Assembly: GCA_037447655.1 (NCBI GenBank)
Contig: JBBHKE010000773.1
Location: 166,310 to 230,309, forward strand
Length of the DNA: 64,000 bases
Source: Zygnema cylindricum
Taxonomy: Eukaryota; Streptophyta; Zygnematophyceae; Zygnematales; Zygnemataceae
Direction of reading: 5' to 3'
Of the stretch, positions 1-64,000 are shown in pieces; position 1 is the first letter of the stretch, and each line of letters begins with the position of its first letter. The notes beneath the pieces were generated by a model, which saw only the letters and a list, made by a program, of their open reading frames with translations, had not been told where the DNA came from and did not search any database. A program made the translations under genes and the position numbers.

Positions 1-770
1 TACCTATGCGCCGTAGGGGTTACTAGTGGGCGGCTTGACATCACGGTGTTGAAAGGAGCTTGCTGAGAGAATCCAGAAATATCACAAATTGGCGGGGTAA
101 TCTATGGGACGCACATCTATTTTTCCAAGCGACCAGTAGAAAACGCATTTGAGTATTTCGATCGTTTTAGAAGACACAGTGTGACTCGTCAGGCAATCTA
201 GGACCACGGTCTTCTATTATGGGATGTTTTTTGTGACCGACCGGGCTCGACAACGACTCCACGGTATTCCAAGCCTCCCCAATCTACACTCGTATACGTA
301 ACTCCCAAATTCTAAGAGAGTCGTTCGAGGAAAGTTGTGGCACTACAGTTCGGCGGGTGATCATTGGGGATGCCGCGTATCCATTATCCAATTTTTTGAT
401 CAAAGATTATAGAGCAAGAGCTAGTAGAGATATAGGGAAAAATGCTTTTGATAAAGCATTATCAATTGGGCGGGTTCATATAGAAATGGCGTTCGACGTT
501 TTGAAACGGCGGTTCGAAATATTGAGGCGCATAGCGGTTAATGAGGAAATGGTTCCAACTGTTGATGTGGCTTGTTGTGTTTTATACAACTTCATCATTC
601 CCAATGGAGAGCCATTACCTGCACGGTGGAGGCAATTTCGGATGCCGAATGCACAAAATGGTGTGAGACCACTTTCTCGAGGTGGAAGGAACACGGCGAG
701 AGATGCGTTATTTCGTCAATTTTGTAACGACGATAATGTTGTGGCCGAAAATGATGAAGTGAATGAATGA
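1..770 (+). pseudogene. PIF/Harbinger-type DDE transposase, C-terminal part open
   Basis: The open part (from 357, 137 codons) matches the C-terminal half of the PIF/Harbinger (DDE_Tnp_4, HARBI1-like) nuclease, which cuts and joins DNA during cut-and-paste transposition. Visible motifs are GDAAYPL (second catalytic Asp, codon 5) and IEMAF..LKRRF (catalytic Glu, codon 43), the family's usual pair. Upstream (about 70-356) the same protein is readable only in pieces, with stops and frameshifts. GTHI near 100-110 sits where the first catalytic Asp motif (DGTH) belongs, but the Asp reads as Tyr. The ATG at 357 is therefore only the first Met of a broken gene. A Myb-like partner lies at 1886-3215 on the other strand, the usual second gene of plant Harbinger elements. 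Family assignment is confident; activity is very unlikely. Confidence 0.8.
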
Positions 771-1885
771 TATTCCTCCAACTGCTACGATTTGAAAATT
801 TGATTTTTTATTTCACAATTGGAAACATTTGAATATTACCAAAAAAAAAAATGGAAAGAAACTTTTGAGGGTTAACTTGCTTGCTTTATTTATTCAGCGA
901 CATTTAATTATATTTTTAACGGATTTTATATTGTCTCATTATTCCTTTGTCATGCACTGTTTGTCCCTTGTTGTTTCGTGTTGTTTTTATTCGGAGTTAT
1001 CTTGAAAAAATCGTTAATTTTTATTATTATAATGCATTTAATTAATACATGGGTATTTTGTACTTAACTGGGCATGCAAAAGTTTGGTTACAATTAACAA
1101 ACAATTGCCAACTCCATACCATATAATTATCTACATAGAATATTAAAATATCAATATAATAATAGATGCACACATTTGTATGTTTCTACACGAAGCAACT
1201 ATCAACATGCTCCGGACAAACCATAAACAAATAACTTTATTTCCTCATTTTAACGCAATGTGTTTTCAACCCGTTTGATTACATCGTTGAAGTTTCAAAA
1301 AGTGAGACGACCCTCTAGGGATATACAAACACACAAGTGACCACTCATATATGTCTTAGATAAAGAGCAACGTAGAACTCATTTTAGATCAATCGTTGAT
1401 CAATCATCTATATTAGATTACGAAACAAATCCAACAAAAAACTATACAAAACAAATTCAACAAAAAACTAGCTTTATTAATGTATTTGCTTGGCTGGTTC
1501 TTTGTATCCTAGATATCGTATCTTTCTTTCATTGTTCATATATTAGTACGCTAATATACACATATAGTGACTGTTTTTCAATATATTACATCTGTTGCTC
1601 GTTTGATATCCGATCCTGAATTGCTCGCCTTCCTCTTTTTGATCCCTGCATTTCAACAACGCGTATTCGTTAGGATAACGCACATTTTAGTAGATTCCCA
1701 TTCCATTGGACACCCATTTCATTTGACACCCATTTCATTCGATTCTATCATTTTTTTCATCAAAAATAATAAGTTGTTTTATCTGTTGTTGTTTATAATA
1801 ATTTTTGTGTGTTAAACATTTGTAAGCGTACAAAAACATATCTCCATCATTTTTATCTTTAAATATGAACACCATGTTTAAAGCA
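771..1885. other. AT-rich spacer inside the Harbinger remnant, no gene seen
   Basis: It lies between the stop of the transposase and the stop of the convergent Myb-like pseudogene. The only open frame (1567-1815) is short and hydrophobic, with no recognisable motif. I see no terminal inverted repeat that would define the ends of the DNA transposon. Confidence 0.5.
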
Positions 1886-3215
1886 TTATAGCCTTAATTT
1901 CTTTGCCTCATTTTTGGCCTTCATCGCCTCAGTTTGTGCCTCCAGTTCCCGAATTGCCAACAAACGATCTTCTCTTTCATTCTTTTTCTTTTCTTTTGCC
2001 TTTTTCTCTTCATCATCCTTCTCCCTGCATCTAATCTCAAATGCGAGTCTCTGCTCTGCTATGTCATTTTATGTTTTTTTGGCTGGTATGTCATTTTGTG
2101 CTTTTTTGGCATCGCTCTCCTATAAAATATATTCTTTATTACTTTGCTCCACTCCCTTAATGATCCCCGTGATTTTCCCGACTATTTCATTGAGTTGTTC
2201 TTCCCCTTCGTCTTGTTTTATACCTCCCTCATAATCATCCACTCTCCTAATTTTTGTTCAAAAATCCTGGGTATTTTTTTAGAGTTCGCATTGAACTGCC
2301 AACTAGCCGGTTGCCTTCCCATAGCTTGCCTTTTTGGTTGACGTGAGAATTAAGAGCTCGTGGGTGAGCCAATCACACGAGGTAATACATCATCCTCTTG
2401 ATTGCAAGCCCCCTTAAACATTTCCTCAATTTCATCTGTCTCCTCTTCCTCACTCCTTTTGTTAGGACACCAATCATCCGCTATTATAGGATGAGTATAC
2501 ATGCTCCCTATCTCACCACCCTTATTCGACGCACCTGTACTATTGAATCTTTATTTTCCTTTACTTTTCTCTACCTCACTATTTTCCTCTATCTCGTGTT
2601 TAGTCTTCCCCCTCCTGTATATTTATTTGATTTTTCAATTCTCTCATCTACCTCATTGTTTTTCTTCCCCTTTTCTTTTCCACTTTTCTCACCCAACTCT
2701 CGAACTTCTCCGAACTCCATTCTTCCCCTTTTCAATCCCGTTGTGTTAAACCTCCTTTGTAAAATTGGTTCCAATATATTAAAATAAAACCATGCAGGAC
2801 TTTCTCCCGTTTGTTGTTCGTGCGTCACTTGTGCTCTATACTTCTTCCTTTGATCATTTACCTTTTGTTTACACGAGACTAACGTCCTAGTTTTGCTACC
2901 TGGCACCTTATTCACGCTAATCGCTATTGTGCTCTATACTTCTTCCTTTGATCATTTACCTTTTGTTTACACGAGACTAACGTCCTAGTTTTGCTACCTG
3001 GCACCTTATTCACGCTAATCGCTATTTTGTCCCAGTGTTCTGTTGCAGTCTCTTCCGGGCTCTTGTTGGAATTTGCCCCAACTGACCAAAAGGACCTCTA
3101 ATTCTTCTTTTGACCAACGGTCACCATCCGAGTCCTCTTTCCTTAGAACATCGTCTGTGGTTAATACTTGTGTTAATTGACTAGCTGTTGGCGGATTGCT
3201 TACGTGGTACTCCAT
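1886..3215 (-). pseudogene. Myb/SANT-like (trihelix-type) Harbinger accessory protein, broken
   Basis: Read on the minus strand from 3215, an acidic N-terminus leads into a Myb/trihelix-like helix (W-SKEE-LEVLLVSW). After a frame change this continues with WDKIA..VN, a CKQKVNDQRKKYRA block and a WFYF..LEPIL block. The last 60 codons, ending at 1888, are a charged coiled coil (REKDDEEKKAKEKKK, then EDRLLAIRELEAQTEAMK). This layout fits the DNA-binding partner of plant PIF/Harbinger transposases, which recruits the nuclease to the element ends. Breaks seen are a frameshift near 3060, an exact 98-bp tandem duplication at 2831-3026 and several stops between 2030 and 2590. It could instead be a host trihelix pseudogene, but the neighbouring transposase argues for a transposon gene. 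Confidence 0.6.
2831..3026. repeat. Exact 98-bp tandem duplication
   Basis: Bases 2831-2928 and 2929-3026 are two identical head-to-tail copies of 98 bp. The unit lies in the Myb-like pseudogene and is not a multiple of three, so it shifts the reading frame. The identity of the copies implies a recent duplication or an assembly duplication. Confidence 0.9.
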
Positions 3216-3239
3216 CTCTTTACTTTAGACTTTTATAAT

Positions 3240-4018
3240 TCAACTTTCAAATCACTGATAAGGGAGGGTGATAAAGAAAGAGGGAAGGAGAAAGTGAGTG
3301 AGGAAGGGAGTGGAGAGAAGGTGGGCAATAAGGGAGGGAATGAGAGAAAGGGTGGGATAGAGGGAGGGAGGGAGGGAAGGAGGGGGAGAGAGAGAGTGAG
3401 AGAGGGAGGGAGGGAGGGAGGGAGAGAGAGAGTGAGAGAAGGTAAGGAGGGAGGGAGGGCAGATTGGGAAGGAGGGAGGGCAGATAGGGTGGGAAGGAGG
3501 GCAGGTTGGAGGGAGGGAAGGAGGGAGGGACCGAAAAAGAGTGTGAGGGAGGGCAGATTGCGAGGATGGGTGAGCAGATTATGAGGGAGAGAGGTGAGTT
3601 TGGGATGAAGGGAGGGAGGGAGGGAGGGAGGGAGGGAAGGAGGGAGGGTGGGAGGGAGGGCATATAGGCAGGGAGTGAGGGAGGGTGGGAGGGTGGGGGG
3701 TAAATTGATAGGGTGGAAAGAGGGAGGGTGGGAGGGAGGACAAATCGGGAGGGAGGAATAGAGGGAGAGAGGGAGGGACAAAAGGAGGGAGAGAGATAAG
3801 GAGGGAGGGAGAGAGAGAGGGAGGGAGGGAGAGTAGTTTGGGTGGGAGAGTAGTTTGGGAGGGATTGAGGGAGAGTGGGGGGGTAGAATGGAGAGAGACA
3901 GAGCTGGATGGTGAGAGGGAAAGAGAAAGAGGGAGAGAGAGAGGGAGTAGGGGGGAGGGAGGGTGGGCGTGTGGACAGATTTGGAGGGAGGGAGAAAAGG
4001 AGGAGGGAGAGACCATTA
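3240..4018. repeat. Polypurine (GGGA/GAGG)n low-complexity tract
   Basis: Nearly 800 bases are almost purely A and G on the plus strand, dominated by GGGA and GAGAGA runs. The complementary strand reads as Ser-Leu-Pro-Pro repeats in all frames, so its long open frames are not genes. The strand asymmetry allows triplex (H-DNA) and G-quadruplex formation. Confidence 0.92.
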
Positions 4019-4759
4019 TAATCTAAAAAAAGGGAACTTATATCTGAATTAACGAGAACTAGTTGAATGAAACACATTCTCATCTCCTCTATTTTTGATT
4101 TTATTTTCTTTAGAATATTTGTAGAAAACAAGAGTTTTCCGCGGATATCATTTAACAAAAATTAAACAATACTAACAATCATAAATTAACATAACAATCA
4201 AAATACAATTTGCAAAGTAAACATGTAACAACTCAAAATAACAAGCAACTAGGATATTGATCACAACAAATAAGACTTAATAATTAGCCTAAACAAGATT
4301 TTTGTGAAGAATAAAAAACAATTTCGAAATAAGTAAAAGATATATATTTACATATGAATAACTAAATAAAGAAAAAAAATATGACTCACTGGGTACCTTC
4401 TTCTCTACAATGCGCAAAGAGGCGCCCGCTTTCCACTCAATGGGACTGATGTCACACATAACGTCAAAACATGGAATATAAATCAAGGTTCAGGAGAAAA
4501 AGAATAAACGCAACAAAAAAAAATAAGTATGAGGAAATGGGAGAAGAGAGAAAAAAAAAGAACGATGGAAAAAAAAACTAGGATACAACTTTTAGGCGAG
4601 AATGGTAGTACAACAACAATAACAGGTAAACATAAAGAGGAAGAGGAGTCAAAAAGAGGGAAAGGAGGGAGAGAAGGAGATATAAAGAGATATAGGCATA
4701 TAGGGAGAGAGAGAGAGATATTTGCCTTTTTTTACGAAATATTGATCAACTCCTCTTCT
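4019..4759. other. AT-rich spacer between two polypurine tracts, no gene seen
   Basis: AT-rich sequence without motif-bearing open frames. The short frames at 4289-4486 (-) and 4529-4762 (+) are lysine or serine low complexity and match nothing I recognise. Confidence 0.5.
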
Positions 4760-5640
4760 TAGCAAGGGAGAGAGGGAGGGAGGGAGGGAGAGGGAGAGGG
4801 GGGGAGTGAGGGCGGGAAAGGGAAGAGGGAGAGCGATAAAGGGGGAGAGAGAGGGAGAGAGAGGGAGAGAGAGGAAGAGGGAGGGAGGGGGGAGAGAGGG
4901 AGGGAGAGGGAGGGAGAGGGAGAGGGAGGGAGAGAGAGGGAGGGAGAGGGAGAGGGAGGGAGAGAGAGGGAGATAGAGGGAGAGAGGGGGAGAGGGTTAG
5001 AGAGGGGGAGAGAGGGGGAGATGGGGGAGAGAGGGACAGAGAAGGAGAGAGAGGGGGGAGAGAGGGAGGGAGCAGGAGGTAGGGTGAGAGAGAGGGAGGG
5101 AGAGAGAGAGGGAGGGAGGATGGGAAGGAGGGAGGGGAGGAGGGTGAGAGCGAGGAGGAAGGGAGAGTGAGAGGGAGGGAGGATGGGAGGGAGGGAGGGG
5201 AGGAGGGTGAGAGAGAGGAGGGAAAGAGAGAGATAGGGATGGGAAGGCAGATTAGGAGGGAGGGAGGGCAGAATGGGAGGGAGGGAGAGTAGATTGAGAG
5301 GGAGGGAGGGATGGAGGGAGGGGGAGGGAGAGGTAGGGAGAGAGGGAGGCGAGGGATAAAAGGAGGGAATGAGTGAGGGAGTTAGGGAGGGAGGGATAGT
5401 GGGAGGGAGGGAGGGAGGGAGGGAGGGATAAAAAGAGGGAGGGTGGGCAGATTGTGAGAGAGGGAGGTATGGGAGGAGGGAGATGGAGGGTGAGAGAGAA
5501 GAGGGATGTTGAGAGAGGAAGGGAGGGAGAGAGAGAGGGAAGGAGTAAGGGATGGAGGGAGGGCAGTTTGGGAAGGTGGGAGGGCAAATTGGGAAGGTGG
5601 GAGGGCAGTTTGGGAGGGAGAGAAAGTGAATGAATGGGGG
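4760..5640. repeat. Second polypurine (GGGAGAGA/GGGAGGGA)n tract
   Basis: About 880 bases of almost uninterrupted purines on the plus strand. The open frames on the complement (Ser/Leu/Pro repeats, including one of 389 codons) are by-products of the repeat. It starts about 740 bases after the first tract and uses related but not identical units. Confidence 0.92.
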
Positions 5641-7846
5641 GAAAAAATGGTGAAGAAAGGATAGTTTAATGTTTAGTGTTAAAAGAGGGCAAAAAATCAA
5701 AAAGAGGAGAAAGTAAAATGTAAGAAAGAAGTTTGGTTTAAGCAGGATTTTACAAGTTGTTTTTGTTTGTTTTTTTCCCCACTTTTTTTTTTCGGGTGAT
5801 GTTTGTTTGTTGGTTTTTTTTTTTAACCGTCCCTTTTTGTTTGGATGTCTCGGCCGGTCACCGTGGAAAAAATATATGTTATTATACGTATGAAAAACGA
5901 TGGTTTGGTACGGACGGATTTGAGTCATTCGGCGCTTAATCGTACGGCAACATGAATCACATCACGACGTTTTTGTTGACGTCAGATGATGTCAAGAGCA
6001 ATTCAAGTCCAAACAAAAAAAAAGGACATTCGTTTCTTCATCTCATTCACCATTTGTTTCTAGTGTGAATCTTGCAAGTGGAACGCTTAGTTTTGAACTA
6101 TGAAAAAAACCTATTCGCACGTGTCACACGATTTAAACATTTTCGTAATAGGGAAAGTACACGATATTATTATTTTTTTTTCCGTTGCAAGCATGTACGT
6201 AAATAAAATAGAACGGCCTCGGACCTCCACTGGGTCTTTCAAAAACTTTACACAGCCGTCATTTGTCGCACTCTTTATTCATAGAATGAAACGCGACAAC
6301 TTTTGTCTCATTTGAAAGAGCTTTGAAAAAAAAACTTTTGACCTCCTTTACGTGTCACTCGGTTGTCGATAGAGGAAAGACAAAATAGCGAGATAATAAA
6401 GCCACGACGAACAAGTTGCGACAGTGTAACAAATACGCATGACGTCGACAATGTCGTAGAATACTAGACGTCACAAAATGATGACGTCTACAATGTCAAA
6501 AAACTGCATGGCGTCTACAAAAGTCACTATACTAAGCGTCTACATTGTCACGAGAGATCAATTTTGTTTTCGGCCATTGGAAGACCAAGAAAACTACAGT
6601 ACACCGTGTAACGCTATTAGGGTCATGAAACCAAAACTTCTGTCTTGTAACTTTGTTTTTAGCGAAGATTCTCCCAACTACTTTCAGAGTATTGGTATAT
6701 AAAGAAATGAAGTCGTTGCTTTAGATTGTGACGGATGTAGATGTGGGTGTAATTTGTGACGGTTGTAGACGACTGCAAAACTCGCGACAATCGATGACGA
6801 TTACAAAGTAGCAACGGTTGTAGGTGTCTAGCTACTTGTGACATTGTAGATGTTTAGGGTTTGTGTCATTTTGACGTCACGCTCAAATCATGACAGCTTT
6901 GACGTCACAAATTCTAAAATTTCCGCCATGGTTTCCCAAGTTTGTTTTTTAGTATTTCTCACTCTACTTGCCATCAAAATATGATCAAACATTGTAAAAA
7001 AAAATCGTTTTTAGAGATCTTTTGTTTGATACCATTATTGACTTTTTTCATTGCAAGAATTGTGAGATGGACCCAATAGTGGGAGCTAGAGAAAGAGAGA
7101 GGAGCTTTCATGGACTTCGCTTTTGCGAAATGGCGTCCGTTGTTTGAGACCCCCTCAATGGCCCTTGTACAGAAAAAAGCGCACGGAAAAAAGTCACGCA
7201 TAGGTTGGAAACGTGCAGTGGGTTTTTTTTTGTACTTAGGGCACAAAAATTGTCAAAAACTCCCGACACGTGCGACATCATTTGCCTTTTTACTCACCTC
7301 ATGGAACTTTATTTTAAATCACCTCGCGAGGTGAATTTATATATAGTTTGAAAATGAGCTAAAATGACGCAAAAGTGGGTCGAAATGCGCTAAACGACAA
7401 ACTGTGTCGCGCTACACGACAAACCACAATACATGTAAAGTTTTAACTTGTCGCAACTTGTACGACACTAATTTCAATTTTTTGGTACGGTTGCGGATTT
7501 TCTCGTTTTTTTCCCAGTTATGGAGGAAAACGATAGAAAATAACTCTAACTTTAGCACATGCAAAGTACCTTTAGTGTTAATATTGTTTCGCCACTTAAA
7601 ACATTTTTTCTCCATACACACTAGTCATATATTCAATTTGAGATCGCCAATCGGAAGCTGAGAGTCTTACCTTCCAATCGCAACCGTCAGATCTATAGCT
7701 TGAAAAGTGTGTACAAAGAAAAGATGTATTAAGTAGCAAAAAAACATTAATCCTAATAGCGGTAAGTGTAGCGTACAGTACAATACAGTCGTACAGTGAA
7801 TGTTCACTACAAAACAAAGTTTGTTCGTTAGCGAGGACTACATGAG
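5641..7846. other. Non-coding spacer with degenerate dispersed repeats
   Basis: No coding region is supported. Phrases such as TGTGACGGTTGTAGACG and GACGTCTACAATGTC recur at 6400-6850 and again near 23150, 24010 and 25540, so this is old dispersed repeat DNA. A palindrome-centred repeat at 7300-7600 is listed separately. Confidence 0.5.
7300..7600. repeat. Palindrome-centred dispersed repeat, copy 1
   Basis: It contains a perfect 16-bp palindrome TCACCTCGCGAGGTGA (7319-7334) preceded by TTTAAA. It is followed by GGGTCGAAA near 7377 and by a block starting GGAGGAAAACGATAGAAAA near 7520. Copies with the same order lie at 24290-24560 and 26200-26470. Origin unknown. Confidence 0.55.
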
Positions 7847-8046
7847 TGTTCACATTTGTGTATTTTCTAGGTCTATATTAGGATAGGAAAAAGGCAGACG
7901 CAGTCTGCCTCTAACTCCCTTTTCCAAGCTCCCATACTTGTTCTAGTCACTAAAGGCTAGAGAGGGAGCTAGAGTCATGGCTCCCTAAGCTTTCTAGAGA
8001 GACAGGTAGCAGATAGGGTTGATTCAACAAAAGGGTTTTGATGGAC

Positions 8047-8063
8047 CCAGGAATTGATCCTGG
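8047..8063 (-). other. Antisense tRNA T-arm-like palindrome in the LTR
   Basis: CCAGG-N7-CCTGG. Read on the minus strand, CCAGGATCAATTCCTGG resembles the T-arm of initiator tRNA-Met. The same block sits at comparable places in the other LTRs (11319, 16911, 20066, 40751, 51296). It could be a Pol III B-box-like element, a processing signal or a binding site; none of these is shown. Confidence 0.45.
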
Positions 8064-8162
8064 TACCTACAGTCCGTCAAATCCCCCATAACCGTTAGCT
8101 TTATCTAATAGCCTAGGACCAATGCAATGAATTAGAAGGTATTCTACTAGTTTTAGCAAAAT

Positions 8163-8240
8163 AGTCCTTCTAGCCCGATTTGAACCAAGGTCTGCAGATA
8201 AGTATGTAGACCTACGCCTTAACCACTAAGGCACTAACGA
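8163..8240 (-). other. tRNA-derived sequence inside the A1 5' LTR
   Basis: On the minus strand a D-arm-like hairpin (GCCT-TAGTGGTTA-AGGC) is followed by a hairpin closed by AGGTCT/AGACCT and a T-arm-like GGTTCAAATC. These are recognisable Pol III A-box and B-box features. The acceptor stem does not pair convincingly, so it is probably a tRNA pseudogene or SINE head rather than a working tRNA. It is absent from the A2 LTRs and so was gained by this copy or lineage. Confidence 0.45.
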
Positions 8241-9060
8241 ATAGATACACATGATTCGTTTTACGCATATATATTTATTGATCTTAAGGACTAATTCGCA
8301 GCAGACTAACGAAAACGAGCATTAATCAATTATTGCATTGAAGCGAATCGAAGCCGTATAAATACAACTGATCAAACGGCCACCATTACAGCCACCACCC
8401 ACAATAAGATTTCGGCAGCCTTTCGAGATAGCCTCACGTGGTGCCACGTGGCGCCACATTATTTGATATAGGAGAAGATAGGAGGAGGAACCATAGCTCC
8501 CGATTTGGCAAATGTCACCTTGTAGACCATGTTGAACAATGGCCGTACAATAAGTACATCGCCCATCGTACCATCTTGTACTATATAGTGTTCCTATTGG
8601 ACTAGGGTTTAGTAGTAGGTAGTCGTGAGTAGGCAGACTAAGACTTAGTGATATTTAGGATCCTCTCTCTAAAAGAGCTTGTAACTATAAAGGTCATCTT
8701 TGACCAACCATAACTTAATGCTCGAGTGAGCAAATTCAGTGATTCTTTTTGCTGCGCACTCAAGGGAGTCCAACCTACACAGGGGTGTAGTCGGTTAGAG
8801 TATTTGCGTGCCAGGGTGGCACTTATTCAGTGGGAAAGTCAAAGTGGGGAATATTGTCCAAAATATATATTCAAGCTTTGCAATCAATGGTGGAACTGAG
8901 CACAAAGAAGGTCTTCTCTTCACTAGGGTGAAGGTGTATTGGGGTTTTGATTGTTAAGGGATCACTCATTTGGGTTTATGTCAACTTGGAGTCGGCACTA
9001 TCTAGATTTGCTTCTTTTGGATCTGCGAATTCCGTGGGCAATGGAGCCCATAGAATTTTA

Positions 9061-9075
9061 GGTTATGGGCCCACC
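9061..9075 (+). other. Primer binding site, half-tRNA (initiator Met) type
   Basis: GGTTATGGGCCCACC lies directly after the LTR end. Its complement is the anticodon arm of plant initiator tRNA-Met (GGTGGGCCCATAACC), not the tRNA 3' end. Drosophila copia and yeast Ty5 are primed by such a 5' half-tRNA. The first ATG of gag (9065) lies inside this site. Confidence 0.8.
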
Positions 9076-10180
9076 ATCTAGGGTGCCTATGTTTGATGGA
9101 ACAAGCTTCACTTATTGGGGATTTATGATAGAGGGATTGCTTTTCGAGAAGCACTTATGGGGAATTGTTTCGGGACAAGTGAGGTGTCCTCCACCGGGCT
9201 TTGGAGGAACTCACTATGGAGAATCATTTGGGGCTGCCGAGAAAATCAACCAGAGTTTAGATGCAAAGGAAGGTGAAGGGAAAATCATTGCCATGGAAGG
9301 GGAAAAATGGGAGAATGGAAAAGGAACATCGATGGTGAGGGGAGCTAAGCTCTCGATTATGGTTCCACTTCTAAAGATTAAAACTGAAGAAAATGACAAA
9401 AATATATGGGAATACAAAATCACTATAGCAAATCATCTCATACTTAGAAACGTGTTTAATTCCATAGCTATCACTCTTATAAACTTAACGAATTCTTCAG
9501 AGATATGGGAATCACTAAGTCTGATTTATAAGAGTGAGACTGTTCAGAGGCAGCAATTAGTAAAACAAGAAATAGATGCCTATGTTTGTAAAGGCGATAG
9601 CATGATAGAGTTTTGCAATGATATTGCTGCGCTATATCTTGAGCTTGCTAGTGCGGGATATGTAGAATCTGAGGAGAGGAAAATTAATACACTGCTCATG
9701 AAACTCCTCGATGAGTACGAAAAAAACATCATTTGTCGTATGCAGGCAATAGATGGCTCCTCGTGGACTTGGAGCTTTACCATGGGGATAATTTTTGGGA
9801 GGGAAAGCACTTTCGAGCTTCGGAGGGGAATGGACAAGGTGAATGCATTTACAGCTGGTGGTGATTGGCGGAAGCGTGATGAGACGAACGGTGGTGACGA
9901 GCGGAAGCGTGATGAGAGGAAGAAAGACAAAGGTAAACCTTATTAGAACTTTGGTGGAAAGAGAGGGAGAGGAAAAGTAAAGGGAGCTTAAAAAAAAGGG
10001 GTTTGCTTCTTTTGTAGGGAACCGGGTCATTATATGGAGAAATGCCCTTGTTTGGAAGAACTTAGAAGTTGGAATGTCAATGAGAGGAAGAAAGGGAAGA
10101 GGAAAAAGAGGATGAAGAAATTTTGAAGCTTCTTCACATCGGTAGAATAGAGAAGAGAGAAAAGTACATAGAAATTCCAC
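9065..10180 (+). pseudogene. gag: Copia A1 Gag (capsid plus zinc knuckle)
   Basis: Gag forms the virus-like particle that packages the element RNA. The frame opens at the ATG in the primer site (MGPPSRVPMFDGTSFTYW, the copia-type gag start) and runs 293 codons with an UBN2-like capsid region (roughly codons 90-240). A TAG at 9944 ends it. The same protein resumes downstream with a CCHC zinc knuckle (CFFCREPGHYMEKC, near 10005-10045) and an acidic stretch, out of frame. It is closely similar to A2 gag (17956-19763). Relative to A2 the break is one stop plus small indels, so this copy cannot make full Gag. Confidence 0.85.
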
Positions 10181-10502
10181 GAAAGCAATAGTGTGCTTTT
10201 GGAGGTATAAGGGGAGTAAAGGGAAGGGAGGTACTTGAGGGATTTAGAAATAATGAGGATAATTTTATAAAGATGTTGGAAACAGAAAATTGGTCGGATA
10301 GGGAGACTTCAACGGATTCCGAGGAAAGGGGAGAAGTAAAACTAGAGGGGGTTTTAAAGGATAGGGGAAAAGAGATATATTTAATGAAAGGTTTAGGAGA
10401 GGAGAAATATTAATTGGGAATAAACTTAGAAGGTGATGGTGGAAGGAATTCCATGGGAGAGAGTAAGGAAAGTTCACAAAATGGGGTGAGTATCATGGAT
10501 AA

Positions 10503-10939
10503 AAATATGAGTACGGAAGACATAGATCTTATGAGGAACTTAGTGGGGGCACTTGTTTTTTGGGAAAATTTGTGGGGTAATTGGATTTGACATCACTAAT
10601 GGGAGTGATGCCATTTATGAAGGCGTGCCCGTAAAAGGGTTAGCATCCGGGTGTGTGTTGCAGATTGGAGATGGGGTTGGCTATTTGAACTGCAAGAGGG
10701 AAATCAGATTTTGTGTGGATGGAAAAGAGATGAGGTGGATAAAATCTTTACTCGGATTTATGAAAAGTGGGATGCTAAATAAAATGAGTGGTCGGCAAGT
10801 TGGAATGTTTATTTCAGCTCATCTAATAAACCTATTGAAATATGAGGGTATTTTCTTAAATTTTTATGAAAGGAAAAGAAAAAGAAAAACAAAAACAAAA
10901 AGGGGAGCGGGTGGTTGTTTTTTTTTGTGTGGGAGATGA
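10503..10939 (+). pseudogene. Residual copia RNase H fragment of A1
   Basis: After the acidic gag tail, the sequence passes straight into pieces matching the RNase H end of copia B2. GFDIT..SDAIYEGVP corresponds to TDITTWSDASYGDAP, then SGCVLQIGDG, then MRWIKSLLGFMKSG. The active-site Glu motif (MEAEYMA) and everything between protease and this point are missing. It cannot be an enzyme. The identical arrangement in A2 shows the deletion is ancestral to both copies. Confidence 0.75.
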
Positions 10940-10955
10940 AAAGAAAATAGACTAG

Positions 10956-11040
10956 AAAATAAGGGGAGTGTTGAGATTTGTGTATTTTCTAGGTCTGTAT
11001 TAGGATAGGAAAAAGGCAGAGGCAGTCTACCTCTAACTCC
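10956..11040 (+). repeat. Polypurine tract and truncated 3' LTR of A1
   Basis: AAATAAGGGGAG (up to 10968) is the plus-strand priming tract. The LTR starts TGTTGAGATTTGTG at 10969 and matches the 5' LTR until about 11040, where unrelated sequence begins. The remaining LTR length is lost. Confidence 0.85.
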
Positions 11041-11094
11041 CATGTCATGCCACATGATGGCGGTAAGCACACTCGCACGATATTTGCACGCACG

Positions 11095-12002
11095 TGTTGA
11101 AATTAAAAGGCTTTTCTTATGTATTTTCTAGGTTTGTTAAGTAGTCTAAAATGAGGAAGGAAAAGCAAAGGCAGCCGCCTGCTTCTAACTTCTCTCTCTA
11201 GCCCCACACTTGTCGTAGTCACTGGAGGCTGAAGAAGAAGCTAGAGCCATGGCTGCCTATGCTTCTCTTAGAGTCAAAAGGCAATCCTTTGTTAAACTTA
11301 CCAAAAAGGTTAACGGACCCAGGATTTGATCCTGGTACCTACCGTTTGTTTGAATAGACCAGCTTCGTTACCATATAGCCTAGCACCTGTGTTGGGATAT
11401 ATAGGGTACGATAGCTACTTAAAGATGTACGAACAAGAAAGTTCATTTAATCGACGAGACGGCGGAGGAAGAAGCCGGCATCGCGGAATTGACGATTTGG
11501 CAATTTGCGGTCCCAGCCACGCCTAGTGACACATGGCAACATGACATTGGATGGCGGCATCTCCGGGATATATCATGGTGAACGTGGAAATGGTAGGCGT
11601 CACATTCTTGGCCATGTCGTTCAATGGCCGTACAGAAAGTACTCCGGGCCAAGTACCTTTTTGTACTGTACACTGAATTGATTGGCTCCGTACTTTTGTA
11701 GTAGAGGGATTAGAGAGGGGTTCAAGACTTAGAAAATATTTTGGTAGCAGCATCTCTCCCAAAGCAATTGTGTATAAAAGGTCATCTTTGACCATTGATA
11801 ATTAACTACTTGAGGAGCAAATTCAAGGATTCTTTTTGTGGCAGACTTAAGGGAGTCAGCTATTTCAAGAGGTACAGTTTGGTCACTTTGTATTCTGTCA
11901 CGGTATCATCAATATTCAGACAAAGCTTAAAAAACTGAGGTTATCCTAAAGGCTTTTAGCAAGCTGCCAACTCTGAGTACCAATGGAGGTCTCAAAGCTG
12001 CA
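11095..12002 (+). repeat. LTR of a third copia subfamily (C)
   Basis: It begins TGTTGAAATTAAAAGG and ends AAAGCTGCA just before a primer site, about 0.9 kb. It shares the antisense tRNA-like palindrome (11319-11335) and the AAAGGTCATCTTTGACC promoter region with A and B, but is otherwise diverged. A clear TATAAAAG box lies at 11773-11780. Confidence 0.82.
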
Positions 12003-12179
12003 GGTTATGGGCCCATCCTTTAGGGTGCCCATATTCAATGGGACTGGGTTCATCTACTGGGAGAGTATGATGATGGGAACCCTATGTGAGAAAAGATTTT
12101 GGGGAATAGTGAGTGGGCGAGTAAAGCGCCCATCCGGTCTTGCTATTCCTCTAGTGTTTGGAGGAAGCAAATTTGTAGG
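12003..12179 (+). pseudogene. gag: Gag stub of copia C, cut by gypsy-B
   Basis: Half-tRNA primer site GGTTATGGGCCCATCC, then about 55 codons of copia gag (MGPSFRVPIFNGTGFIYW, then EKRFWGIVSGRV). The frame stops where the gypsy-B LTR begins at 12180. The continuation is not found after gypsy-B ends at 21506, so the right side was lost or rearranged. Confidence 0.8.
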
Positions 12180-12682
12180 TGTAACAGGGTTACAGAATTG
12201 GGTACTTAGTGGCTAGGGCTAGGCTGCTATAGTTGCGATTTTAGAGCAGCGCAATTGCGATTACAGAGTAGCGCAGCTGTGATTCCAGATCAGCGCAGCA
12301 TAGCAACATAGCAACTTAGCGGCGTAGCAACTTAGTAGCGCAGCAGCGTAGCAGCGCAGCATAGCAACGCCGCAGAATGTAGAATGAACTGTATAGTTCT
12401 AGAAGGAAGTTTTGGATAGATCCCTATTGACCGTGAAGGTCCACGTGTACAGCTGTATAGTACTAGGTTGACTAAGCAGTTAGTTTAAATTGTCAAGTAG
12501 ACCTAGTGAATGGGGACCGTAAGTAGGCCTACACAGCTAGCGCAACCTTGTACTCCCTTTCAAGTAATAAAGCGAAACCTTGTCTGTGAGTTCTATGCGC
12601 TCCTGCTGTTGCTACGGGAAGATCCTTGGTTTTTTCCGCTGTGCATTGTGACGTGTTGTGGTGTATTGTCACCTCTTTTACA
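12180..12682 (+). repeat. 5' LTR of gypsy-B
   Basis: It starts TGTAACAGGGTTAC and ends CTCTTTTACA, 503 bp. It carries a run of imperfect 6-9 base units (TAGCAAC/CAGCGCAG, about 12240-12370) that varies in copy number against the 3' LTR. Confidence 0.88.
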
Positions 12683-12683
12683 T

Positions 12684-12695
12684 TGGTATCCAAGC
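12684..12695 (+). other. Gypsy-B primer binding site (3' end of initiator tRNA-Met)
   Basis: TGGTATCCAAGC, two mismatches from the usual plant site TGGTATCAGAGC. Unlike the copia elements here, this family uses the ordinary tRNA 3' end. Confidence 0.75.
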
Positions 12696-12716
12696 TTTTA
12701 CCCGTGACTCGACAAC

Positions 12717-13660
12717 ATGGATGAACACAGTGTATCCACTACAGAAATGTTGGCGCAAGTTCTCAGGGAGTTGGAAAGTGTGAGATTACAGAACGCGCAG
12801 CTGAGTAACACCATCACAGCCTTGGAGTCGCGTCTAGGGGAGCGACCTCATGGAGGCATAGAGCTAGACTTTCGGAGACCGAAATTAAGACTTCCCGACG
12901 AGTTTGATCCTGCAAGACACAAGAACCTTGACTCGTGGCTATTCTCCGTTGCGAACTATCTCGAGAATTTTCCTAGCCTGTCGGATCGTGAGAAGATTCA
13001 CTACGCGGGTGGTCTTCTTAAAGGGGCAGCGGGGGCTTGGTGGAGAACATTGGTAGAGGACGATGAGTTACCGACCGTCTGGGCGCTCTTCGTTTAACTT
13101 CTCCGCGACACTTGGCAGCCCGTTAACACGATGAAGGCGGCGAGAGATAAGATCGCAGTATTGAGGCAACGAACTTCAGTGATGGAGTTTACGCAGCGGT
13201 TCTTGGAGTGCAAAGTTCAAATACCTACGATGACGGAGGATGAAGCCGTGGATCGCTACGTGAAGGGGCTTAAGTCGTCTATTCCTAGAGATGTGGAACA
13301 ATGACTTGCTCGGGAAAGCACGACTCCTCCTCTCTCGACAATCATCCAGTTTGCGGAGCGGACCGATTCAATCGACTTTAACCTCCGGAGACCGTATCAC
13401 TACGGGTCGAGCAGTAGCGGAGGACACCGACGAGACGAAGGTCCAACCCCCATGGATCTTGGCGCAATTAATGAGGATAAGGAAGCGGTCAACGTCCTGC
13501 GGGGAAAGAAGAAAACTACCAAGACAAAGACCAATGACTTATCCCCCGAGGAAATCCAGCGGAGGAGGCAAAATGGACTATGCTTCCAGTGCGGTTCTCC
13601 CGATCATATGGCTCGAGAGTGCCCAAAACGGAAAAGTCCCAAAAAGGGAAAACTTACCGT
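12717..13660 (+). pseudogene. gag: Gypsy-B Gag with coiled coil, capsid and zinc knuckle
   Basis: The start at 12717 gives a leucine-heptad coiled coil (codons 10-40: LRELESVRLQNAQLSNTI). A retrotransposon gag capsid domain follows (DSWLFSVANYL, KIHYAGGLLKGAAGAWW). After two in-frame stops (near 13095 and 13303) a CCHC knuckle [15 protein letters not shown] appears near 13580-13625. Gag packages the RNA; the knuckle binds it. Apart from those nonsense changes the frame is well kept, so decay is modest. The 13452 Met is internal, not a real start. Confidence 0.85.
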
Positions 13661-14582
13661 CATGAGGTTAGCTGGTGAAGGGGGAGACCTTTTGATATTT
13701 CGGGGTCAAATAGGAATGAGTTCAGCTAACTTCATGGTGGACTCCGGAGCATCAGGGAACTTCATCAACGAGGCGACGGTGAAAAGGTTGAAACTTCCTC
13801 TTGTGGTACTAAATGATAATCAGTCGGTACAATTGGCCGACGGAAGTTCCTTATCCATTACCCATCGTACCCCGAGGCTACGCGTCGGAATTGGGAAATT
13901 TCGATGGTACGACACGCTTCATGTATTACCTCTTGGGGACCACGAGGTAATCTTGGGGAAGCCGTGGCTGCAAAAAAGGAATCCGACGATCGATTGGAGA
14001 AGTGGCGCCATGAGAGTGAAGAAAGGTGAAGAAGAGTTCGAGGTAAAAGCGGGAGCGGCTGGTAAGGGAGCGGAAGAGGGACGCTTGCTTTCGGCCTTAC
14101 AGCTTAAGAGGGCACTCAAGAAAGGGGAAACGATTGGTATGGCGGTCGTCCAACCAATGGAGGAGAAGAAGGAGGAGATCCCGGAGGAATGGAAGAAGAA
14201 GGACCCCGACTTCGACTCCAAAGAAAGTGACGACATTGGAAAGACTTCCGAAGAGGCCCCGGAAGTCGTGACAAAACTTCTCGAGGAGTACGCAGATGTA
14301 TTTCCCTCGAAGCTCCCTGAAGGATTACCTCCGAAGCGCGAAGTAGACCATAGAATAGAGCTTGTTCCTGGAGCGGTACCCCCGGCTAATCGGATGTACA
14401 AGATGAGCTACACCGAATTGGACGAACTGAAAAAGCAACTCGCGGAGTTGGTCGAAGCCAGGGCAATCGAACCAAGCAAGTCACCGTATGGAGCCCCCGT
14501 TCTCTTTGTGAACAAGAAAGATGGAGGTTTCCGTATGTGTGTAGACTACCGAGCGCTGAACAAATTAACGGTGAAGAATGCG
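13661..14582 (+). pseudogene. pol: Gypsy-B aspartic protease and RT N-terminus
   Basis: This is the same open frame as the gag C-terminus. A retropepsin-like protease has its active-site triad in [13 protein letters not shown] (near 13735), flap-like residues, and VILGKPWLQ. It cleaves the polyprotein. A linker with [11 protein letters not shown] and the RT fingers ([33 protein letters not shown]) follow. A stop at 14583 falls where the family has R-Y-PLPRID. Both domains are typical of plant Ty3/gypsy elements. Confidence 0.85.
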
Positions 14583-15492
14583 TAACCCCTACCGAGGATC
14601 GACAAATTGTTGGATCGACTTCGAGGTGCTAAATATTTTTCGAAAATAGACTTACGTAGCGGCCACCACCAGATTAGAATTGCCAAGGAAGATGTGGAGA
14701 AATTCCATCTTTCGGCAATATCTGGACGCGTTTGTGATCGTCTTCCTAGACGACATACTGGTGTATAGCCAAACGCAGGAGGAGCATATGAAGCACTTGC
14801 GAACGGTCCTCCAGGTCCTTCGGGAAAATAAGTTGTACGCAAAAAGAAGTAAATGTGACTTCTTCAAGGAGAAGATTGATTTTTTAGGCCATGTGGTGAC
14901 TCGGGACGGAATAGCAGTGGATCCAAACAAGACAAAGACCGTTAAGGAGTGGCCGCAGCTGGTAAATATCACGGAGTTACAGAGCTTTCTAGGATTATGC
15001 TCCTATTATCGACGTTTTGTCGAAGGTTTCGCAAAAATCGCTGCACCGCTCACGGAATTGCTCAAGAATGACGTGCCCTATGATTGGAAAGCGGCACAAG
15101 GGACAACCTTTAACACACTAAAGGAGCGATTGGTTACCGCCCCTGTGTTAGCCGTTCCCGACCCAGATTTACCTTGGACGATAATTACCGACGCTAACGA
15201 TACGGCTATTGGAGCGATCCCTATGCAAGATCAAGGGAAAAGCCTTCAACCCATCGCATACGACAGTCGAAAACTAAAGGCAGCACAACTGAACTGGGCC
15301 ACCCATGAGAAAGAGACAATAGCTATCATCAATGCGCTGGAGGTTTGGAAGTGTTTCGTTCAAGGGAAACGGATCACGATTATCACGGATCACCACGCCT
15401 TACAATATCTTCAAACCCAGCCGAAGTTGTCCAAGAAACAAGTGCGCTGGATGACGTTTCTTCGGACCTTCGGTCCGGAACTTGTTATATAA
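14583..15492 (+). pseudogene. pol: Gypsy-B reverse transcriptase (internally deleted) and RNase H
   Basis: [20 protein letters not shown] and [10 protein letters not shown] continue the RT palm. About 30 codons that should follow (the YEFLVMPFGL region) are missing and the frame shifts near 14690. The catalytic VFLDD box comes next (near 14745). The RT connection has FLGHVV and [12 protein letters not shown]. RNase H carries its Asp in ITDAND, Glu in THEKET and Asp in ITDHHAL. It ends at the usual hinge, with NPVDALSRK read just beyond the stop near 15490. The RT cannot be functional because of the deletion. Confidence 0.85.
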
Positions 15493-15679
15493 TATAAGCC
15501 AGGCAAGACGAACCCGGTGGATGCCCTGTCAAGGAAACCCGGAGTCGCTGCGCCAATAGCGGTGCAACGACCGCAAGCATCGCAGTTTGGGAACGTAAGC
15601 TCTGCGAAAGGGGACGCCGCAGCGTCGACCGCAGCGCAAGATCCACGAGCAGTCGTCTGAAAGCGCGGAGAGGAAGGCA

Positions 15680-16540
15680 GAGGCACAATACCCCAGTGGC
15701 GACGATGTGTTCCTCCTGCGAGGAAACCAAAGAGATTCGGAGGAGGAAAGTGAACAGGGAGAGGAAATTCCCGACTACCTCTTTCCACTACCGGTCGACA
15801 CCCAGCATCCGGACCTCGCCTTCAGCTTCGCCAAAAGGTTTTATTGGAACCCCTCGGAGTGGCCCGAGGAATGGCGTATAGGAAAGCCCGGAGCTCCTAT
15901 CTGTATCCCTGCCGAAGTTCCGTCACACCCAGCGTGGAATTTCATGCGGACAAAAGACTTGGGAAATAATCATAAAGGTTATGTGCAGCTGAATCCTCAC
16001 GCCTTATCGTTCGTGGAAGTGGTAGAAGACAACTACGGGTATAGGATCAATGTTCCTGGGTTACTCCGTCAATATCACCCGTGGGATGTCCGCCTCCACG
16101 ACATCATTTCTAGGGCGGAGGTCACCCCTGAGGTACGGGCACTCAAGCTGGCCCGAAGGAATGCTCTGCAGCGGGCCCGAGCTGCAAGGAAGCACGTGTC
16201 CTTTAAATTACGGAAAGTACCTCGGTGGGAACCGGCAGATGAAGCGGAGGAAGTTTCTCGAGTGGATGAACCTAAAGAACCCCGGATTCTGGCACCAGAG
16301 GAGCCTGCATCGACAGCCATTCTGCCGCGACCCGAAGTACCTGAGGATGTACCCGAGGAAGGGGAAGATCAGGTTCGGGAGCGAATCACTCGGAGGCGGT
16401 AGGCAGCAACAGATCATCACATCGCGTTACTAGAGACCCGATGTGAACAGCTCCAAAATCAACTCGACGCCCTTCGCCAGGAGTTCGACGAGTATCGCGA
16501 GGAGACTTACGACATACTCCGGCAGTTGCAGTTTCCTTGA
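15680..16540 (+). pseudogene. Unknown coiled-coil protein in the place of integrase
   Basis: An open frame in a different phase from RNase H runs from about 15680 to a TGA at 16538, with a single TAG at 16402. It is acidic at the start (DSEEESEQGEEIPDY). The middle is rich in Trp/Pro/Tyr (FYWNPSEWPEEW, HPAWNFMRTKDLGNN), then comes a basic helix (RALKLARRNALQRARAARKH), an acidic Pro/Glu stretch and a C-terminal heptad coiled coil (CEQLQNQLDALRQEF). The track-style start at 15707 is a GTG, so the true start is unknown. No HHCC finger, DDE triad, signal peptide or membrane span is visible. I do not recognise the family. It could be a 3' accessory gene of the element or the tail of a deleted integrase. 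Confidence 0.6.
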
Positions 16541-16585
16541 GTCACTCAAAGTTCAGCGGGACGCTGAATCCTTAGTGGGAGGCAC

Positions 16586-16709
16586 TATAACAGCGTTACA
16601 GAATTGGGAACTTAGTGGCTAGGGCTAGGCTGCTATAGTTGCGATTTCAGAGCAGCGCAGCTGCGATTACAGAGTAGCGCAGCTGGGATTCCAGACCAGC
16701 GCAGCATAG
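16586..16709 (+). repeat. 3' LTR of gypsy-B, left part
   Basis: It starts TATAACAGCGTTAC (the TG is mutated to TA) and matches the 5' LTR until GCAGCATAG. There copia A2 is inserted with target duplication CATAG (16705-16709). Confidence 0.85.
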
Positions 16710-17118
16710 TGTTGATATTTGAGTATTTTCTAGGTCTGTATTAGGATAGAAAAAGAGCTGAGGCGGTCTGCCTCTAACTCCCCTCTCCAAGCCCCCACAC
16801 TTGTTGTAGTCACTGAAGGCTGGATAGGGAGCTAGAGCCATGGCTGCCTAGGCTCTCTAGAGAAGACAGGGGGTAAATTAGGTAGACTTATCAAAAGTTA
16901 GTTGACGGACCCAGGAATTGATCCTGGTACCTGCCGTCCGTCAATCCGCTTTAGCCGTTAGCTCTAGCAGTTATATCTACAACAGATATTACGATATATA
17001 GGGTTTGATAAATATATAAAGCGTCATATGTAGATTAATCCGTTTAACGGCTAATAGATACTTAGTACATAGATACAGTTTGATTTAGTACGAAGTACGG
17101 TATGGGGACAGAACGTAT

Positions 17119-17211
17119 ACCGCGCATTTGTTTCGATAGCGAAACAAATACCGCGCATTTGTTTCGATAGCGAAACAAATACCGCGCATTTGTTTCGATA
17201 GCGAAACAAAT
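17119..17211. repeat. Three tandem 31-bp hairpin units in LTR U3
   Basis: The unit is ACCGCGC followed by ATTTGTTTCG-ATAG-CGAAACAAAT, a perfect 10-bp inverted repeat around a 4-base loop, repeated three times without change. Copia B LTRs carry one related unit (for example 45032-45065, with loop TAAG and one stem mismatch). Confidence 0.92.
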
Positions 17212-17331
17212 ACAGCGCGTCGAATTTCAGCGGCTAGGATTATAGCCGGTTTTGATCAGACGGCCACGATAGGCTCCGCGATCACGGAAAAGGCATTTTT
17301 GGCGTTTTACGGTATTTGCCACGACAGATGA

Positions 17332-17582
17332 CACGTGGCGTGATAACATTGGACTACGGGAATTTCGGAGATTACAGGAACTAATCCTGATTTGACACGT
17401 GTCGACATTTTGGCCATGTCGTACAATGGTCGTACATAAAGTACACCGGCACCTGTACTTTTCTATACGACACAGTAATTTGATTGGTGTCGTACTTCAG
17501 TAGATAGAGGTTTAGAGAGGGAATAGGACTTATAAAATTTTGGGTAGGCAGCTGCCTCTCCCAGAGAGCACTCTGTATAAAT
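17332..17582 (+). promoter_or_regulatory. Putative LTR promoter: two CACGTG boxes and TATA box
   Basis: CACGTG at 17332-17337 (TGACACGTGGC context) and 17396-17401 (GACACGTGTC), then TATAAAT at 17576-17582. G-box/ABRE-type sites bind plant bZIP and bHLH factors. The same order is kept in the A, B and C LTRs, which supports function. The transcription start should lie about 30 bases after the TATA box. Confidence 0.55.
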
Positions 17583-17951
17583 GGCAAACTTTGGCCAGCC
17601 ATAACTATCAATTTACTTGACCATTTTCAGTGATTCTTTTTGCTGCAAACTCAGGGGAGTCCAGGCTACACAAGGGTGTAGTTGGTCAGAGTTTTTGTCT
17701 GCCAGGGTGGGTGCATTTATAAGGGAAAGTCAAAGTGGGTGAATGTGTCCAAATCTCATATTCTAACTTTGCATTCTGTGGTGGAACTGAGCACACAGAA
17801 AGTGTTATTTCATAGGGGTGAATCTATATTGGGATTGTGACTGTCAAGGGGTCAGTCATTTGGGTTTATATTAACTTGGAGTCGGCACTATCTAGATTAG
17901 CTTCTTTTGGATCTGCATACTATGAGGGCCAATTGAGGTCTCAGAGTTTCA

Positions 17952-17966
17952 GGTTATGGGCCCACC
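17952..17966 (+). other. Half-tRNA primer binding site of A2
   Basis: GGTTATGGGCCCACC immediately follows the LTR-terminal CA; it matches the initiator tRNA-Met anticodon arm. The gag ATG is at 17956. Confidence 0.82.
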
Positions 17967-19763
17967 ATCTAGGGTGCCTATGTTCGATGGAACAGACTTC
18001 ACCTATTGGGAGTTTACAAAGTCGGGATTGCTTTTTGAGAAACACTTATGGGGAATTGTTTCGGGACAAGTGAGATGTCCGCCACCTGGCTTTGGAGGAG
18101 CTTACTATGGAGATTCATGTGAGGCTGCCCAGAATATCAACCAGAGCTCAGATGTAACGGAAGGTGAAGGGAAAAATCTTTCCTTGGATAGGGAAATAGG
18201 GGAGAAGGAAAAAGGGACACCTATGGTGAGGTGAGCTAGGCTCTCAGCTATGGTACCACATTTAGGGATTAAAACTGAAGAAATGACACTAAAATATGGG
18301 AATACAAAAACACTATAGCAAAACATCTCATACTTAGATATGTGTTTAAGTCGATAGCTATCACTCTTTTAAGTCTAACCAAAGCTTCAAAGATATGGGA
18401 AGCACTAATTCAGATTTATAAGGAAGAGACTATTCAGAGGCAGCAATTAATAAAACAGGAAATAGATGCCTACGTTTATAAAGGCGGTAGCATGATAGAT
18501 TTTTGCAATGATATTGCTGCGTTATACGTTGAGCTTACTAGTGCGGGATATGTAGAATCTGAGGAGAGTAAGATTAATACACTACTTATGAGACTCCCAG
18601 ATGAGTATGAAAACATCATTTGTCGTATGCAGGCAATGGATGGCTCCTCATGGACTTGGAGCTTTACCATGGGGATATTTCTTGTGAAGGAAAGCACTTT
18701 GGAGCTTCGTAGGGGAAAGGACAGGGTCAATGCATTTTCAGTTGGTGGTGATTGGCAGAAGCGTGATGAGGGGAACGGTGGTGACGAGCGGAAGCGTGAT
18801 GAGAGAAAGAAACACAAAGGTAAACCTTATCGGAACTTTGGTGGAAAGAGAGGGAGAGGAAAAGAAAGGGGAGCTTTGAAAAAGGGGGCTTGCTTCTTTT
18901 GTAGGGAACCGGGTCATTATATGGAGGAATGCCCTTGTTTGGAAAAACTTAGAAGTTGGAATGTGGATGAGGAGGAAGAAGGGGAAGAGGAGAAAGAGGA
19001 TGAAGATATTTTAGAGCTTCTCCGGATTAGTAGTATGGGGAAGAAAGAAAAGCACACAGTAATTGCACGAAGGCAACAGTGTGCTTTTGGAGGTATAAGG
19101 GAAGTAAAGAGAGAGGAGGTACTTGAGGATGTCGAGGAGTGTAGAGTGTATGACTTAGAAATGAGAAAGTCAGTTCTAGGATCCATAAGTGAAAACGGGA
19201 AAGATAAAATTAATCAGGATAATTTTATAGATAATAGGGAACCAGAAAACTGGTCGGAAAGGGAGACTTCAACGGATTCCGAGGAAAGGGGAGAAGTGAA
19301 ACTCGAAGAGGTTTCAAAGGATAGGGGAGAGAAGAAATATTTATTGGGAATTAAATTAGAAAGTAATAGTGGAAAGAATTCCATGGGAGAGAGTGAGGGA
19401 AGTTCAGAAAATGGGGTAATTATCATGGATAAAAATATGAGTACGAAAGATGTAGATCTTATGAGGAACTTAGTGGGGACTAGTGTTTTTTGGGAATATT
19501 TGGGGGTGGATGGATTTGACATCACTACTTGGTGTGACGTCACTTGTGAAGATGTGCCTGTAAAAGGGTTAGCATCTGGGTGTATGTTGCAGATTGGAGA
19601 TGGGGCTGGCTGTTTGGATCGCAAGAGGGAAATCGGTTTGTGTGTGATGAGGTGGATAACATCTTTGCTCGGATTTATGAAAAGTGGGATGTTAAATAAA
19701 ATGTGTGATGCAATTATTATTTCAGTTCATTTAATGCACTGTGTTAAATACTTAAGTTTTTGA
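17956..19763 (+). pseudogene. gag: Copia A2 Gag fused to an RNase H remnant
   Basis: It opens at the primer-site ATG (MGPPSRVPMFDGTDFTYW) and is broken by a TGA at 18232 and a small deletion near 18280. The rest of the protein is open from 18342 for 473 codons. Seen in order: capsid helices (IYKEETIQRQQLIKQEIDAY), a basic region, zinc knuckle CFFCREPGHYMEEC (near 18890-18935), a long Glu/Lys-rich linker, then FDITTWCDVTCEDVP..GLASG..QIGDGAG and MRWITSLLGFMKSG from RNase H without its catalytic Glu. The fusion deletes protease through RT. Gag could act structurally if the early break were absent. A1 lacks the frameshift seen here, so the master copy was intact in this part. Confidence 0.88.
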
Positions 19764-19864
19764 AAGGAAAAGGAAAAAGGAAAAAGAAAAAGAAAAAGGG
19801 GAGGGGGTGTTTGTTTACTTGTTTGTGGAAGTTGAAAGAAAAATAGACTAGTAAATAAGAGGAG

Positions 19865-21106
19865 TGTTGATATTTGAGTATTTTCTAGGTCTGTATTAGG
19901 ATAGAAAAAGAGCTGAGGCGGTCTGCCTCTAACTCCCCTCTCCAAGCCCCCACACTTGTTGTAGTCACTGAAGGCTGGATAGGGAGCTAGAGCCATGGCT
20001 GCCTAGGCTCTCTAGAGAAGACAGGGGGTTAATTAGGTAAACTTACCAAAAGTTAGTTGACGGACCCAGGAATTGATCCTGGTACCTGCCGTCCGTCAAT
20101 CCGCTTTAACCGTTAGCTCTAGCCGTTATGTCTACAACAGATATTACGATATATAGGGTTTGATAAATATATAAAGCGTCATATGTAGATTAATCCTTTT
20201 AACGGCTAATAGATACTTAGAACATAGATACAGTTTGATTTAGTACGAAGTACGGTATGGGAACATAACGGATACCGCGCATTTGTTTCGATAGCGAAAC
20301 AAATACCGCGCATTTGTTTCGATAGCGAAACAAATACCGCGCATTTGTTTCGATAGCGAAACAAATACAGCGCGTCGAATTTCAGCGGCTAGGATTATAG
20401 TCGGTTTTGATCGAACGGCCACGATAGGCTCCGCGATCACGAAAAAGGCATTTTTGGCGTTTTACGGTATTTGCCACGACAGATGACACGTGGCGTGAAA
20501 GCATTGGACTACGGGAATTTCGGAGATTACAGGAACTAATCCTGATTTGACACGTGTCGACATTTTGGCCATGTCGTACAATGGTCGTACATAAAGTACA
20601 CCGGCACCTGTAATTTTCTGTACGACACAGTAATTTGATTGGTGCCGTACTTCAGTAGATAAAGTTTTAGAGAGGGAATAGGACTTATAAAATTTTGGGT
20701 AGGCAGCTGCCTCTCCCAGAGAGCACCCTGTATAAATGGCAAACTTTGGCCATCCATAACTAACAATTTACTTGACCGTTTTCAGTGATTCTTTTTGCTG
20801 CGGACTCAGGGGAGTCCACGCTACACAGGGGTGTAGTCGGTCAGAGTTTTTGTCTGCCAGGGTGGCTGCATTTCTAAGGGAAAGTCAAAGTGGGTGAATG
20901 TGTCCAAATCTCATATTCTAACTTTGCATTCTGTGGTGAAACTGACCACACAGAAAGTGTTATTTCACAGGGGTGAATCTATATTGGGATTGTGACTGTC
21001 AAGGGGTCAGTCACTTGGGTTTATATTAACTTGGAGTCGGCACTATCTATATTAGCTTCTTTTGGATCTGCATACTCTGAGGGCCAATGGAGGTCTCAGA
21101 GTTTCA
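19865..21106 (+). repeat. 3' LTR of copia A2
   Basis: It is preceded by the polypurine tract AAATAAGAGGAG and ends GAGTTTCA at 21106. It has the same 1242-bp length as the 5' LTR and carries the three hairpin units at 20274-20366 and the tRNA-like palindrome at 20066-20082. Confidence 0.93.
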
Positions 21107-21506
21107 CATAGCGGCATAGCAACTTAGCGGCGTAGCAACTTAGTAGCGTAGCAACTTAGTAGCGCAGCAACGTAGCAACGCAGCATAGCAACGCTGCAGA
21201 ATGTAGAATGAACTGTAAAGTTCTAGAAGGAAGTTTTGGATAGATCTCGATTGACCGTGAGGGTCCACGTGTACAGCTTTATAGTACTAGGTTGACTAGC
21301 AGTTAATTTAAATAGTCAAGTATACCTAGTGAATGGGGATCGCAAGTAGACCTACACAGCTAGCGCAACCTTGTACTCTCTTTCAAGTAATAAAGCGCAA
21401 CCTTGTCTGTGAGTTCTGTGTGCTCTTGGTGTTGCTACGGGAAGATCCTTGGTGTTGTCCGCTGTGCACTGAGACGTGTTGTGGTGCATTGTTCACCTCT
21501 TTTACA
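21107..21506 (+). repeat. 3' LTR of gypsy-B, right part
   Basis: It resumes after A2 with the second CATAG (21107-21111), then the TAGCAAC-type units and the LTR body, ending CTCTTTTACA like the 5' LTR. Confidence 0.85.
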
Positions 21507-21973
21507 ACAACTATCGTCGATAGTTGTTGAACCGTTATTATCGCTATGAAAAACTGAGAAATATTGATTTTCTATCTCGATGACATTGATATCAATTCAC
21601 CGTGCCAATATATCTATTATTGATTGGAAAAAAAAAGTCATATTTGTTATCGTCAAATGGCTACCAATACACAGCACTAGAAGTAACGAAGTTTACACCC
21701 CAAAGCGCGCTCATTATTTAATATCGAAGTAATAAAAAAAAAATTGTGCGCGCCTTTTCACTCTTAAATGTCAACGTCGACTATGTGAACTAAGATTTTA
21801 GCGGCTATAGTATGGACATAAATAATGTCGTGAATGCTAATTACAACTTTTCTTTTTATTGATTTAGGTCATTGAACCCAAATAGCATTCAACACACATT
21901 GTCCGTCCAAAGAAACAATTTCTTAGCACTAACAGCGATTCACGGTGTGCTTTAGCCTCGTCGCCGCCAACTA
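21507..21973. other. Non-coding flank with short palindrome
   Basis: Directly after the gypsy-B LTR lies CAACTATCG-T-CGATAGTTG, a perfect 9-bp inverted repeat. The remainder is AT-rich without a supported gene. Confidence 0.5.
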
Positions 21974-22574
21974 CACCGTCAATCGCTATTAGAGTAAAGG
22001 AATAAATAGCGTAAAAAAAATATTAGTGTTATTAACATCAATCGAGAATTCTGTTTTTTTGAAAAAAAAAATATTAGTGTTATTAACATCAATCGAGAAT
22101 TCTGTTTTTTTGAAAAAAAATATATATACTAATTAATCCCTAATTGTAATTTGGGTTGTCCTGGATAATGAATACCCGCCCTTTCGATGTCTACACTAAT
22201 ATGTGTATCCGTACAAAATTTGACAATTTGTACACCGTCGCGCTGTTCACACGGTCGACGGATGAACATATGAGAACGTGAATTTTGTCGACGAGTTTGC
22301 ATCTCTTTCTTCCCTTGCACCTTCACATGTGTACGCAATAATGTTAAGTGTCTTTTTATGCCTTTGTAAATAAAAAAGTACCATTTCGTACGAAAATATC
22401 CTGTCCGTACGCCACACTAGTTCCATCGCAGTGTACTTCCATTATTAACGCTAATTGAAAAAAACCCTTAATTATAATAATGGAAAAAATAAAATTATGG
22501 ATTGTATTTCGGGTTTTTCTTTTTTTTTAAGGGCACCGAATTGGCGTTATATACTCTAATAGCTATTGGCGGTG
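21974..22574. mobile_element. TA-flanked MITE, family 1 (601 bp)
   Basis: Terminal inverted repeats CACCGTCAATCGCTATTAGAG and, on the other strand, CACCGCCAATAGCTATTAGAG, flanked by TA on both sides (21972-21973, 22575-22576). This is the signature of a Tc1/mariner-type non-autonomous element. A shorter relative is at 27944-28161. No transposase is present. Confidence 0.75.
22020..22120. repeat. Tandem duplication of about 51 bp
   Basis: Two adjacent copies of a unit beginning ATATTAGTGTTATTAACATC and ending in an A run, inside the MITE. Confidence 0.85.
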
Positions 22575-23206
22575 TACAGTCATTTTTCCTTGTCGCGTAG
22601 TACATTACTTAACTTTGCGCATGCATATCGTAACTTTGACCATGTATATCGTTATTCCGCGGTTTATTTAAACTTGTACGGAATCCGTACTGCCGCTGCA
22701 ACAAGGTAAGTCCTTGGCGCACACTGCGCCAAAGACTTCGCTCATGTGCTGCACCGTCGAAAAGACTATCGGTCTGGCCGCGTACTAGCGGTTGGCAGGC
22801 TATCCGCCGGCAAGAATAGCGGCTCAGCCGCGTGTTGACCGTTGAAAGGCTATATTCCTCTGTCAACCAACCAGGTCCCTCAGGTACATATTTCTAACAT
22901 AGTATCACTGTACAATTCAGTATCGTGGAAACGAAACACGTTTGCGGAGGTTGTCGACGTGTACCATAAAACGTTGACAACATAGGTGACGATTATTTGC
23001 CCACTATTTGTGGTTCATAAGGTGTGTCCCCATGTACTTTGAACTTAGCGAACTTACTTTGTATTTTAGCGCGGATCCGTTGTACACGGTTTTCAAGTGT
23101 CCCTATGTGTAAGAGCGAAATCGTAACTTACATTTGTGACGATTGTATATACCTGTGACGGTTGTCAACGTCTACAATCTGTGTTGTCGTACTTTATTTT
23201 TTTGTA
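22575..23206. other. No gene seen
   Basis: Contains GTGACGGTTGTNNACG phrases shared with 6730-6830. Short open frames (for example 22609-22866 -) show no recognisable domain. Confidence 0.45.
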
Positions 23207-23995
23207 GTGTTGTGTATCGGTAAAGATTTGTCGATTATAGATGGGTCTTTTTCGGGAAGCCGATCATATATTGGTGCGATATATCGCTATCGGTGTTATT
23301 CGCCTATAAATAACCGGTGTTTATCGGTTATTATCGGCGATAACACCAATATTGATAACTATCGGCGATATCTGTACACACCGTACAGATAAATGTACAG
23401 CCAGTACACTCAACTGTACGTGTTATTCCTTGGATACGCTGCGGACCCCCTTCCCCCCGATTTCGGTAAAAAATCGCAATGAATAAATATATATTCTTAC
23501 TATTTTATAAAAAACTAATATTTACTCAAATGAGTGGCCCCTAAATCGTCAAAAGATGGTGGCAGTAGGCTGCAGTAAATGGCGACAGTCCGACAGATGT
23601 GCTCGTTTGATCTGTTAGTCTATACGTATGTTTTTCAAAAAAGTTTGATTTAAAACTTTACAATGTAATTTAATTTATTCATTTCAATACTATAGTTTTA
23701 TAACTATAAAGTATTATTTTAAATTTATTGAAGTATGTGATGCGTTGTTCGTAATATATTTTAGTTAAACATATACGGAACAGTTACATTGTATGGCTTA
23801 CCACGCTATATAAAGTAAATATTATAATACAGCATGTTATATAGTATTATTGTATGCATACTAGATTTTTAAAAGTTATCGCCGATATGGAATTTGTTGG
23901 TCTCTCACCGATATATCGTGACCTCTGACCGTTCAATAACCGATAACTATCGGTATCGGTGTTATTGCGATAAAATTTTAACCGATACACTACAC
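23207..23995. mobile_element. MITE, family 2 (789 bp)
   Basis: Ends GTGTTGTGTATCGGTAAAG and, inverted, GTGTAGTGTATCGGTTAAA. It is preceded by TA at 23205-23206; the right flank is TC, probably mutated. The interior is rich in TATCG/CGATA palindromic phrases. No coding capacity. Confidence 0.6.
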
Positions 23996-24289
23996 TCGTT
24001 TTTTGGAACTGCTTGTGACGTCGCATGTCTTTCGGGACATTGTAGACGTACCGCCTTGGAGCCGGTGTCGTTTCCTGGTTGAAGACGGTGAGCTTTACCT
24101 TTGTGTCTCCTGTCCGGTCGACGTGAAATGGCATTGGAATCCTTATACCCCTGCAAAAAAAAATCTGTACTGGACGAAAACGGACAAAACAAAACATACT
24201 GTGTCATTTTCCTCGTCACTTGAAATCGTTTCATTTTATTATTTAATTTCGACCCGTGCGAATATGTGTTCTTGTTCACTTCACGAAAA

Positions 24290-24560
24290 TACTTTGATTT
24301 AAAACACATCGCCGATGTGATTAAAATAAATTTTTGAAGATGACGTATATTAAAGTGGCAGTGGGTCAAAAAACAGAAGACGACAAAATGTAGTTCATTC
24401 TAAGTTCCACGATGAAGCAAAATGTACTTTTACTTTTTCGGTTTATTTGTACAGTTGTAACATAGGTGGTGCGGCGCTAAGTTTTTGAGGAAAAAGACAA
24501 AAAAATACCCTTACTTTGGTATGGGGGCATACCCTTACCGTCTTTTTCACCCTTAAAGGT
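24290..24560. repeat. Palindrome-centred dispersed repeat, copy 2
   Basis: CACATCG-C-CGATGTG at 24305-24319 after a TTTAAAA stretch, then GTGGGTCAAAA near 24361 and GAGGAAAAAGACA near 24487. This is the same order as at 7300-7600. Confidence 0.5.
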
Positions 24561-26199
24561 TCATATAAATAGGGCAATTGACATTATTATTCTCATTTTT
24601 GCAAAAACTATATCTTAAATTGTTACTAGTGTAGATAGCACTATATCGACGCCCCTAAATTTAGACCCTTTAACTCAAAATGCACTATATGTTTTCCTCG
24701 ACTTTCTTATTTTTACTGTATTAGTAGTGTCAATAACATTTAATTCATGATAAATGTGATATACGAAATGTTTCATTCAGTACTAAAACTACTTGCTTTT
24801 CACAAAAAAAAAATGTCGGATAAAGAGTCAGATTGAGGCGTTGTCAGTGGAAAGTGAGTGGCGCTGAGCGGGAAAGCGGACTCATATTTGATTTTTAGTA
24901 AGTAATACGGTGGAAAATTGTGCGAATCTGTTCACGTCTTCAAACGTCGACCAGGTGGACACATAGGAATGTGTACCCTTGCTAAATGGGTAAATTAGTG
25001 GTGGTGTAATGTTGGGCGCTAGGCCCTCGAATACGAAATAGAGTTTATAACGCTATTTGTTCCTTTACACTAACAGTTTATCTACCCTAATAGTGATTAA
25101 CAGTGTAAGGTAATGTAACTATAATGTTTAAAAAATATATATATGCTCACCACTTTATAAAACCAAAGTCAAAATAGCAAATTTAACGTTGGAAATAATT
25201 AAGCAAGCGTTGGGTTCCATTGGCTCTTAAAACACCTATTGTTGGGTCAAATAACTTGCCTTTTGAAAGAAACGCAATGGCATAAAAAAACAAACGATGA
25301 AAATCTCAAACAATTAGCACACCCGAGGGGATTTGGCGGACGTGTCATTCCATTACATACGTTGTTTTTTGGGAAAAAATACACAAAGGGGGTTTGCCCA
25401 TGTTACATAAAAACAAACATTTATTGCTTTTTATTTATTGAAGGTTATTTGTACTACTTTTCAAAGCGTTCCAATATGCAAAAATGGGATCGTTGCTTTT
25501 AACTATTTCACTTTTTATACATGTATCTAACTTGTGACGGTCGTAGACGATTATAATACTACAACATTAATCGCTTAGAGTGTTAACATTTTTTAGCCAC
25601 TCAAACCAACTTTTATATGTGCACATTTGGCGGATTGAAATTTCAACGGTTTCGTTTGAAAAGCGAGATTCTCACCTCGGTCTCCAATAGTATAGTGAAC
25701 ACGTGTGTACGGAGAAAATATGTAGAGGGCGAAAAAATGTTAACACTGATAACAATATAATGTGTAGCGACGGTTATAAACGACTAGTTTTTTGTGGCAT
25801 TGTGACGTCATGCTTACTTGTGGGAACATCAACGTCATTAGTACCAAAATGTTCCTTTTTGGCTCAGTTTTTTTTTTTTTTTTGCCTTTTCTCACTCGAC
25901 CATCCAACAAAGTTTGCCCAAAGGAATTAGAAAAATATTTTTTTAGAGCTGTTTTATTTTGTACAAATATTGTCATTTTTCATTTTAGTAAGTAAGAAAG
26001 GGGAGAGACAGTATGTGAGGGAGGAGGAGAGAAGACTAGGGCGTAGACTTTTACAAATGACCCATATGTGAAGTTGGAAATGTAAGACCCTTGCAAGACT
26101 TCTTCCATACCTGAGCGTGATGGGCAAAAAAAAAAGTTGTTTTCTGCCTCGTGTACAAAGTTTAAACTATTTTTTGAAAGTGCGTAAACGTTTTGATAT

Positions 26200-26470
26200 T
26201 TGCAATTTATGTGTTACTTCAAATAAAATCGACCCTCGAGGTAATTTTGGTTAAAGTTTGAATATAAGTTGGTATCGCGTGGGTGTGGGTCGAAAAGAGG
26301 AAGACGCCAAAATTGATTGCAATCGAAGTTTCAAGTTAACATCGATTTTACTATGGTTTCTATAAATTTGTTATATGGTTTTTCGCTACATATTGAATTT
26401 TAGAGGAAAACTATAGAAAAAACCCTTCCTTTGACATATGGGCACACCCCTTAAAGTTGCCACTCCAAAG
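26200..26470. repeat. Palindrome-centred dispersed repeat, copy 3
   Basis: ACCCTCGAGGT (26232-26242, one base off a perfect palindrome), GTGGGTCGAAAAG near 26285, GAGGAAAACTATAGAAAAA near 26403. Spacing is like that of the other two copies. Confidence 0.5.
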
Positions 26471-27221
26471 TTTTTGTTCGTTTTTGGCCGTCGCGAAATG
26501 GAAAATGATACGTCGTATAAAGCCAATTAATTCCAACAAAAAGTTGAATAAGAGGTCGATTCCACATGTTTGTATTTATTTTTATTTTTTTGGTTTGTAG
26601 CGGCTACACAGTAACTTGCAAATAACCAAAATGGCCGTATAATGGATTTGCCATTTTCAAAAATTATGGTTTTGATCCCCGAACAAGCGTTTTCTCAACC
26701 AATGGAGCCAAACTCGAACAAAAAAAGGTTATTTATAATGTTGTGTATTGGAAGCCCCCCTCTGCCGGTCGATAGATACATTTTTTAACCTATTAATAAT
26801 TGATTTATCGTTAAAACATATCGAATGTCAAATTATGGGTTACCTACACAATTGTTTCGATATTCTCATTGGCAATTGTCCGGATAATTGCGTATTTTGT
26901 CCGTAGTGTATTTTAGTACGAACTTTATACAATATACTAGCCAAAATGTGAAAACCACTAAACAAACGACATGCCAACCCTCTCAATATATCGACGAAAG
27001 CGAATTTGTTTCCCTTGAAGTAATATGCGATAATCAATAATATCGTTATCGAAATAATCGCGACAATAAATTCAACAATACACAACATACACCGCTTAAA
27101 GCGCATAGGTCCACTTCTTTCAATCGTGTTGTAAGCATTACATTTTGATTTCCAACCAATAAAAGTGGCAACCAAATAGTGATATCAGCGCTTACAACAA
27201 TGGATAGTGTGTTACTTTTTA

Positions 27222-27581
27222 GTGTTGTATGGGTTGATAACCAATTTGTACCTTTTCTTGACCTACCGATAATCGATGTATTGGATTGATATATTTAGAA
27301 GGAAATCATAGCGATAAATTTTCTATACATAGTAATGAACTACTGATAGATATCATGCCGATATTTATAGCTTTAACTCTTTATTTAGTCCGTACTTTTT
27401 TGTGGTTACGTACTATGGTACGGAATGAATTGTGAAAAAAAAAATCGTCCTCCCTCCAACTAATACATTGTGATAACTTTTTGCTGGTCGTGAAGCGATA
27501 TATCGGCACCCTCCACCGTTTGATTACCGACAATATCGATATGAGATGTATCGCTATAAGAAATTACCCGATACACAACAC
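27222..27581. mobile_element. MITE, family 2, second copy (360 bp)
   Basis: Left end GTGTTGTATGGGTTGATAA after TA (27220-27221). The right end, inverted, is GTGTTGTGTATCGGGTAAT. Arms are imperfect and the right flank is TG, so this is an older copy. Confidence 0.5.
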
Positions 27582-27596
27582 TGGTACTTATTTATA

Positions 27597-27941
27597 GTGT
27601 TGGGTATCGGGTAGTTTCATATCGCGATAATTTCGATATTCGATATATTGAATATGACCAACTTAAATTATCGCGATATATATCGCAAAAAATGGGTGTC
27701 CGTATATATACCGTACAGGTACCGTACAAGAATAGTATGGTAAACCGTACGCAAAATGGTACGGACCCCCCCCCCCCCCCCCCCCCGCCCCCCCCCCGGG
27801 GGGGGGGGGGGGGGGGGGGGGTGTGAAAAAAAAAAAATCTGGATATTTAGCTTTTCCGTACATGGTCTCGATATATCGATTATCGGGTACCTAAAATTCG
27901 ATAATATCGAATATCGGCAATAGGTCTTCGATACCCAACAC
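27597..27941. mobile_element. MITE, family 2, third copy (345 bp)
   Basis: Perfect 13-base ends GTGTTGGGTATCG in inverted orientation, TA on both sides (27595-27596, 27942-27943). Its right TA is also the left TA of the family 1 MITE at 27944, so the two sit back to back. The middle holds the C-run/G-run described next. Confidence 0.72.
27766..27821. repeat. C-run followed directly by G-run
   Basis: 32 bases of C with one G (27766-27797) are followed by 24 G (27798-27821), at the centre of a MITE. It could form a long hairpin or quadruplex/i-motif. Its exact length is unreliable, because assemblers often collapse or fuse such runs. Confidence 0.85.
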
Positions 27942-27943
27942 TA

Positions 27944-28161
27944 CACCACCAATCGCTATTAGCGTAGAAGTTTCTTTAGCGTATACGAATAATTAGCGTG
28001 GTTTACGCTAATTGGGAATTTGGAAATTTTGGAAGAAATCGATTACTCTAATTAGGAATTAGGGTTTTTTTTTAAATAGTGTGGATAATTCTATTTGAGA
28101 ATTAAAAAATAAAAAAGCGGGACGGGATTAGCGTACACAACGCTAATAGCGATTGGCGGTG
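27944..28161. mobile_element. TA-flanked MITE, family 1, second copy (218 bp)
   Basis: Ends CACCACCAATCGCTATTAGCG and, inverted, CACCGCCAATCGCTATTAGCG, with TA at 27942-27943 and 28162-28163. Same family as 21974-22574 but much shorter. Confidence 0.78.
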
Positions 28162-29539
28162 TACTTATTTCACATTTGCTTCCTTCTCCCCACACTTCAA
28201 ATTTCATATTATTTGCACTATTCCGTTGGCGAATTGTGAATGGTCAGAATTACGACCACCGGTCTTCGCCCAAAATGATCATTTCACGACCCGATAATAT
28301 CTCAATAATAATAATAATAGCCCAGCCTTGATTCGACACGTGGCATATCCGCCTGCAAAGTAACGCCAGTATCGTTACGATAGATGTGAATATACTTTGT
28401 AATGGCGAATCTATTCGAGGATATTATTACGTGACATTTTCCGTCTGTACGGAGAGACTACGGATCCAGCGTGGATCTCTAGGTGTAATACGCATTAATG
28501 AAAGCGACGTGGTCTTATAATACATCATCGATCAACTGCCACGTGCCAGATTCCGGGCGTCTATTGCCGTGAATCTCTCTTAGAATAAAAAATACCATAT
28601 CTGGGGGCATCATTAACTTCGCCGACCTCGGGGAGTTTCAGCAATCCTACTCAGCAACGAAAATCTTTCGTTCGTACTTTGTTGGACGGTAGCGCCTAAG
28701 AAGACTCTCGAAATACTACGCTTACAGAACGTTTGTCTGACAGCGCAAAGGCGCTAGATTCGGCCCACGCGCTTCCAATTCATTTTGTACGGATTCTTTT
28801 TTAGAAATGGCAGATCAAATTGTAGATAATGATTGGTTTAGAATGTCGGTGGTCTATTGTCCCATGTGATAGTCCAAAAGATAGGGAGGCGCGTGCCCAT
28901 CATCGATTGGAGACAAGTGTGCGAATGTCGGTCGTGATTTGTCGTTACAATACTTGTGGCTCCGCGGCGGCGTCGGCTCTGTAGCGTCATTTTGTGGTCC
29001 TAGAAGCACTTTCCGTACGAGTTTCTTGTACGGTTATGAAATTCAAAGCTGAAGTGTGTCGTATGCGGTCAGAAGTTCAGTACAACTTGAAGAGGGCTCC
29101 TCATTTTTTTTTCTTTTTTTCTTTTTTTGGAGACTCAACCGCCAAACCGATCGGCCAGCGCACCAAAATAAAAATGCTGATTTTTGGCGATTCGGCTATG
29201 TGGAGCGTTTGAAATAGTACCGATTCTGTTTTATCTGCGACGCATTTTGTCGTACGGCTAGGATTTGAAAAATGCCGAAATCCCCTACTGGGCCGTTAGA
29301 TTTGCGAATTACTGATTCAGTCGTAAAGTGTACCACGAATAAAAAATCGTAGTGCTTGTGCTTTGGTCACACTCCACTTAGGGTAACCTTCCATCAGGCG
29401 AAAAGTGGGGTTGTTTACTGGAGAAAGTACCGTTCCGTACTAGGCCGTACTGTTTTTTTTTTTTTTTTTTCAAAAGATGTTTACTAAAAATTCGTTGAGA
29501 TTCCCATACTTCTTGGAGAGAACTACCACCGTCCGATTT
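28162..29539. other. No gene assigned
   Basis: Moderate GC, with CACGTG-type boxes near 28337 and 28540 and scattered short frames. I see no coding domain, tRNA or LTR boundary. It could include untranslated or promoter DNA of a gene not otherwise visible. Confidence 0.35.
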
Positions 29540-30190
29540 TCAATTTTCGACGCAAACGCTTCTTGTTTCCAGTACGTAGCTAGTCTCCTCCAACTGTCCT
29601 CGGGAGGAGAGTTTGTGATTACTGGACGCGTGTTTTGGTCCACTTGTAAAGTCAGAGTCGATCCACGACAGACGTGAAGTAATAAAATTACATGTGGCAA
29701 TTGGAGTGTACCGTGTGACATAAAAGCCAGCCTGTTCGACGACAAAAAAATCTTGGTTGTATGTTCGACGACAAAAAAAACTTGGTTGTAAGACATCCTG
29801 TGACGTCTCCTTCATAAATGTGCGATACAGCGATTCACGTACAAATGGTACATCCTTGGACATTTGTACAAACTTTAATTTTGCAACGATTTTCGTGGCC
29901 GTTGATGCCACAACAACCGTAAGAACGTTCAGATTGTACATTAGCGTGACGCTACTAGATATTTTAATCGGCGTCCGCCCGTACACATACGCAGCTGCGA
30001 TTTTGTCCTTTTGGAAATGATGATTATTCCTGGGCGGCTCAAAAGGTCCTACGTGGTACCAATCGCAATCTAACACCTCATTCACTGGCACGACCTGATG
30101 GAAGGGTGCTACAAATTTTACTCCCAGTAAACGTGTTCGTACGATTACTGGGAACGCCTGATGGAAGGTTACCCTTAATGAATTAAACAC
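29540..30190 (-). CDS. Hypothetical 216-codon open frame
   Basis: It starts with Met at 30190 and ends at 29540. I do not recognise the protein. It has no zinc finger, catalytic motif, signal peptide or membrane span that I can point to. Two segments look internally repeated: a phrase around GACGACAAAAAAA near 29738-29790, and CCTGATGGAAGG near 30090 and 30150. This suggests duplicated non-coding DNA as much as a gene. It lies in a stretch without transposon motifs, which is the only reason to list it. Confidence 0.2.
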   Translation of the reverse strand: MFNSLRVTFHQAFPVIVRTRLLGVKFVAPFHQVVPVNEVLDCDWYHVGPFEPPRNNHHFQKDKIAAAYVYGRTPIKISSSVTLMYNLNVLTVVVASTATKIVAKLKFVQMSKDVPFVRESLYRTFMKETSQDVLQPSFFCRRTYNQDFFVVEQAGFYVTRYTPIATCNFITSRLSWIDSDFTSGPKHASSNHKLSSRGQLEETSYVLETRSVCVEN

Positions 30191-30969
30191 AGTTCAAAAG
30201 TAGGCGTTCTATGGTAGGCCTTTGGTAGGCGCAAGTTGTGTTATGGGCTTTTCATGTGATCTTAGTTCGCTACTTTGATCGCTACTTTGATCAGCGACCG
30301 TCCGATGACGTTTAATTCTCTATCGAACGATGTGCAACTCAACCCCTTTACCTTTTTTTTTCATTTTGCGACCAATACAATATGGGTCTTAGGGTCATAT
30401 TGTATGTTTTGCGTACAATAGGCATATTGTATGGGCCTACATTAACCTACTTTTGAACTATAGAATGAAATCATTTGTTAGTTGTTGGATTGCGGTTGTA
30501 CCTATTTGGCTATCTAATTGTATATACATATTTTTACTTATGAAACAAAAATGGAGGATAATGCAACATCCGATATACCGATGTATATTCAAGCTTTCCG
30601 ATATTTTGTCGATGCACGGCTATGTTATAACTATATGCCGATTTTACACTGTCGATACAACCATTTTGCTGAAACTACAAATATTTCCACGTTCCTTAAA
30701 CACTAATCGGAGGATAAATTGGGACATAGGACCTTGGCGTTTTGTCGAGCGTGCCCCGGAACCATGAGGTTGGGCAGGCAGTCCGAGGAGAATGTGCAAG
30801 AGGGACCTGCATCCCACCCCAAATGCCAATGCTTCCACGGAGGTGGGGTAATACCCTCCTCGGTTCCTCCCCTTCCCTCGGAGTGTATGAGGAAGGGCCT
30901 TATTATAGACCGGTCCGGTGTAAGTTATGCATGCGAGAACAAATGAAAAAGAAGGTACCACCTACCCCT
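30191..30969. other. Spacer up to the 3' edge of gypsy-M gag
   Basis: No gene is supported. Similarity to M gag stops near 30970. The GC-rich part at 30740-30940 has open frames on both strands, but nothing recognisable. Confidence 0.4.
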
Positions 30970-32150
30970 TATTCCCCCCCCCCCCTATTTTTTCCTCTTC
31001 TGCGTCAGAGTTCCCTGTTGGAGGTGTAATTGGTGGATCGGTTGTTGGTCTTTCAGCCAGGTATCGGTCGAACCGTTCCTGATATGTTTCCGTTGCTGAA
31101 GCATTCTTTTCTCGTTGTTGCTTCTGGTAACCCTCGAACACGAAGGAAGTTTCTTTAGAGCCAGAGGAGGAGGAATGGTCGGTTACAGGCCCAACACAAT
31201 GTCACTATTCAGCAGGACAGCTCGCGGTGTGAAGGATAAAGGACCGGTGGCTTTGCGGTTGTGGTCCTTTGGTTTGATCGACTGGTTTTCCTTTCTCTGT
31301 GAAGATGTGGTGGAGCGAAATTGCCTGCAATTGTCCTCGACCCCGACGTTCCAAGCTCCGGACAGAAATATCCTAGCATGATGAGCCTTTGGAGGCTCCA
31401 TATCCCAACCCATGAGGTCATCATCATCTCCCCCCATCGTGGTCTGCTGTTCGAGCTCACCCAGCTTTCGTAGCAGTTCTTGATTCTGTTTCTGCAGTTT
31501 TTGAGCGCGAGTTAGAGGTGGAGGAGTACGGGCCCTTGATCCCAAGCGGAGAGCGGCCAATTCTGCTGCCATGGCGGAAAATTGATTGCTTTGTTGCTGG
31601 ATGATGTGTTCCAACGTCAAGTTACTTGGTCCTGGTTCATCTGGAGATCGACGTCCTTAGGGATACAAAAGCTGTAATGGCAGGGGATTAACGACTTTTT
31701 CCCCCTCGCCTGTGAACAATACATATTGCATCATTTCTTTTGGTACACCAATATTCCGCAAAACATTGCCCCTCCTTATGGCCCATGAACCCACAAGCCT
31801 CACATTTTGACCCCTCAGTAGTTTACTTCCCTCTTAGCTCATTAGAGATATGTGCATCATCAAATTTAGGAAGTTTGATTTGTCTTCATTGGGATTAAGA
31901 CATTTTGGAGGTTTTGGAGCGAGGAGTATGTTTATAAGTTTCTTTTGTGAGCGGCGTGCGGTCCCCTCCTCCCCCTCCCTACTTGCGTTCCTGCTGCTTC
32001 CGGGTTCTTTCTGCTCGTTCTTTCTCAAACTCCTTTTGCTTGATAGCGAGTTCCGGGTTGAGCTTCCTAGGGCATCGTTTCCACCCGTGACTATTTTAGT
32101 AGCAGTTGAGGCAGTTGTACAGGGAAAGTTTTTCATCCGCACGCATTGCA
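30970..32150 (-). pseudogene. gag: M copy 2 Gag, zinc-knuckle and C-terminal domain
   Basis: On the minus strand a knuckle-like NCLNC-x4-HGWKRC near 32100, a basic helix KEFEKERAERTRKQQ, and further down an open piece (31620-31183). That piece has MAAELAALRLGS, a coiled coil, GWDMEPPKAHHARIFLSGAW and HNRKATGPLSFT. These correspond to 61034-62150 in the other copy. The last recognisable residues (ERFDRYLAERP) end near 30970. Nonsense changes and frameshifts are frequent. Confidence 0.72.
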
Positions 32151-32152
32151 TG

Positions 32153-32977
32153 TTACGATCTGGTCTCGACTTCATGTTTCCCGTTAAGCTTCCACAAAGC
32201 TTGAAGTTTTGTTTGTTCCTCTTCGTTAAGAGAGGATTCCCCCGTGAAATCTGCAAAGTTGGCTCGAGCTATGCCGATAACAGCATTTTCTTTGGCCTCA
32301 CTGTTTACAAAATGATCATACAACTTCATCGCAGCCAATGAGATTTCCTACGCCGTGGGATTTTTGTCGTGGATTGCCTGACTGGCACTCCAATTGTCGA
32401 GGGCGGCCTCTCCTGTTGGTCCAAACGAATTCCGAACAGCGACATAATATTTCGTGGCCATGGCTGGTGTGTGAATGGTAGACAGCTTGGTTTTCTGACA
32501 GAGGCTCGAGAGGTGGTTAAACAGCGTTTGCGGCGTTTCATTCTTTAAACATCGGAATTCATTGAATTCCTTGATTGGTGTTTCGTTCCTTTTTGTGTAA
32601 AGGAGCCTCCAGGCGTCCAGAAGAGCGGTGCAAAGGGTTGGGTTGGCCACCATCCGGGTGGCTGCCTCAACGACTTGTACCTCCTGCAGATGGTTAACAT
32701 AGGCTCTACCTTGGGCCTGCAATTTCATGTCCATAGAGAAAGTAGCGGTAACATGGGCTGCTGCGGCGGCAGCCAGGTCGGCGGCGGCGTCAAGAGCCGA
32801 ATCTGAGATTTTGATGTTAGGTGTCATTAGAGAGGGTTGACGCTCCTTATAGTCAACCAATGCTCCTCCGGCTAGATAGTTTACCATCATAGGGAAAAGA
32901 GTGGTCTCAAAATCCCCTGGGATGGCCCCTCCCCTGTATTTCTTAATTTCGGACTGTGTGAAGGATTTCCACAGCAT
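32153..32977 (-). pseudogene. gag: M copy 2 Gag, capsid-like core
   Basis: A 209-codon open piece (32977 to 32348) followed in another frame by 61 codons. Landmarks are LLWKSFTQSxIxKYRGGAIP at the start, FPMMVNYL.GGAL.DYKERQ, an Ala-rich helix, MATKYYVAVRNSFGPTGE and MKLYDHFVNSEAKENAV. It matches the M copy at 60013-61020 closely. By position it should be the capsid of the particle. I do not recognise the usual Retrotrans_gag signature, so the family may be divergent. A frameshift near 32340 and stops break it. Confidence 0.75.
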
Positions 32978-33306
32978 TTCAAAATCAGAAAAAGCGATCC
33001 CCGAGCTGTCCCTCGTAAAGATCCTTGTGTCCCCAATTTTTTTTTCCTCCTCGGCAAGGTGGGTGAACTGTGGAGAGGCTGATCTGGTGAGGTTGACAAA
33101 CTTGACCGGTGAAATGGCTCTGGGTTCTGTCCCTTCTATGCCGGAACCTCTTTCTCCTCCGGGTGTATCTGTTGGGATTGCCCCCCCAACTGAAGAAGGT
33201 CTTGCTGAAAAAGAAAGTGTGGAATCTCTGGCTCCTCAATATCCAGCAGAGTATTCTTCTTCTCCTAGGACCGTCGCCACCGAAGGGATGTGGAGGCGAG
33301 GCCTAT

Positions 33307-34990
33307 TCAAATATCTTTGTGGGATGGGCCGTGGCGGGGACAAAGATGACTGTGGGCTTTTAGGAAAAGGTGTCTATCTCCTAGGGAGCCTTCTAGAGGT
33401 TTCGGAAGGTGTAGTTCCAGAGCTGGAAGATGGGGATCGTCTGTGAGGAGGTGAGTAGGCGGAGACGTCGTACTTGTAGGGTAAAACAGGTGGTCTCGGG
33501 GACCCACGGACAGCGGCAACGGGAGAAATGGAGGGCGAAAGAGAGGAGTGAGGTGGAGATGGAGGTGGAGTGGACAGTCCGAGAGAAATGTGTGCTCTCT
33601 GGTCAGGTTGTAGCTGCACCACGGCCTCCATAGTGGAAGTTCTTGCCATCGAGACAAAGGTAGGATGCTCAGTGGCAATAGCTGCGAAGTTACCTAGTAG
33701 ATCTGCACCTATCCCCTCTTTGTTAGGCCCTATTGTCCCACCCCTTTCCCGCTGAAGGGGAGGTTCCGGTCTAGGTCTAGGGTAAGTCCTCGTAGCGTGT
33801 GTTGCAGGAGGAGTTGCTTGACCCGGGGGTTGCTCTCCCGTAGAGGAACTTGTTCTACGAGTGGAATCGACCTGTCCACTAAGGATCCCTCATGCTCTCT
33901 GTTTAGCCTCTTGGAGGAGGAGCAATTCCTGTTTTAGTGCCTTTTTCTGTTTCTCTTCAAGAGCCTCTTAGTCTACAGTGACAGGTCTAGCCCCCGCCGT
34001 AGCCCGACTCTGAGATCGTAGGAAATCAACAAACTTCGGGGTGCTGCTCACCACACCTAAAAGTTCTGCAATTCCCAAGCCTGGTACTTCAGGGTATGTA
34101 GGTCTCGAACGCCATCTTCCTTCGGAAGGTCGGACTATCGGCACTGATGGAGACATGGAGCTAAAAGAGACTGAGGAGGAAGAGAAGAACGAAATTTCTT
34201 TCGGTCGAGGAGCGAATCTGCCCTTGTTGTCTCTATGATTAAATCGGTGCACCCTCTTGGGCTCTAGGAACCCCCACTTACTGGTCCCTTCCCTGGCCCG
34301 GGTCCGTGAGGTTGCCCTCCCCTTGGATAGTCCACTCGTTGCGGTGTCTTAAGATTGGGTAGGATGTCGGTGTGAAGTTGACAATATCCCTTGTTGTTCC
34401 CGGACAGAGGTGGAAGACCCACTTTTCTGATGAATTGCTCAATATTTCCACTACGCCTCCCACTGGGCGTACGATTCTGGCTCAGTCAGACCAAGCTACC
34501 CGCTGCTCCAACTCCTTCTTAACCTTCAACTCATGGAGATTGTAGAGGGCTGAGATTTATTTTCAACCGGGCAGGTTAGGTTCTGCCAAGATTTCGCGAT
34601 CCATGAACATCTCCGCTATCGGAGCCTTAGATCTTCTATGGCGTCCTATTTTGGGAGGGTGATCGGGGACTGCTTCCCTATGTGCCAAGCCTTTCCTACG
34701 TGATTTAGGAGAAAAGGTCGATCTCTCCCCCTTCTTCGTGGCCCTAGATTTGGCAGCCTCGGACAAAGTTGGGAAATTCTCGGGAGAGAAAGAGGTGGAG
34801 GTGGAGGAGAGGGTGGCTTCACAGGCTGCTTTGGAGGAGTCTCAACCGTAATAGCCTCACGCATCATTCCGTGAAGAAACAACTCTATGTCTAGAGTGGA
34901 GGCAAAGGGAAGTGATGCCTCGAGCACTTGAGACTCTTCCTCCGGTGAAACTGCTTCTTCCCTTTTCGTTCTTTCGGTCGGACTCTTGAA
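33307..34990 (-). pseudogene. gag: M copy 2 Gag, N-terminal Pro/Ser-rich region
   Basis: Read right to left: an acidic start (EEESQVLEASLPF), a proline run and a basic block (KSRRKGLAHREA). Next come a helix LHELKVK, the RPVGGVVEILSNSSEK segment and the NHRDNKGRFAP segment. ATAGARPVTVD and a Ser/Pro-rich stretch with VLPYKYDV and HRRSPSSSSGT follow. Each has a counterpart in the copy at 58383-59950. Stops and frameshifts separate the pieces. The region is unusually long for a Ty3/gypsy gag N-terminus and appears largely disordered. Its role is unknown. Confidence 0.7.
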
Positions 34991-35010
34991 AGATCCTTAT
35001 CTTGAACTTT

Positions 35011-38000
35011 TCCTCATCCCATAGCTGACCGGACAAAGGAGATGAATCCTTTTTTTAAAGTACTCCGCCCTAAGCACCTATCCTCTTTAATCTACAGAGA
35101 CAGGTAGGCTTTTTCAGTACTGTGCTTATTTGCCATAAGCCCACTAAATGTTACATTCCTTAATACTACCCAAAGGATGAAAAGGGAATGCTAGTCGTCC
35201 GATCCGGCCCACCAAACTCCGGCCAGAAAGTGAGGATTATCACAACAGTGAGCAAATAATTCCAACGCACAAACATAGAAACAATAAATATCGCCTCTTT
35301 CAGATTAAACAATATCACCTTGCCCCATAAAATAGAAATAAATATAGAAATCAATGAAAATGGTGAAGCATGCTCACATACCCCGGAGTGCATCGCAAAC
35401 AAACTTATAAGAAGAAAACCTCTCCAAATTGCCCCGAAGACTGATAGGATTCTCCCTCAACCCTCAGTTTTGCCGTACAAATCCGACGAGACTCTTCTAA
35501 GTTTCAAATAGCGAATGTCCAAGCCGTTTAAAGAGAGGATAGTGTCAACCACCCACCCGAGCTACGATTTCCACAAAAGATAATCCAAAACAAATATGGC
35601 AATAGAGTTCACGACATAATGCTACAATTCTCCAACAGAAAGATTGATTGTGATTAAGTGAGGTTTCCTCAAGAGAACAGTACTGAAAAAGCAACCTGTC
35701 TCCTTTGGCCTCAAGTGCCTTGTACACCAAAGTTTGTTCACTGCCAACTCCAAAGTCGAAGCAATGCCATTTGTCAATCGGCGGCAAGCAGTCGTTATCG
35801 ATCTGACATAAGACAAAAAAGGTTGTACTACACTCAGGGTAAACGGTTGTACGTCTAACTGCGGCTAAATCCGTGGCTATAAGTCAAATCTGTTTCGCTA
35901 TTATAAGACAAAGTCTAGACAACGAGGCTAAATGTCCAATTTTGACCTGATGTAATTAACGGACCAAGAATTAGTTCGATTTGAGCCAAATTCCCACCGA
36001 CTCAAAACAGCCAAATGAGGATAGAAGCCCGAAAGTCTGTACGGCGTTCCACAACGTACCCCCCTCTACAAGGGCGGATTACATCCAATATAGTGCAATC
36101 ATTCCCATCTTTGAGGCTCTCTAACTTTGCACTCCGGCCTTTGTTAGGCGCGAAATAAAGTGCGTTGAGCTCAACTTTGGAAATCAAATAATATTGTCTG
36201 GTTTGGTGAACTCCATTCCCCGTACACCGGTGTCCGTATTGGGTGAAAGGTGCTCGAAAATCCTGGGTAAGGAAAAAGGTGCCGCCCAAGCATTTGAGCT
36301 TGCAGTTTGTAGCAGCTTCCTAACCGAGAAAAAAGTTTAAGCTTGTAAATGAATGATATTAGGTTGTTATGAAGGTAAGCTCTCTTATCGAACTACTATC
36401 TAGTTTTCGATTCACTTGCAACAACACCATATAGACCATAGACGTATTCTATTTTTTTGTCACAACGAGTTGAACAAAATGGTAATTTGTAACATAACTA
36501 TATTTTTTCTAACGAGTAGATGTCAATGAGAAATGTCAAAACGCATTGGCGCAGTTATATAATTTACGAAGATTCAACACGACATAGAGATGTTTAAAAG
36601 TTTTAAAATTGAATTTTTTTATTTGTATCTAAAAGCATAATTTCCTATATTATATCTTTAATAGCCGCCAACAAAATAAGGTAAATTTGACAAGGAACAA
36701 AGATGACGCACCAAATTAAATTGCCACAACAATTCGCGCTCGAAAGACCAGTGAACTTTCATCACCCCAACACAAAAAATAATATAATATTAGTTTCACA
36801 ATTCTTGTGTTAAACATTAATAAATGAAGTTGTTTTATATCTTGTTGTAAAATGTATTTCACATGCATATTTTTTCTAGATTTGTACCTATTTTTCTATA
36901 GCTCAAACTCATGTTAGCGACTGATTTCGTCATGGTTTTGGATCTTATGATTGATCCTTTTTTTTGTCAAAAGTTCACTTTGTGATAAGGAATGCAATTA
37001 CACGTGTTAAAATATTGATGCGCGACGTTTAGAGGGTGCAACTATATCGAACGGTGACAAAAAAATGAACAATACTCTTATTTTGAATGTCGTTATTTCT
37101 TTCAAAAAAAGTGACAGTGACATTGTTGATAAGGTATATCACACCAGTTTTTGAAAAGAAACATCATGACATTTTACACTTATGTATTGTTTTTGTGGGC
37201 TTTATGATTATCGATGACGACAGGATATCGTTCTTGCAGTGCGTACATTATAAGCTATATATATGTAAGTGCATCAGTTGCTATCCTTGATGCAGTTTAG
37301 CCCTCGATACTTATTGTGTAAACGATAAGCGACAAGGGGGAGGGTTTTATAGTGCCGTTGTTACAGTACATTGCCCATCGCTATTAGCATTAAGGCAATA
37401 GCGTTTATAAAGATGTAGAATTTACAATACTAAAGCAAGTGTATGGAGACGTTGTGACCCACTTCCTTAAACGTTGTTGCCTACGTTATTTTCTCATTTT
37501 TAGCCAAGAAAGTAGCGAAGGAATGAATGTTGTTTTCTTCGATATCAATGCGCAGTTTACCTTTTGAAACCTATTAGTGCCTGTTTTGGACTCGAAAACA
37601 CTGTGAAAGTGGAAGATAGCCTTAGCTGCGTAGTAGCCAAAGGGGTAGAGAGAGATACGGTGATTACGGATTGAGCACGCTCTCGCCTCCCAGCCTACCG
37701 TCAGGTCGAACCCTCGAATAGCGTCCATTTTTTTTTTTATGGAGTACGTTGTACACATCGGGAGGCAGAACGTCACGTATCGGCTCGATACGCTAGATAC
37801 GCAACCCTATCCAGAGGTCGCAAACGGTCAACCGAAACCGTGACCGACCGTTAACCGACCGCCCGCGCCGGATCCGGAACGGATTCGGTTGCCAAATTTT
37901 GGGGGTCGGGCGGTTACGGTCGGTTGACTCACCAGGAAAAAAAAAAACGGTTAGCTACGGTCGGTCAAACAAAAAACCAAAAAAATGAAAATTTTGTACT

Positions 38001-38134
38001 TTTTTTTTCCAACATTATTGTTCTTTGTACTTTTGGTATCGTGGAAGTACGTGGCATCATGATTAGCGTCGCAAATCTGACACGGTACTGTAGTAAGCTA
38101 TTTATTTCGAAAATCTTAGAGAACGCGACAGAAC
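35011..38134. other. Spacer without a supported gene
   Basis: It separates two M fragments. It probably contains the 5' untranslated or LTR part of M copy 2, but I found no TG...CA boundary or primer site. A half-match to the family 1 MITE end lies near 37368-37385, and GGTCGGTTGAC-type repeats fill 37810-37930. Short frames (for example 36002-36289 -) are unrecognised. Confidence 0.4.
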
Positions 38135-38144
38135 NNNNNNNNNN
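38135..38144. other. Assembly gap (10 N)
   Basis: Ten N bases directly at the 3' end of the M pol fragment; what follows PHD in the element is therefore not seen. Confidence 0.98.
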
Positions 38145-38571
38145 AGCACGAGCCCTTAAAGCACATATCGTACGTTGTTTTCTTCCCGCCAAATTCGCAG
38201 TCCCCACAAAACCACGAATTTGTGGGTTGAGAGCGGGGCTCCCAATTCAGCGGTAGGCAGCTGTAATGCCACCCTTGGTGACAACGTTCACACACCAACA
38301 AGAGGTCGGGTACGGGAGACACATTGCAGGTAGAAGAACAGGATGGTGGGTCTGCAAAGTAAGTGAGGTGGAAAGTGGGTTCGTCCTTTAACCCTCGCTG
38401 ATGGCAAATGGCCACATAGATCTGATTCTCTTTAATTTTGCCGCCATCTTTCCCTTCCAAAGTAAGAACCCCTTTGTTTGAAACCTCCACTACCTTCAAA
38501 ATTACTCGTCCAGCCGAAATGTCCAAAGTGTCCTTCTTTTGTTGCATGCTATACACGAAATTCCCGAGCAC
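38145..38571 (-). pseudogene. pol: M integrase tail with C-terminal PHD finger
   Basis: The frame from 38571 first has the usual post-integrase barrel (FVYSMQQKKDTLDISAG, VVEVSNKGVLTLEGKDG, codons 5-50). Where chromoviruses would have a chromodomain there is a PHD-type C4HC3 finger instead. C78-x3-C82, C94-x2-C97, H102-x2-C105 and C122-x2-C125 can all be counted, with the typical Trp two residues before the last pair (W120). PHD fingers usually read histone H3 tail methylation. Placed here it could steer integration to marked chromatin. The first Cys pair is spaced by three residues rather than two. The assembly gap cuts the C-terminus. Confidence 0.8.
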
Positions 38572-38574
38572 GAA

Positions 38575-39567
38575 TCATCGTTGACGAGGAACATAATTGC
38601 CGCTCTGGCGTTGGGAATACCAAAGCTGATCTCTATGCTGAGCAGCCTGTAAATTGCCCATAGCCATAGGTATTTCCCAGTAAAATACCTTGGCCCTGTC
38701 GGCAATCAGTTTTTCAACAGTCCCCCGGTTGTCCATCTCAAGAAGTACAACCGCCTGAGCCGATGCAGCCCCAGGTAAGATGGGATGTCGGCTGAAGAGA
38801 ATGAAACAAGAGTTGTAGGAGTGGAGAGATACTTGCCGGCTGAACCTGTATCCCATGGCAATCCAGGGCACCCGTCTGTCCCATTCCCCCAAATCCTCTT
38901 CCACTACATATTTCCGTAGTGACCGCTTCACTGTCTGTACGCACCTCTCGGCCAAGCCTTCGACTTGGGGGTGGTCTCGGCTGGTAAGCCGGTGGTTTAT
39001 GAGGCACTACTGCAGGAGGTTAAAGAATTCACCGGCAAACTCGGACCCCTGATCCGTTAGCACCTCAGCTGGTGCTCCGAATTGAGACAACACTCTTTGC
39101 AAGAATCCGTCCGCGATTGCTTTGGACTCCTTCCGGGGAAGTACCACCAATTCGATCCATTTAGAGAAGTGCTCGATCATGACCTGGACAAAACGGTTTC
39201 CCCTCCGGCTAGTGGGAAGTGGTCCCAGCAGATCCTATGACCATCTATAAAACATCCCCCGGATGGGGAGGGAGTGAAGTTCCTTCCCACCCTTTTTATC
39301 AAAAGCAGCTTTAACCCGGTTACAAGAAAGACACGTCTGCACCACACGATTGACCTGGGCCCGCAACCCATGCCACCAGTACGACCTTGTGATCAGTGAG
39401 GTGGTCCGTTTTTGCCCGAAATGCTTGCATTGCTGGTGAAGCCGAACAATGAGTGTTTCCCGATCTGCCGGAGGAGGAACCACTTTTCTCGTCCAATTGG
39501 CCCACTTTCGAAGAAGAATGCCTCTGTCCCATTCGTACACCGCCATTCGGTTTTGGACACGGGACAA
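38575..39567 (-). pseudogene. pol: M integrase: HHCC finger and DDE core
   Basis: The HHCC zinc finger reads LHQQCKHFGQKRTTS and CLSCNRVKAAF (39480-39310). After a stop, the DDE core follows: Asp in DLLGPLP (near 39225), Asp in VLTDQGSEF (near 39060), Glu in VEGLAERCVQTV (near 38950). A 126-codon open piece (38955-38575) follows. Integrase inserts the cDNA into the host genome. Breaks lie near 39235 and 39010. The core is a standard Ty3/gypsy type and leads directly into the reader domain at 38571. Confidence 0.85.
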
Positions 39568-39693
39568 GTGAATTCCGGCAAGGTGAGGAAGAGGGGAACC
39601 CTTTTGGATAGACTGGAGCGAATTGGCATCATTCCAAATATCTTTGCGGCCGGCTCTAATGGGAGCCTGCCCCTCTACATCTGGAGCAAAGGT

Positions 39694-40511
39694 TTACAGT
39701 ACTCCTTCGACCCGAGGCAGCCAAATAAAGGCAGAGGAAGCCCAGATAAGTCCCAGGCTGAGCTCTGGGTCTTCGTCGTGCGCCGCCCTGGTAGAGTCTC
39801 GGGTGGAAGGGTCCGGATTCCTGCTGAGTCCGTCGGCATTCCCATGAATCTCCCTAGCCCGATGGATGATGTTGAAATCATAATCCTGCAAGATGAGAAC
39901 CCATCTCGCCAGCTTGCCGGTCAACTTACTGTTCTCCATGATCCATTTGAGGGGCTGGTGATCCGTGATAAGAGTGAAGTGAACTCTATAAAGATAAGGC
40001 CGAAAATGTTGTATGGCCCACACCGCGGTGAGTAATTCCCCATGGTAACTGTTGTAATTCCCCTCAGCTCTATTATTATTCCGGCTTGCGTAGGCCACTA
40101 CATACTCAGCCTTTGCATCGTCAAATTGCGCCGAAACTGCTCCCAATCAGAACCTGCTCCAATCTGTATAGAGGAGAAAAGGCCGCTGGTGATAAGGCAT
40201 CCGGAGCACAGGATGCTACTTAAGGGAATCTTTCAAGAATTAGAAAGTAATATGTTGTTCTTCCTTCCACTGTCATTCTTGGTCTTTTCTCAATAATATA
40301 TTCAATGGCAAAGCGTGGCTACTGAATTCAGGAATAAACCTTCGGTAATAGTTTGCAAGGCCTAGGAAAGTTTGAAGAGTCGAAATGTCCTGCGGGGGAG
40401 GAAAGCGTCAAGGGCTGCCACCTTAACCATGTGGGGACCCACTATCCCGAAGTCACCTCGTGACCCAAATAAATGTTTTTCTGCACCCCAAAAATGCCCT
40501 TCCCCGGGTGA
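39694..40511 (-). pseudogene. pol: M reverse transcriptase connection and RNase H
   Basis: From 40511 the minus strand reads IYLGHEVTSG, then STLQTFLGLANYYRRFIPEF, the RT thumb/connection of Ty3/gypsy, with stops. RNase H follows: LYTDWS (first Asp), the open frame from 40146 (150 codons) with ASRNNNRAEGNYNSYHGELL (Glu) and LITDHQPLKWIM (Asp). It ends in GNADGLSRNP, the usual hinge to integrase. RNase H degrades the RNA strand during reverse transcription. The catalytic residues are all readable. Confidence 0.85.
40507..40511. other. Target-site half GGTGA beside copia B1
   Basis: Five bases before the LTR start. Its complement TCACC stands beside the inverted LTR at 53704-53708. See the finding on the split M element. 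Confidence 0.7.
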
Positions 40512-41584
40512 TGTAGAAATTAATGGTCCGTTTTTTAAAGTATTTTCTAGGTCTAAATAGAAATATAGAAAGAAGCCGAGGCAGTCTACCTCTAACTTCT
40601 CTCTCCTAACTCTCAAACTTGTCGCAGTCACTGAGAAATTGGAGAGGAAGCTAGAGCCATGGCTACCTAGGCTATCCAGAGGTTTACGGGAAATATATAT
40701 TAGTTTTTTTACCGTTAAGGGTTTATTTAGTAAAAGGATATATGTTCCCACCAGGATTTGATCGTGGTACCTAACGGACAGTAAGCTGCCGGTAGCCCGT
40801 AGCCTTAACTGTTAAGTCTAGATGTAACGAAACATAATATAGGGTTTGAAATTTTAATTAAACTTTACAACGTAGGATTATTCGTTTAACTAAAATTATT
40901 TACAGGAAACATAGATCTAGTAATGTAAAAGTACAGTTTGCGGTACGGATAAGAAACGAATACCGCGCATTTGTTTCTTTAGCGAAACGAATACCACGCA
41001 GGTATTTATTACAGCTACAATTAAATGGGAATGTGATTGAATAGCCAAAATAAACGTCGAGATCGCGGAATAAGATTTCGGCCATTTATGGTCATTGCCA
41101 CATCGGATGACAGGTGGCAAAATTGCGTTGGATCGAGGTATCTTCGGGGATTACGGCACCGAATCCGGATATGACATGTGTCGACTATTAGGCCATGTCG
41201 TAAAATGTTCATGCATAAAGTACACCAACACCTGTATTTTTGTGTACAGAGATGAAATTTGATTGGCTCTGTACATCAGTAGATAGAGTCTGTGAGAGAG
41301 ATAGGACTTAGAAAAATTAGGAGATAGGACCCTCTCTCCCAGAGAGCTTCGGTACAAAAAGGTCAACTTTGACCCTCCATAACTTACTGCTCAGGGGAGC
41401 AAATTCAGAATTTCTTTTTGATATAGACTAAATGGAGTCTTGCCTTTAAAGGGGTGAAGGTGGTTAGAGTTATTATCTGCCAGGGTGGCAGTTGTTCTTG
41501 CTAAAACACAAAGGGGTTAGGGTTATCCTAGAGGCTCCTTGGAAGCTGTCCACTCTGAGGACTTATGGAGGTCTCAGAGTTTCA
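40512..41584 (+). repeat. 5' LTR of copia B1
   Basis: TGTAGAAATTAATGG to GAGTTTCA, 1073 bp. It carries the tRNA-like palindrome at 40751-40767 and an inverted TTGACC pair (GGTCAACTTTGACC, 41359-41372) next to the promoter. Confidence 0.9.
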
Positions 41585-41599
41585 GGTTATGGGCCCACC
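41585..41599 (+). other. Half-tRNA primer binding site of B1
   Basis: GGTTATGGGCCCACC directly after the LTR, as in A1, A2 and B2; gag ATG at 41589. Confidence 0.82.
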
Positions 41600-42490
41600 C
41601 TCTAGGGTACCAATTTTTAATGGAACTGGCTTCATATACAGGGAAATTATGATGATAAGAGCTCTATGCGAAAAAAGGTTTTGGGGGATAGTGAGTGGAC
41701 GGTTGGGGCGTCCATCAAGTCTTGGAATCCCTCTAGGGTTTGGAGGATGCAGATTCACCAGGAAAGAGGACCCACCATCAACAGAGGAAACAAAGGAAGA
41801 AGAGGTGGTGGACGAAGGAAAGGAGAATAAGACGACCACACTAATAGCAACTGGTTCGGCATTCATGTCACTTATTCCGAGGAACGAGGAGAATGATACT
41901 GAAACTTGGGACTTCAACAATATGGCGGCAAAGCACTTCATCCTACGCCATCTCACTCAAGGAATTGCATGTCCTCATTTACAGGTAGAAAGGGCATCCG
42001 ATCTTTGGATGGCTCTCATGGAGATGTAACGAAGTGGTACGATTCAGCAACAACAATTGGCTGATCAGAAAGTTAAGGAGTATGTATACAAAGGGGGGAA
42101 GAAGTGGGATTTTTGTAATGAGCTTGCTACACTCTTCATAGAGCTAGAGAGTGCGGGAAAGATTTTAGTGAAAAAGAAAAGGTTAACTGTTTACTAATGA
42201 AGTTACCCGATGAGTTCGAGAACATAGTCAACCGTGTGCATGACTTACCAAACTCAAGATGGATATGGAACTTAGTGGTAGGGATGATTCTCGTTCGGGA
42301 GAATACGATTGAGATCCGAAGGGGAGGAAAGAGTGGCCAAGCCTAGGCAACTGCGACCGATTGGAAAAAGAAGGATTCCCAGAAACCGGTCGGAAACTAT
42401 GGGGGGAGGGAGCAGAAAAATCAGGCCGACGAGTTCGGACCAAGGGCTCCCAAAGGTTTATGTCATTTTTGTAAGAAACTTGGTTACTAC
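41589..42490 (+). pseudogene. gag: Copia B1 Gag
   Basis: Starts MGPPSRVPIFNGTGF inside the primer site. Open until a stop near 42028, then continues as QQQLADQKVKEYVYKGG, KLPDEFENIV and a zinc knuckle CHFCKKLGYYMAEC near 42460 (the knuckle His is Tyr here). Damage is a TAA near 42027, a one-base loss near 42155 and a TAG near 42343. B2 gag is the better preserved relative. Confidence 0.85.
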
Positions 42491-43297
42491 ATGGCAGAGT
42501 GCACTAAGCTAACCGAGCTTCGGTTAAAGGAGGGGCAGACCGGTGGTACCCCGAGAGGAAAGAAAAAGGCCCTTGTGACACAGGTACATGAGGCGAAATC
42601 CGAGGACGAGGACGATGAGCTCCTTTTAGATGAGGAGTTGGAGGCGAAAAACGAGGTCAAAATTCCACGAAGGCAGAAATGTGCTTATGGTGGATTGAAA
42701 GGTGAAGCAGGCTGGATTGTAGATTCAGGTGCCTCCATGCACATGTGTAAGGATAGGCACCTGTTCACTAAGATAAGAAATATTCCCACCGTAGAGATAG
42801 AGTACGGGGATGGGAGGATAATCACCACTACTCTTGTAGGATCGGTAGATTTGAAAGTGTTAGCAGAAGTAAAAACATCCATAGTAACATTCTCCGATGT
42901 ATTGTTTATTCCGGAGCTGAACAAAAACCTCATCTCTACATCCGTATTAGATGATAAGGGTTTTTTTACTAGCACTAGGGAAGGAGTCTTTACTGCTAGT
43001 TTTGAAGATGATGTCTATTTCATTGCTGAGAAAGGTAGCCATGGGATATTTAGGCTGGTTTTAAGTAATGAAAAGAAGAAACTTTATTATGCTGGTGTTC
43101 ATGATATTATGATGTGGCATAAGAGGCTTGGGCATGTGAATCTAGACAAGTTAAGAAAGATGAAAAAGTTGGGAGTGGTGGAAGGGATTAAGTTCAGTGA
43201 GAATGATAATATAAGTGATTATAGTGGATGTGTTCAAGGTAAAACACACAGATTACCCTTTCCTAAAACAACCACCTATAAGGGAGAAAAATTCTAG
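42491..43297 (+). pseudogene. pol: Copia B1 protease and pre-integrase region
   Basis: A 268-codon open frame. The acidic linker leads to protease WIVDSGASMHMC (active Asp near 42721) and a beta-rich body. The pre-integrase domain with HHCC finger follows (MMWHKRLGHVNL, DYSGCVQGK; the first Cys of the pair is replaced by Tyr). It ends where one A is lost relative to B2, shifting the frame just before the integrase core. Confidence 0.85.
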
Positions 43298-43740
43298 ATT
43301 TAGTACACACAGATATTTGGGGACCGGCTAAAGTGCCCTCACCGGGTGGGAAGAGATTTATGATGACTATCACTGATGATTGGTCTCGGTATTCCCGAGT
43401 GTTTTTTTTGAAAAACAAGTCCGAAGCTCAAGATTGTTTTAGACAATATAAAGCATTGAGCGAAAAACTCCATGAAACTCCAATCAAGAGAATAAGGAGT
43501 GACAATGGTGAAGAGTATACTTCTTACCAGTTTGAGAATTTTCAGAGGGAAGATGGGGTCCAACACCAAAAGACAGTTCCAGAAAACCCGGAACAGAATA
43601 GGGTAGCTGAAAGGTTAAATAGAACACTAAGTGATAGTGCTAGAAGTATGTTGTCAGATAAAAAGATAGGGAAAAGGTTTTGGGCAGAAGCAATGAACTG
43701 TGCTAATTACCTCAAAAATAAAGTTCTTACTCAGCTATAA
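43298..43740 (+). pseudogene. pol: Copia B1 integrase core
   Basis: DIWGPAKVPSPGGKRF carries the first Asp in the shifted frame. The open piece (43333-43740) has RSDNGEEYTSYQF (second Asp retained, unlike B2) and NPEQNRVAERLNRTL (Glu). It ends by frameshift near 43730. It would insert copia cDNA into the genome if the frame were whole. Confidence 0.82.
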
Positions 43741-44985
43741 AAGATCAAACACCTTATGAGAGATGGACAGGCCGGAAACCAGACATATCTCACTTAAAGG
43801 TTTTCCGCAGTCAAGTATTCAGTCTAGATACAGATCAATCTAATTGGAAGCTAGATCCTAAAGGAAAACCAGGATACTTATTAGGATATGATGAGGATGT
43901 TAATGGATATATAGTTTATGATCCAAAAAGGGAAGATATAATCTTAGTAAAGCATTTAGTAGTTATGGGTGAAGGAAAGTCTGTGAATCCTTTCAAGTAT
44001 ACAAAGTCACTAAAAATCACATTTGAGTCAGAAAATTCTGATGACTTTGAGCTTCCTAACTATCCACGTTTTAGAGAAGATGACATTCTTGCAGGTACAA
44101 ATCAGACCGAAAACGACTCCGCTGTGGAAACTCTAGTGACAACTCTACTCGAAGCGGAAGACATGGTAGAAATTGATTAGGAATCAAGGGATAGGGGAGA
44201 AAACGAGTTTCCACGAGAACCATCTATTCCGGCCTCAGATTTTGAGGGGACAAGGAGAAGTAGCAAAAAATTGCAAGAAAATAGGTTAATAACAAGGAAA
44301 CTAAACTATCTCATCAAGATGAACCTCAAACTTATGGAGAGGCGATGACTTGTCCAGAAAGAAACCAGTGGAAGACAACCATCAATGAGGAGATGGCCTC
44401 AATTATGGCACCCGATACTTGGGAGCTGGTGGATTGTCCACCTAACCGAAAACCAATCCGTTGTATGTGGGTTTTCAAATTAAAATTGAACCCAGATAAC
44501 ACAATCGAGCGCTACAAGGCCCGATTAGTGGCAAAGAGATTTACACAAAATAAGGGAATTGACTACGAGGAAATCTTTGCCCCGGTGGTCAGATTTCCCT
44601 GCGTCCGCATACTTCTCAGCTTGGCAGCAGCAGAAGACATGGAAGTGCACCAGATGGACATCAAGACAGCCATTTTAGATGGAGAATTCGAAGAGGAGAT
44701 CTTCATGCGACAACCCAAAGGGTTTGTGGAGGAAGGAGAGGAGAGTAAGGTATACCGGCTGATGAAATCTCTTTATGGTTTGAAACAGGCGCCTCGACAG
44801 TGGAATAAGAAGCTTGATGAGTTTCTTACCGGTCTGGGATATATTCGGATCAGCTCAGATCACTCAATCTATGTTTTCGAAGATGAGGAAGGTTTGATAT
44901 TTATTGCAATTTATGTTGATGATTTGCTTGTTTTAAGTAAATCAATGGAAAAAATTAATAAACTGAAAACCGATCTTAATACTGA
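43741..44985 (+). pseudogene. pol: Copia B1 linker and reverse transcriptase
   Basis: A readable linker (ERWTGRKPDISHLKVF, stop near 44178, deletion near 44210) leads into RT from 44345. RT shows CMWVFKLKLNPDNTIERYKA, MDIKTAILDGEFEEEIF, SLYGLKQAPRQWNK and the catalytic YVDD (near 44910). It stops short after KLKTDLN, with no RNase H. This is copia-type RT. Confidence 0.85.
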
Positions 44986-44989
44986 AAAC

Positions 44990-45655
44990 CAGTAATATAT
45001 AATGTACGAATTACGGTAAGGACAAAAATCAATACCGCGCATTTGTTTCGTAAGTGAAACAAATACCACGCATGTATTTATTACGGCTACGATTAAATAC
45101 GAATTTAATCGGACAGCCGGGATTAGCGCCGAGATCGCGGAGGAAGATTTCGACAGTTTGTGGCCATCGCCACATCAGATGACGCGTGGCGAAATTCCGT
45201 TGGATTGTGGAATCTGCGGAGATTATGGCACCGAATCCGAATTCGACATGTGTCGATATTTTGGCCATGTCGTACAATGTCCGTACCTAAAGTACACCGG
45301 CAGCTTTACTTTTTCGTACGGAACTCAATTCTGATTGGTTCCGTACATCAGTAGATAGACTCTGTGAGAGAGATAGGACTTAGAAAAATTAGAAGATAGG
45401 ACCCCCTCTCCCAGAGAGCTTCTGTACAAAAGGTCAACTTTGACCCTCCATTACTTACTGCTCAGGGGAGCAAATTCAGAGATTCTTTTTGCTACCGACT
45501 CAGGGGAGTCTTGCCTTTACAGGGGTGCAGGTGGTCAGGGTTTTTGTCTGCCAGGGTAACAGTTATTTTTGCTGGAAAACAAAGGGGTCAGGATTATCCT
45601 AGAGGCTTCTTGGAAGCTGTCTACTCTGAGGACTTATGGAGGTCTTAGAGTTACA
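44990..45655 (+). repeat. Truncated 5' LTR of copia B2
   Basis: It matches the LTRs at 50287-50950 and beyond from CAGTAATATATAATG onward, but lacks the first 390 or so bases. It ends TTAGAGTTACA before the primer site. One hairpin unit lies near 45032-45065. Confidence 0.85.
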
Positions 45656-45670
45656 GGTTATGGGCCCACC
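45656..45670 (+). other. Half-tRNA primer binding site of B2
   Basis: GGTTATGGGCCCACC; gag ATG at 45660 inside it. Confidence 0.82.
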
Positions 45671-46316
45671 CTCTAGGGTACCAATCTTTAATGGAACTGG
45701 CTTCATATATTGGGAAAGTATGATGATAGGAGCTCTATGCGAAAAAAGGTTTTGGGGGATAGTGAGTGGACGGTTGGGGCGTCCATCAAGTCTTGGAATT
45801 CCTCCAGGGTTGGGAGGAACCAGATTCACCAGGAAAGAGGACCCACCTTCAACGGAGGAAACAAAAGAAGGAGAGGTGGTGGACAAAGGAAAGGAGAAGG
45901 AGACGACCACACCAATAGCAACTGGTTCGAAATTCATGTAACCTATTTCGAGGAATGAGGAGAATGATACTGAAACCTGGGACTTCAACAATATGGCGGC
46001 AAAGCACTTCATCCTACGCCATCTCACTTAAGGACTTGCATGTCCTCATTTGCAGGTAGAAAGAGCATCCGATCTTTGTATGGCTCTCATAGAGATGTAC
46101 CGAAGTGGTACGATTCAGCAACAACAGTTGCCTGATCAGAAAGTTAAGGAGTATGTATACAAAGGGGGAAATATGTTGGATTTTTGCAATGAGCTTGCTA
46201 CACTCTTCATGGAGCTACAGAGTGCGGGAAAAGATTTTAGTGAAAAAGAAAAGGTTAGCTGTTTACTGATGAAGTTACCTGATGAGTTCGTGAACATAGT
46301 TTACCGTGTGTAGGAC
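45660..46316 (+). pseudogene. gag: Copia B2 Gag, N-terminal and capsid part
   Basis: The frame is the same as the long pol frame that follows. MGPPSRVPIFNGTGFIYW opens it. UBN2-like capsid segments DTETWDFNNMAAKHFILRHL, IEMYRSGTIQQQQLP and LLMKLPDEFVNIVYRV are intact. Three stops (near 45939, 46029 and 46311) are single-base changes. Apart from them gag and pol form one uninterrupted polyprotein, the usual copia strategy. Confidence 0.88.
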
Positions 46317-49300
46317 TTGCCTGACTCAAGGTGGATATGGAACTCAGTGGTAGGGATGATTCTCGTTCAAGAAAATACAATTGAGATCCGAAGGGGAGGA
46401 AAGAGTGGCCAAGCCTTGGCAACAGCGACTGATTGGAGGAACAGGGATTCCCGAAAACCGGTCGGAAACTATGGGGGTAAGGAGCAGAAAAAACAGTCCG
46501 ACGAGTTCGAACCAAGGGCTCCCAAAGGACTTTGTCATTTTTGTAAGAAACCGGGGCACTATATGGCAGAGTGCACTAAGCAAACTGAGCTTCGGTTAAA
46601 GGAGGGGCAGACCGGTGGTACCCCGAGAGGAAAGAAAAAGGCCCTTGTCACACACGTACTTGAGGCGAAATCCGAGGACGAGGACGATGAGCTCCTTTTG
46701 GATGAGGAGTTGGAGGCGAAAAATGAGTTCGAAATTCCACGAAGGCATAAATGTGCTTACGGTGGATTGAAAGGTGAAGCAGGCTGGATTGTAGATTCAG
46801 GTGCCTCCATGCACATGTGTAAGGATAGACACCTTTTCACTAAGATAAGAAAGATTCCCACCGTAGAGATAGAGTACGGGGACGGGAGGATAGTCACCAC
46901 TACTCTTGTAGGATCGGTAGATCTAAAAGTGTTAGTAGAAGGAAAGACATCCATATTAACATTCTCCGATGTATTGTTTATTCCGGAGCTGAACAAAAAT
47001 CTTATCTCTACATCAGTATTAGATGATAAGGGTTTTTTTACTAGCACTAGGGAAGGAGTCTTTACTGCTAGTTTTGAAGATGATGTCTATTTCATTGCTG
47101 AGAAAGGTAGCCATGGGATATTTAGGCTGGTTTTAAGTAATGAAAAGAAGAAACTTTATTATGCTGGTGTTCATGATATTATGATGTGGCATAAGAGGCT
47201 TGGGCATGTGAATCTAGATAAGTTAAGAGAGATGAAAAAGATGGGAGTGGTGGAAGGGATTCAGTTCAGTGAAAGTGATGATATAAGTGATTGTAGTGGA
47301 TGTGCTCAAGGTAAAGCACACAGATTACCCTTTCCTAAATCACCCACCTATAAGGGAGAAAAAATTCTAGATCTAGTACGCACAGATATTTGGGGACCGG
47401 CTAAAGTGCCCTCACCGGGTGGGAAGAGATTTATGATGACTATCACTGATGATTGGTCTCGGTATTCCCAAGTGTATTTTTTGAAAAACAAGTCCGGAGC
47501 TCAGGATTGTTTTAGACAATATAAAGCATGGAGCGAAAAACTCCATAAAACTCCAATCAAGAGAATAAAGAGTGAAAATGGTGGAGAGTATACTTCTTAC
47601 CAGTTTGAGAATTTTATGAGGGAAAATGGGGTCCAACACCAAAAGACAGTTCCAGAAAACCCTGAACAGAATGGGGTAGCTGAAATGTTAAATAGAACAC
47701 TAAGTGATAGTGCTAGAAGTATGTTGTCAGATAAAAAGATAGGGAAAAGGTTTTGGGCAGAAGCAATGAACTGTGCTAATTACCTCAAGAATAGAGTTCT
47801 TACTTCAGCTATAAGAGATCAAACACCTTATGAGAGATGGACAGGCCGGAAACCAGACATATCTCACTTAAAGGTTTTCGGCAGTCAAGTGTTCAGTCTA
47901 GATACTGATCGGTCCAATTGGAAGCTAGATCCTAAAGGAAAACCGGGATACTTATTAGGATATGATGAGGATGTTAAAGGATATATAGTTTATGATCCAA
48001 AAAGGGAAGATATAATCTTAGTAAAGCATTTAGTAGTTATGGGTGAAGGAAAGTCTGTGGATCCTTTCAAGTATACAAAGTCACTAAAAATCACATTTGA
48101 GTCAGAAAATTCCGATGACTTTGAGCTTCCTAACTATCCACGTTTTAGAGAAGATGACATTCTTGCAGGAACAAATCAGACCAAAAAGGACTCGGCTGTG
48201 GAAACTCCAGTGACAACTCTACTCGAAGCGGAAGACGTGGTGGAAATTGATTCGGAATCAAGGGATAGGGGAGAAGCCAAGTTTGTTCGAAAAAATCCAC
48301 GAGAACCATCTATTCCGACCTCAGATTTTGAGGGGGGGAGGAGAAGTAGCAAAAGACTGCAAGAAAAACAGGTTAATAACAAGGTAACTAAACTATCTCA
48401 TCAAGATGAACCACAAACTTATGGAGAGGCGATGACTTGTCCAGAAAGAAACCGGTGGAAGACATCCATCAATGAGGAGATGGCTTCAATCATGGGAGCC
48501 GATACTTGGGAGCTGGTGGACTATCCACCTAACCGAAAACCAATCGGTTGTAAGTGGGTTTTCAAATTAAAACTGAACCCAGAAAACACAATCGAACGCT
48601 ACAAGGCCATATTAGTGGCAAAGGGATTTACACAAAAGGAAAGAATTGACTACGAGGAAACCTTTGCCCCGGTGGTCAGATTTCCCTCCGTCCGCATACT
48701 TCTCAGTTTAGCAGCGGCGGACGACATGGAAGTGCATCAGATGGACATCAAGACAGCATTTTTGCATGGAGAATTGGAAGAGGAGATCTTCATGCGACAA
48801 CCCGAAGGGTTTGTGGAGGAAGGAAAGGAAAGTAAGGTATACCGGCTGATTAAATCTCTTTATGGTTTGAAACAGGCGCCTCGACAGTGGAATAAGAAGC
48901 TTGATGAGTTTCTTACCGGTCTGGGATATATTCGGATCAGCTCAGATCACTCAATCTATGTTTTCGAAGATGAGGAAGGTTTGATATTTATTGCAATTTA
49001 TGTTGATGATTTGCTTGTTTTAAGTAAATCAATGGAAAAAATTTATAAACTGAAAACCGATCTTAAGGGGAGATTTGAAATAAAGGATATGGGGGAAGCA
49101 ATATATGTTTTGGGAATTCAAGTTGAGAGAGACCGTAAAAGAAAAATTATAAGATTGACTCAAAAGGAAGCAATAGGGAACATGCTTGAAAAATTTCAAA
49201 TGGATAAAGCTAATAGTTGTACAACTCCAATGGAGTTGAAGAAGGGAAGTGAGGGGAGTGAGGAAGAAGGAGTAATAGTCTTAGACGAGGAATTATCTCC

Positions 49301-49913
49301 TGATGAACAGAAGTTCATGCAGACTATTCCTTACAGGCAAGTAGTGGGAAGTCTAATCTATTTTATGAATTGTACCCGGCCGGATTTAGCTGCAGCTGTA
49401 GGAGTGCTGAGTAGAAGTTTAAATGCTCCCACTAAGAAGGATTGGGAGGCACCTAAGAGAGTCCTTAGATATTTGATAGGAACTAGGGATCTATGGTTGC
49501 ATTTGGGTGGGGAGAATACTGACATCACTACTTGGAGTGATGCCAGTTATGGTGATGCTCCGATGAGGAGATGCACTTCTGGATATGTATTATATGTGGG
49601 TCATTGGGCTTGCTGTTGGAGTAGCAAACAACAAAAAGTTATTGCTCAGTCCACCATGGAGGCTGAGTATATGGCCTCTTGCTCTGCTGTAAAAGAATTG
49701 ATGTGGGTCAAGTCTTTGCTTGGTGAGCTTGGTCACCTTAAGAGTGGTGTGCAGAAAATATTTTGTGATAATCAGGCAGCAATCGCTATTTCTGCCAATC
49801 CTAAACATCATTTTAAAGCCAAACACATGGACATTAGACTCAACTTTGTTAGAGAGAAAGTAGAAAACAAAATAATCAGTTTAGAGTACCGACCACATAG
49901 TTGTAGAAACTAA
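46317..49913 (+). CDS. pol: Copia B2 Pol polyprotein (zinc knuckle, protease, integrase, RT, RNase H)
   Basis: 1198 open codons. Zinc knuckle CHFCKKPGHYMAEC (73-86). Protease DSGAS (160-164). Integrase finger WHKRLGH / CSGC (291-329). Integrase core has Asp357 (TDIWG) and Glu456 (NGVAEML), but the middle position reads SENGGEY, Glu420 instead of Asp. RT has Asp810 (MDIKTAF) and YVDD (895-898). RNase H has Asp1075 (WSDASYG), Glu1115-1117 (MEAEYMA) and Asp1151 (CDNQ). The Met at 46317 is internal; the real start is in gag. The last few codons are read from the nested solo LTR; the true C-terminus is at 50951-51048. The Asp-to-Glu change should cripple integration. Confidence 0.92.
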   Translation: MPDSRWIWNSVVGMILVQENTIEIRRGGKSGQALATATDWRNRDSRKPVGNYGGKEQKKQSDEFEPRAPKGLCHFCKKPGHYMAECTKQTELRLKEGQTGGTPRGKKKALVTHVLEAKSEDEDDELLLDEELEAKNEFEIPRRHKCAYGGLKGEAGWIVDSGASMHMCKDRHLFTKIRKIPTVEIEYGDGRIVTTTLVGSVDLKVLVEGKTSILTFSDVLFIPELNKNLISTSVLDDKGFFTSTREGVFTASFEDDVYFIAEKGSHGIFRLVLSNEKKKLYYAGVHDIMMWHKRLGHVNLDKLREMKKMGVVEGIQFSESDDISDCSGCAQGKAHRLPFPKSPTYKGEKILDLVRTDIWGPAKVPSPGGKRFMMTITDDWSRYSQVYFLKNKSGAQDCFRQYKAWSEKLHKTPIKRIKSENGGEYTSYQFENFMRENGVQHQKTVPENPEQNGVAEMLNRTLSDSARSMLSDKKIGKRFWAEAMNCANYLKNRVLTSAIRDQTPYERWTGRKPDISHLKVFGSQVFSLDTDRSNWKLDPKGKPGYLLGYDEDVKGYIVYDPKREDIILVKHLVVMGEGKSVDPFKYTKSLKITFESENSDDFELPNYPRFREDDILAGTNQTKKDSAVETPVTTLLEAEDVVEIDSESRDRGEAKFVRKNPREPSIPTSDFEGGRRSSKRLQEKQVNNKVTKLSHQDEPQTYGEAMTCPERNRWKTSINEEMASIMGADTWELVDYPPNRKPIGCKWVFKLKLNPENTIERYKAILVAKGFTQKERIDYEETFAPVVRFPSVRILLSLAAADDMEVHQMDIKTAFLHGELEEEIFMRQPEGFVEEGKESKVYRLIKSLYGLKQAPRQWNKKLDEFLTGLGYIRISSDHSIYVFEDEEGLIFIAIYVDDLLVLSKSMEKIYKLKTDLKGRFEIKDMGEAIYVLGIQVERDRKRKIIRLTQKEAIGNMLEKFQMDKANSCTTPMELKKGSEGSEEEGVIVLDEELSPDEQKFMQTIPYRQVVGSLIYFMNCTRPDLAAAVGVLSRSLNAPTKKDWEAPKRVLRYLIGTRDLWLHLGGENTDITTWSDASYGDAPMRRCTSGYVLYVGHWACCWSSKQQKVIAQSTMEAEYMASCSAVKELMWVKSLLGELGHLKSGVQKIFCDNQAAIAISANPKHHFKAKHMDIRLNFVREKVENKIISLEYRPHSCRN

Positions 49914-50950
49914 TGGTTTTATTAGTATTTTCTAGGTCTGAAAAGAAATATAGAAGTCGAGGCAGGTAGTTTCTAACTTCTCTCTCCAACTCTCAAACTT
50001 GTCGCAGTCACTGAGAAATTGGAGAGGAAACTAGAGCCATGGCTACCTTGGCTATCCTGAGGTTTACGAGAATTTTATATTAGGGTTTATTTATTTATTT
50101 AAAAGGTATGTGCCGGCGGCAGGATTTGATCCTTGTACCTACCGGCCGGCAGACAGGAAATAGCCGGTAGCCTTAGCCGTTAAGTCTAGCCGTAGTATTA
50201 CGTAACATGTAGATTGATATTTATTTAAATGATTATACGTGCGATAAATCATTTAACTGAAATGAATTACGGGATACATAGATCCAGTAATATATAATGT
50301 ACGAATTACGGTACAGACAAAAATCAATACCGCGCATTTGTTTCGTAAGTGAAACAAATACTACGCATGTATTTATTACGGCTACGATTAAATACGAATT
50401 TAATCGGACGGCCGGGATTAGCGCCGAGATCGCGGAGGAAGATTTTGGCGGTTTGTGGCAATCGCCAGATCAGATGACGCGTGGCGAAATTCCGTTGGAT
50501 TGTGGAATCTCTGGAGATTATGGCACCGGATCCGGATTTGACATGTGTCGACATTTTGGCCATGTCGTACAATGTCCGTACCTAAAGTACACCGGTAGCT
50601 GTTCTTTTTCATACGGGACTCAATTCTGATTGGTTCCGTACATCAGTAGATAGACTCTGTGAGAGAGATAGGACTTAGAAAAATTAGAAGATAGGACCCC
50701 CTCTCCCAGAGAGCTTCTGTACAAAAGGTCAACTTTGACCCTCCATAACTTACTGCTCAGGGGAGAAAATTCAGAGATTCTTTTTGCTACCGACTCAGGG
50801 GAGTCTTGCCTTTACAGGGGTGCAGGTGGTCAGGGTTTTTGTCTGCCAGAGTGGCAGTTATTTTTGCTTGAACACAAAGGGGTCAGGATTATCCTAGAGG
50901 CTTCTTGGAAGCTGTCTACTCTGAGGACTTATGGAGGTCTCAGAGTTTCA
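49902..50950 (+). repeat. Solo copia LTR inserted in B2 pol
   Basis: TGTAGAAACTAATGG to GAGTTTCA, 1049 bp, with no internal sequence. Target duplication ATAGT (49897-49901) and ATAAT (50951-50955), one mutation apart. It splits RNase H from its last codons. Confidence 0.9.
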
Positions 50951-51061
50951 ATAATGAGATGGTAGCAGATATGATGACCAAACCTATGCCTTGCCCTAAG
51001 CTAATCTTCTGCAGGGAGAAGTGCGGTCTGAAATTAAAGATTGACTAGAAAATAAGTGGAG
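50951..51061 (+). pseudogene. pol: C-terminal tail of B2 Pol and polypurine tract
   Basis: NEMVADMMTKPMPCPKLIF, then CGLKLKID and TAG at 51046-51048, matching the pol tail on the minus strand at 55465-55560. AAAATAAGTGGAG before 51062 is the plus-strand primer. Confidence 0.88.
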
Positions 51062-52129
51062 TGTAAAAATTAATGGTCTTTTTTAAGTATGTTCTAGCTC
51101 TGAATAGAAATATAGAAAGAAGCCGAGGCAGTCTACCTCTAACTTCTCTCTCCCACTCTGAAACTTGTCGCAGTCATTGAGAAATTGGAGAGGAAGCTAG
51201 AGCCATGGCTACCTAGGCTATCCAGAGGTTTACGGGATATAAATATTAGTTTATTTATAATTTATAATATATTTACTAAAATTTATATGCCGCCTCCAGG
51301 ATTTGATCCTGGAACCTGCCGGCAGATAATTAGCCGGTAGCTGATAGGTCTAACCGTTATGTTTAGAGATAGTGTTAGGGACAATAAGGATTGATAATTA
51401 ATTAAACTTTAATATGTAGGATAGTTTATTTAACTGAAATAGTTTTACGGGAGACATAGATCTAGTAATGTAAAAGTACGGATTACGGTACGGATAAGAA
51501 ACCAATACGACGCATTTATTTCTTTACCGAAACGAATACCGCGCACGTATTTATTACGGCTACGTTTAAATGTGAATTTAATCAGACGGCCAAAATTAAA
51601 CGCCGAGATCGCAAAAGAGAATTTCGGCGGTTTTTGATCATAGCCACATCGGATGACACGTGGCGGAATGGCATTGGATCGCGACATCTCCGAGGATTAA
51701 AGGAGCGAATTCGGATATACCACGTGTCGACATTTAAGCCATGTCGTACAATGTTCGTACAGAAAGTACATCGGTAGCTGTACTTTTGTGTATGAAGGAG
51801 TAATCTAATTGGCTCCGTACATCAGTAGATAGAGCCTGTGAGAGAGATAGGACTTAGAAAAATTAGGAGATAGGACCCTCTCTCCTAGAGAGCTTCTGTA
51901 CAAAAGGTCAACTTTGACCCTCCATAACTTACTGCTCAGGGGAGCAAATTCAGAGATTCTTTTTACTATCCACTCAGGGGAGTCTTGCCTTTACAAGGGT
52001 GAAGTTGGTCAGAGTTATTGTTTGCCAAAGTGGCAGTTATTTTTGCTGAAACACAAAGGGGTGAGTGTTATCCTAGAGGCTTCTTCGAAGCTGTCCACTT
52101 TGAGGACTTATTCAGGTCTCAGAGTTTCA
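51062..52129 (+). repeat. 3' LTR of copia B2
   Basis: TGTAAAAATTAATGG to GAGTTTCA, 1068 bp. It carries the tRNA-like palindrome at 51296-51312, a CACGTGGC box near 51658 and the GGTCAACTTTGACC pair near 51906. Confidence 0.9.
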
Positions 52130-52790
52130 CGCCAGTGGGGTACGTCTTGGAAAATGTTCACCCAACAGATGATAAAAGAAAAAAGGTGGTCAACAGCTGG
52201 AACCAAGTGACCAAGGTTCTAGGGACTCCAATAGTTTTTGATGCCGCTCAGGTCGGATCAAGAGCCCACCGAGTTCGGGCTTATCGGACCAACTTGGTTC
52301 CTCTTCACATCCTCCAAAAGTTGTTGAAAACCCAGGTTCCAGATCCCAACATCACAGTTCAACAGATTCTCGGACCAGGGCGCAGGGCCACTCCAGTGAC
52401 CAAAGCCGACAGAACACCCTTTTTCAGTTGCAATGAACCCGGATATCCACGGAAGGCCCTACCCACCTTGGTATCTTTTCCTAAGAGCCATGTTTACCAG
52501 AGAGGCGCACTTGGGATGATATTTGACAATACAGCAAATACTTGGATAGCACCAAGCATTGAGGAACCGGAACAAGCAATGGGATTCCGACAAACAACCA
52601 TAGCAGCATCGAGGTCTCAGCCTCAAAGAGGTGCAGTTTAATCGGGCAAAGTACAGATTTGAATGCAATTTCTTGGGTACTGCGACATCCTCTGGCATTC
52701 TCTAGCCTACACTCTCCAACGTCACGGGGAGCATACCTTCAAGCTCCACTGTTGTTGGCCATGCAAGCTACTCTACAGCTTGAGGGTGGG
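52130..52790 (+). pseudogene. M C5 cytosine methyltransferase, C-terminal half
   Basis: An open frame through 52641. Motif VI reads YVLENVHP (ENV codons 52150-52158). Motif VIII reads VGSRAHRVRAY (52252-52284), the Q/HxRxR-type block that closes the cytosine pocket. FFSCNEPGYPRKALP follows, then the target/motif IX-like EEPEQAMGF. After a frame change, DLNAISWVLRHPLAF resembles the motif X end. Spacing is compact, as in DNMT3/DRM-type enzymes with a short recognition region. It aligns with 63660-63999 of the other copy and supplies the part cut off there. The enzyme would transfer a methyl group from AdoMet to carbon 5 of cytosine. The codons before 52130 are copia LTR, so the long open frame is a chance fusion. 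Confidence 0.82.
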
Positions 52791-53189
52791 AGAGAGGAAA
52801 GAAAACAAAACTTCACACAATTTCATTCAGATAGCACCCTAAAACCAGGAGTTTCCTTAGTGAGGGAGAGCGAAGGCTCAGATTACGGCAGCTTAAGGGA
52901 AGCTGTCAGCAGCAGCGTTTTAACAACCTAGAAAGGGACAGACCCACAGGTCGAGCTATAATTCGACATCTCCCCATGGGGTAGGCCACATGGAAACATT
53001 GGCGGCAGGTGGAACGGGAAGATGGATTGGACTCTAGAGAGAAGCTGGGCCTTGGCCGAAGGCGGCTCTCCAGCATGGGAGGAGAACGGACGGTGTTCGC
53101 TATCGACAGGATGTAGGAGGAATCATAATGGGACCCCACAGTTGACGTCGGCAGGCAGCAAGCCTGTTTGGTAGAAAGTATCCTCTCGG

Positions 53190-53708
53190 TTCGAGGAGAA
53201 GTTCATTACAAGGAGAAAACTTTGGTGGAGCGAGGCTGGGGGAAGTACAAGGCTACATGGCTCCCTCACCATAGTACTCGCCATGAAAGAACCCCGAAAA
53301 ACGATAGATTTTAGGATGTGTGGGAACCCCAAGAGATGCTCAGCGAAAGTCTCCGATCGTTATCCTATGCCTACCCCAGAAGAGATCTTTAACTCTCTTG
53401 CTGGGGCCACCATCTACTCCACGTTGGATATGAAGAATGGATTTCACCAGATTGCAATGGAGCCGAAGCACCAGGAGAGGACCGCTATTTTGGCAAGATC
53501 TGGGCTGTATGAATGGCTATACATGCTATTTGGCCTCAGAAATGCACCTGCCAAATTCCAACGGGCCATGGACGAGGCTCTACGGGGAATGACTTCGCCC
53601 GATGCTACATCGACGATGTGATCATCTTCTCCAAGACATTCAAAGAACACTTGGGGCATATACAGATTGTTTTTTGGGGGCTCCAAGCAGCGGGCTTGAA
53701 GTGTCACC
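53190..53708 (+). pseudogene. pol: M reverse transcriptase, N-terminal half
   Basis: The RT fingers and palm: KTIDFRMC, DRYPMPTPEEIFNSLAGATI, YSTLDMKNGFHQIAM (first Asp), LYEWLYMLFGLRNAPAKFQR. After a frameshift near 53595 the catalytic FARCYIDDVIIFSKT follows, then GLQAAGLKC. This is a clear Ty3/gypsy RT. It ends at 53708 in the middle of the domain because of the copia insertion. Between the methyltransferase and RT (52790-53190) the frame is broken, but EEKLGLGRR and KEKTLVERGWGKYKATWLP suggest a linker. Confidence 0.87.
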
Positions 53709-54095
53709 TATAACTCTGAGACCTCCATAAGTCCTTAGAGTGGAGAGCTTCCAAGAAGCCTCTAGGATAAACCTGACCCCTTTGTGTTTCAGCAAGAATA
53801 ACTGCCACCCTGGCAGACAATAACTCTGAACACCTTCACCGCTGTAAAGGCAAGACTCCCCTGAGTCGATAGCAAAAAGAATCTCTGAATTTGCTCCCCT
53901 GAGCAGTGAGTTATGGAGGGTCAAAGTTGACCTTTTTGTACAGAAGCTCTTTGGGAGAGAGGGTCCTATCTCCTAATTCTTCTAAGTCCTATCTCTCTCA
54001 CAGACTCTATCTACTGATGTACGGAGCCAATCAAATTACACCTCCGTACACAAAAGTACAACTTCCGGTGTACTTTCTGTACGGACATTGTGTTG
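53709..54095 (-). repeat. Inverted copia-B LTR fragment
   Basis: The complement of the last 385 or so LTR bases, beginning at TATAACTCTGAGACC (normally TGAAACTCTG). It breaks off near 54095 at the GTACGGACATTGT stretch. It is flush with target bases TCACC (53704-53708). Confidence 0.85.
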
Positions 54096-55256
54096 TTTTT
54101 AGAAAGCTTTAGTCCTCTCTATGCCTCAGCTGTGAGGGAGAGAGAGCTGTTCAGGACTTAAGTTATTTTTGGTTGAATTCGGTTCAGTACTTACCAAAAT
54201 TAGTGTGACAGTGAAGTTGGGAGTTCAAGGTTCATTCACACTTGGGACACGCGTCGTCACTTGAGAGAAATGGGTGAGTATGTCCTCCGTGGACGTACGA
54301 AAATTCGGCATGACCACGGGAATTTGTGAAGTCAGTTCTACGGTGCAAAATCCTCTAATCGTATTAACAACCCGCCAACATTAATGGAAGACTGTATCCC
54401 ATCCTAGCCGAAACCCCAAATATTTGGTAAAACAATTTTTGTGTTAAAATTAACGTTTAGTGCGAGAGAACGGTTTACTAATATGTTACAATATACTCGC
54501 ATTTTGTTGTGTTTTAATGTTAGATGTGCGGATGGAATGCCCGATGTTTTAATGTGTTGATTGTATGAAGTAGACTTTGAGTAATTTGATTATTAGGAAC
54601 AATGATATGGCGTACCTCGCCATGTAATTTTTCTTCCTTCTCGCGGATGCGTTGGCGGTGCGTTAATTTTGTGCGTATTTCTCTGTTTTTATCTAAATTG
54701 CTGAATAACCGGGACCATTGAGCTTGTTTACTTATAGATGCACGATGTTGTATTCATCATATTTTGATTTGTTATACGATGACTACGCTGCCATTCCATC
54801 TGCGTGTTTTCTTGCATCTCTTACCCCCGCCGCCAGATTTGTGCCGAACAAACATTGAGCGGCTGGCCTAATAGTCGATACGAATGCGTATCCCATTCTG
54901 CGTGTCCCAAATTAACATCCAACGTTACGCCGCGTCATCCAATGGCGATGACCAAACAGCCTAATACATTCAGAATATGTTGATGTTTGTAGACAAATTC
55001 CTTTAATCGTGGCGGATAATGCTCGTTAATTAAGTTTCTCTAACGATGTCGTTTCTTTTCTGTCTGAACCGTGCTTTACATTCTGGATCTGTCCCGGAAA
55101 AGTTTAAACGAGTATCCTAATGGTAAAGTTGATTAAAAATCAAACCATATTATGACATCGTAACTTAGCCCTTAACGAAATGCCAAACGACTTATTCTCC
55201 GTTAGCATCTTGATCAATCACGGTGTTGCCATCTTTTGCAATAACCTCCGGTAAAT
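54096..55256. other. No gene seen
   Basis: Mixed-composition sequence between two inverted copia fragments. No open frame with motifs, LTR edge or RNA gene recognised. Confidence 0.45.
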
Positions 55257-55447
55257 CAACTAATATTTATATTTCGGAAACCTCTGGATAGCCTAGGTAG
55301 CCATGGCTCTAGCCTCCTCTCCAATTTCTCAGTGACTGCGACAAGTTTGAGAGTTGGAGAGAGAAGTTAGAGGTAGACTGCCTCGGCTTCTTTCTATATT
55401 TCTATTCAGACCTAGAAAATACTTAAAAAAGACCATTAACTTCTACA
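55257..55447 (-). repeat. 3' LTR fragment of copia B3
   Basis: The LTR start (TGTAGAAG on the minus strand) is at 55447. Only about 190 bases are present before unrelated sequence. Confidence 0.85.
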
Positions 55448-55464
55448 CTCCACTTATTTTCTAG

Positions 55465-56729
55465 TCAATCTTTAATTTCAGACCGCACTTCTCCTTGCAG
55501 AAAAATTAGCTTAGGGCAAGGCATAGGTTTGGTCATCATATCAGCTACCATCTCACTATCTGGTCGGTACTCTAAACTGATTATTTTGTTTTCTACTTTC
55601 TCTCTAACAAAGTTGAGTCTAATGTCCATGTGTTTGGCTTTAAAATGATGTTTAGGATTGGCAGAAATAGCGATTGCTGCCTGATTATCACAAAATATTT
55701 TCTGCACACCACTCTTAAGGTGACCAAGCTCACCAAGCAAAGACTTCACCCACATCAATTCTTTTACAGCAGAGCAAGAGGCCATATACTCAGCCTCCAT
55801 GGTGGACTGAGCAATAACCTTTTGCTGTTTGCTACTCCAACAACAAGCCCCATCACCCACATATAATACATATCCAGAAGTACATCTCCTCATCGGAGCA
55901 TCACCATAACTGGCATCACTCCAAGTAGTGATGTCAGTATTCTCCCCACCCAAATGCAACCATAGATCCCTAGTTCCTATCAAATATCTAAGAACTCTCT
56001 TAGTTGCCTCCTAATTCCTCTTAGTGGGAGCATTTAGACTTCTACTCAGTACTCCTACAGCTGTAGCTAAATCCGGCCGGGTACAATTCATAAAATAGAT
56101 TAGGCTTCCCACTACTTCCTTGTAAGGAAAAGTTTGCATGAACTTCTATTCTTCAAGACTTAATTCGTCGTCTAAGACTATGACTCCTTCTTCCTCACTC
56201 CCCTCACTTCCCTTCTTTAACTCCATTGGAGTTGTACAACTATTAGTTTTATCCATCTGAAATTTTTCCAACATCTTCCATATTGCTTCCTTTTGATTCA
56301 ATCTTATAATATTTCTTTCTCGGTCTCTTTCTACTTGTATTCCCAAAATATATTGTGCCTCCCCCATATCCTTCATTTCAAATCTCCTCTTAAGATCGAT
56401 TTTCAGTTTATTAATTTTTTCCATTTATTTACTTAAAACAAACAAATCATCAACACAAATTGCAATAAATATAACACCTTCCTCATCTTCAAAAACATAT
56501 ATTGAGTAATCTGAGGTGATCCGGATATATCCCAGACCAGTAAGAAACTCATCAAGCTTCTTATTCCACTGTCGAGGCGCCTGTTTCAAACCATAAAGAG
56601 ATTTAATCAGCCGGCATACCTTACTCTCCTCTCCTTCCTCCACAAATCCTTTGGGTTGTCGCATAAAGATCTCCTCTTCCAATTCTCCTTGCAAAAAGGT
56701 TATCTAGATGTCCATCTGGTGCACCTCTA
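55465..56729 (-). pseudogene. pol: Copia B3 RT and RNase H
   Basis: From 56729 on the minus strand: EVHQMDI with a stop where B2 has K, then EEEIFMRQPKGFVEEGEESK and SLYGLKQAPRQWNK. The catalytic box reads CVDD instead of YVDD (near 56460), followed by a stop. The connection (MKDMGEAQYILGIQVERD) ends near 56146 at a stop. RNase H is fully open (55983-55465, 172 codons) with WSDASYGDAP, MEAEYMA and CDNQ, plus the tail EMVADMMTKPMPCPK. The tyrosine-to-cysteine change and nonsense changes make it inactive. Confidence 0.87.
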
Positions 56730-56739
56730 NNNNNNNNNN
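56730..56739. other. Assembly gap (10 N)
   Basis: Ten N bases at the edge of copia B3; the true distance to the following sequence is unknown. Confidence 0.98.
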
Positions 56740-57107
56740 AGGCTCCTAATGCCCTCGCTTAGATCTGTATGGTGCACAGCTGTAAATCCGGTACAGCATG
56801 TCACAAGCATGTTTTTCATGTGGCCGTCGACATGAAAACACATGTTTTGACGTAAGACTAACCGAGACATGTAGTCATCTATCTCAGACACTCTCTCTAT
56901 CCTGAATCTTTTTAATCCTCTATCCTGGGAGAGAGGGTCTCTCGAAAACATGTTTTCCAGTTGAAACTGGGAGGTATTGATTGACGAGTCCCCTCGTTAA
57001 AGTCTCTAAGAAAAACGATAGCTTAGTCGCCTCAGAAAGGAAGTGTGCCCACTTCAAGCTGTCTCAATAAAATACGGTCCCACTGTCAATAAAAACGACT
57101 TTGTGTA
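56740..57107. other. No gene seen
   Basis: Short stretch with CATGTTTTCATG-like inverted phrases and a GGGAGAGAGGGTCTCTCG motif resembling LTR promoter DNA of another family. No boundary found. Confidence 0.4.
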
Positions 57108-58098
57108 AGCCTCTTGGATAACCCTGACCCCTTTTTGTGTTTCAGCAAAAATAACTGTCACCCTGGCATAAAATAACTCTGTCGAACTTCACCCGTGTGA
57201 AGGAAAGACTCCGCTGATTCGATAGCAAAAAGAATCTCTGAAATTGCTCCCCTGAGCAGTTAGTTATGGAGGGTCAAAGTTGACCTTTTGTACAAAAGCT
57301 CTCTGGGAGAGAGGGTCCTATCTCCTAATTTTTCTAAGTCCTATCTCTCTCACAGACTCTATCTATTGATGTACGAAGCCAATCCGAATGCAGTTTTGTA
57401 CACAAAAGTACAGCTGCCGGTGTACTTTTTGTACGAACACTGTACGACATGGCCTAAATGTCGACACGTGGTATGTCTAGATTCGCTCCCGTAATCCTCG
57501 GAGATGCCGTGATCCAATATAATTCCGCCACGTGTCATCCGATGTGGCGATGACCACAAACCGCCGAAATCTTCTTCCGCGATCTTGTCGTTAATTACGG
57601 CCGTCCGATTAAATTCATATTTAATCGTAGTTGTAATAAATACATGTGCGGTATTCTTTTCTTTAAAGAAACAAATGCGCGGTATTGGTTTCTTAGCCGT
57701 ACCGCAATCCGTACTTTTACAATTATGGATCTATGTCTCCAGTAAACAGTTATAGTTAAATGAATTTTCCTACTTGATAATATTTAATTAAATATCAAAC
57801 CCTATATTACGTAACACTCGATAAAGATTTAACTGCTAAGGCTACCTGCTACCGGCTCTCCGCCGGCCGTCCTGTAGCCGGCACATTCCTTTTAGTAAAT
57901 AAACCTCTAACTAATATATAATCCCTGTAAACTTCTGGATAGCCTAGGTAGCCATGGCTCTAGCTCCCTCTCCAATTTCACAGTCACTGCGACAAGTTTG
58001 AGAGTTGGAGAGATAAGTTAGAAGTAGACTGCCTCGGCTTCTTTCTATATTTATATTTAGACCTATAAAATACTTTAAATGGACATTTAATTTCTACA
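57108..58098 (-). repeat. Inverted copia-B LTR, nearly complete
   Basis: The complement of a B-type LTR. Its TG end (TGTAGAAATTAAATG) is at 58098; the other end lacks about 50 bases. It includes an inverted-orientation promoter near 57270-57350 and one hairpin unit near 57650-57690. Confidence 0.87.
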
Positions 58099-58382
58099 AG
58101 ATAGGACTTAGAAAAATTAGGAGATAGGACCCTCTCTCCCAAAGAGCTTCTGTACAAAAGGTCAACTTTGACCCTCCATAACTTACTGCTCGATAAAAAA
58201 AATTAAGAGATTCTTTTGCTTTCGGCTTAGGGGAGTCTTGCCTTTACTGTAGTGGAATTGGTCAGAGTTATTGTCTGCCAGGGTGGCAGTTGTTTTTGCT
58301 GAAATACTAAGGGGTCTGGGTTATCCTAGAGGCTTCTTGGAAGCTGTCCACTCTGAGGACTTATGGAGGTCTCAGAGTTTCA
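58099..58382 (+). repeat. Direct copia-B LTR, 3' part
   Basis: From AGATAGGACTTAG to GAGTTTCA, the last 280 or so bases of an LTR in plus orientation. It touches the start of the inverted LTR at 58098, making a fold-back pair. Confidence 0.85.
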
Positions 58383-59950
58383 TCGGGCTTCATACCAGAT
58401 CTAAGATACCCAGGGATGAGATGCAGATTGACCCTGCGGTTTTGACGGATCCACGCCGCCTAGGGCGTAAGGAACTCCTTTCCCTTCACGACCTCCATGA
58501 GCTGAAGGTGAAGGAGTTGGTGTAGAGAGTGGCTCGGACAGATCGAGTTAGGGTGGTTAGACCTGTGGGAGGGGTGGTGGAGATCCTGAGCAGTTTTTCG
58601 GAGAGCAAGTCTTCACAGTCAGTGCAGGACTGGTCATAGAGGGCTCCCTATTCTCATGTTCTCCTCCATCTTCCTCCCAGGACACTTCAGCCAGCATACC
58701 TTCCCGGGGAGGCACCTCTTCGCGGCGTCATAGAGGAGAAAGGGGTAGCGAGAGGGAAGCGCGAGATCCATTGAGAGGGAAGAGGTTTGACCACAGGGAC
58801 AGCAAGGGGAGATTCACACCTCTTCCAAAGAAGAGACTTCCCCAACTCTTATGCTCGCCTCCACCAAGAAAACCTCTCCAACAATCTCTCGTGTCCGCCC
58901 TTCTGGATGGCTTTGAGGATCCGAACCTACTGATCCAGAGGTTTCGGGTAAGGGTCGAGATGATTTGTCCAAATGACGGTGGAGGATTAGACCTAATGAC
59001 CCCGAGATTGCGGGAATGGGGATAACATATTTGACCTGAGTAGTCGAAAGAGCCCAGGAATTAGTGGAAGTTCTAAAATCCATGAGTAAGGCTACAGCGG
59101 GGGCCGCACCCGTTACGGTAGATTGGGAAGCCTTAGAGGTAGAAAGGCGGAAGTTATGTGAACAGGAATTGAAACTTATTCGGGAAGTTAGGCGTAGATC
59201 TAGTGGAATTTTCAGCGGGCAGATTCGTCTTACACCAAGGACAAAGCCGCATCTTGAAGTGCCCGCTCAAGGGACTTCTCCTCTTGCAAGCACCCAGCTT
59301 GAAATTCCTTCCTAGGAAACCAGCGGAGAGCCTCCTTTTCTGCGGGAAGAGGGGGAAATCATTTAACCTAACATGAAGGGTTTGGGTGCAGATTTACCTC
59401 CTAAGTCTGCTTCTCTTCCCCAGGAAGAGCCTACCTTTGTCTCGGTGGAGGTTGCTTCCGCCGTGGAGGCTTAGGTGGAGTTATGATAAGACGAGAGGAT
59501 TCATATTCCCTTGAGGCCGTCAACACCCCCTTCACCATCTCCCGGAGTATCCCCCGATCTCACATCTTCTCCTCATCCTCCATCTTCTCACTCCCTGGGT
59601 CTTACAACAAAGCCCCGGGACGTTCCCGCCTCCTCTCCCTCTTCATCCTTTTCTCCCGCTGCAGCAATCCGTGGGTCACTTGATCCGCTTGTCTTACCCT
59701 ACAAACACGACGTCTACTCACCTCTTCATCGACGTTCCCCATCCTCGAGTTCAGGAACTCCTCCTCCCGAGACATTCGAAGGCGACCAAGGAGTCAGAAA
59801 CCATTCAGGAGACAGACACCTTCTCCTCAAAGCCTCAGTCGTCCCCTTCTCCGCCACCACCCATTCCCCAAGGACCTCCTTTGAACCGACCTCGCCTCCA
59901 CATCCCATTGGTGGAGCAAGTTTTCAGAGAAGGACAATACTCTCCTAGAT
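58383..59950 (+). pseudogene. gag: M copy 1 Gag, N-terminal Pro/Ser-rich region
   Basis: Pieces in several frames. Seen in order: AVLTDPRRLGRKELLSLHDL; LHELKVKELV; RPVGGVVEILSSFSE; HRDSKGRFTPLPKK; a proline/leucine-rich stretch; ATAGAAPVTVDWEALE with a basic helix (VERRKLCEQELKLIREV). A Ser/Pro-rich segment with VLPYKHDVYSPLHRRSPS follows. Each matches the minus-strand copy at 33307-34990, which confirms that the reading is real coding sequence now decayed. The first part of gag is missing because of the copia junction at 58382. Function beyond particle assembly cannot be inferred. Confidence 0.7.
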
Positions 59951-60012
59951 ATTGAGAAGTAGTGGGGAACATCCTTCCTCCAACCATATTTTGAGGCGCT
60001 GGTACTTCCTCT

Positions 60013-61030
60013 GTGGGAGGGGGATCCACATCTCTCAGGGCAACACCTTCTACCAGAGGAGGATACGTTTCCGGTCCAGAGGAAGAGGATATGGGAGTCA
60101 TCTCGCTAGCTCATTTTGTCAGCCCCACCAGGCGTTCCTCTTCTCATTTCACCAATTCGGCAGAAGAAGAAAAGAAAATGGGGGATATCCGGATCTTTAC
60201 AAGAGATAGCTCGGGGATCGCATTTTCGGATTTCGAGTTGTTGTGGAAATCTTTCACACAATCCAGAATCAATAAGTACCGGGGAGGAGCCATTCCAAAT
60301 GACTTCAAAACAACCCTCTTTCCCATGATGGTCAACTACCTTTTTGGAGGGGCGTTGGCGGATTACAAAGAGCGTCAACCTCTTTTGATGGCTTCTAGCA
60401 TCAAGATCTCGGAACTAGCCCTTGATGCTGCAGTTTTACAAGCAGAGGCTGACTTGGCTGCGACGGCTGCAACCCCTGTGACTGCTACCTTTACACAGGA
60501 CATGAAACTATAGATAGAGAGAAGTGCCTATGTTAACCAGCTGCAAGCAATCCAGGCAACCCAGGCAGCAACTCGCATGGTTGCCAATCCCAACCCTTGT
60601 ACTTCCCTGCTTAACATTTGGAGACTCCTTTACACCTAGAAGAACGAGTCTGTGATCAAGGAAATTCACGGAATTTCGATATTCGAAGAACGAGACTCCA
60701 GAGACCCTCTTTAACCGACTCTCCAACCTTTATGAGAAGACAAAGCTGTCCACTATTGATCATCTAGCGATGGCAACCAAATATTTCATCGCCGTCCGTA
60801 ATTCATTCGGGCCAACAAGGCAGACTGCTCTGGATAATTGGATTGCCGGATAGGCAATTCAAGACATTAATCCCTCAGCCAAGGACATTTTGCTGGTGGC
60901 GATGAAGTTGTACGATCACTTTGTCCACAGTGAGGCAAGCGAGAAGGCCGTGACTAGCAAGGCCCATGCCAATTTTGCAGAATTCGCCGAGTAGACCTCC
61001 TTGAGTGAGAAGGAAAAGGTTGTACTTTAA
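60013..61030 (+). pseudogene. gag: M copy 1 Gag, capsid-like core
   Basis: An open piece of 166 codons (60013-60513) with LLWKSFTQSRINKYRGGAIP, FPMMVNYLFGGALADYKERQ and an Ala-rich helix, then a TAG. The rest continues in changing frames: LQAIQATQAATRMVANPNP, LSNLYEKTKLST, MATKYFIAVRNSFGPT, AMKLYDHFVHSEASEKAV. It pairs with 32153-32977. A conserved helical core of about 270 residues in this position is best explained as capsid, though I cannot assign a named gag family. Confidence 0.75.
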
Positions 61031-61033
61031 GCT

Positions 61034-61500
61034 TTGCGAAAGCATAAAGGGAAGCAAGTGGCTGATAGTGGGTCAAAACCGGCAATGGGAGCAGACGAAA
61101 GAGTTTTTCTTTACAATTGCCTAAATTGTCAACAAACAGGGCATGGGCGGAAGCACTACACACGGAAACTTAAACCGGAGCTGGCTTTAAAGTTGAAAGA
61201 ATGGGAGAAAGAACGTGCAGAAAGGACCCGAAAGCAGCAAAAAGGCTTAATGGGGAAGGGGGAGGGAGAAAACCCCAGTAACGAAGGACACTTACCATTC
61301 GACTCCCCGAGGAGAAACCTCCAAAATGTTGGAATCCCAGCTGCGACAAATCAAACTTCCAAAATTTGATGACGCCCAAATATCAAATGAAATCCGAAAG
61401 CAAATACACCTCCAAAGGAACAAAATTCAAGGCTTGTGGTTTCATCGGGCATAAAGAAACGCAATGTTTCCGAAAGAATGGGGTCTCTAAAGAAATGATG
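61034..61500 (+). pseudogene. gag: M copy 1 Gag, two zinc knuckles
   Basis: Knuckle 1 is CLNCQQTGHGRKHY (near 61115-61160; the fourth ligand Cys is Tyr here but Cys in the copy at 32100). A basic helix follows (LKEWEKERAERTRKQQ). Knuckle 2 reads CGFIGHKETQC near 61436-61470, in another frame. Two CCHC knuckles are unusual for plant Ty3/gypsy gag, which normally has one. They should bind RNA for packaging. Confidence 0.7.
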
Positions 61501-61679
61501 TAGTTCGCCCTATTCACAGGCGAAGGAGAAAAAGCCGTTAACCCTCTCCCACGTCAACTCCTCTATCCTTCGGGACGCAAAGTTCCGCTTACCCAAGAGG
61601 AACCAGAGCAAGCACCGATGGCTCTGACCAGACTTACACCGGAGTCATCATCCAGCAGCCGAGTCACCAACAGGCTACA

Positions 61680-62543
61680 ATGGCTGCAGAATTGGCTGCC
61701 ATCTGCCTGGGATCTCCTTCACGACCTACTCCTCTCACAGCTCCACAACGATTCCAGATATTAAAACAGGAGTTGTTACAAAAGCTCGCGGAGCTTGAAC
61801 TTCAAAGGACAGCAGGTGCTAATAATGATGACTTATTGGGCTGGGATTTGGAACCCCAAAATACCCACCATGACTTAACCTTTCTGTCCAGAGCTTGGAA
61901 TGTTGGGGTGGGAGACAGCCGTCGACAACTCCGAAATTCCACCTCGGAGCAAAGAAGAGACAGGCAGAGAATGGGACAGCAGGACCACAACCAGAAGGCT
62001 ACAGGGCCTTTGTCATTTACTTCTCAAGCGGTTATTCTCAACAACGACATTGGCCTCGGGATCAAAGCGACTCACCCGCCCTCTCTGCCTATCAAACTTA
62101 AACTACCTCCAGGTTTTGGGAACTACCAGAGTGACAAACAACAACAGGAAAATGTGTCACTAGAGCGAGAGAAAAAAGACAATCAGGACTGGTTTGAGAG
62201 ATACATGGTAGAACACCCGGAAAATGACAGTCCCCAATTTTTGGCAATCCCAGATTTCGGCTCCGAGAATGACGAGGAAGAAGGACAGGATAAGGATCAG
62301 CTTAAACCGGATTCACTCCCATCTTCACTGAAAGCTACCTTTCTTTCCTCTAAACCGGCTGCCATGCTAGTCACGCACCTTATGCCATACGCCCTCACCC
62401 ACGTAAAGACTCTAGCATCCTCCCACAACCCGCACGAAGAAATACTGGATTTGGAGAAGAGATCCACTCTGGAAAAAGGAGGGTCGACAAGGCCACTTCG
62501 CAAACCGCAGTCTTTTTGTCCACAGATCCGAAAACCCCTATAG
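61680..62543 (+). pseudogene. M copy 1 Gag-Pol linker domain
   Basis: 287 open codons, collinear with 30970-31620 on the other strand. A coiled coil (RFQILKQELLQKLAELELQ, near 61750-61810), GWDLEPQNTHHDLTFLSRAW, HNQKATGPLSFTSQ, LKLPPGFGNY, an acidic region and a basic Pro/Ser end. No enzyme motif. The two copies keep the same order and wording, which implies selection while the element was active. It lies between nucleocapsid and protease. Confidence 0.7.
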
Positions 62544-62900
62544 TGGATAGGGACTACAAAGCCTTATCAGTGGCTCTTATACTGAACCGAACAGGAAACT
62601 TTAAGCTTAACGGGTACGGAGGATACCAGGACGCTGTGGTCGACACCGGAGGGCTCCCCAATCTCATCACCACCTCCGCTTTGCAGAAAATGCCCAAAGA
62701 ACTCCGACCCAAAATCTACCCAAGCAATATCTGCTTAAGCACCGTAAGCAGCGACAGTTAGCCCGTCAATGGGATTATCAAGTCCATGGAAATCGAGTTT
62801 TCTGACTACGCAGGCCAATAAGTGAAAATTGAGCTACCCTTTTTAGTGGTAGAAATGACTCAATTCGACATTCTGTTGGGAATGGCTACTTAGACCCGAC
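62516..62900 (+). pseudogene. pol: M aspartic protease
   Basis: FKLNGYGGYQDAVVDTGG carries the active-site Asp (62642-62653). The triad reads DTGG instead of the common D-S/T-G-A. A beta-rich body follows, then FDILLGMAT near 62865, the second hallmark (ILG). Stops at about 62760 and 62820 interrupt it. It would release capsid, methyltransferase and pol proteins from the polyprotein. Only this copy covers the protease in the window. Confidence 0.75.
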
Positions 62901-63247
62901 TAAATATGAGTTTGAGCATGTGGAAAGAACAGTGTACCATTCGGAACCCTAGAAATCTTGAAGGAACCACAGTGGTGGTTCCTTTGGATTTATGGAACTG
63001 GGGGAAGACAAATGTCTTGATGTCTGGTTGTTACCCAGTGTATACTACATCATCTCCGACGAAACTGTTTGGCTGTTCCACAGATATAGCTGAAGAAATC
63101 TAGCAATTCCCATTTCCAAGCGGTGGGAAGAGGAATACAAGAGTAGATTATTACTGGTGGCGAAACTCTAGCGCAAAGTGGATCAGACTTTACACCCTGT
63201 CTGATGCTTCCAAAACCAGGTCCGGTAACGAAGAATTCAACCGACAT
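62901..63247 (+). other. Linker between protease and methyltransferase
   Basis: Readable only in fragments (for example VVPLDLWNWGKTNVLMSGCY near 62970-63040 and SKRWEEEYKSRLLL near 63117-63155). No recognisable domain; presumably the N-terminal part of the methyltransferase module or a spacer. Confidence 0.45.
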
Positions 63248-64000
63248 GTGGTGTCATTGACAGTCCCAGATCTCAGCCTTCGAATTTTATCTCTGTTTTG
63301 TAGAATCAATTTGGATTTAGAAGTTGTTATAAAAACAACATATCGGGTAGAGTCATATACCGCCGTGGAGATATCACCAGATTCACGGGCTGTCAACAAA
63401 CACCGCCTTCACCAAATACACACCCTGTATCTTCAACATTTTCCAGTGTTTGCCTTTTCCAAAGCTCACCAGAGTCTTCCGCAGAATATAGAAAACATCC
63501 TGAAACCCCATCTAGCCAATTTGGAAAGAATAGATCTGGTGATTGCAGGATGGCCTTGTCAAGGATACTTCATAGCGGGACAAGGCAAAGGGCATAAAGA
63601 CCGTAGAAGCCGGGAATTTAATCGGATGATCAAATTAATCTCGTGGATTCAACAATTCTAGGAGACACCGGTGGGGTACGTTTTCGAGAATATCCACCCA
63701 AGAGATGATAAACGGAAACAGGTTGTGGACAACTAGAATCTGATAACCCGGATTTTAGGAGCTCCCTTGGTTTTTGACGCCGCCTAGATGGGATGAAGAG
63801 CACACAGAGTCAAGGCCAATTGGACGAATATGATCCCGCTTTTAGTTCTCCGACAACTATTGGATAAGCAGACCAACGACCCGAACAATTCGGTGCAGTA
63901 GATACTTGGGGAACATAGGATGGCCACCCTTGTGATGCGACTCGACCGCTCCCCTTTCTTTCGGTGCAACAAACCTGGATTCCCACGGAAAGCTCCCCGA
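63248..64000 (+). pseudogene. M C5 cytosine DNA methyltransferase, N-terminal part, truncated by window edge
   Basis: Motif I reads LRILSLFCRINLDLEVV (AdoMet binding; family FDGIG reads FCRI here, so damaged). An acidic AVEISPDSRAVNKH follows (motif II/III-like). Motif IV reads DLVIAGWPCQGYFIAGQGKG with the catalytic Cys at 63557-63559. Then LISWIQQ. After a TAG at 63661, motif VI reads GYVFENIHP (near 63674-63700). Motif VIII reads RAHRVKANWTN (near 63797-63830), and FFRCNKPGFPRKAP reaches the window end. These are the ordered hallmarks of C5-MTases of the DNMT type, and the PCQ core plus compact size excludes RNA methylases as the simplest reading. Several nonsense changes inactivate this copy. 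The same domain at 52130-52790 is followed by RT. Confidence 0.85.

Follow-up and report, generated by a model that had tools for sequence, protein, structure and literature searches.

Remnants of a Ty3/gypsy retrotransposon lineage in Zygnema cylindricum that likely carried a DNMT3-like methyltransferase and a PHD finger

Retrotransposons are main targets of DNA methylation, and one that keeps a methyltransferase under selection reverses the usual arms race. What, then, is a C5 cytosine methyltransferase doing among the retrotransposons of the streptophyte alga Zygnema cylindricum? The window, that is, the whole 64-kb stretch of contig JBBHKE010000773.1 that was analyzed, is made of nested, decayed LTR retrotransposons, and the copy with the enzyme (copy A) lies at its end. 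The explanation preferred here, with a probability of about 0.7, is a Ty3/gypsy LTR lineage whose polyprotein held a DNMT3 domain between the protease (PR) and the reverse transcriptase (RT) and, in a second copy now split into pieces B and D, a PHD finger behind the integrase (Table 1). Every piece of the element is broken, none is intact, and copy A and copy B/D represent different subfamilies. The architecture gag-PR-DNMT3-RT-RH-IN-PHD would be a composite, gag-PR being contributed by A and RT-PHD by B/D.

Table 1. Coordinates of the gypsy pieces and of the copia insertion flanks within the window
Feature	Position	Strand	Remarks
Copy A	58383-64000	+	begins directly after the copia LTR end at 58382; runs past the window end
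Copy A, gag-like region and flanks	58383..62108	+	several frames, decayed; likeness to copy C
Copy A, probable aspartic protease	62606..62884 (about)	+	DTG by eye; frame common with the methyltransferase
Copy A, DNMT3-like C5 cytosine methyltransferase	63257..64000	+	motifs I, IV, VI, VIII; ends at the window edge
Copy B	52130-53708	+	methyltransferase C-terminal half, then Ty3-type RT
Copy B, methyltransferase C-terminal half	52130..52682	+	motifs VI, VIII, IX, X-like
Copy B, Ty3/gypsy RT	53175..53708	+	ends just past the YIDD box
Target-site duplication GGTGA, B side	53704..53708	-	copia insertion flank
Target-site duplication GGTGA, D side	40507..40511	+	copia insertion flank
Copia LTR, D side, foreign to the gypsy element	40512..41584	+	belongs to the insertion that probably split copy B/D
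Piece D (probable continuation of copy B)	40511-38116	-	RH, H2C2, IN core, PHD
Piece D, RT continuation	40404..40511	-	not in the frame of the following RNase H; weak alone, 20/300 shuffles as high
Piece D, RNase H of RT	39880..40188	-	PF17917, 106.5 bits
Piece D, integrase H2C2 zinc-binding	39477-39307	-	PF17921, 56.4 bits
Piece D, integrase core (rve)	39249-38971	-	PF00665, 39.3 bits
Piece D, PHD finger	38197..38331	-	PF00628; in frame behind the integrase
Copy C, related gag region	31144..34649	-	likeness to copy A

The gag-like region of copy A gave no Pfam match. It was recognized solely because it resembles the minus-strand copy C, at 66.8% nucleotide identity over 2309 nt and with translated alignment blocks spanning 58382 to 62108. 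A zinc-knuckle-like stretch at about 61115-61160, identified by eye, does not have the full CCHC. The likeness of copy C to copy A stops before the expected start of the protease, so that copy C is uninformative on the methyltransferase, and the copy C area (24001-34000, minus strand) had no Pfam match at E 0.1. The protease stretch of copy A scored 18.2 bits with Asp_protease_2 (cut-off 24.3) and 15.3 bits with RVP_2, both under the curated cut-offs, and a PDB search with it returned one unrelated row and no protease; these sub-threshold matches, the position of the stretch and a DTG seen by eye nevertheless strongly suggest a protease. Where the original prediction had placed gag and an aspartic protease upstream of the methyltransferase, the gag-like region is recognizable through copy C, and the protease stays below threshold and without a counterpart in the PDB. 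No LTR pair belonging to the gypsy element itself was present in the repeat list, and copy A is bounded by the copia LTR and by the end of the window.

Protease and methyltransferase are joined in one plus-strand frame (62456-64000), in which 9 of 515 codons are stops; the two remaining frames of that strand have 32 stops (514 codons) and 20 stops (515 codons). It is therefore a decayed coding frame, a pseudogene and not an open ORF. PF00145 scored 26.2 bits on 63104-64000 (cut-off 22) and 23 bits in a scan of the full frame of 2000 residues, so that the C5 methyltransferase of the original prediction passes the profile check proposed for it. The motifs also occur in the order foreseen, at 63281-63310 (I), 63554-63565 (IV, the PCQG with the catalytic Cys), 63686 (VI, EN) and 63800-63811 (VIII). 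The catalytic PCQ is intact and the glycines of motif I are lost.

A second copy supports the identification. A copia LTR, whose end lies at 52129, truncates the 5' side of copy B. The first part of copy B (52129-52458) and copy A agree in 61% of 110 residues (E about 1e-42). Motif IX follows at 52564-52587 and, after a frame change, an X-like motif at 52638-52682, both recognized by eye; the frame changes between the parts of copy B indicate decay. Behind them lies an RT (PF00078, 45 bits) whose best 2 of 16 PDB rows were 4ol8, the Ty3 RT (E 2.4e-19), and 7q5b, the Ty3 polyprotein (E 1e-18), so that the Ty3 enzyme is the nearest by sequence among the PDB matches. The methyltransferase is thus found behind the protease in A and before RT in B, and its placement within a Ty3/gypsy element, as first proposed, holds.

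The comparison of the two copies also tells how the domain evolved. Over 106 shared codons, pS was 0.755 (saturated) and pN 0.22, giving a pN/pS of 0.29 with a bootstrap range of 0.20-0.40 (0 of 500 replicates at or above 1), after 4 of the 110 aligned codons had been excluded as stops in A. The same alignment read in the two shifted frames gave 0.99 and 1.62. The methyltransferase domain was therefore under purifying selection while the lineages of A and B, both active, diverged. This evidence comes from the methyltransferase block alone and not from the A/C blocks, for which pN/pS went from 0.28 to 1.22 across right and wrong frames. Because a second copy at 61% identity shows constraint at the codon level, the methyltransferase match is not a product of chance, as judged from the sequences.

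To which family does the enzyme belong? A phmmer search of the PDB with copy A (E <= 1) returned 36 distinct sequences, namely 25 of DNMT3A, 3B or 3C, 10 forms of M.HhaI and 3g7u, a "cytosine-specific methyltransferase"; DNMT3C and DNMT3A were the top matches, and the best DNMT3 E value was 3e-5. With a profile of A and B together (E <= 10), 42 rows were obtained. Of these, 29 were DNMT3 (best E 4.8e-6), 11 were the M.HhaI forms and 3g7u already found with copy A, and 2 were unrelated proteins; none of the 42 was named DNMT1, CMT, DRM, DNMT2 or DNMT5. Both counts are inflated by near-identical DNMT3 and M.HhaI constructs and show a class rather than independent votes. On these matches DNMT3 appears to be the C5 methyltransferase family nearest to the catalytic domain of copy A, an assignment resting mainly on copy A because the copy B fragment alone found no methyltransferase in the PDB at E 10 (1 row). 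Copy A shows motifs I-VIII and copy B motifs VI-X, of which IX and X were recognized by eye, in the collinear order of DNMT3.

The other families fared less well. The identities DNMT1 and CMT are unsupported in the PDB searches. In DRM enzymes motifs VI-X come before I-V, and the order in copy A, with motif I preceding IV and VI, rules them out. That the DRM catalytic domain is rearranged is also described by de Mendoza et al. 2018 (PMC5890265). Further searches gave general DNA-methyltransferase families in PHROGs for copy A (best E 6.2e-8) and, in NCBIfam, dcm under its cut-off; copy B had no match in PHROGs, and two stretches of it had none in NCBIfam. Among viral sequences in IMG/VR, 10 methyltransferase and 3 RT pattern matches were found and none was confirmed by tblastn, as was the case for all 55 pattern matches in GTDB genomes. 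No Pfam match at all, ADD and PWWP included, was present upstream of the methyltransferase (62900-63300), and a structure prediction of the enzyme from a two-row alignment reached a mean pLDDT of 37.3.

A DNMT3 in a gypsy element raises the issue of novelty. One explanation, to which we would give somewhat less than an even chance, is that the element is the published KnitGypsy-Dnmt3 or its direct streptophyte counterpart, so that both go back to a single ancient capture and the PHD finger and the domain order are merely undescribed details of that family. The dense nesting of LTR elements in the window does not look like a small genome and does not favor this explanation. A further clue comes from the host, for which tRNA and Rfam searches gave no informative match. 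In pairs of repeat copies that are 80% or more identical, the frequency of C/T differences relative to unchanged C was 0.269 at CG, 0.225 at CHG and 0.105 at CHH, counts that derive from overlapping, non-independent repeat pairs and are suggestive only. Transversions, too, were above the CHH level (0.081) at CHG (0.114), a smaller rise in the same direction. This mutation spectrum hints at CG and CHG methylation, as in streptophytes, and the roughly twofold excess at CHG over CHH fits a CHG-methylating streptophyte host and thereby a counterpart of the known element. As described, the two also have in common the element class, the DNMT family, a collinear DNMT3 within Pol and a low Ka/Ks (PMC5890265). 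Against this, a figure legend of the same paper gives a DIRS-like repeat arrangement. The capture of DNMTs by retrotransposons, which the original prediction gave as known, is documented in the Klebsormidium and Symbiodinium cases, and the general kind, a DNMT3 in the gypsy Pol polyprotein of Klebsormidium nitens, had already been published (PMC5890265). DNMT3 inside gypsy Pol being known, the combination of DNMT3 and PHD appears as a variant of it; no gypsy element reported to carry the two together was found in the literature searched, which includes a minority of the subscription papers.

Did the enzyme serve the element? The original prediction proposed that the element could methylate its own cDNA or its insertion sites, and an excess loss of CpG was taken as the sign of such self-methylation. 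The observed/expected CpG ratio was 0.64 in A, 0.56 in B, 0.69 in D and 0.65 in C, and no excess loss was seen relative to two copia interiors (0.53 and 0.58), a weak test because the host may methylate all the elements compared; self-methylation is thus left unsupported. One copia LTR had a ratio of 0.84 and the whole window 0.80, and the value of 1.03 in a gypsy element at 13305-16402 is unlike those of the other elements. The same CpG values would suit the view that the enzyme held the element back or was of benefit to the host and had no role in retrotransposition itself. This possibility is named by de Mendoza et al., who reported that DNMT-free elements expand too in Symbiodinium (PMC5890265). 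Purifying selection at saturated pS is hard to maintain on a mere passenger, however, and we regard this view as improbable.

The PHD finger belongs to the same element only if pieces B and D do, and the connection between them passes through the copia elements of the window. In the region 40512-58382, copia elements and their LTRs (about 1.07 kb, TGTAGAAA...TTTCA) lie in either orientation, and an inversion seems to have taken place between inverted copies. The best-preserved element observed in the window is one of them, with a polyprotein ORF at 46314-49913 (plus strand) of 1199 aa and 0 stops that matches RVT_2 (268.6 bits), rve and gag_pre-integrs. An apparent solo copia LTR lies at 49902-50950 between the near-matching flanks ATAGT and ATAAT. 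Elsewhere, the window contains a distinct gypsy element at 13305-15492 (plus strand) with zinc knuckle, protease, RT and RNase H, and no methyltransferase match in its two ORFs; a transposase fragment at 237-770 (plus strand; DDE_Tnp_4 43.5 bits, Plant_tran 32.2 bits), presumably Harbinger-like; and long AGGG/GAGAGG-rich simple repeats at 3233-5626 that give rise to spurious long ORFs.

Copy B ends at an LTR fragment of the same copia kind (end at 53709, minus strand), next to which stands GGTGA, and piece D starts at a copia LTR that opens with TGTAGAAA at 40512 and is preceded by GGTGA. Exact 5-mer matches of this sort are expected by chance about 0.02 times (20 pairs/1024), the 20 pairs being 4 LTR starts times 5 LTR ends with no copia interior next to them. 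When the empty site was joined with one duplication kept, the frame of the YIDD box was open over 39 codons; two of the three frames are open across the join, so that openness alone is weak proof. A further comparison used the RT of the other gypsy element (14650-15492) as reference, to which B and D were aligned separately and unjoined. The end of B scored 65, with 0 of 300 shuffles as high, and the start of D scored 30, a value that 20 of 300 shuffles also reached. Reference residue 65, at the duplicated codon, is where the final codon of B and the opening codon of D both fell, as would be expected of a duplicated target site. After a frame change, the next part of D matched the reference from residue 101 onward (score 175, 0 of 300 shuffles).

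Taken together, these sequence comparisons strongly suggest that B and D once formed one element, which a single copia insertion split in two. The two are now on opposite strands, and inverted copia copies flank B; an inversion between such copies likely separated them. If they are one element, the RT in B followed by RNase H and then integrase in D gives the gypsy order PR-RT-RH-IN, with the weak PR coming from copy A alone. In copia elements the integrase comes before RT. The opposite strands, the distance of about 12 kb, the lack of overlapping sequence to compare and the weakness of the junction frame test would all be compatible with B and D as unrelated gypsy fragments, the PHD finger then coming from another element that had no methyltransferase. 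With the exact GGTGA on both flanks, of which chance would give about 0.02, and both halves projecting onto one residue of the reference RT, we consider that account quite unlikely and treat B/D as one element.

Piece D runs from RNase H to the PHD finger in a single frame with 12 stops in 802 codons. PF00628 reached 27.8 bits with the short ORF and 23.3 bits, just under the cut-off of 24, with the whole frame, and the 26 PDB rows found with this stretch at E <= 0.1 were PHD-bearing proteins, with MLL3 and ATXR5 first (E about 1e-4). A chromodomain behind the integrase was not among the Pfam matches at E 0.1 (38102-40511, minus strand). The methyltransferase, RT, RNase H, integrase and PHD domains are established, as are the orders methyltransferase-RT in B and RH-IN-PHD in D, and the second copy probably carries the PHD finger. 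That a host DNMT3 gene or retrocopy merely adjoins gypsy debris by chance, outside any polyprotein, might be imagined from two broken copies in a mosaic of nested insertions, and is hardly credible given the single frame of protease-like stretch and methyltransferase, the diverged second copy with the same domain before RT, and the codon constraint between the copies.

What such an element could have done with these domains can be sketched for the preferred architecture. Cleavage of the polyprotein would leave the methyltransferase with RT and integrase in the particle, where it might methylate new cDNA, or the chromatin of the insertion site, de novo at CG. The PHD finger could bind a certain state of the H3 tail and steer the integrase to that chromatin state, so that finger and methyltransferase would form a reader-writer pair, much as ADD does with the catalytic domain in animal DNMT3. 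Insertions marked beforehand like host chromatin would do less harm to the host. In its full form, this proposal holds that a gypsy lineage in a new streptophyte host captured DNMT3 once more and independently and combined it with an integrase-borne PHD finger, to give a histone-reading, DNA-methylating integration complex that pre-silenced its own insertions; we put it forward as doubtful. More generally, the remnants suggest a parasite that formerly applied its host's silencing machinery to itself or to the places where it landed. A histone reader on the integrase offers a concrete hypothesis for why the enzyme was retained, namely to read the chromatin state and write the mark where the element lands.

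Several known systems share parts of this design. Chromoviruses are Ty3/gypsy elements with a chromodomain behind the integrase and, like the element described here, carry a histone-reading module on the integrase C-terminus; here a PHD finger replaces the chromodomain, and a methyltransferase is added. An arthropod retrotransposon has reportedly captured a methyl-CpG-binding domain, also a component of DNA methylation, but a reader of methylated DNA and not a writer. Animal DNMT3 has a catalytic domain of the same family together with ADD and PWWP, so that a zinc finger reader accompanies the writer (PMC12344493); in the present lineage the finger is attached to the integrase and may belong to a separately cleaved protein, and no ADD or PWWP was found upstream. 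According to the same 2025 paper, protist and algal DNMT3s are likewise without companion domains, and some DNMT3s are embedded in streptophyte and dinoflagellate retrotransposons (PMC12344493). In SymbioDIRS-Dnmt3 of Symbiodinium, the DNMT3 is carried by a retrotransposon in an RT-bearing ORF, as here, and the element is a DIRS with a tyrosine recombinase, in contrast to the DDE-type integrase (rve) and Ty3-type RT of the present lineage. The SymbioDIRS enzyme has been shown in yeast to methylate CG de novo, an activity established there for two DNMT3s from Symbiodinium retrotransposons (PMC5890265). Closest of all is KnitGypsy-Dnmt3 of Klebsormidium nitens, with a gypsy Pol, a collinear DNMT3 and purifying selection, although its repeats are described as DIRS-like and the main text of the paper, in the part consulted, mentions no PHD finger (PMC5890265). 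The K. nitens gypsy enzyme had no activity in yeast, a result that its authors judge inconclusive (PMC5890265). The Zygnema element extends the Klebsormidium case with domains that can each be tested separately.
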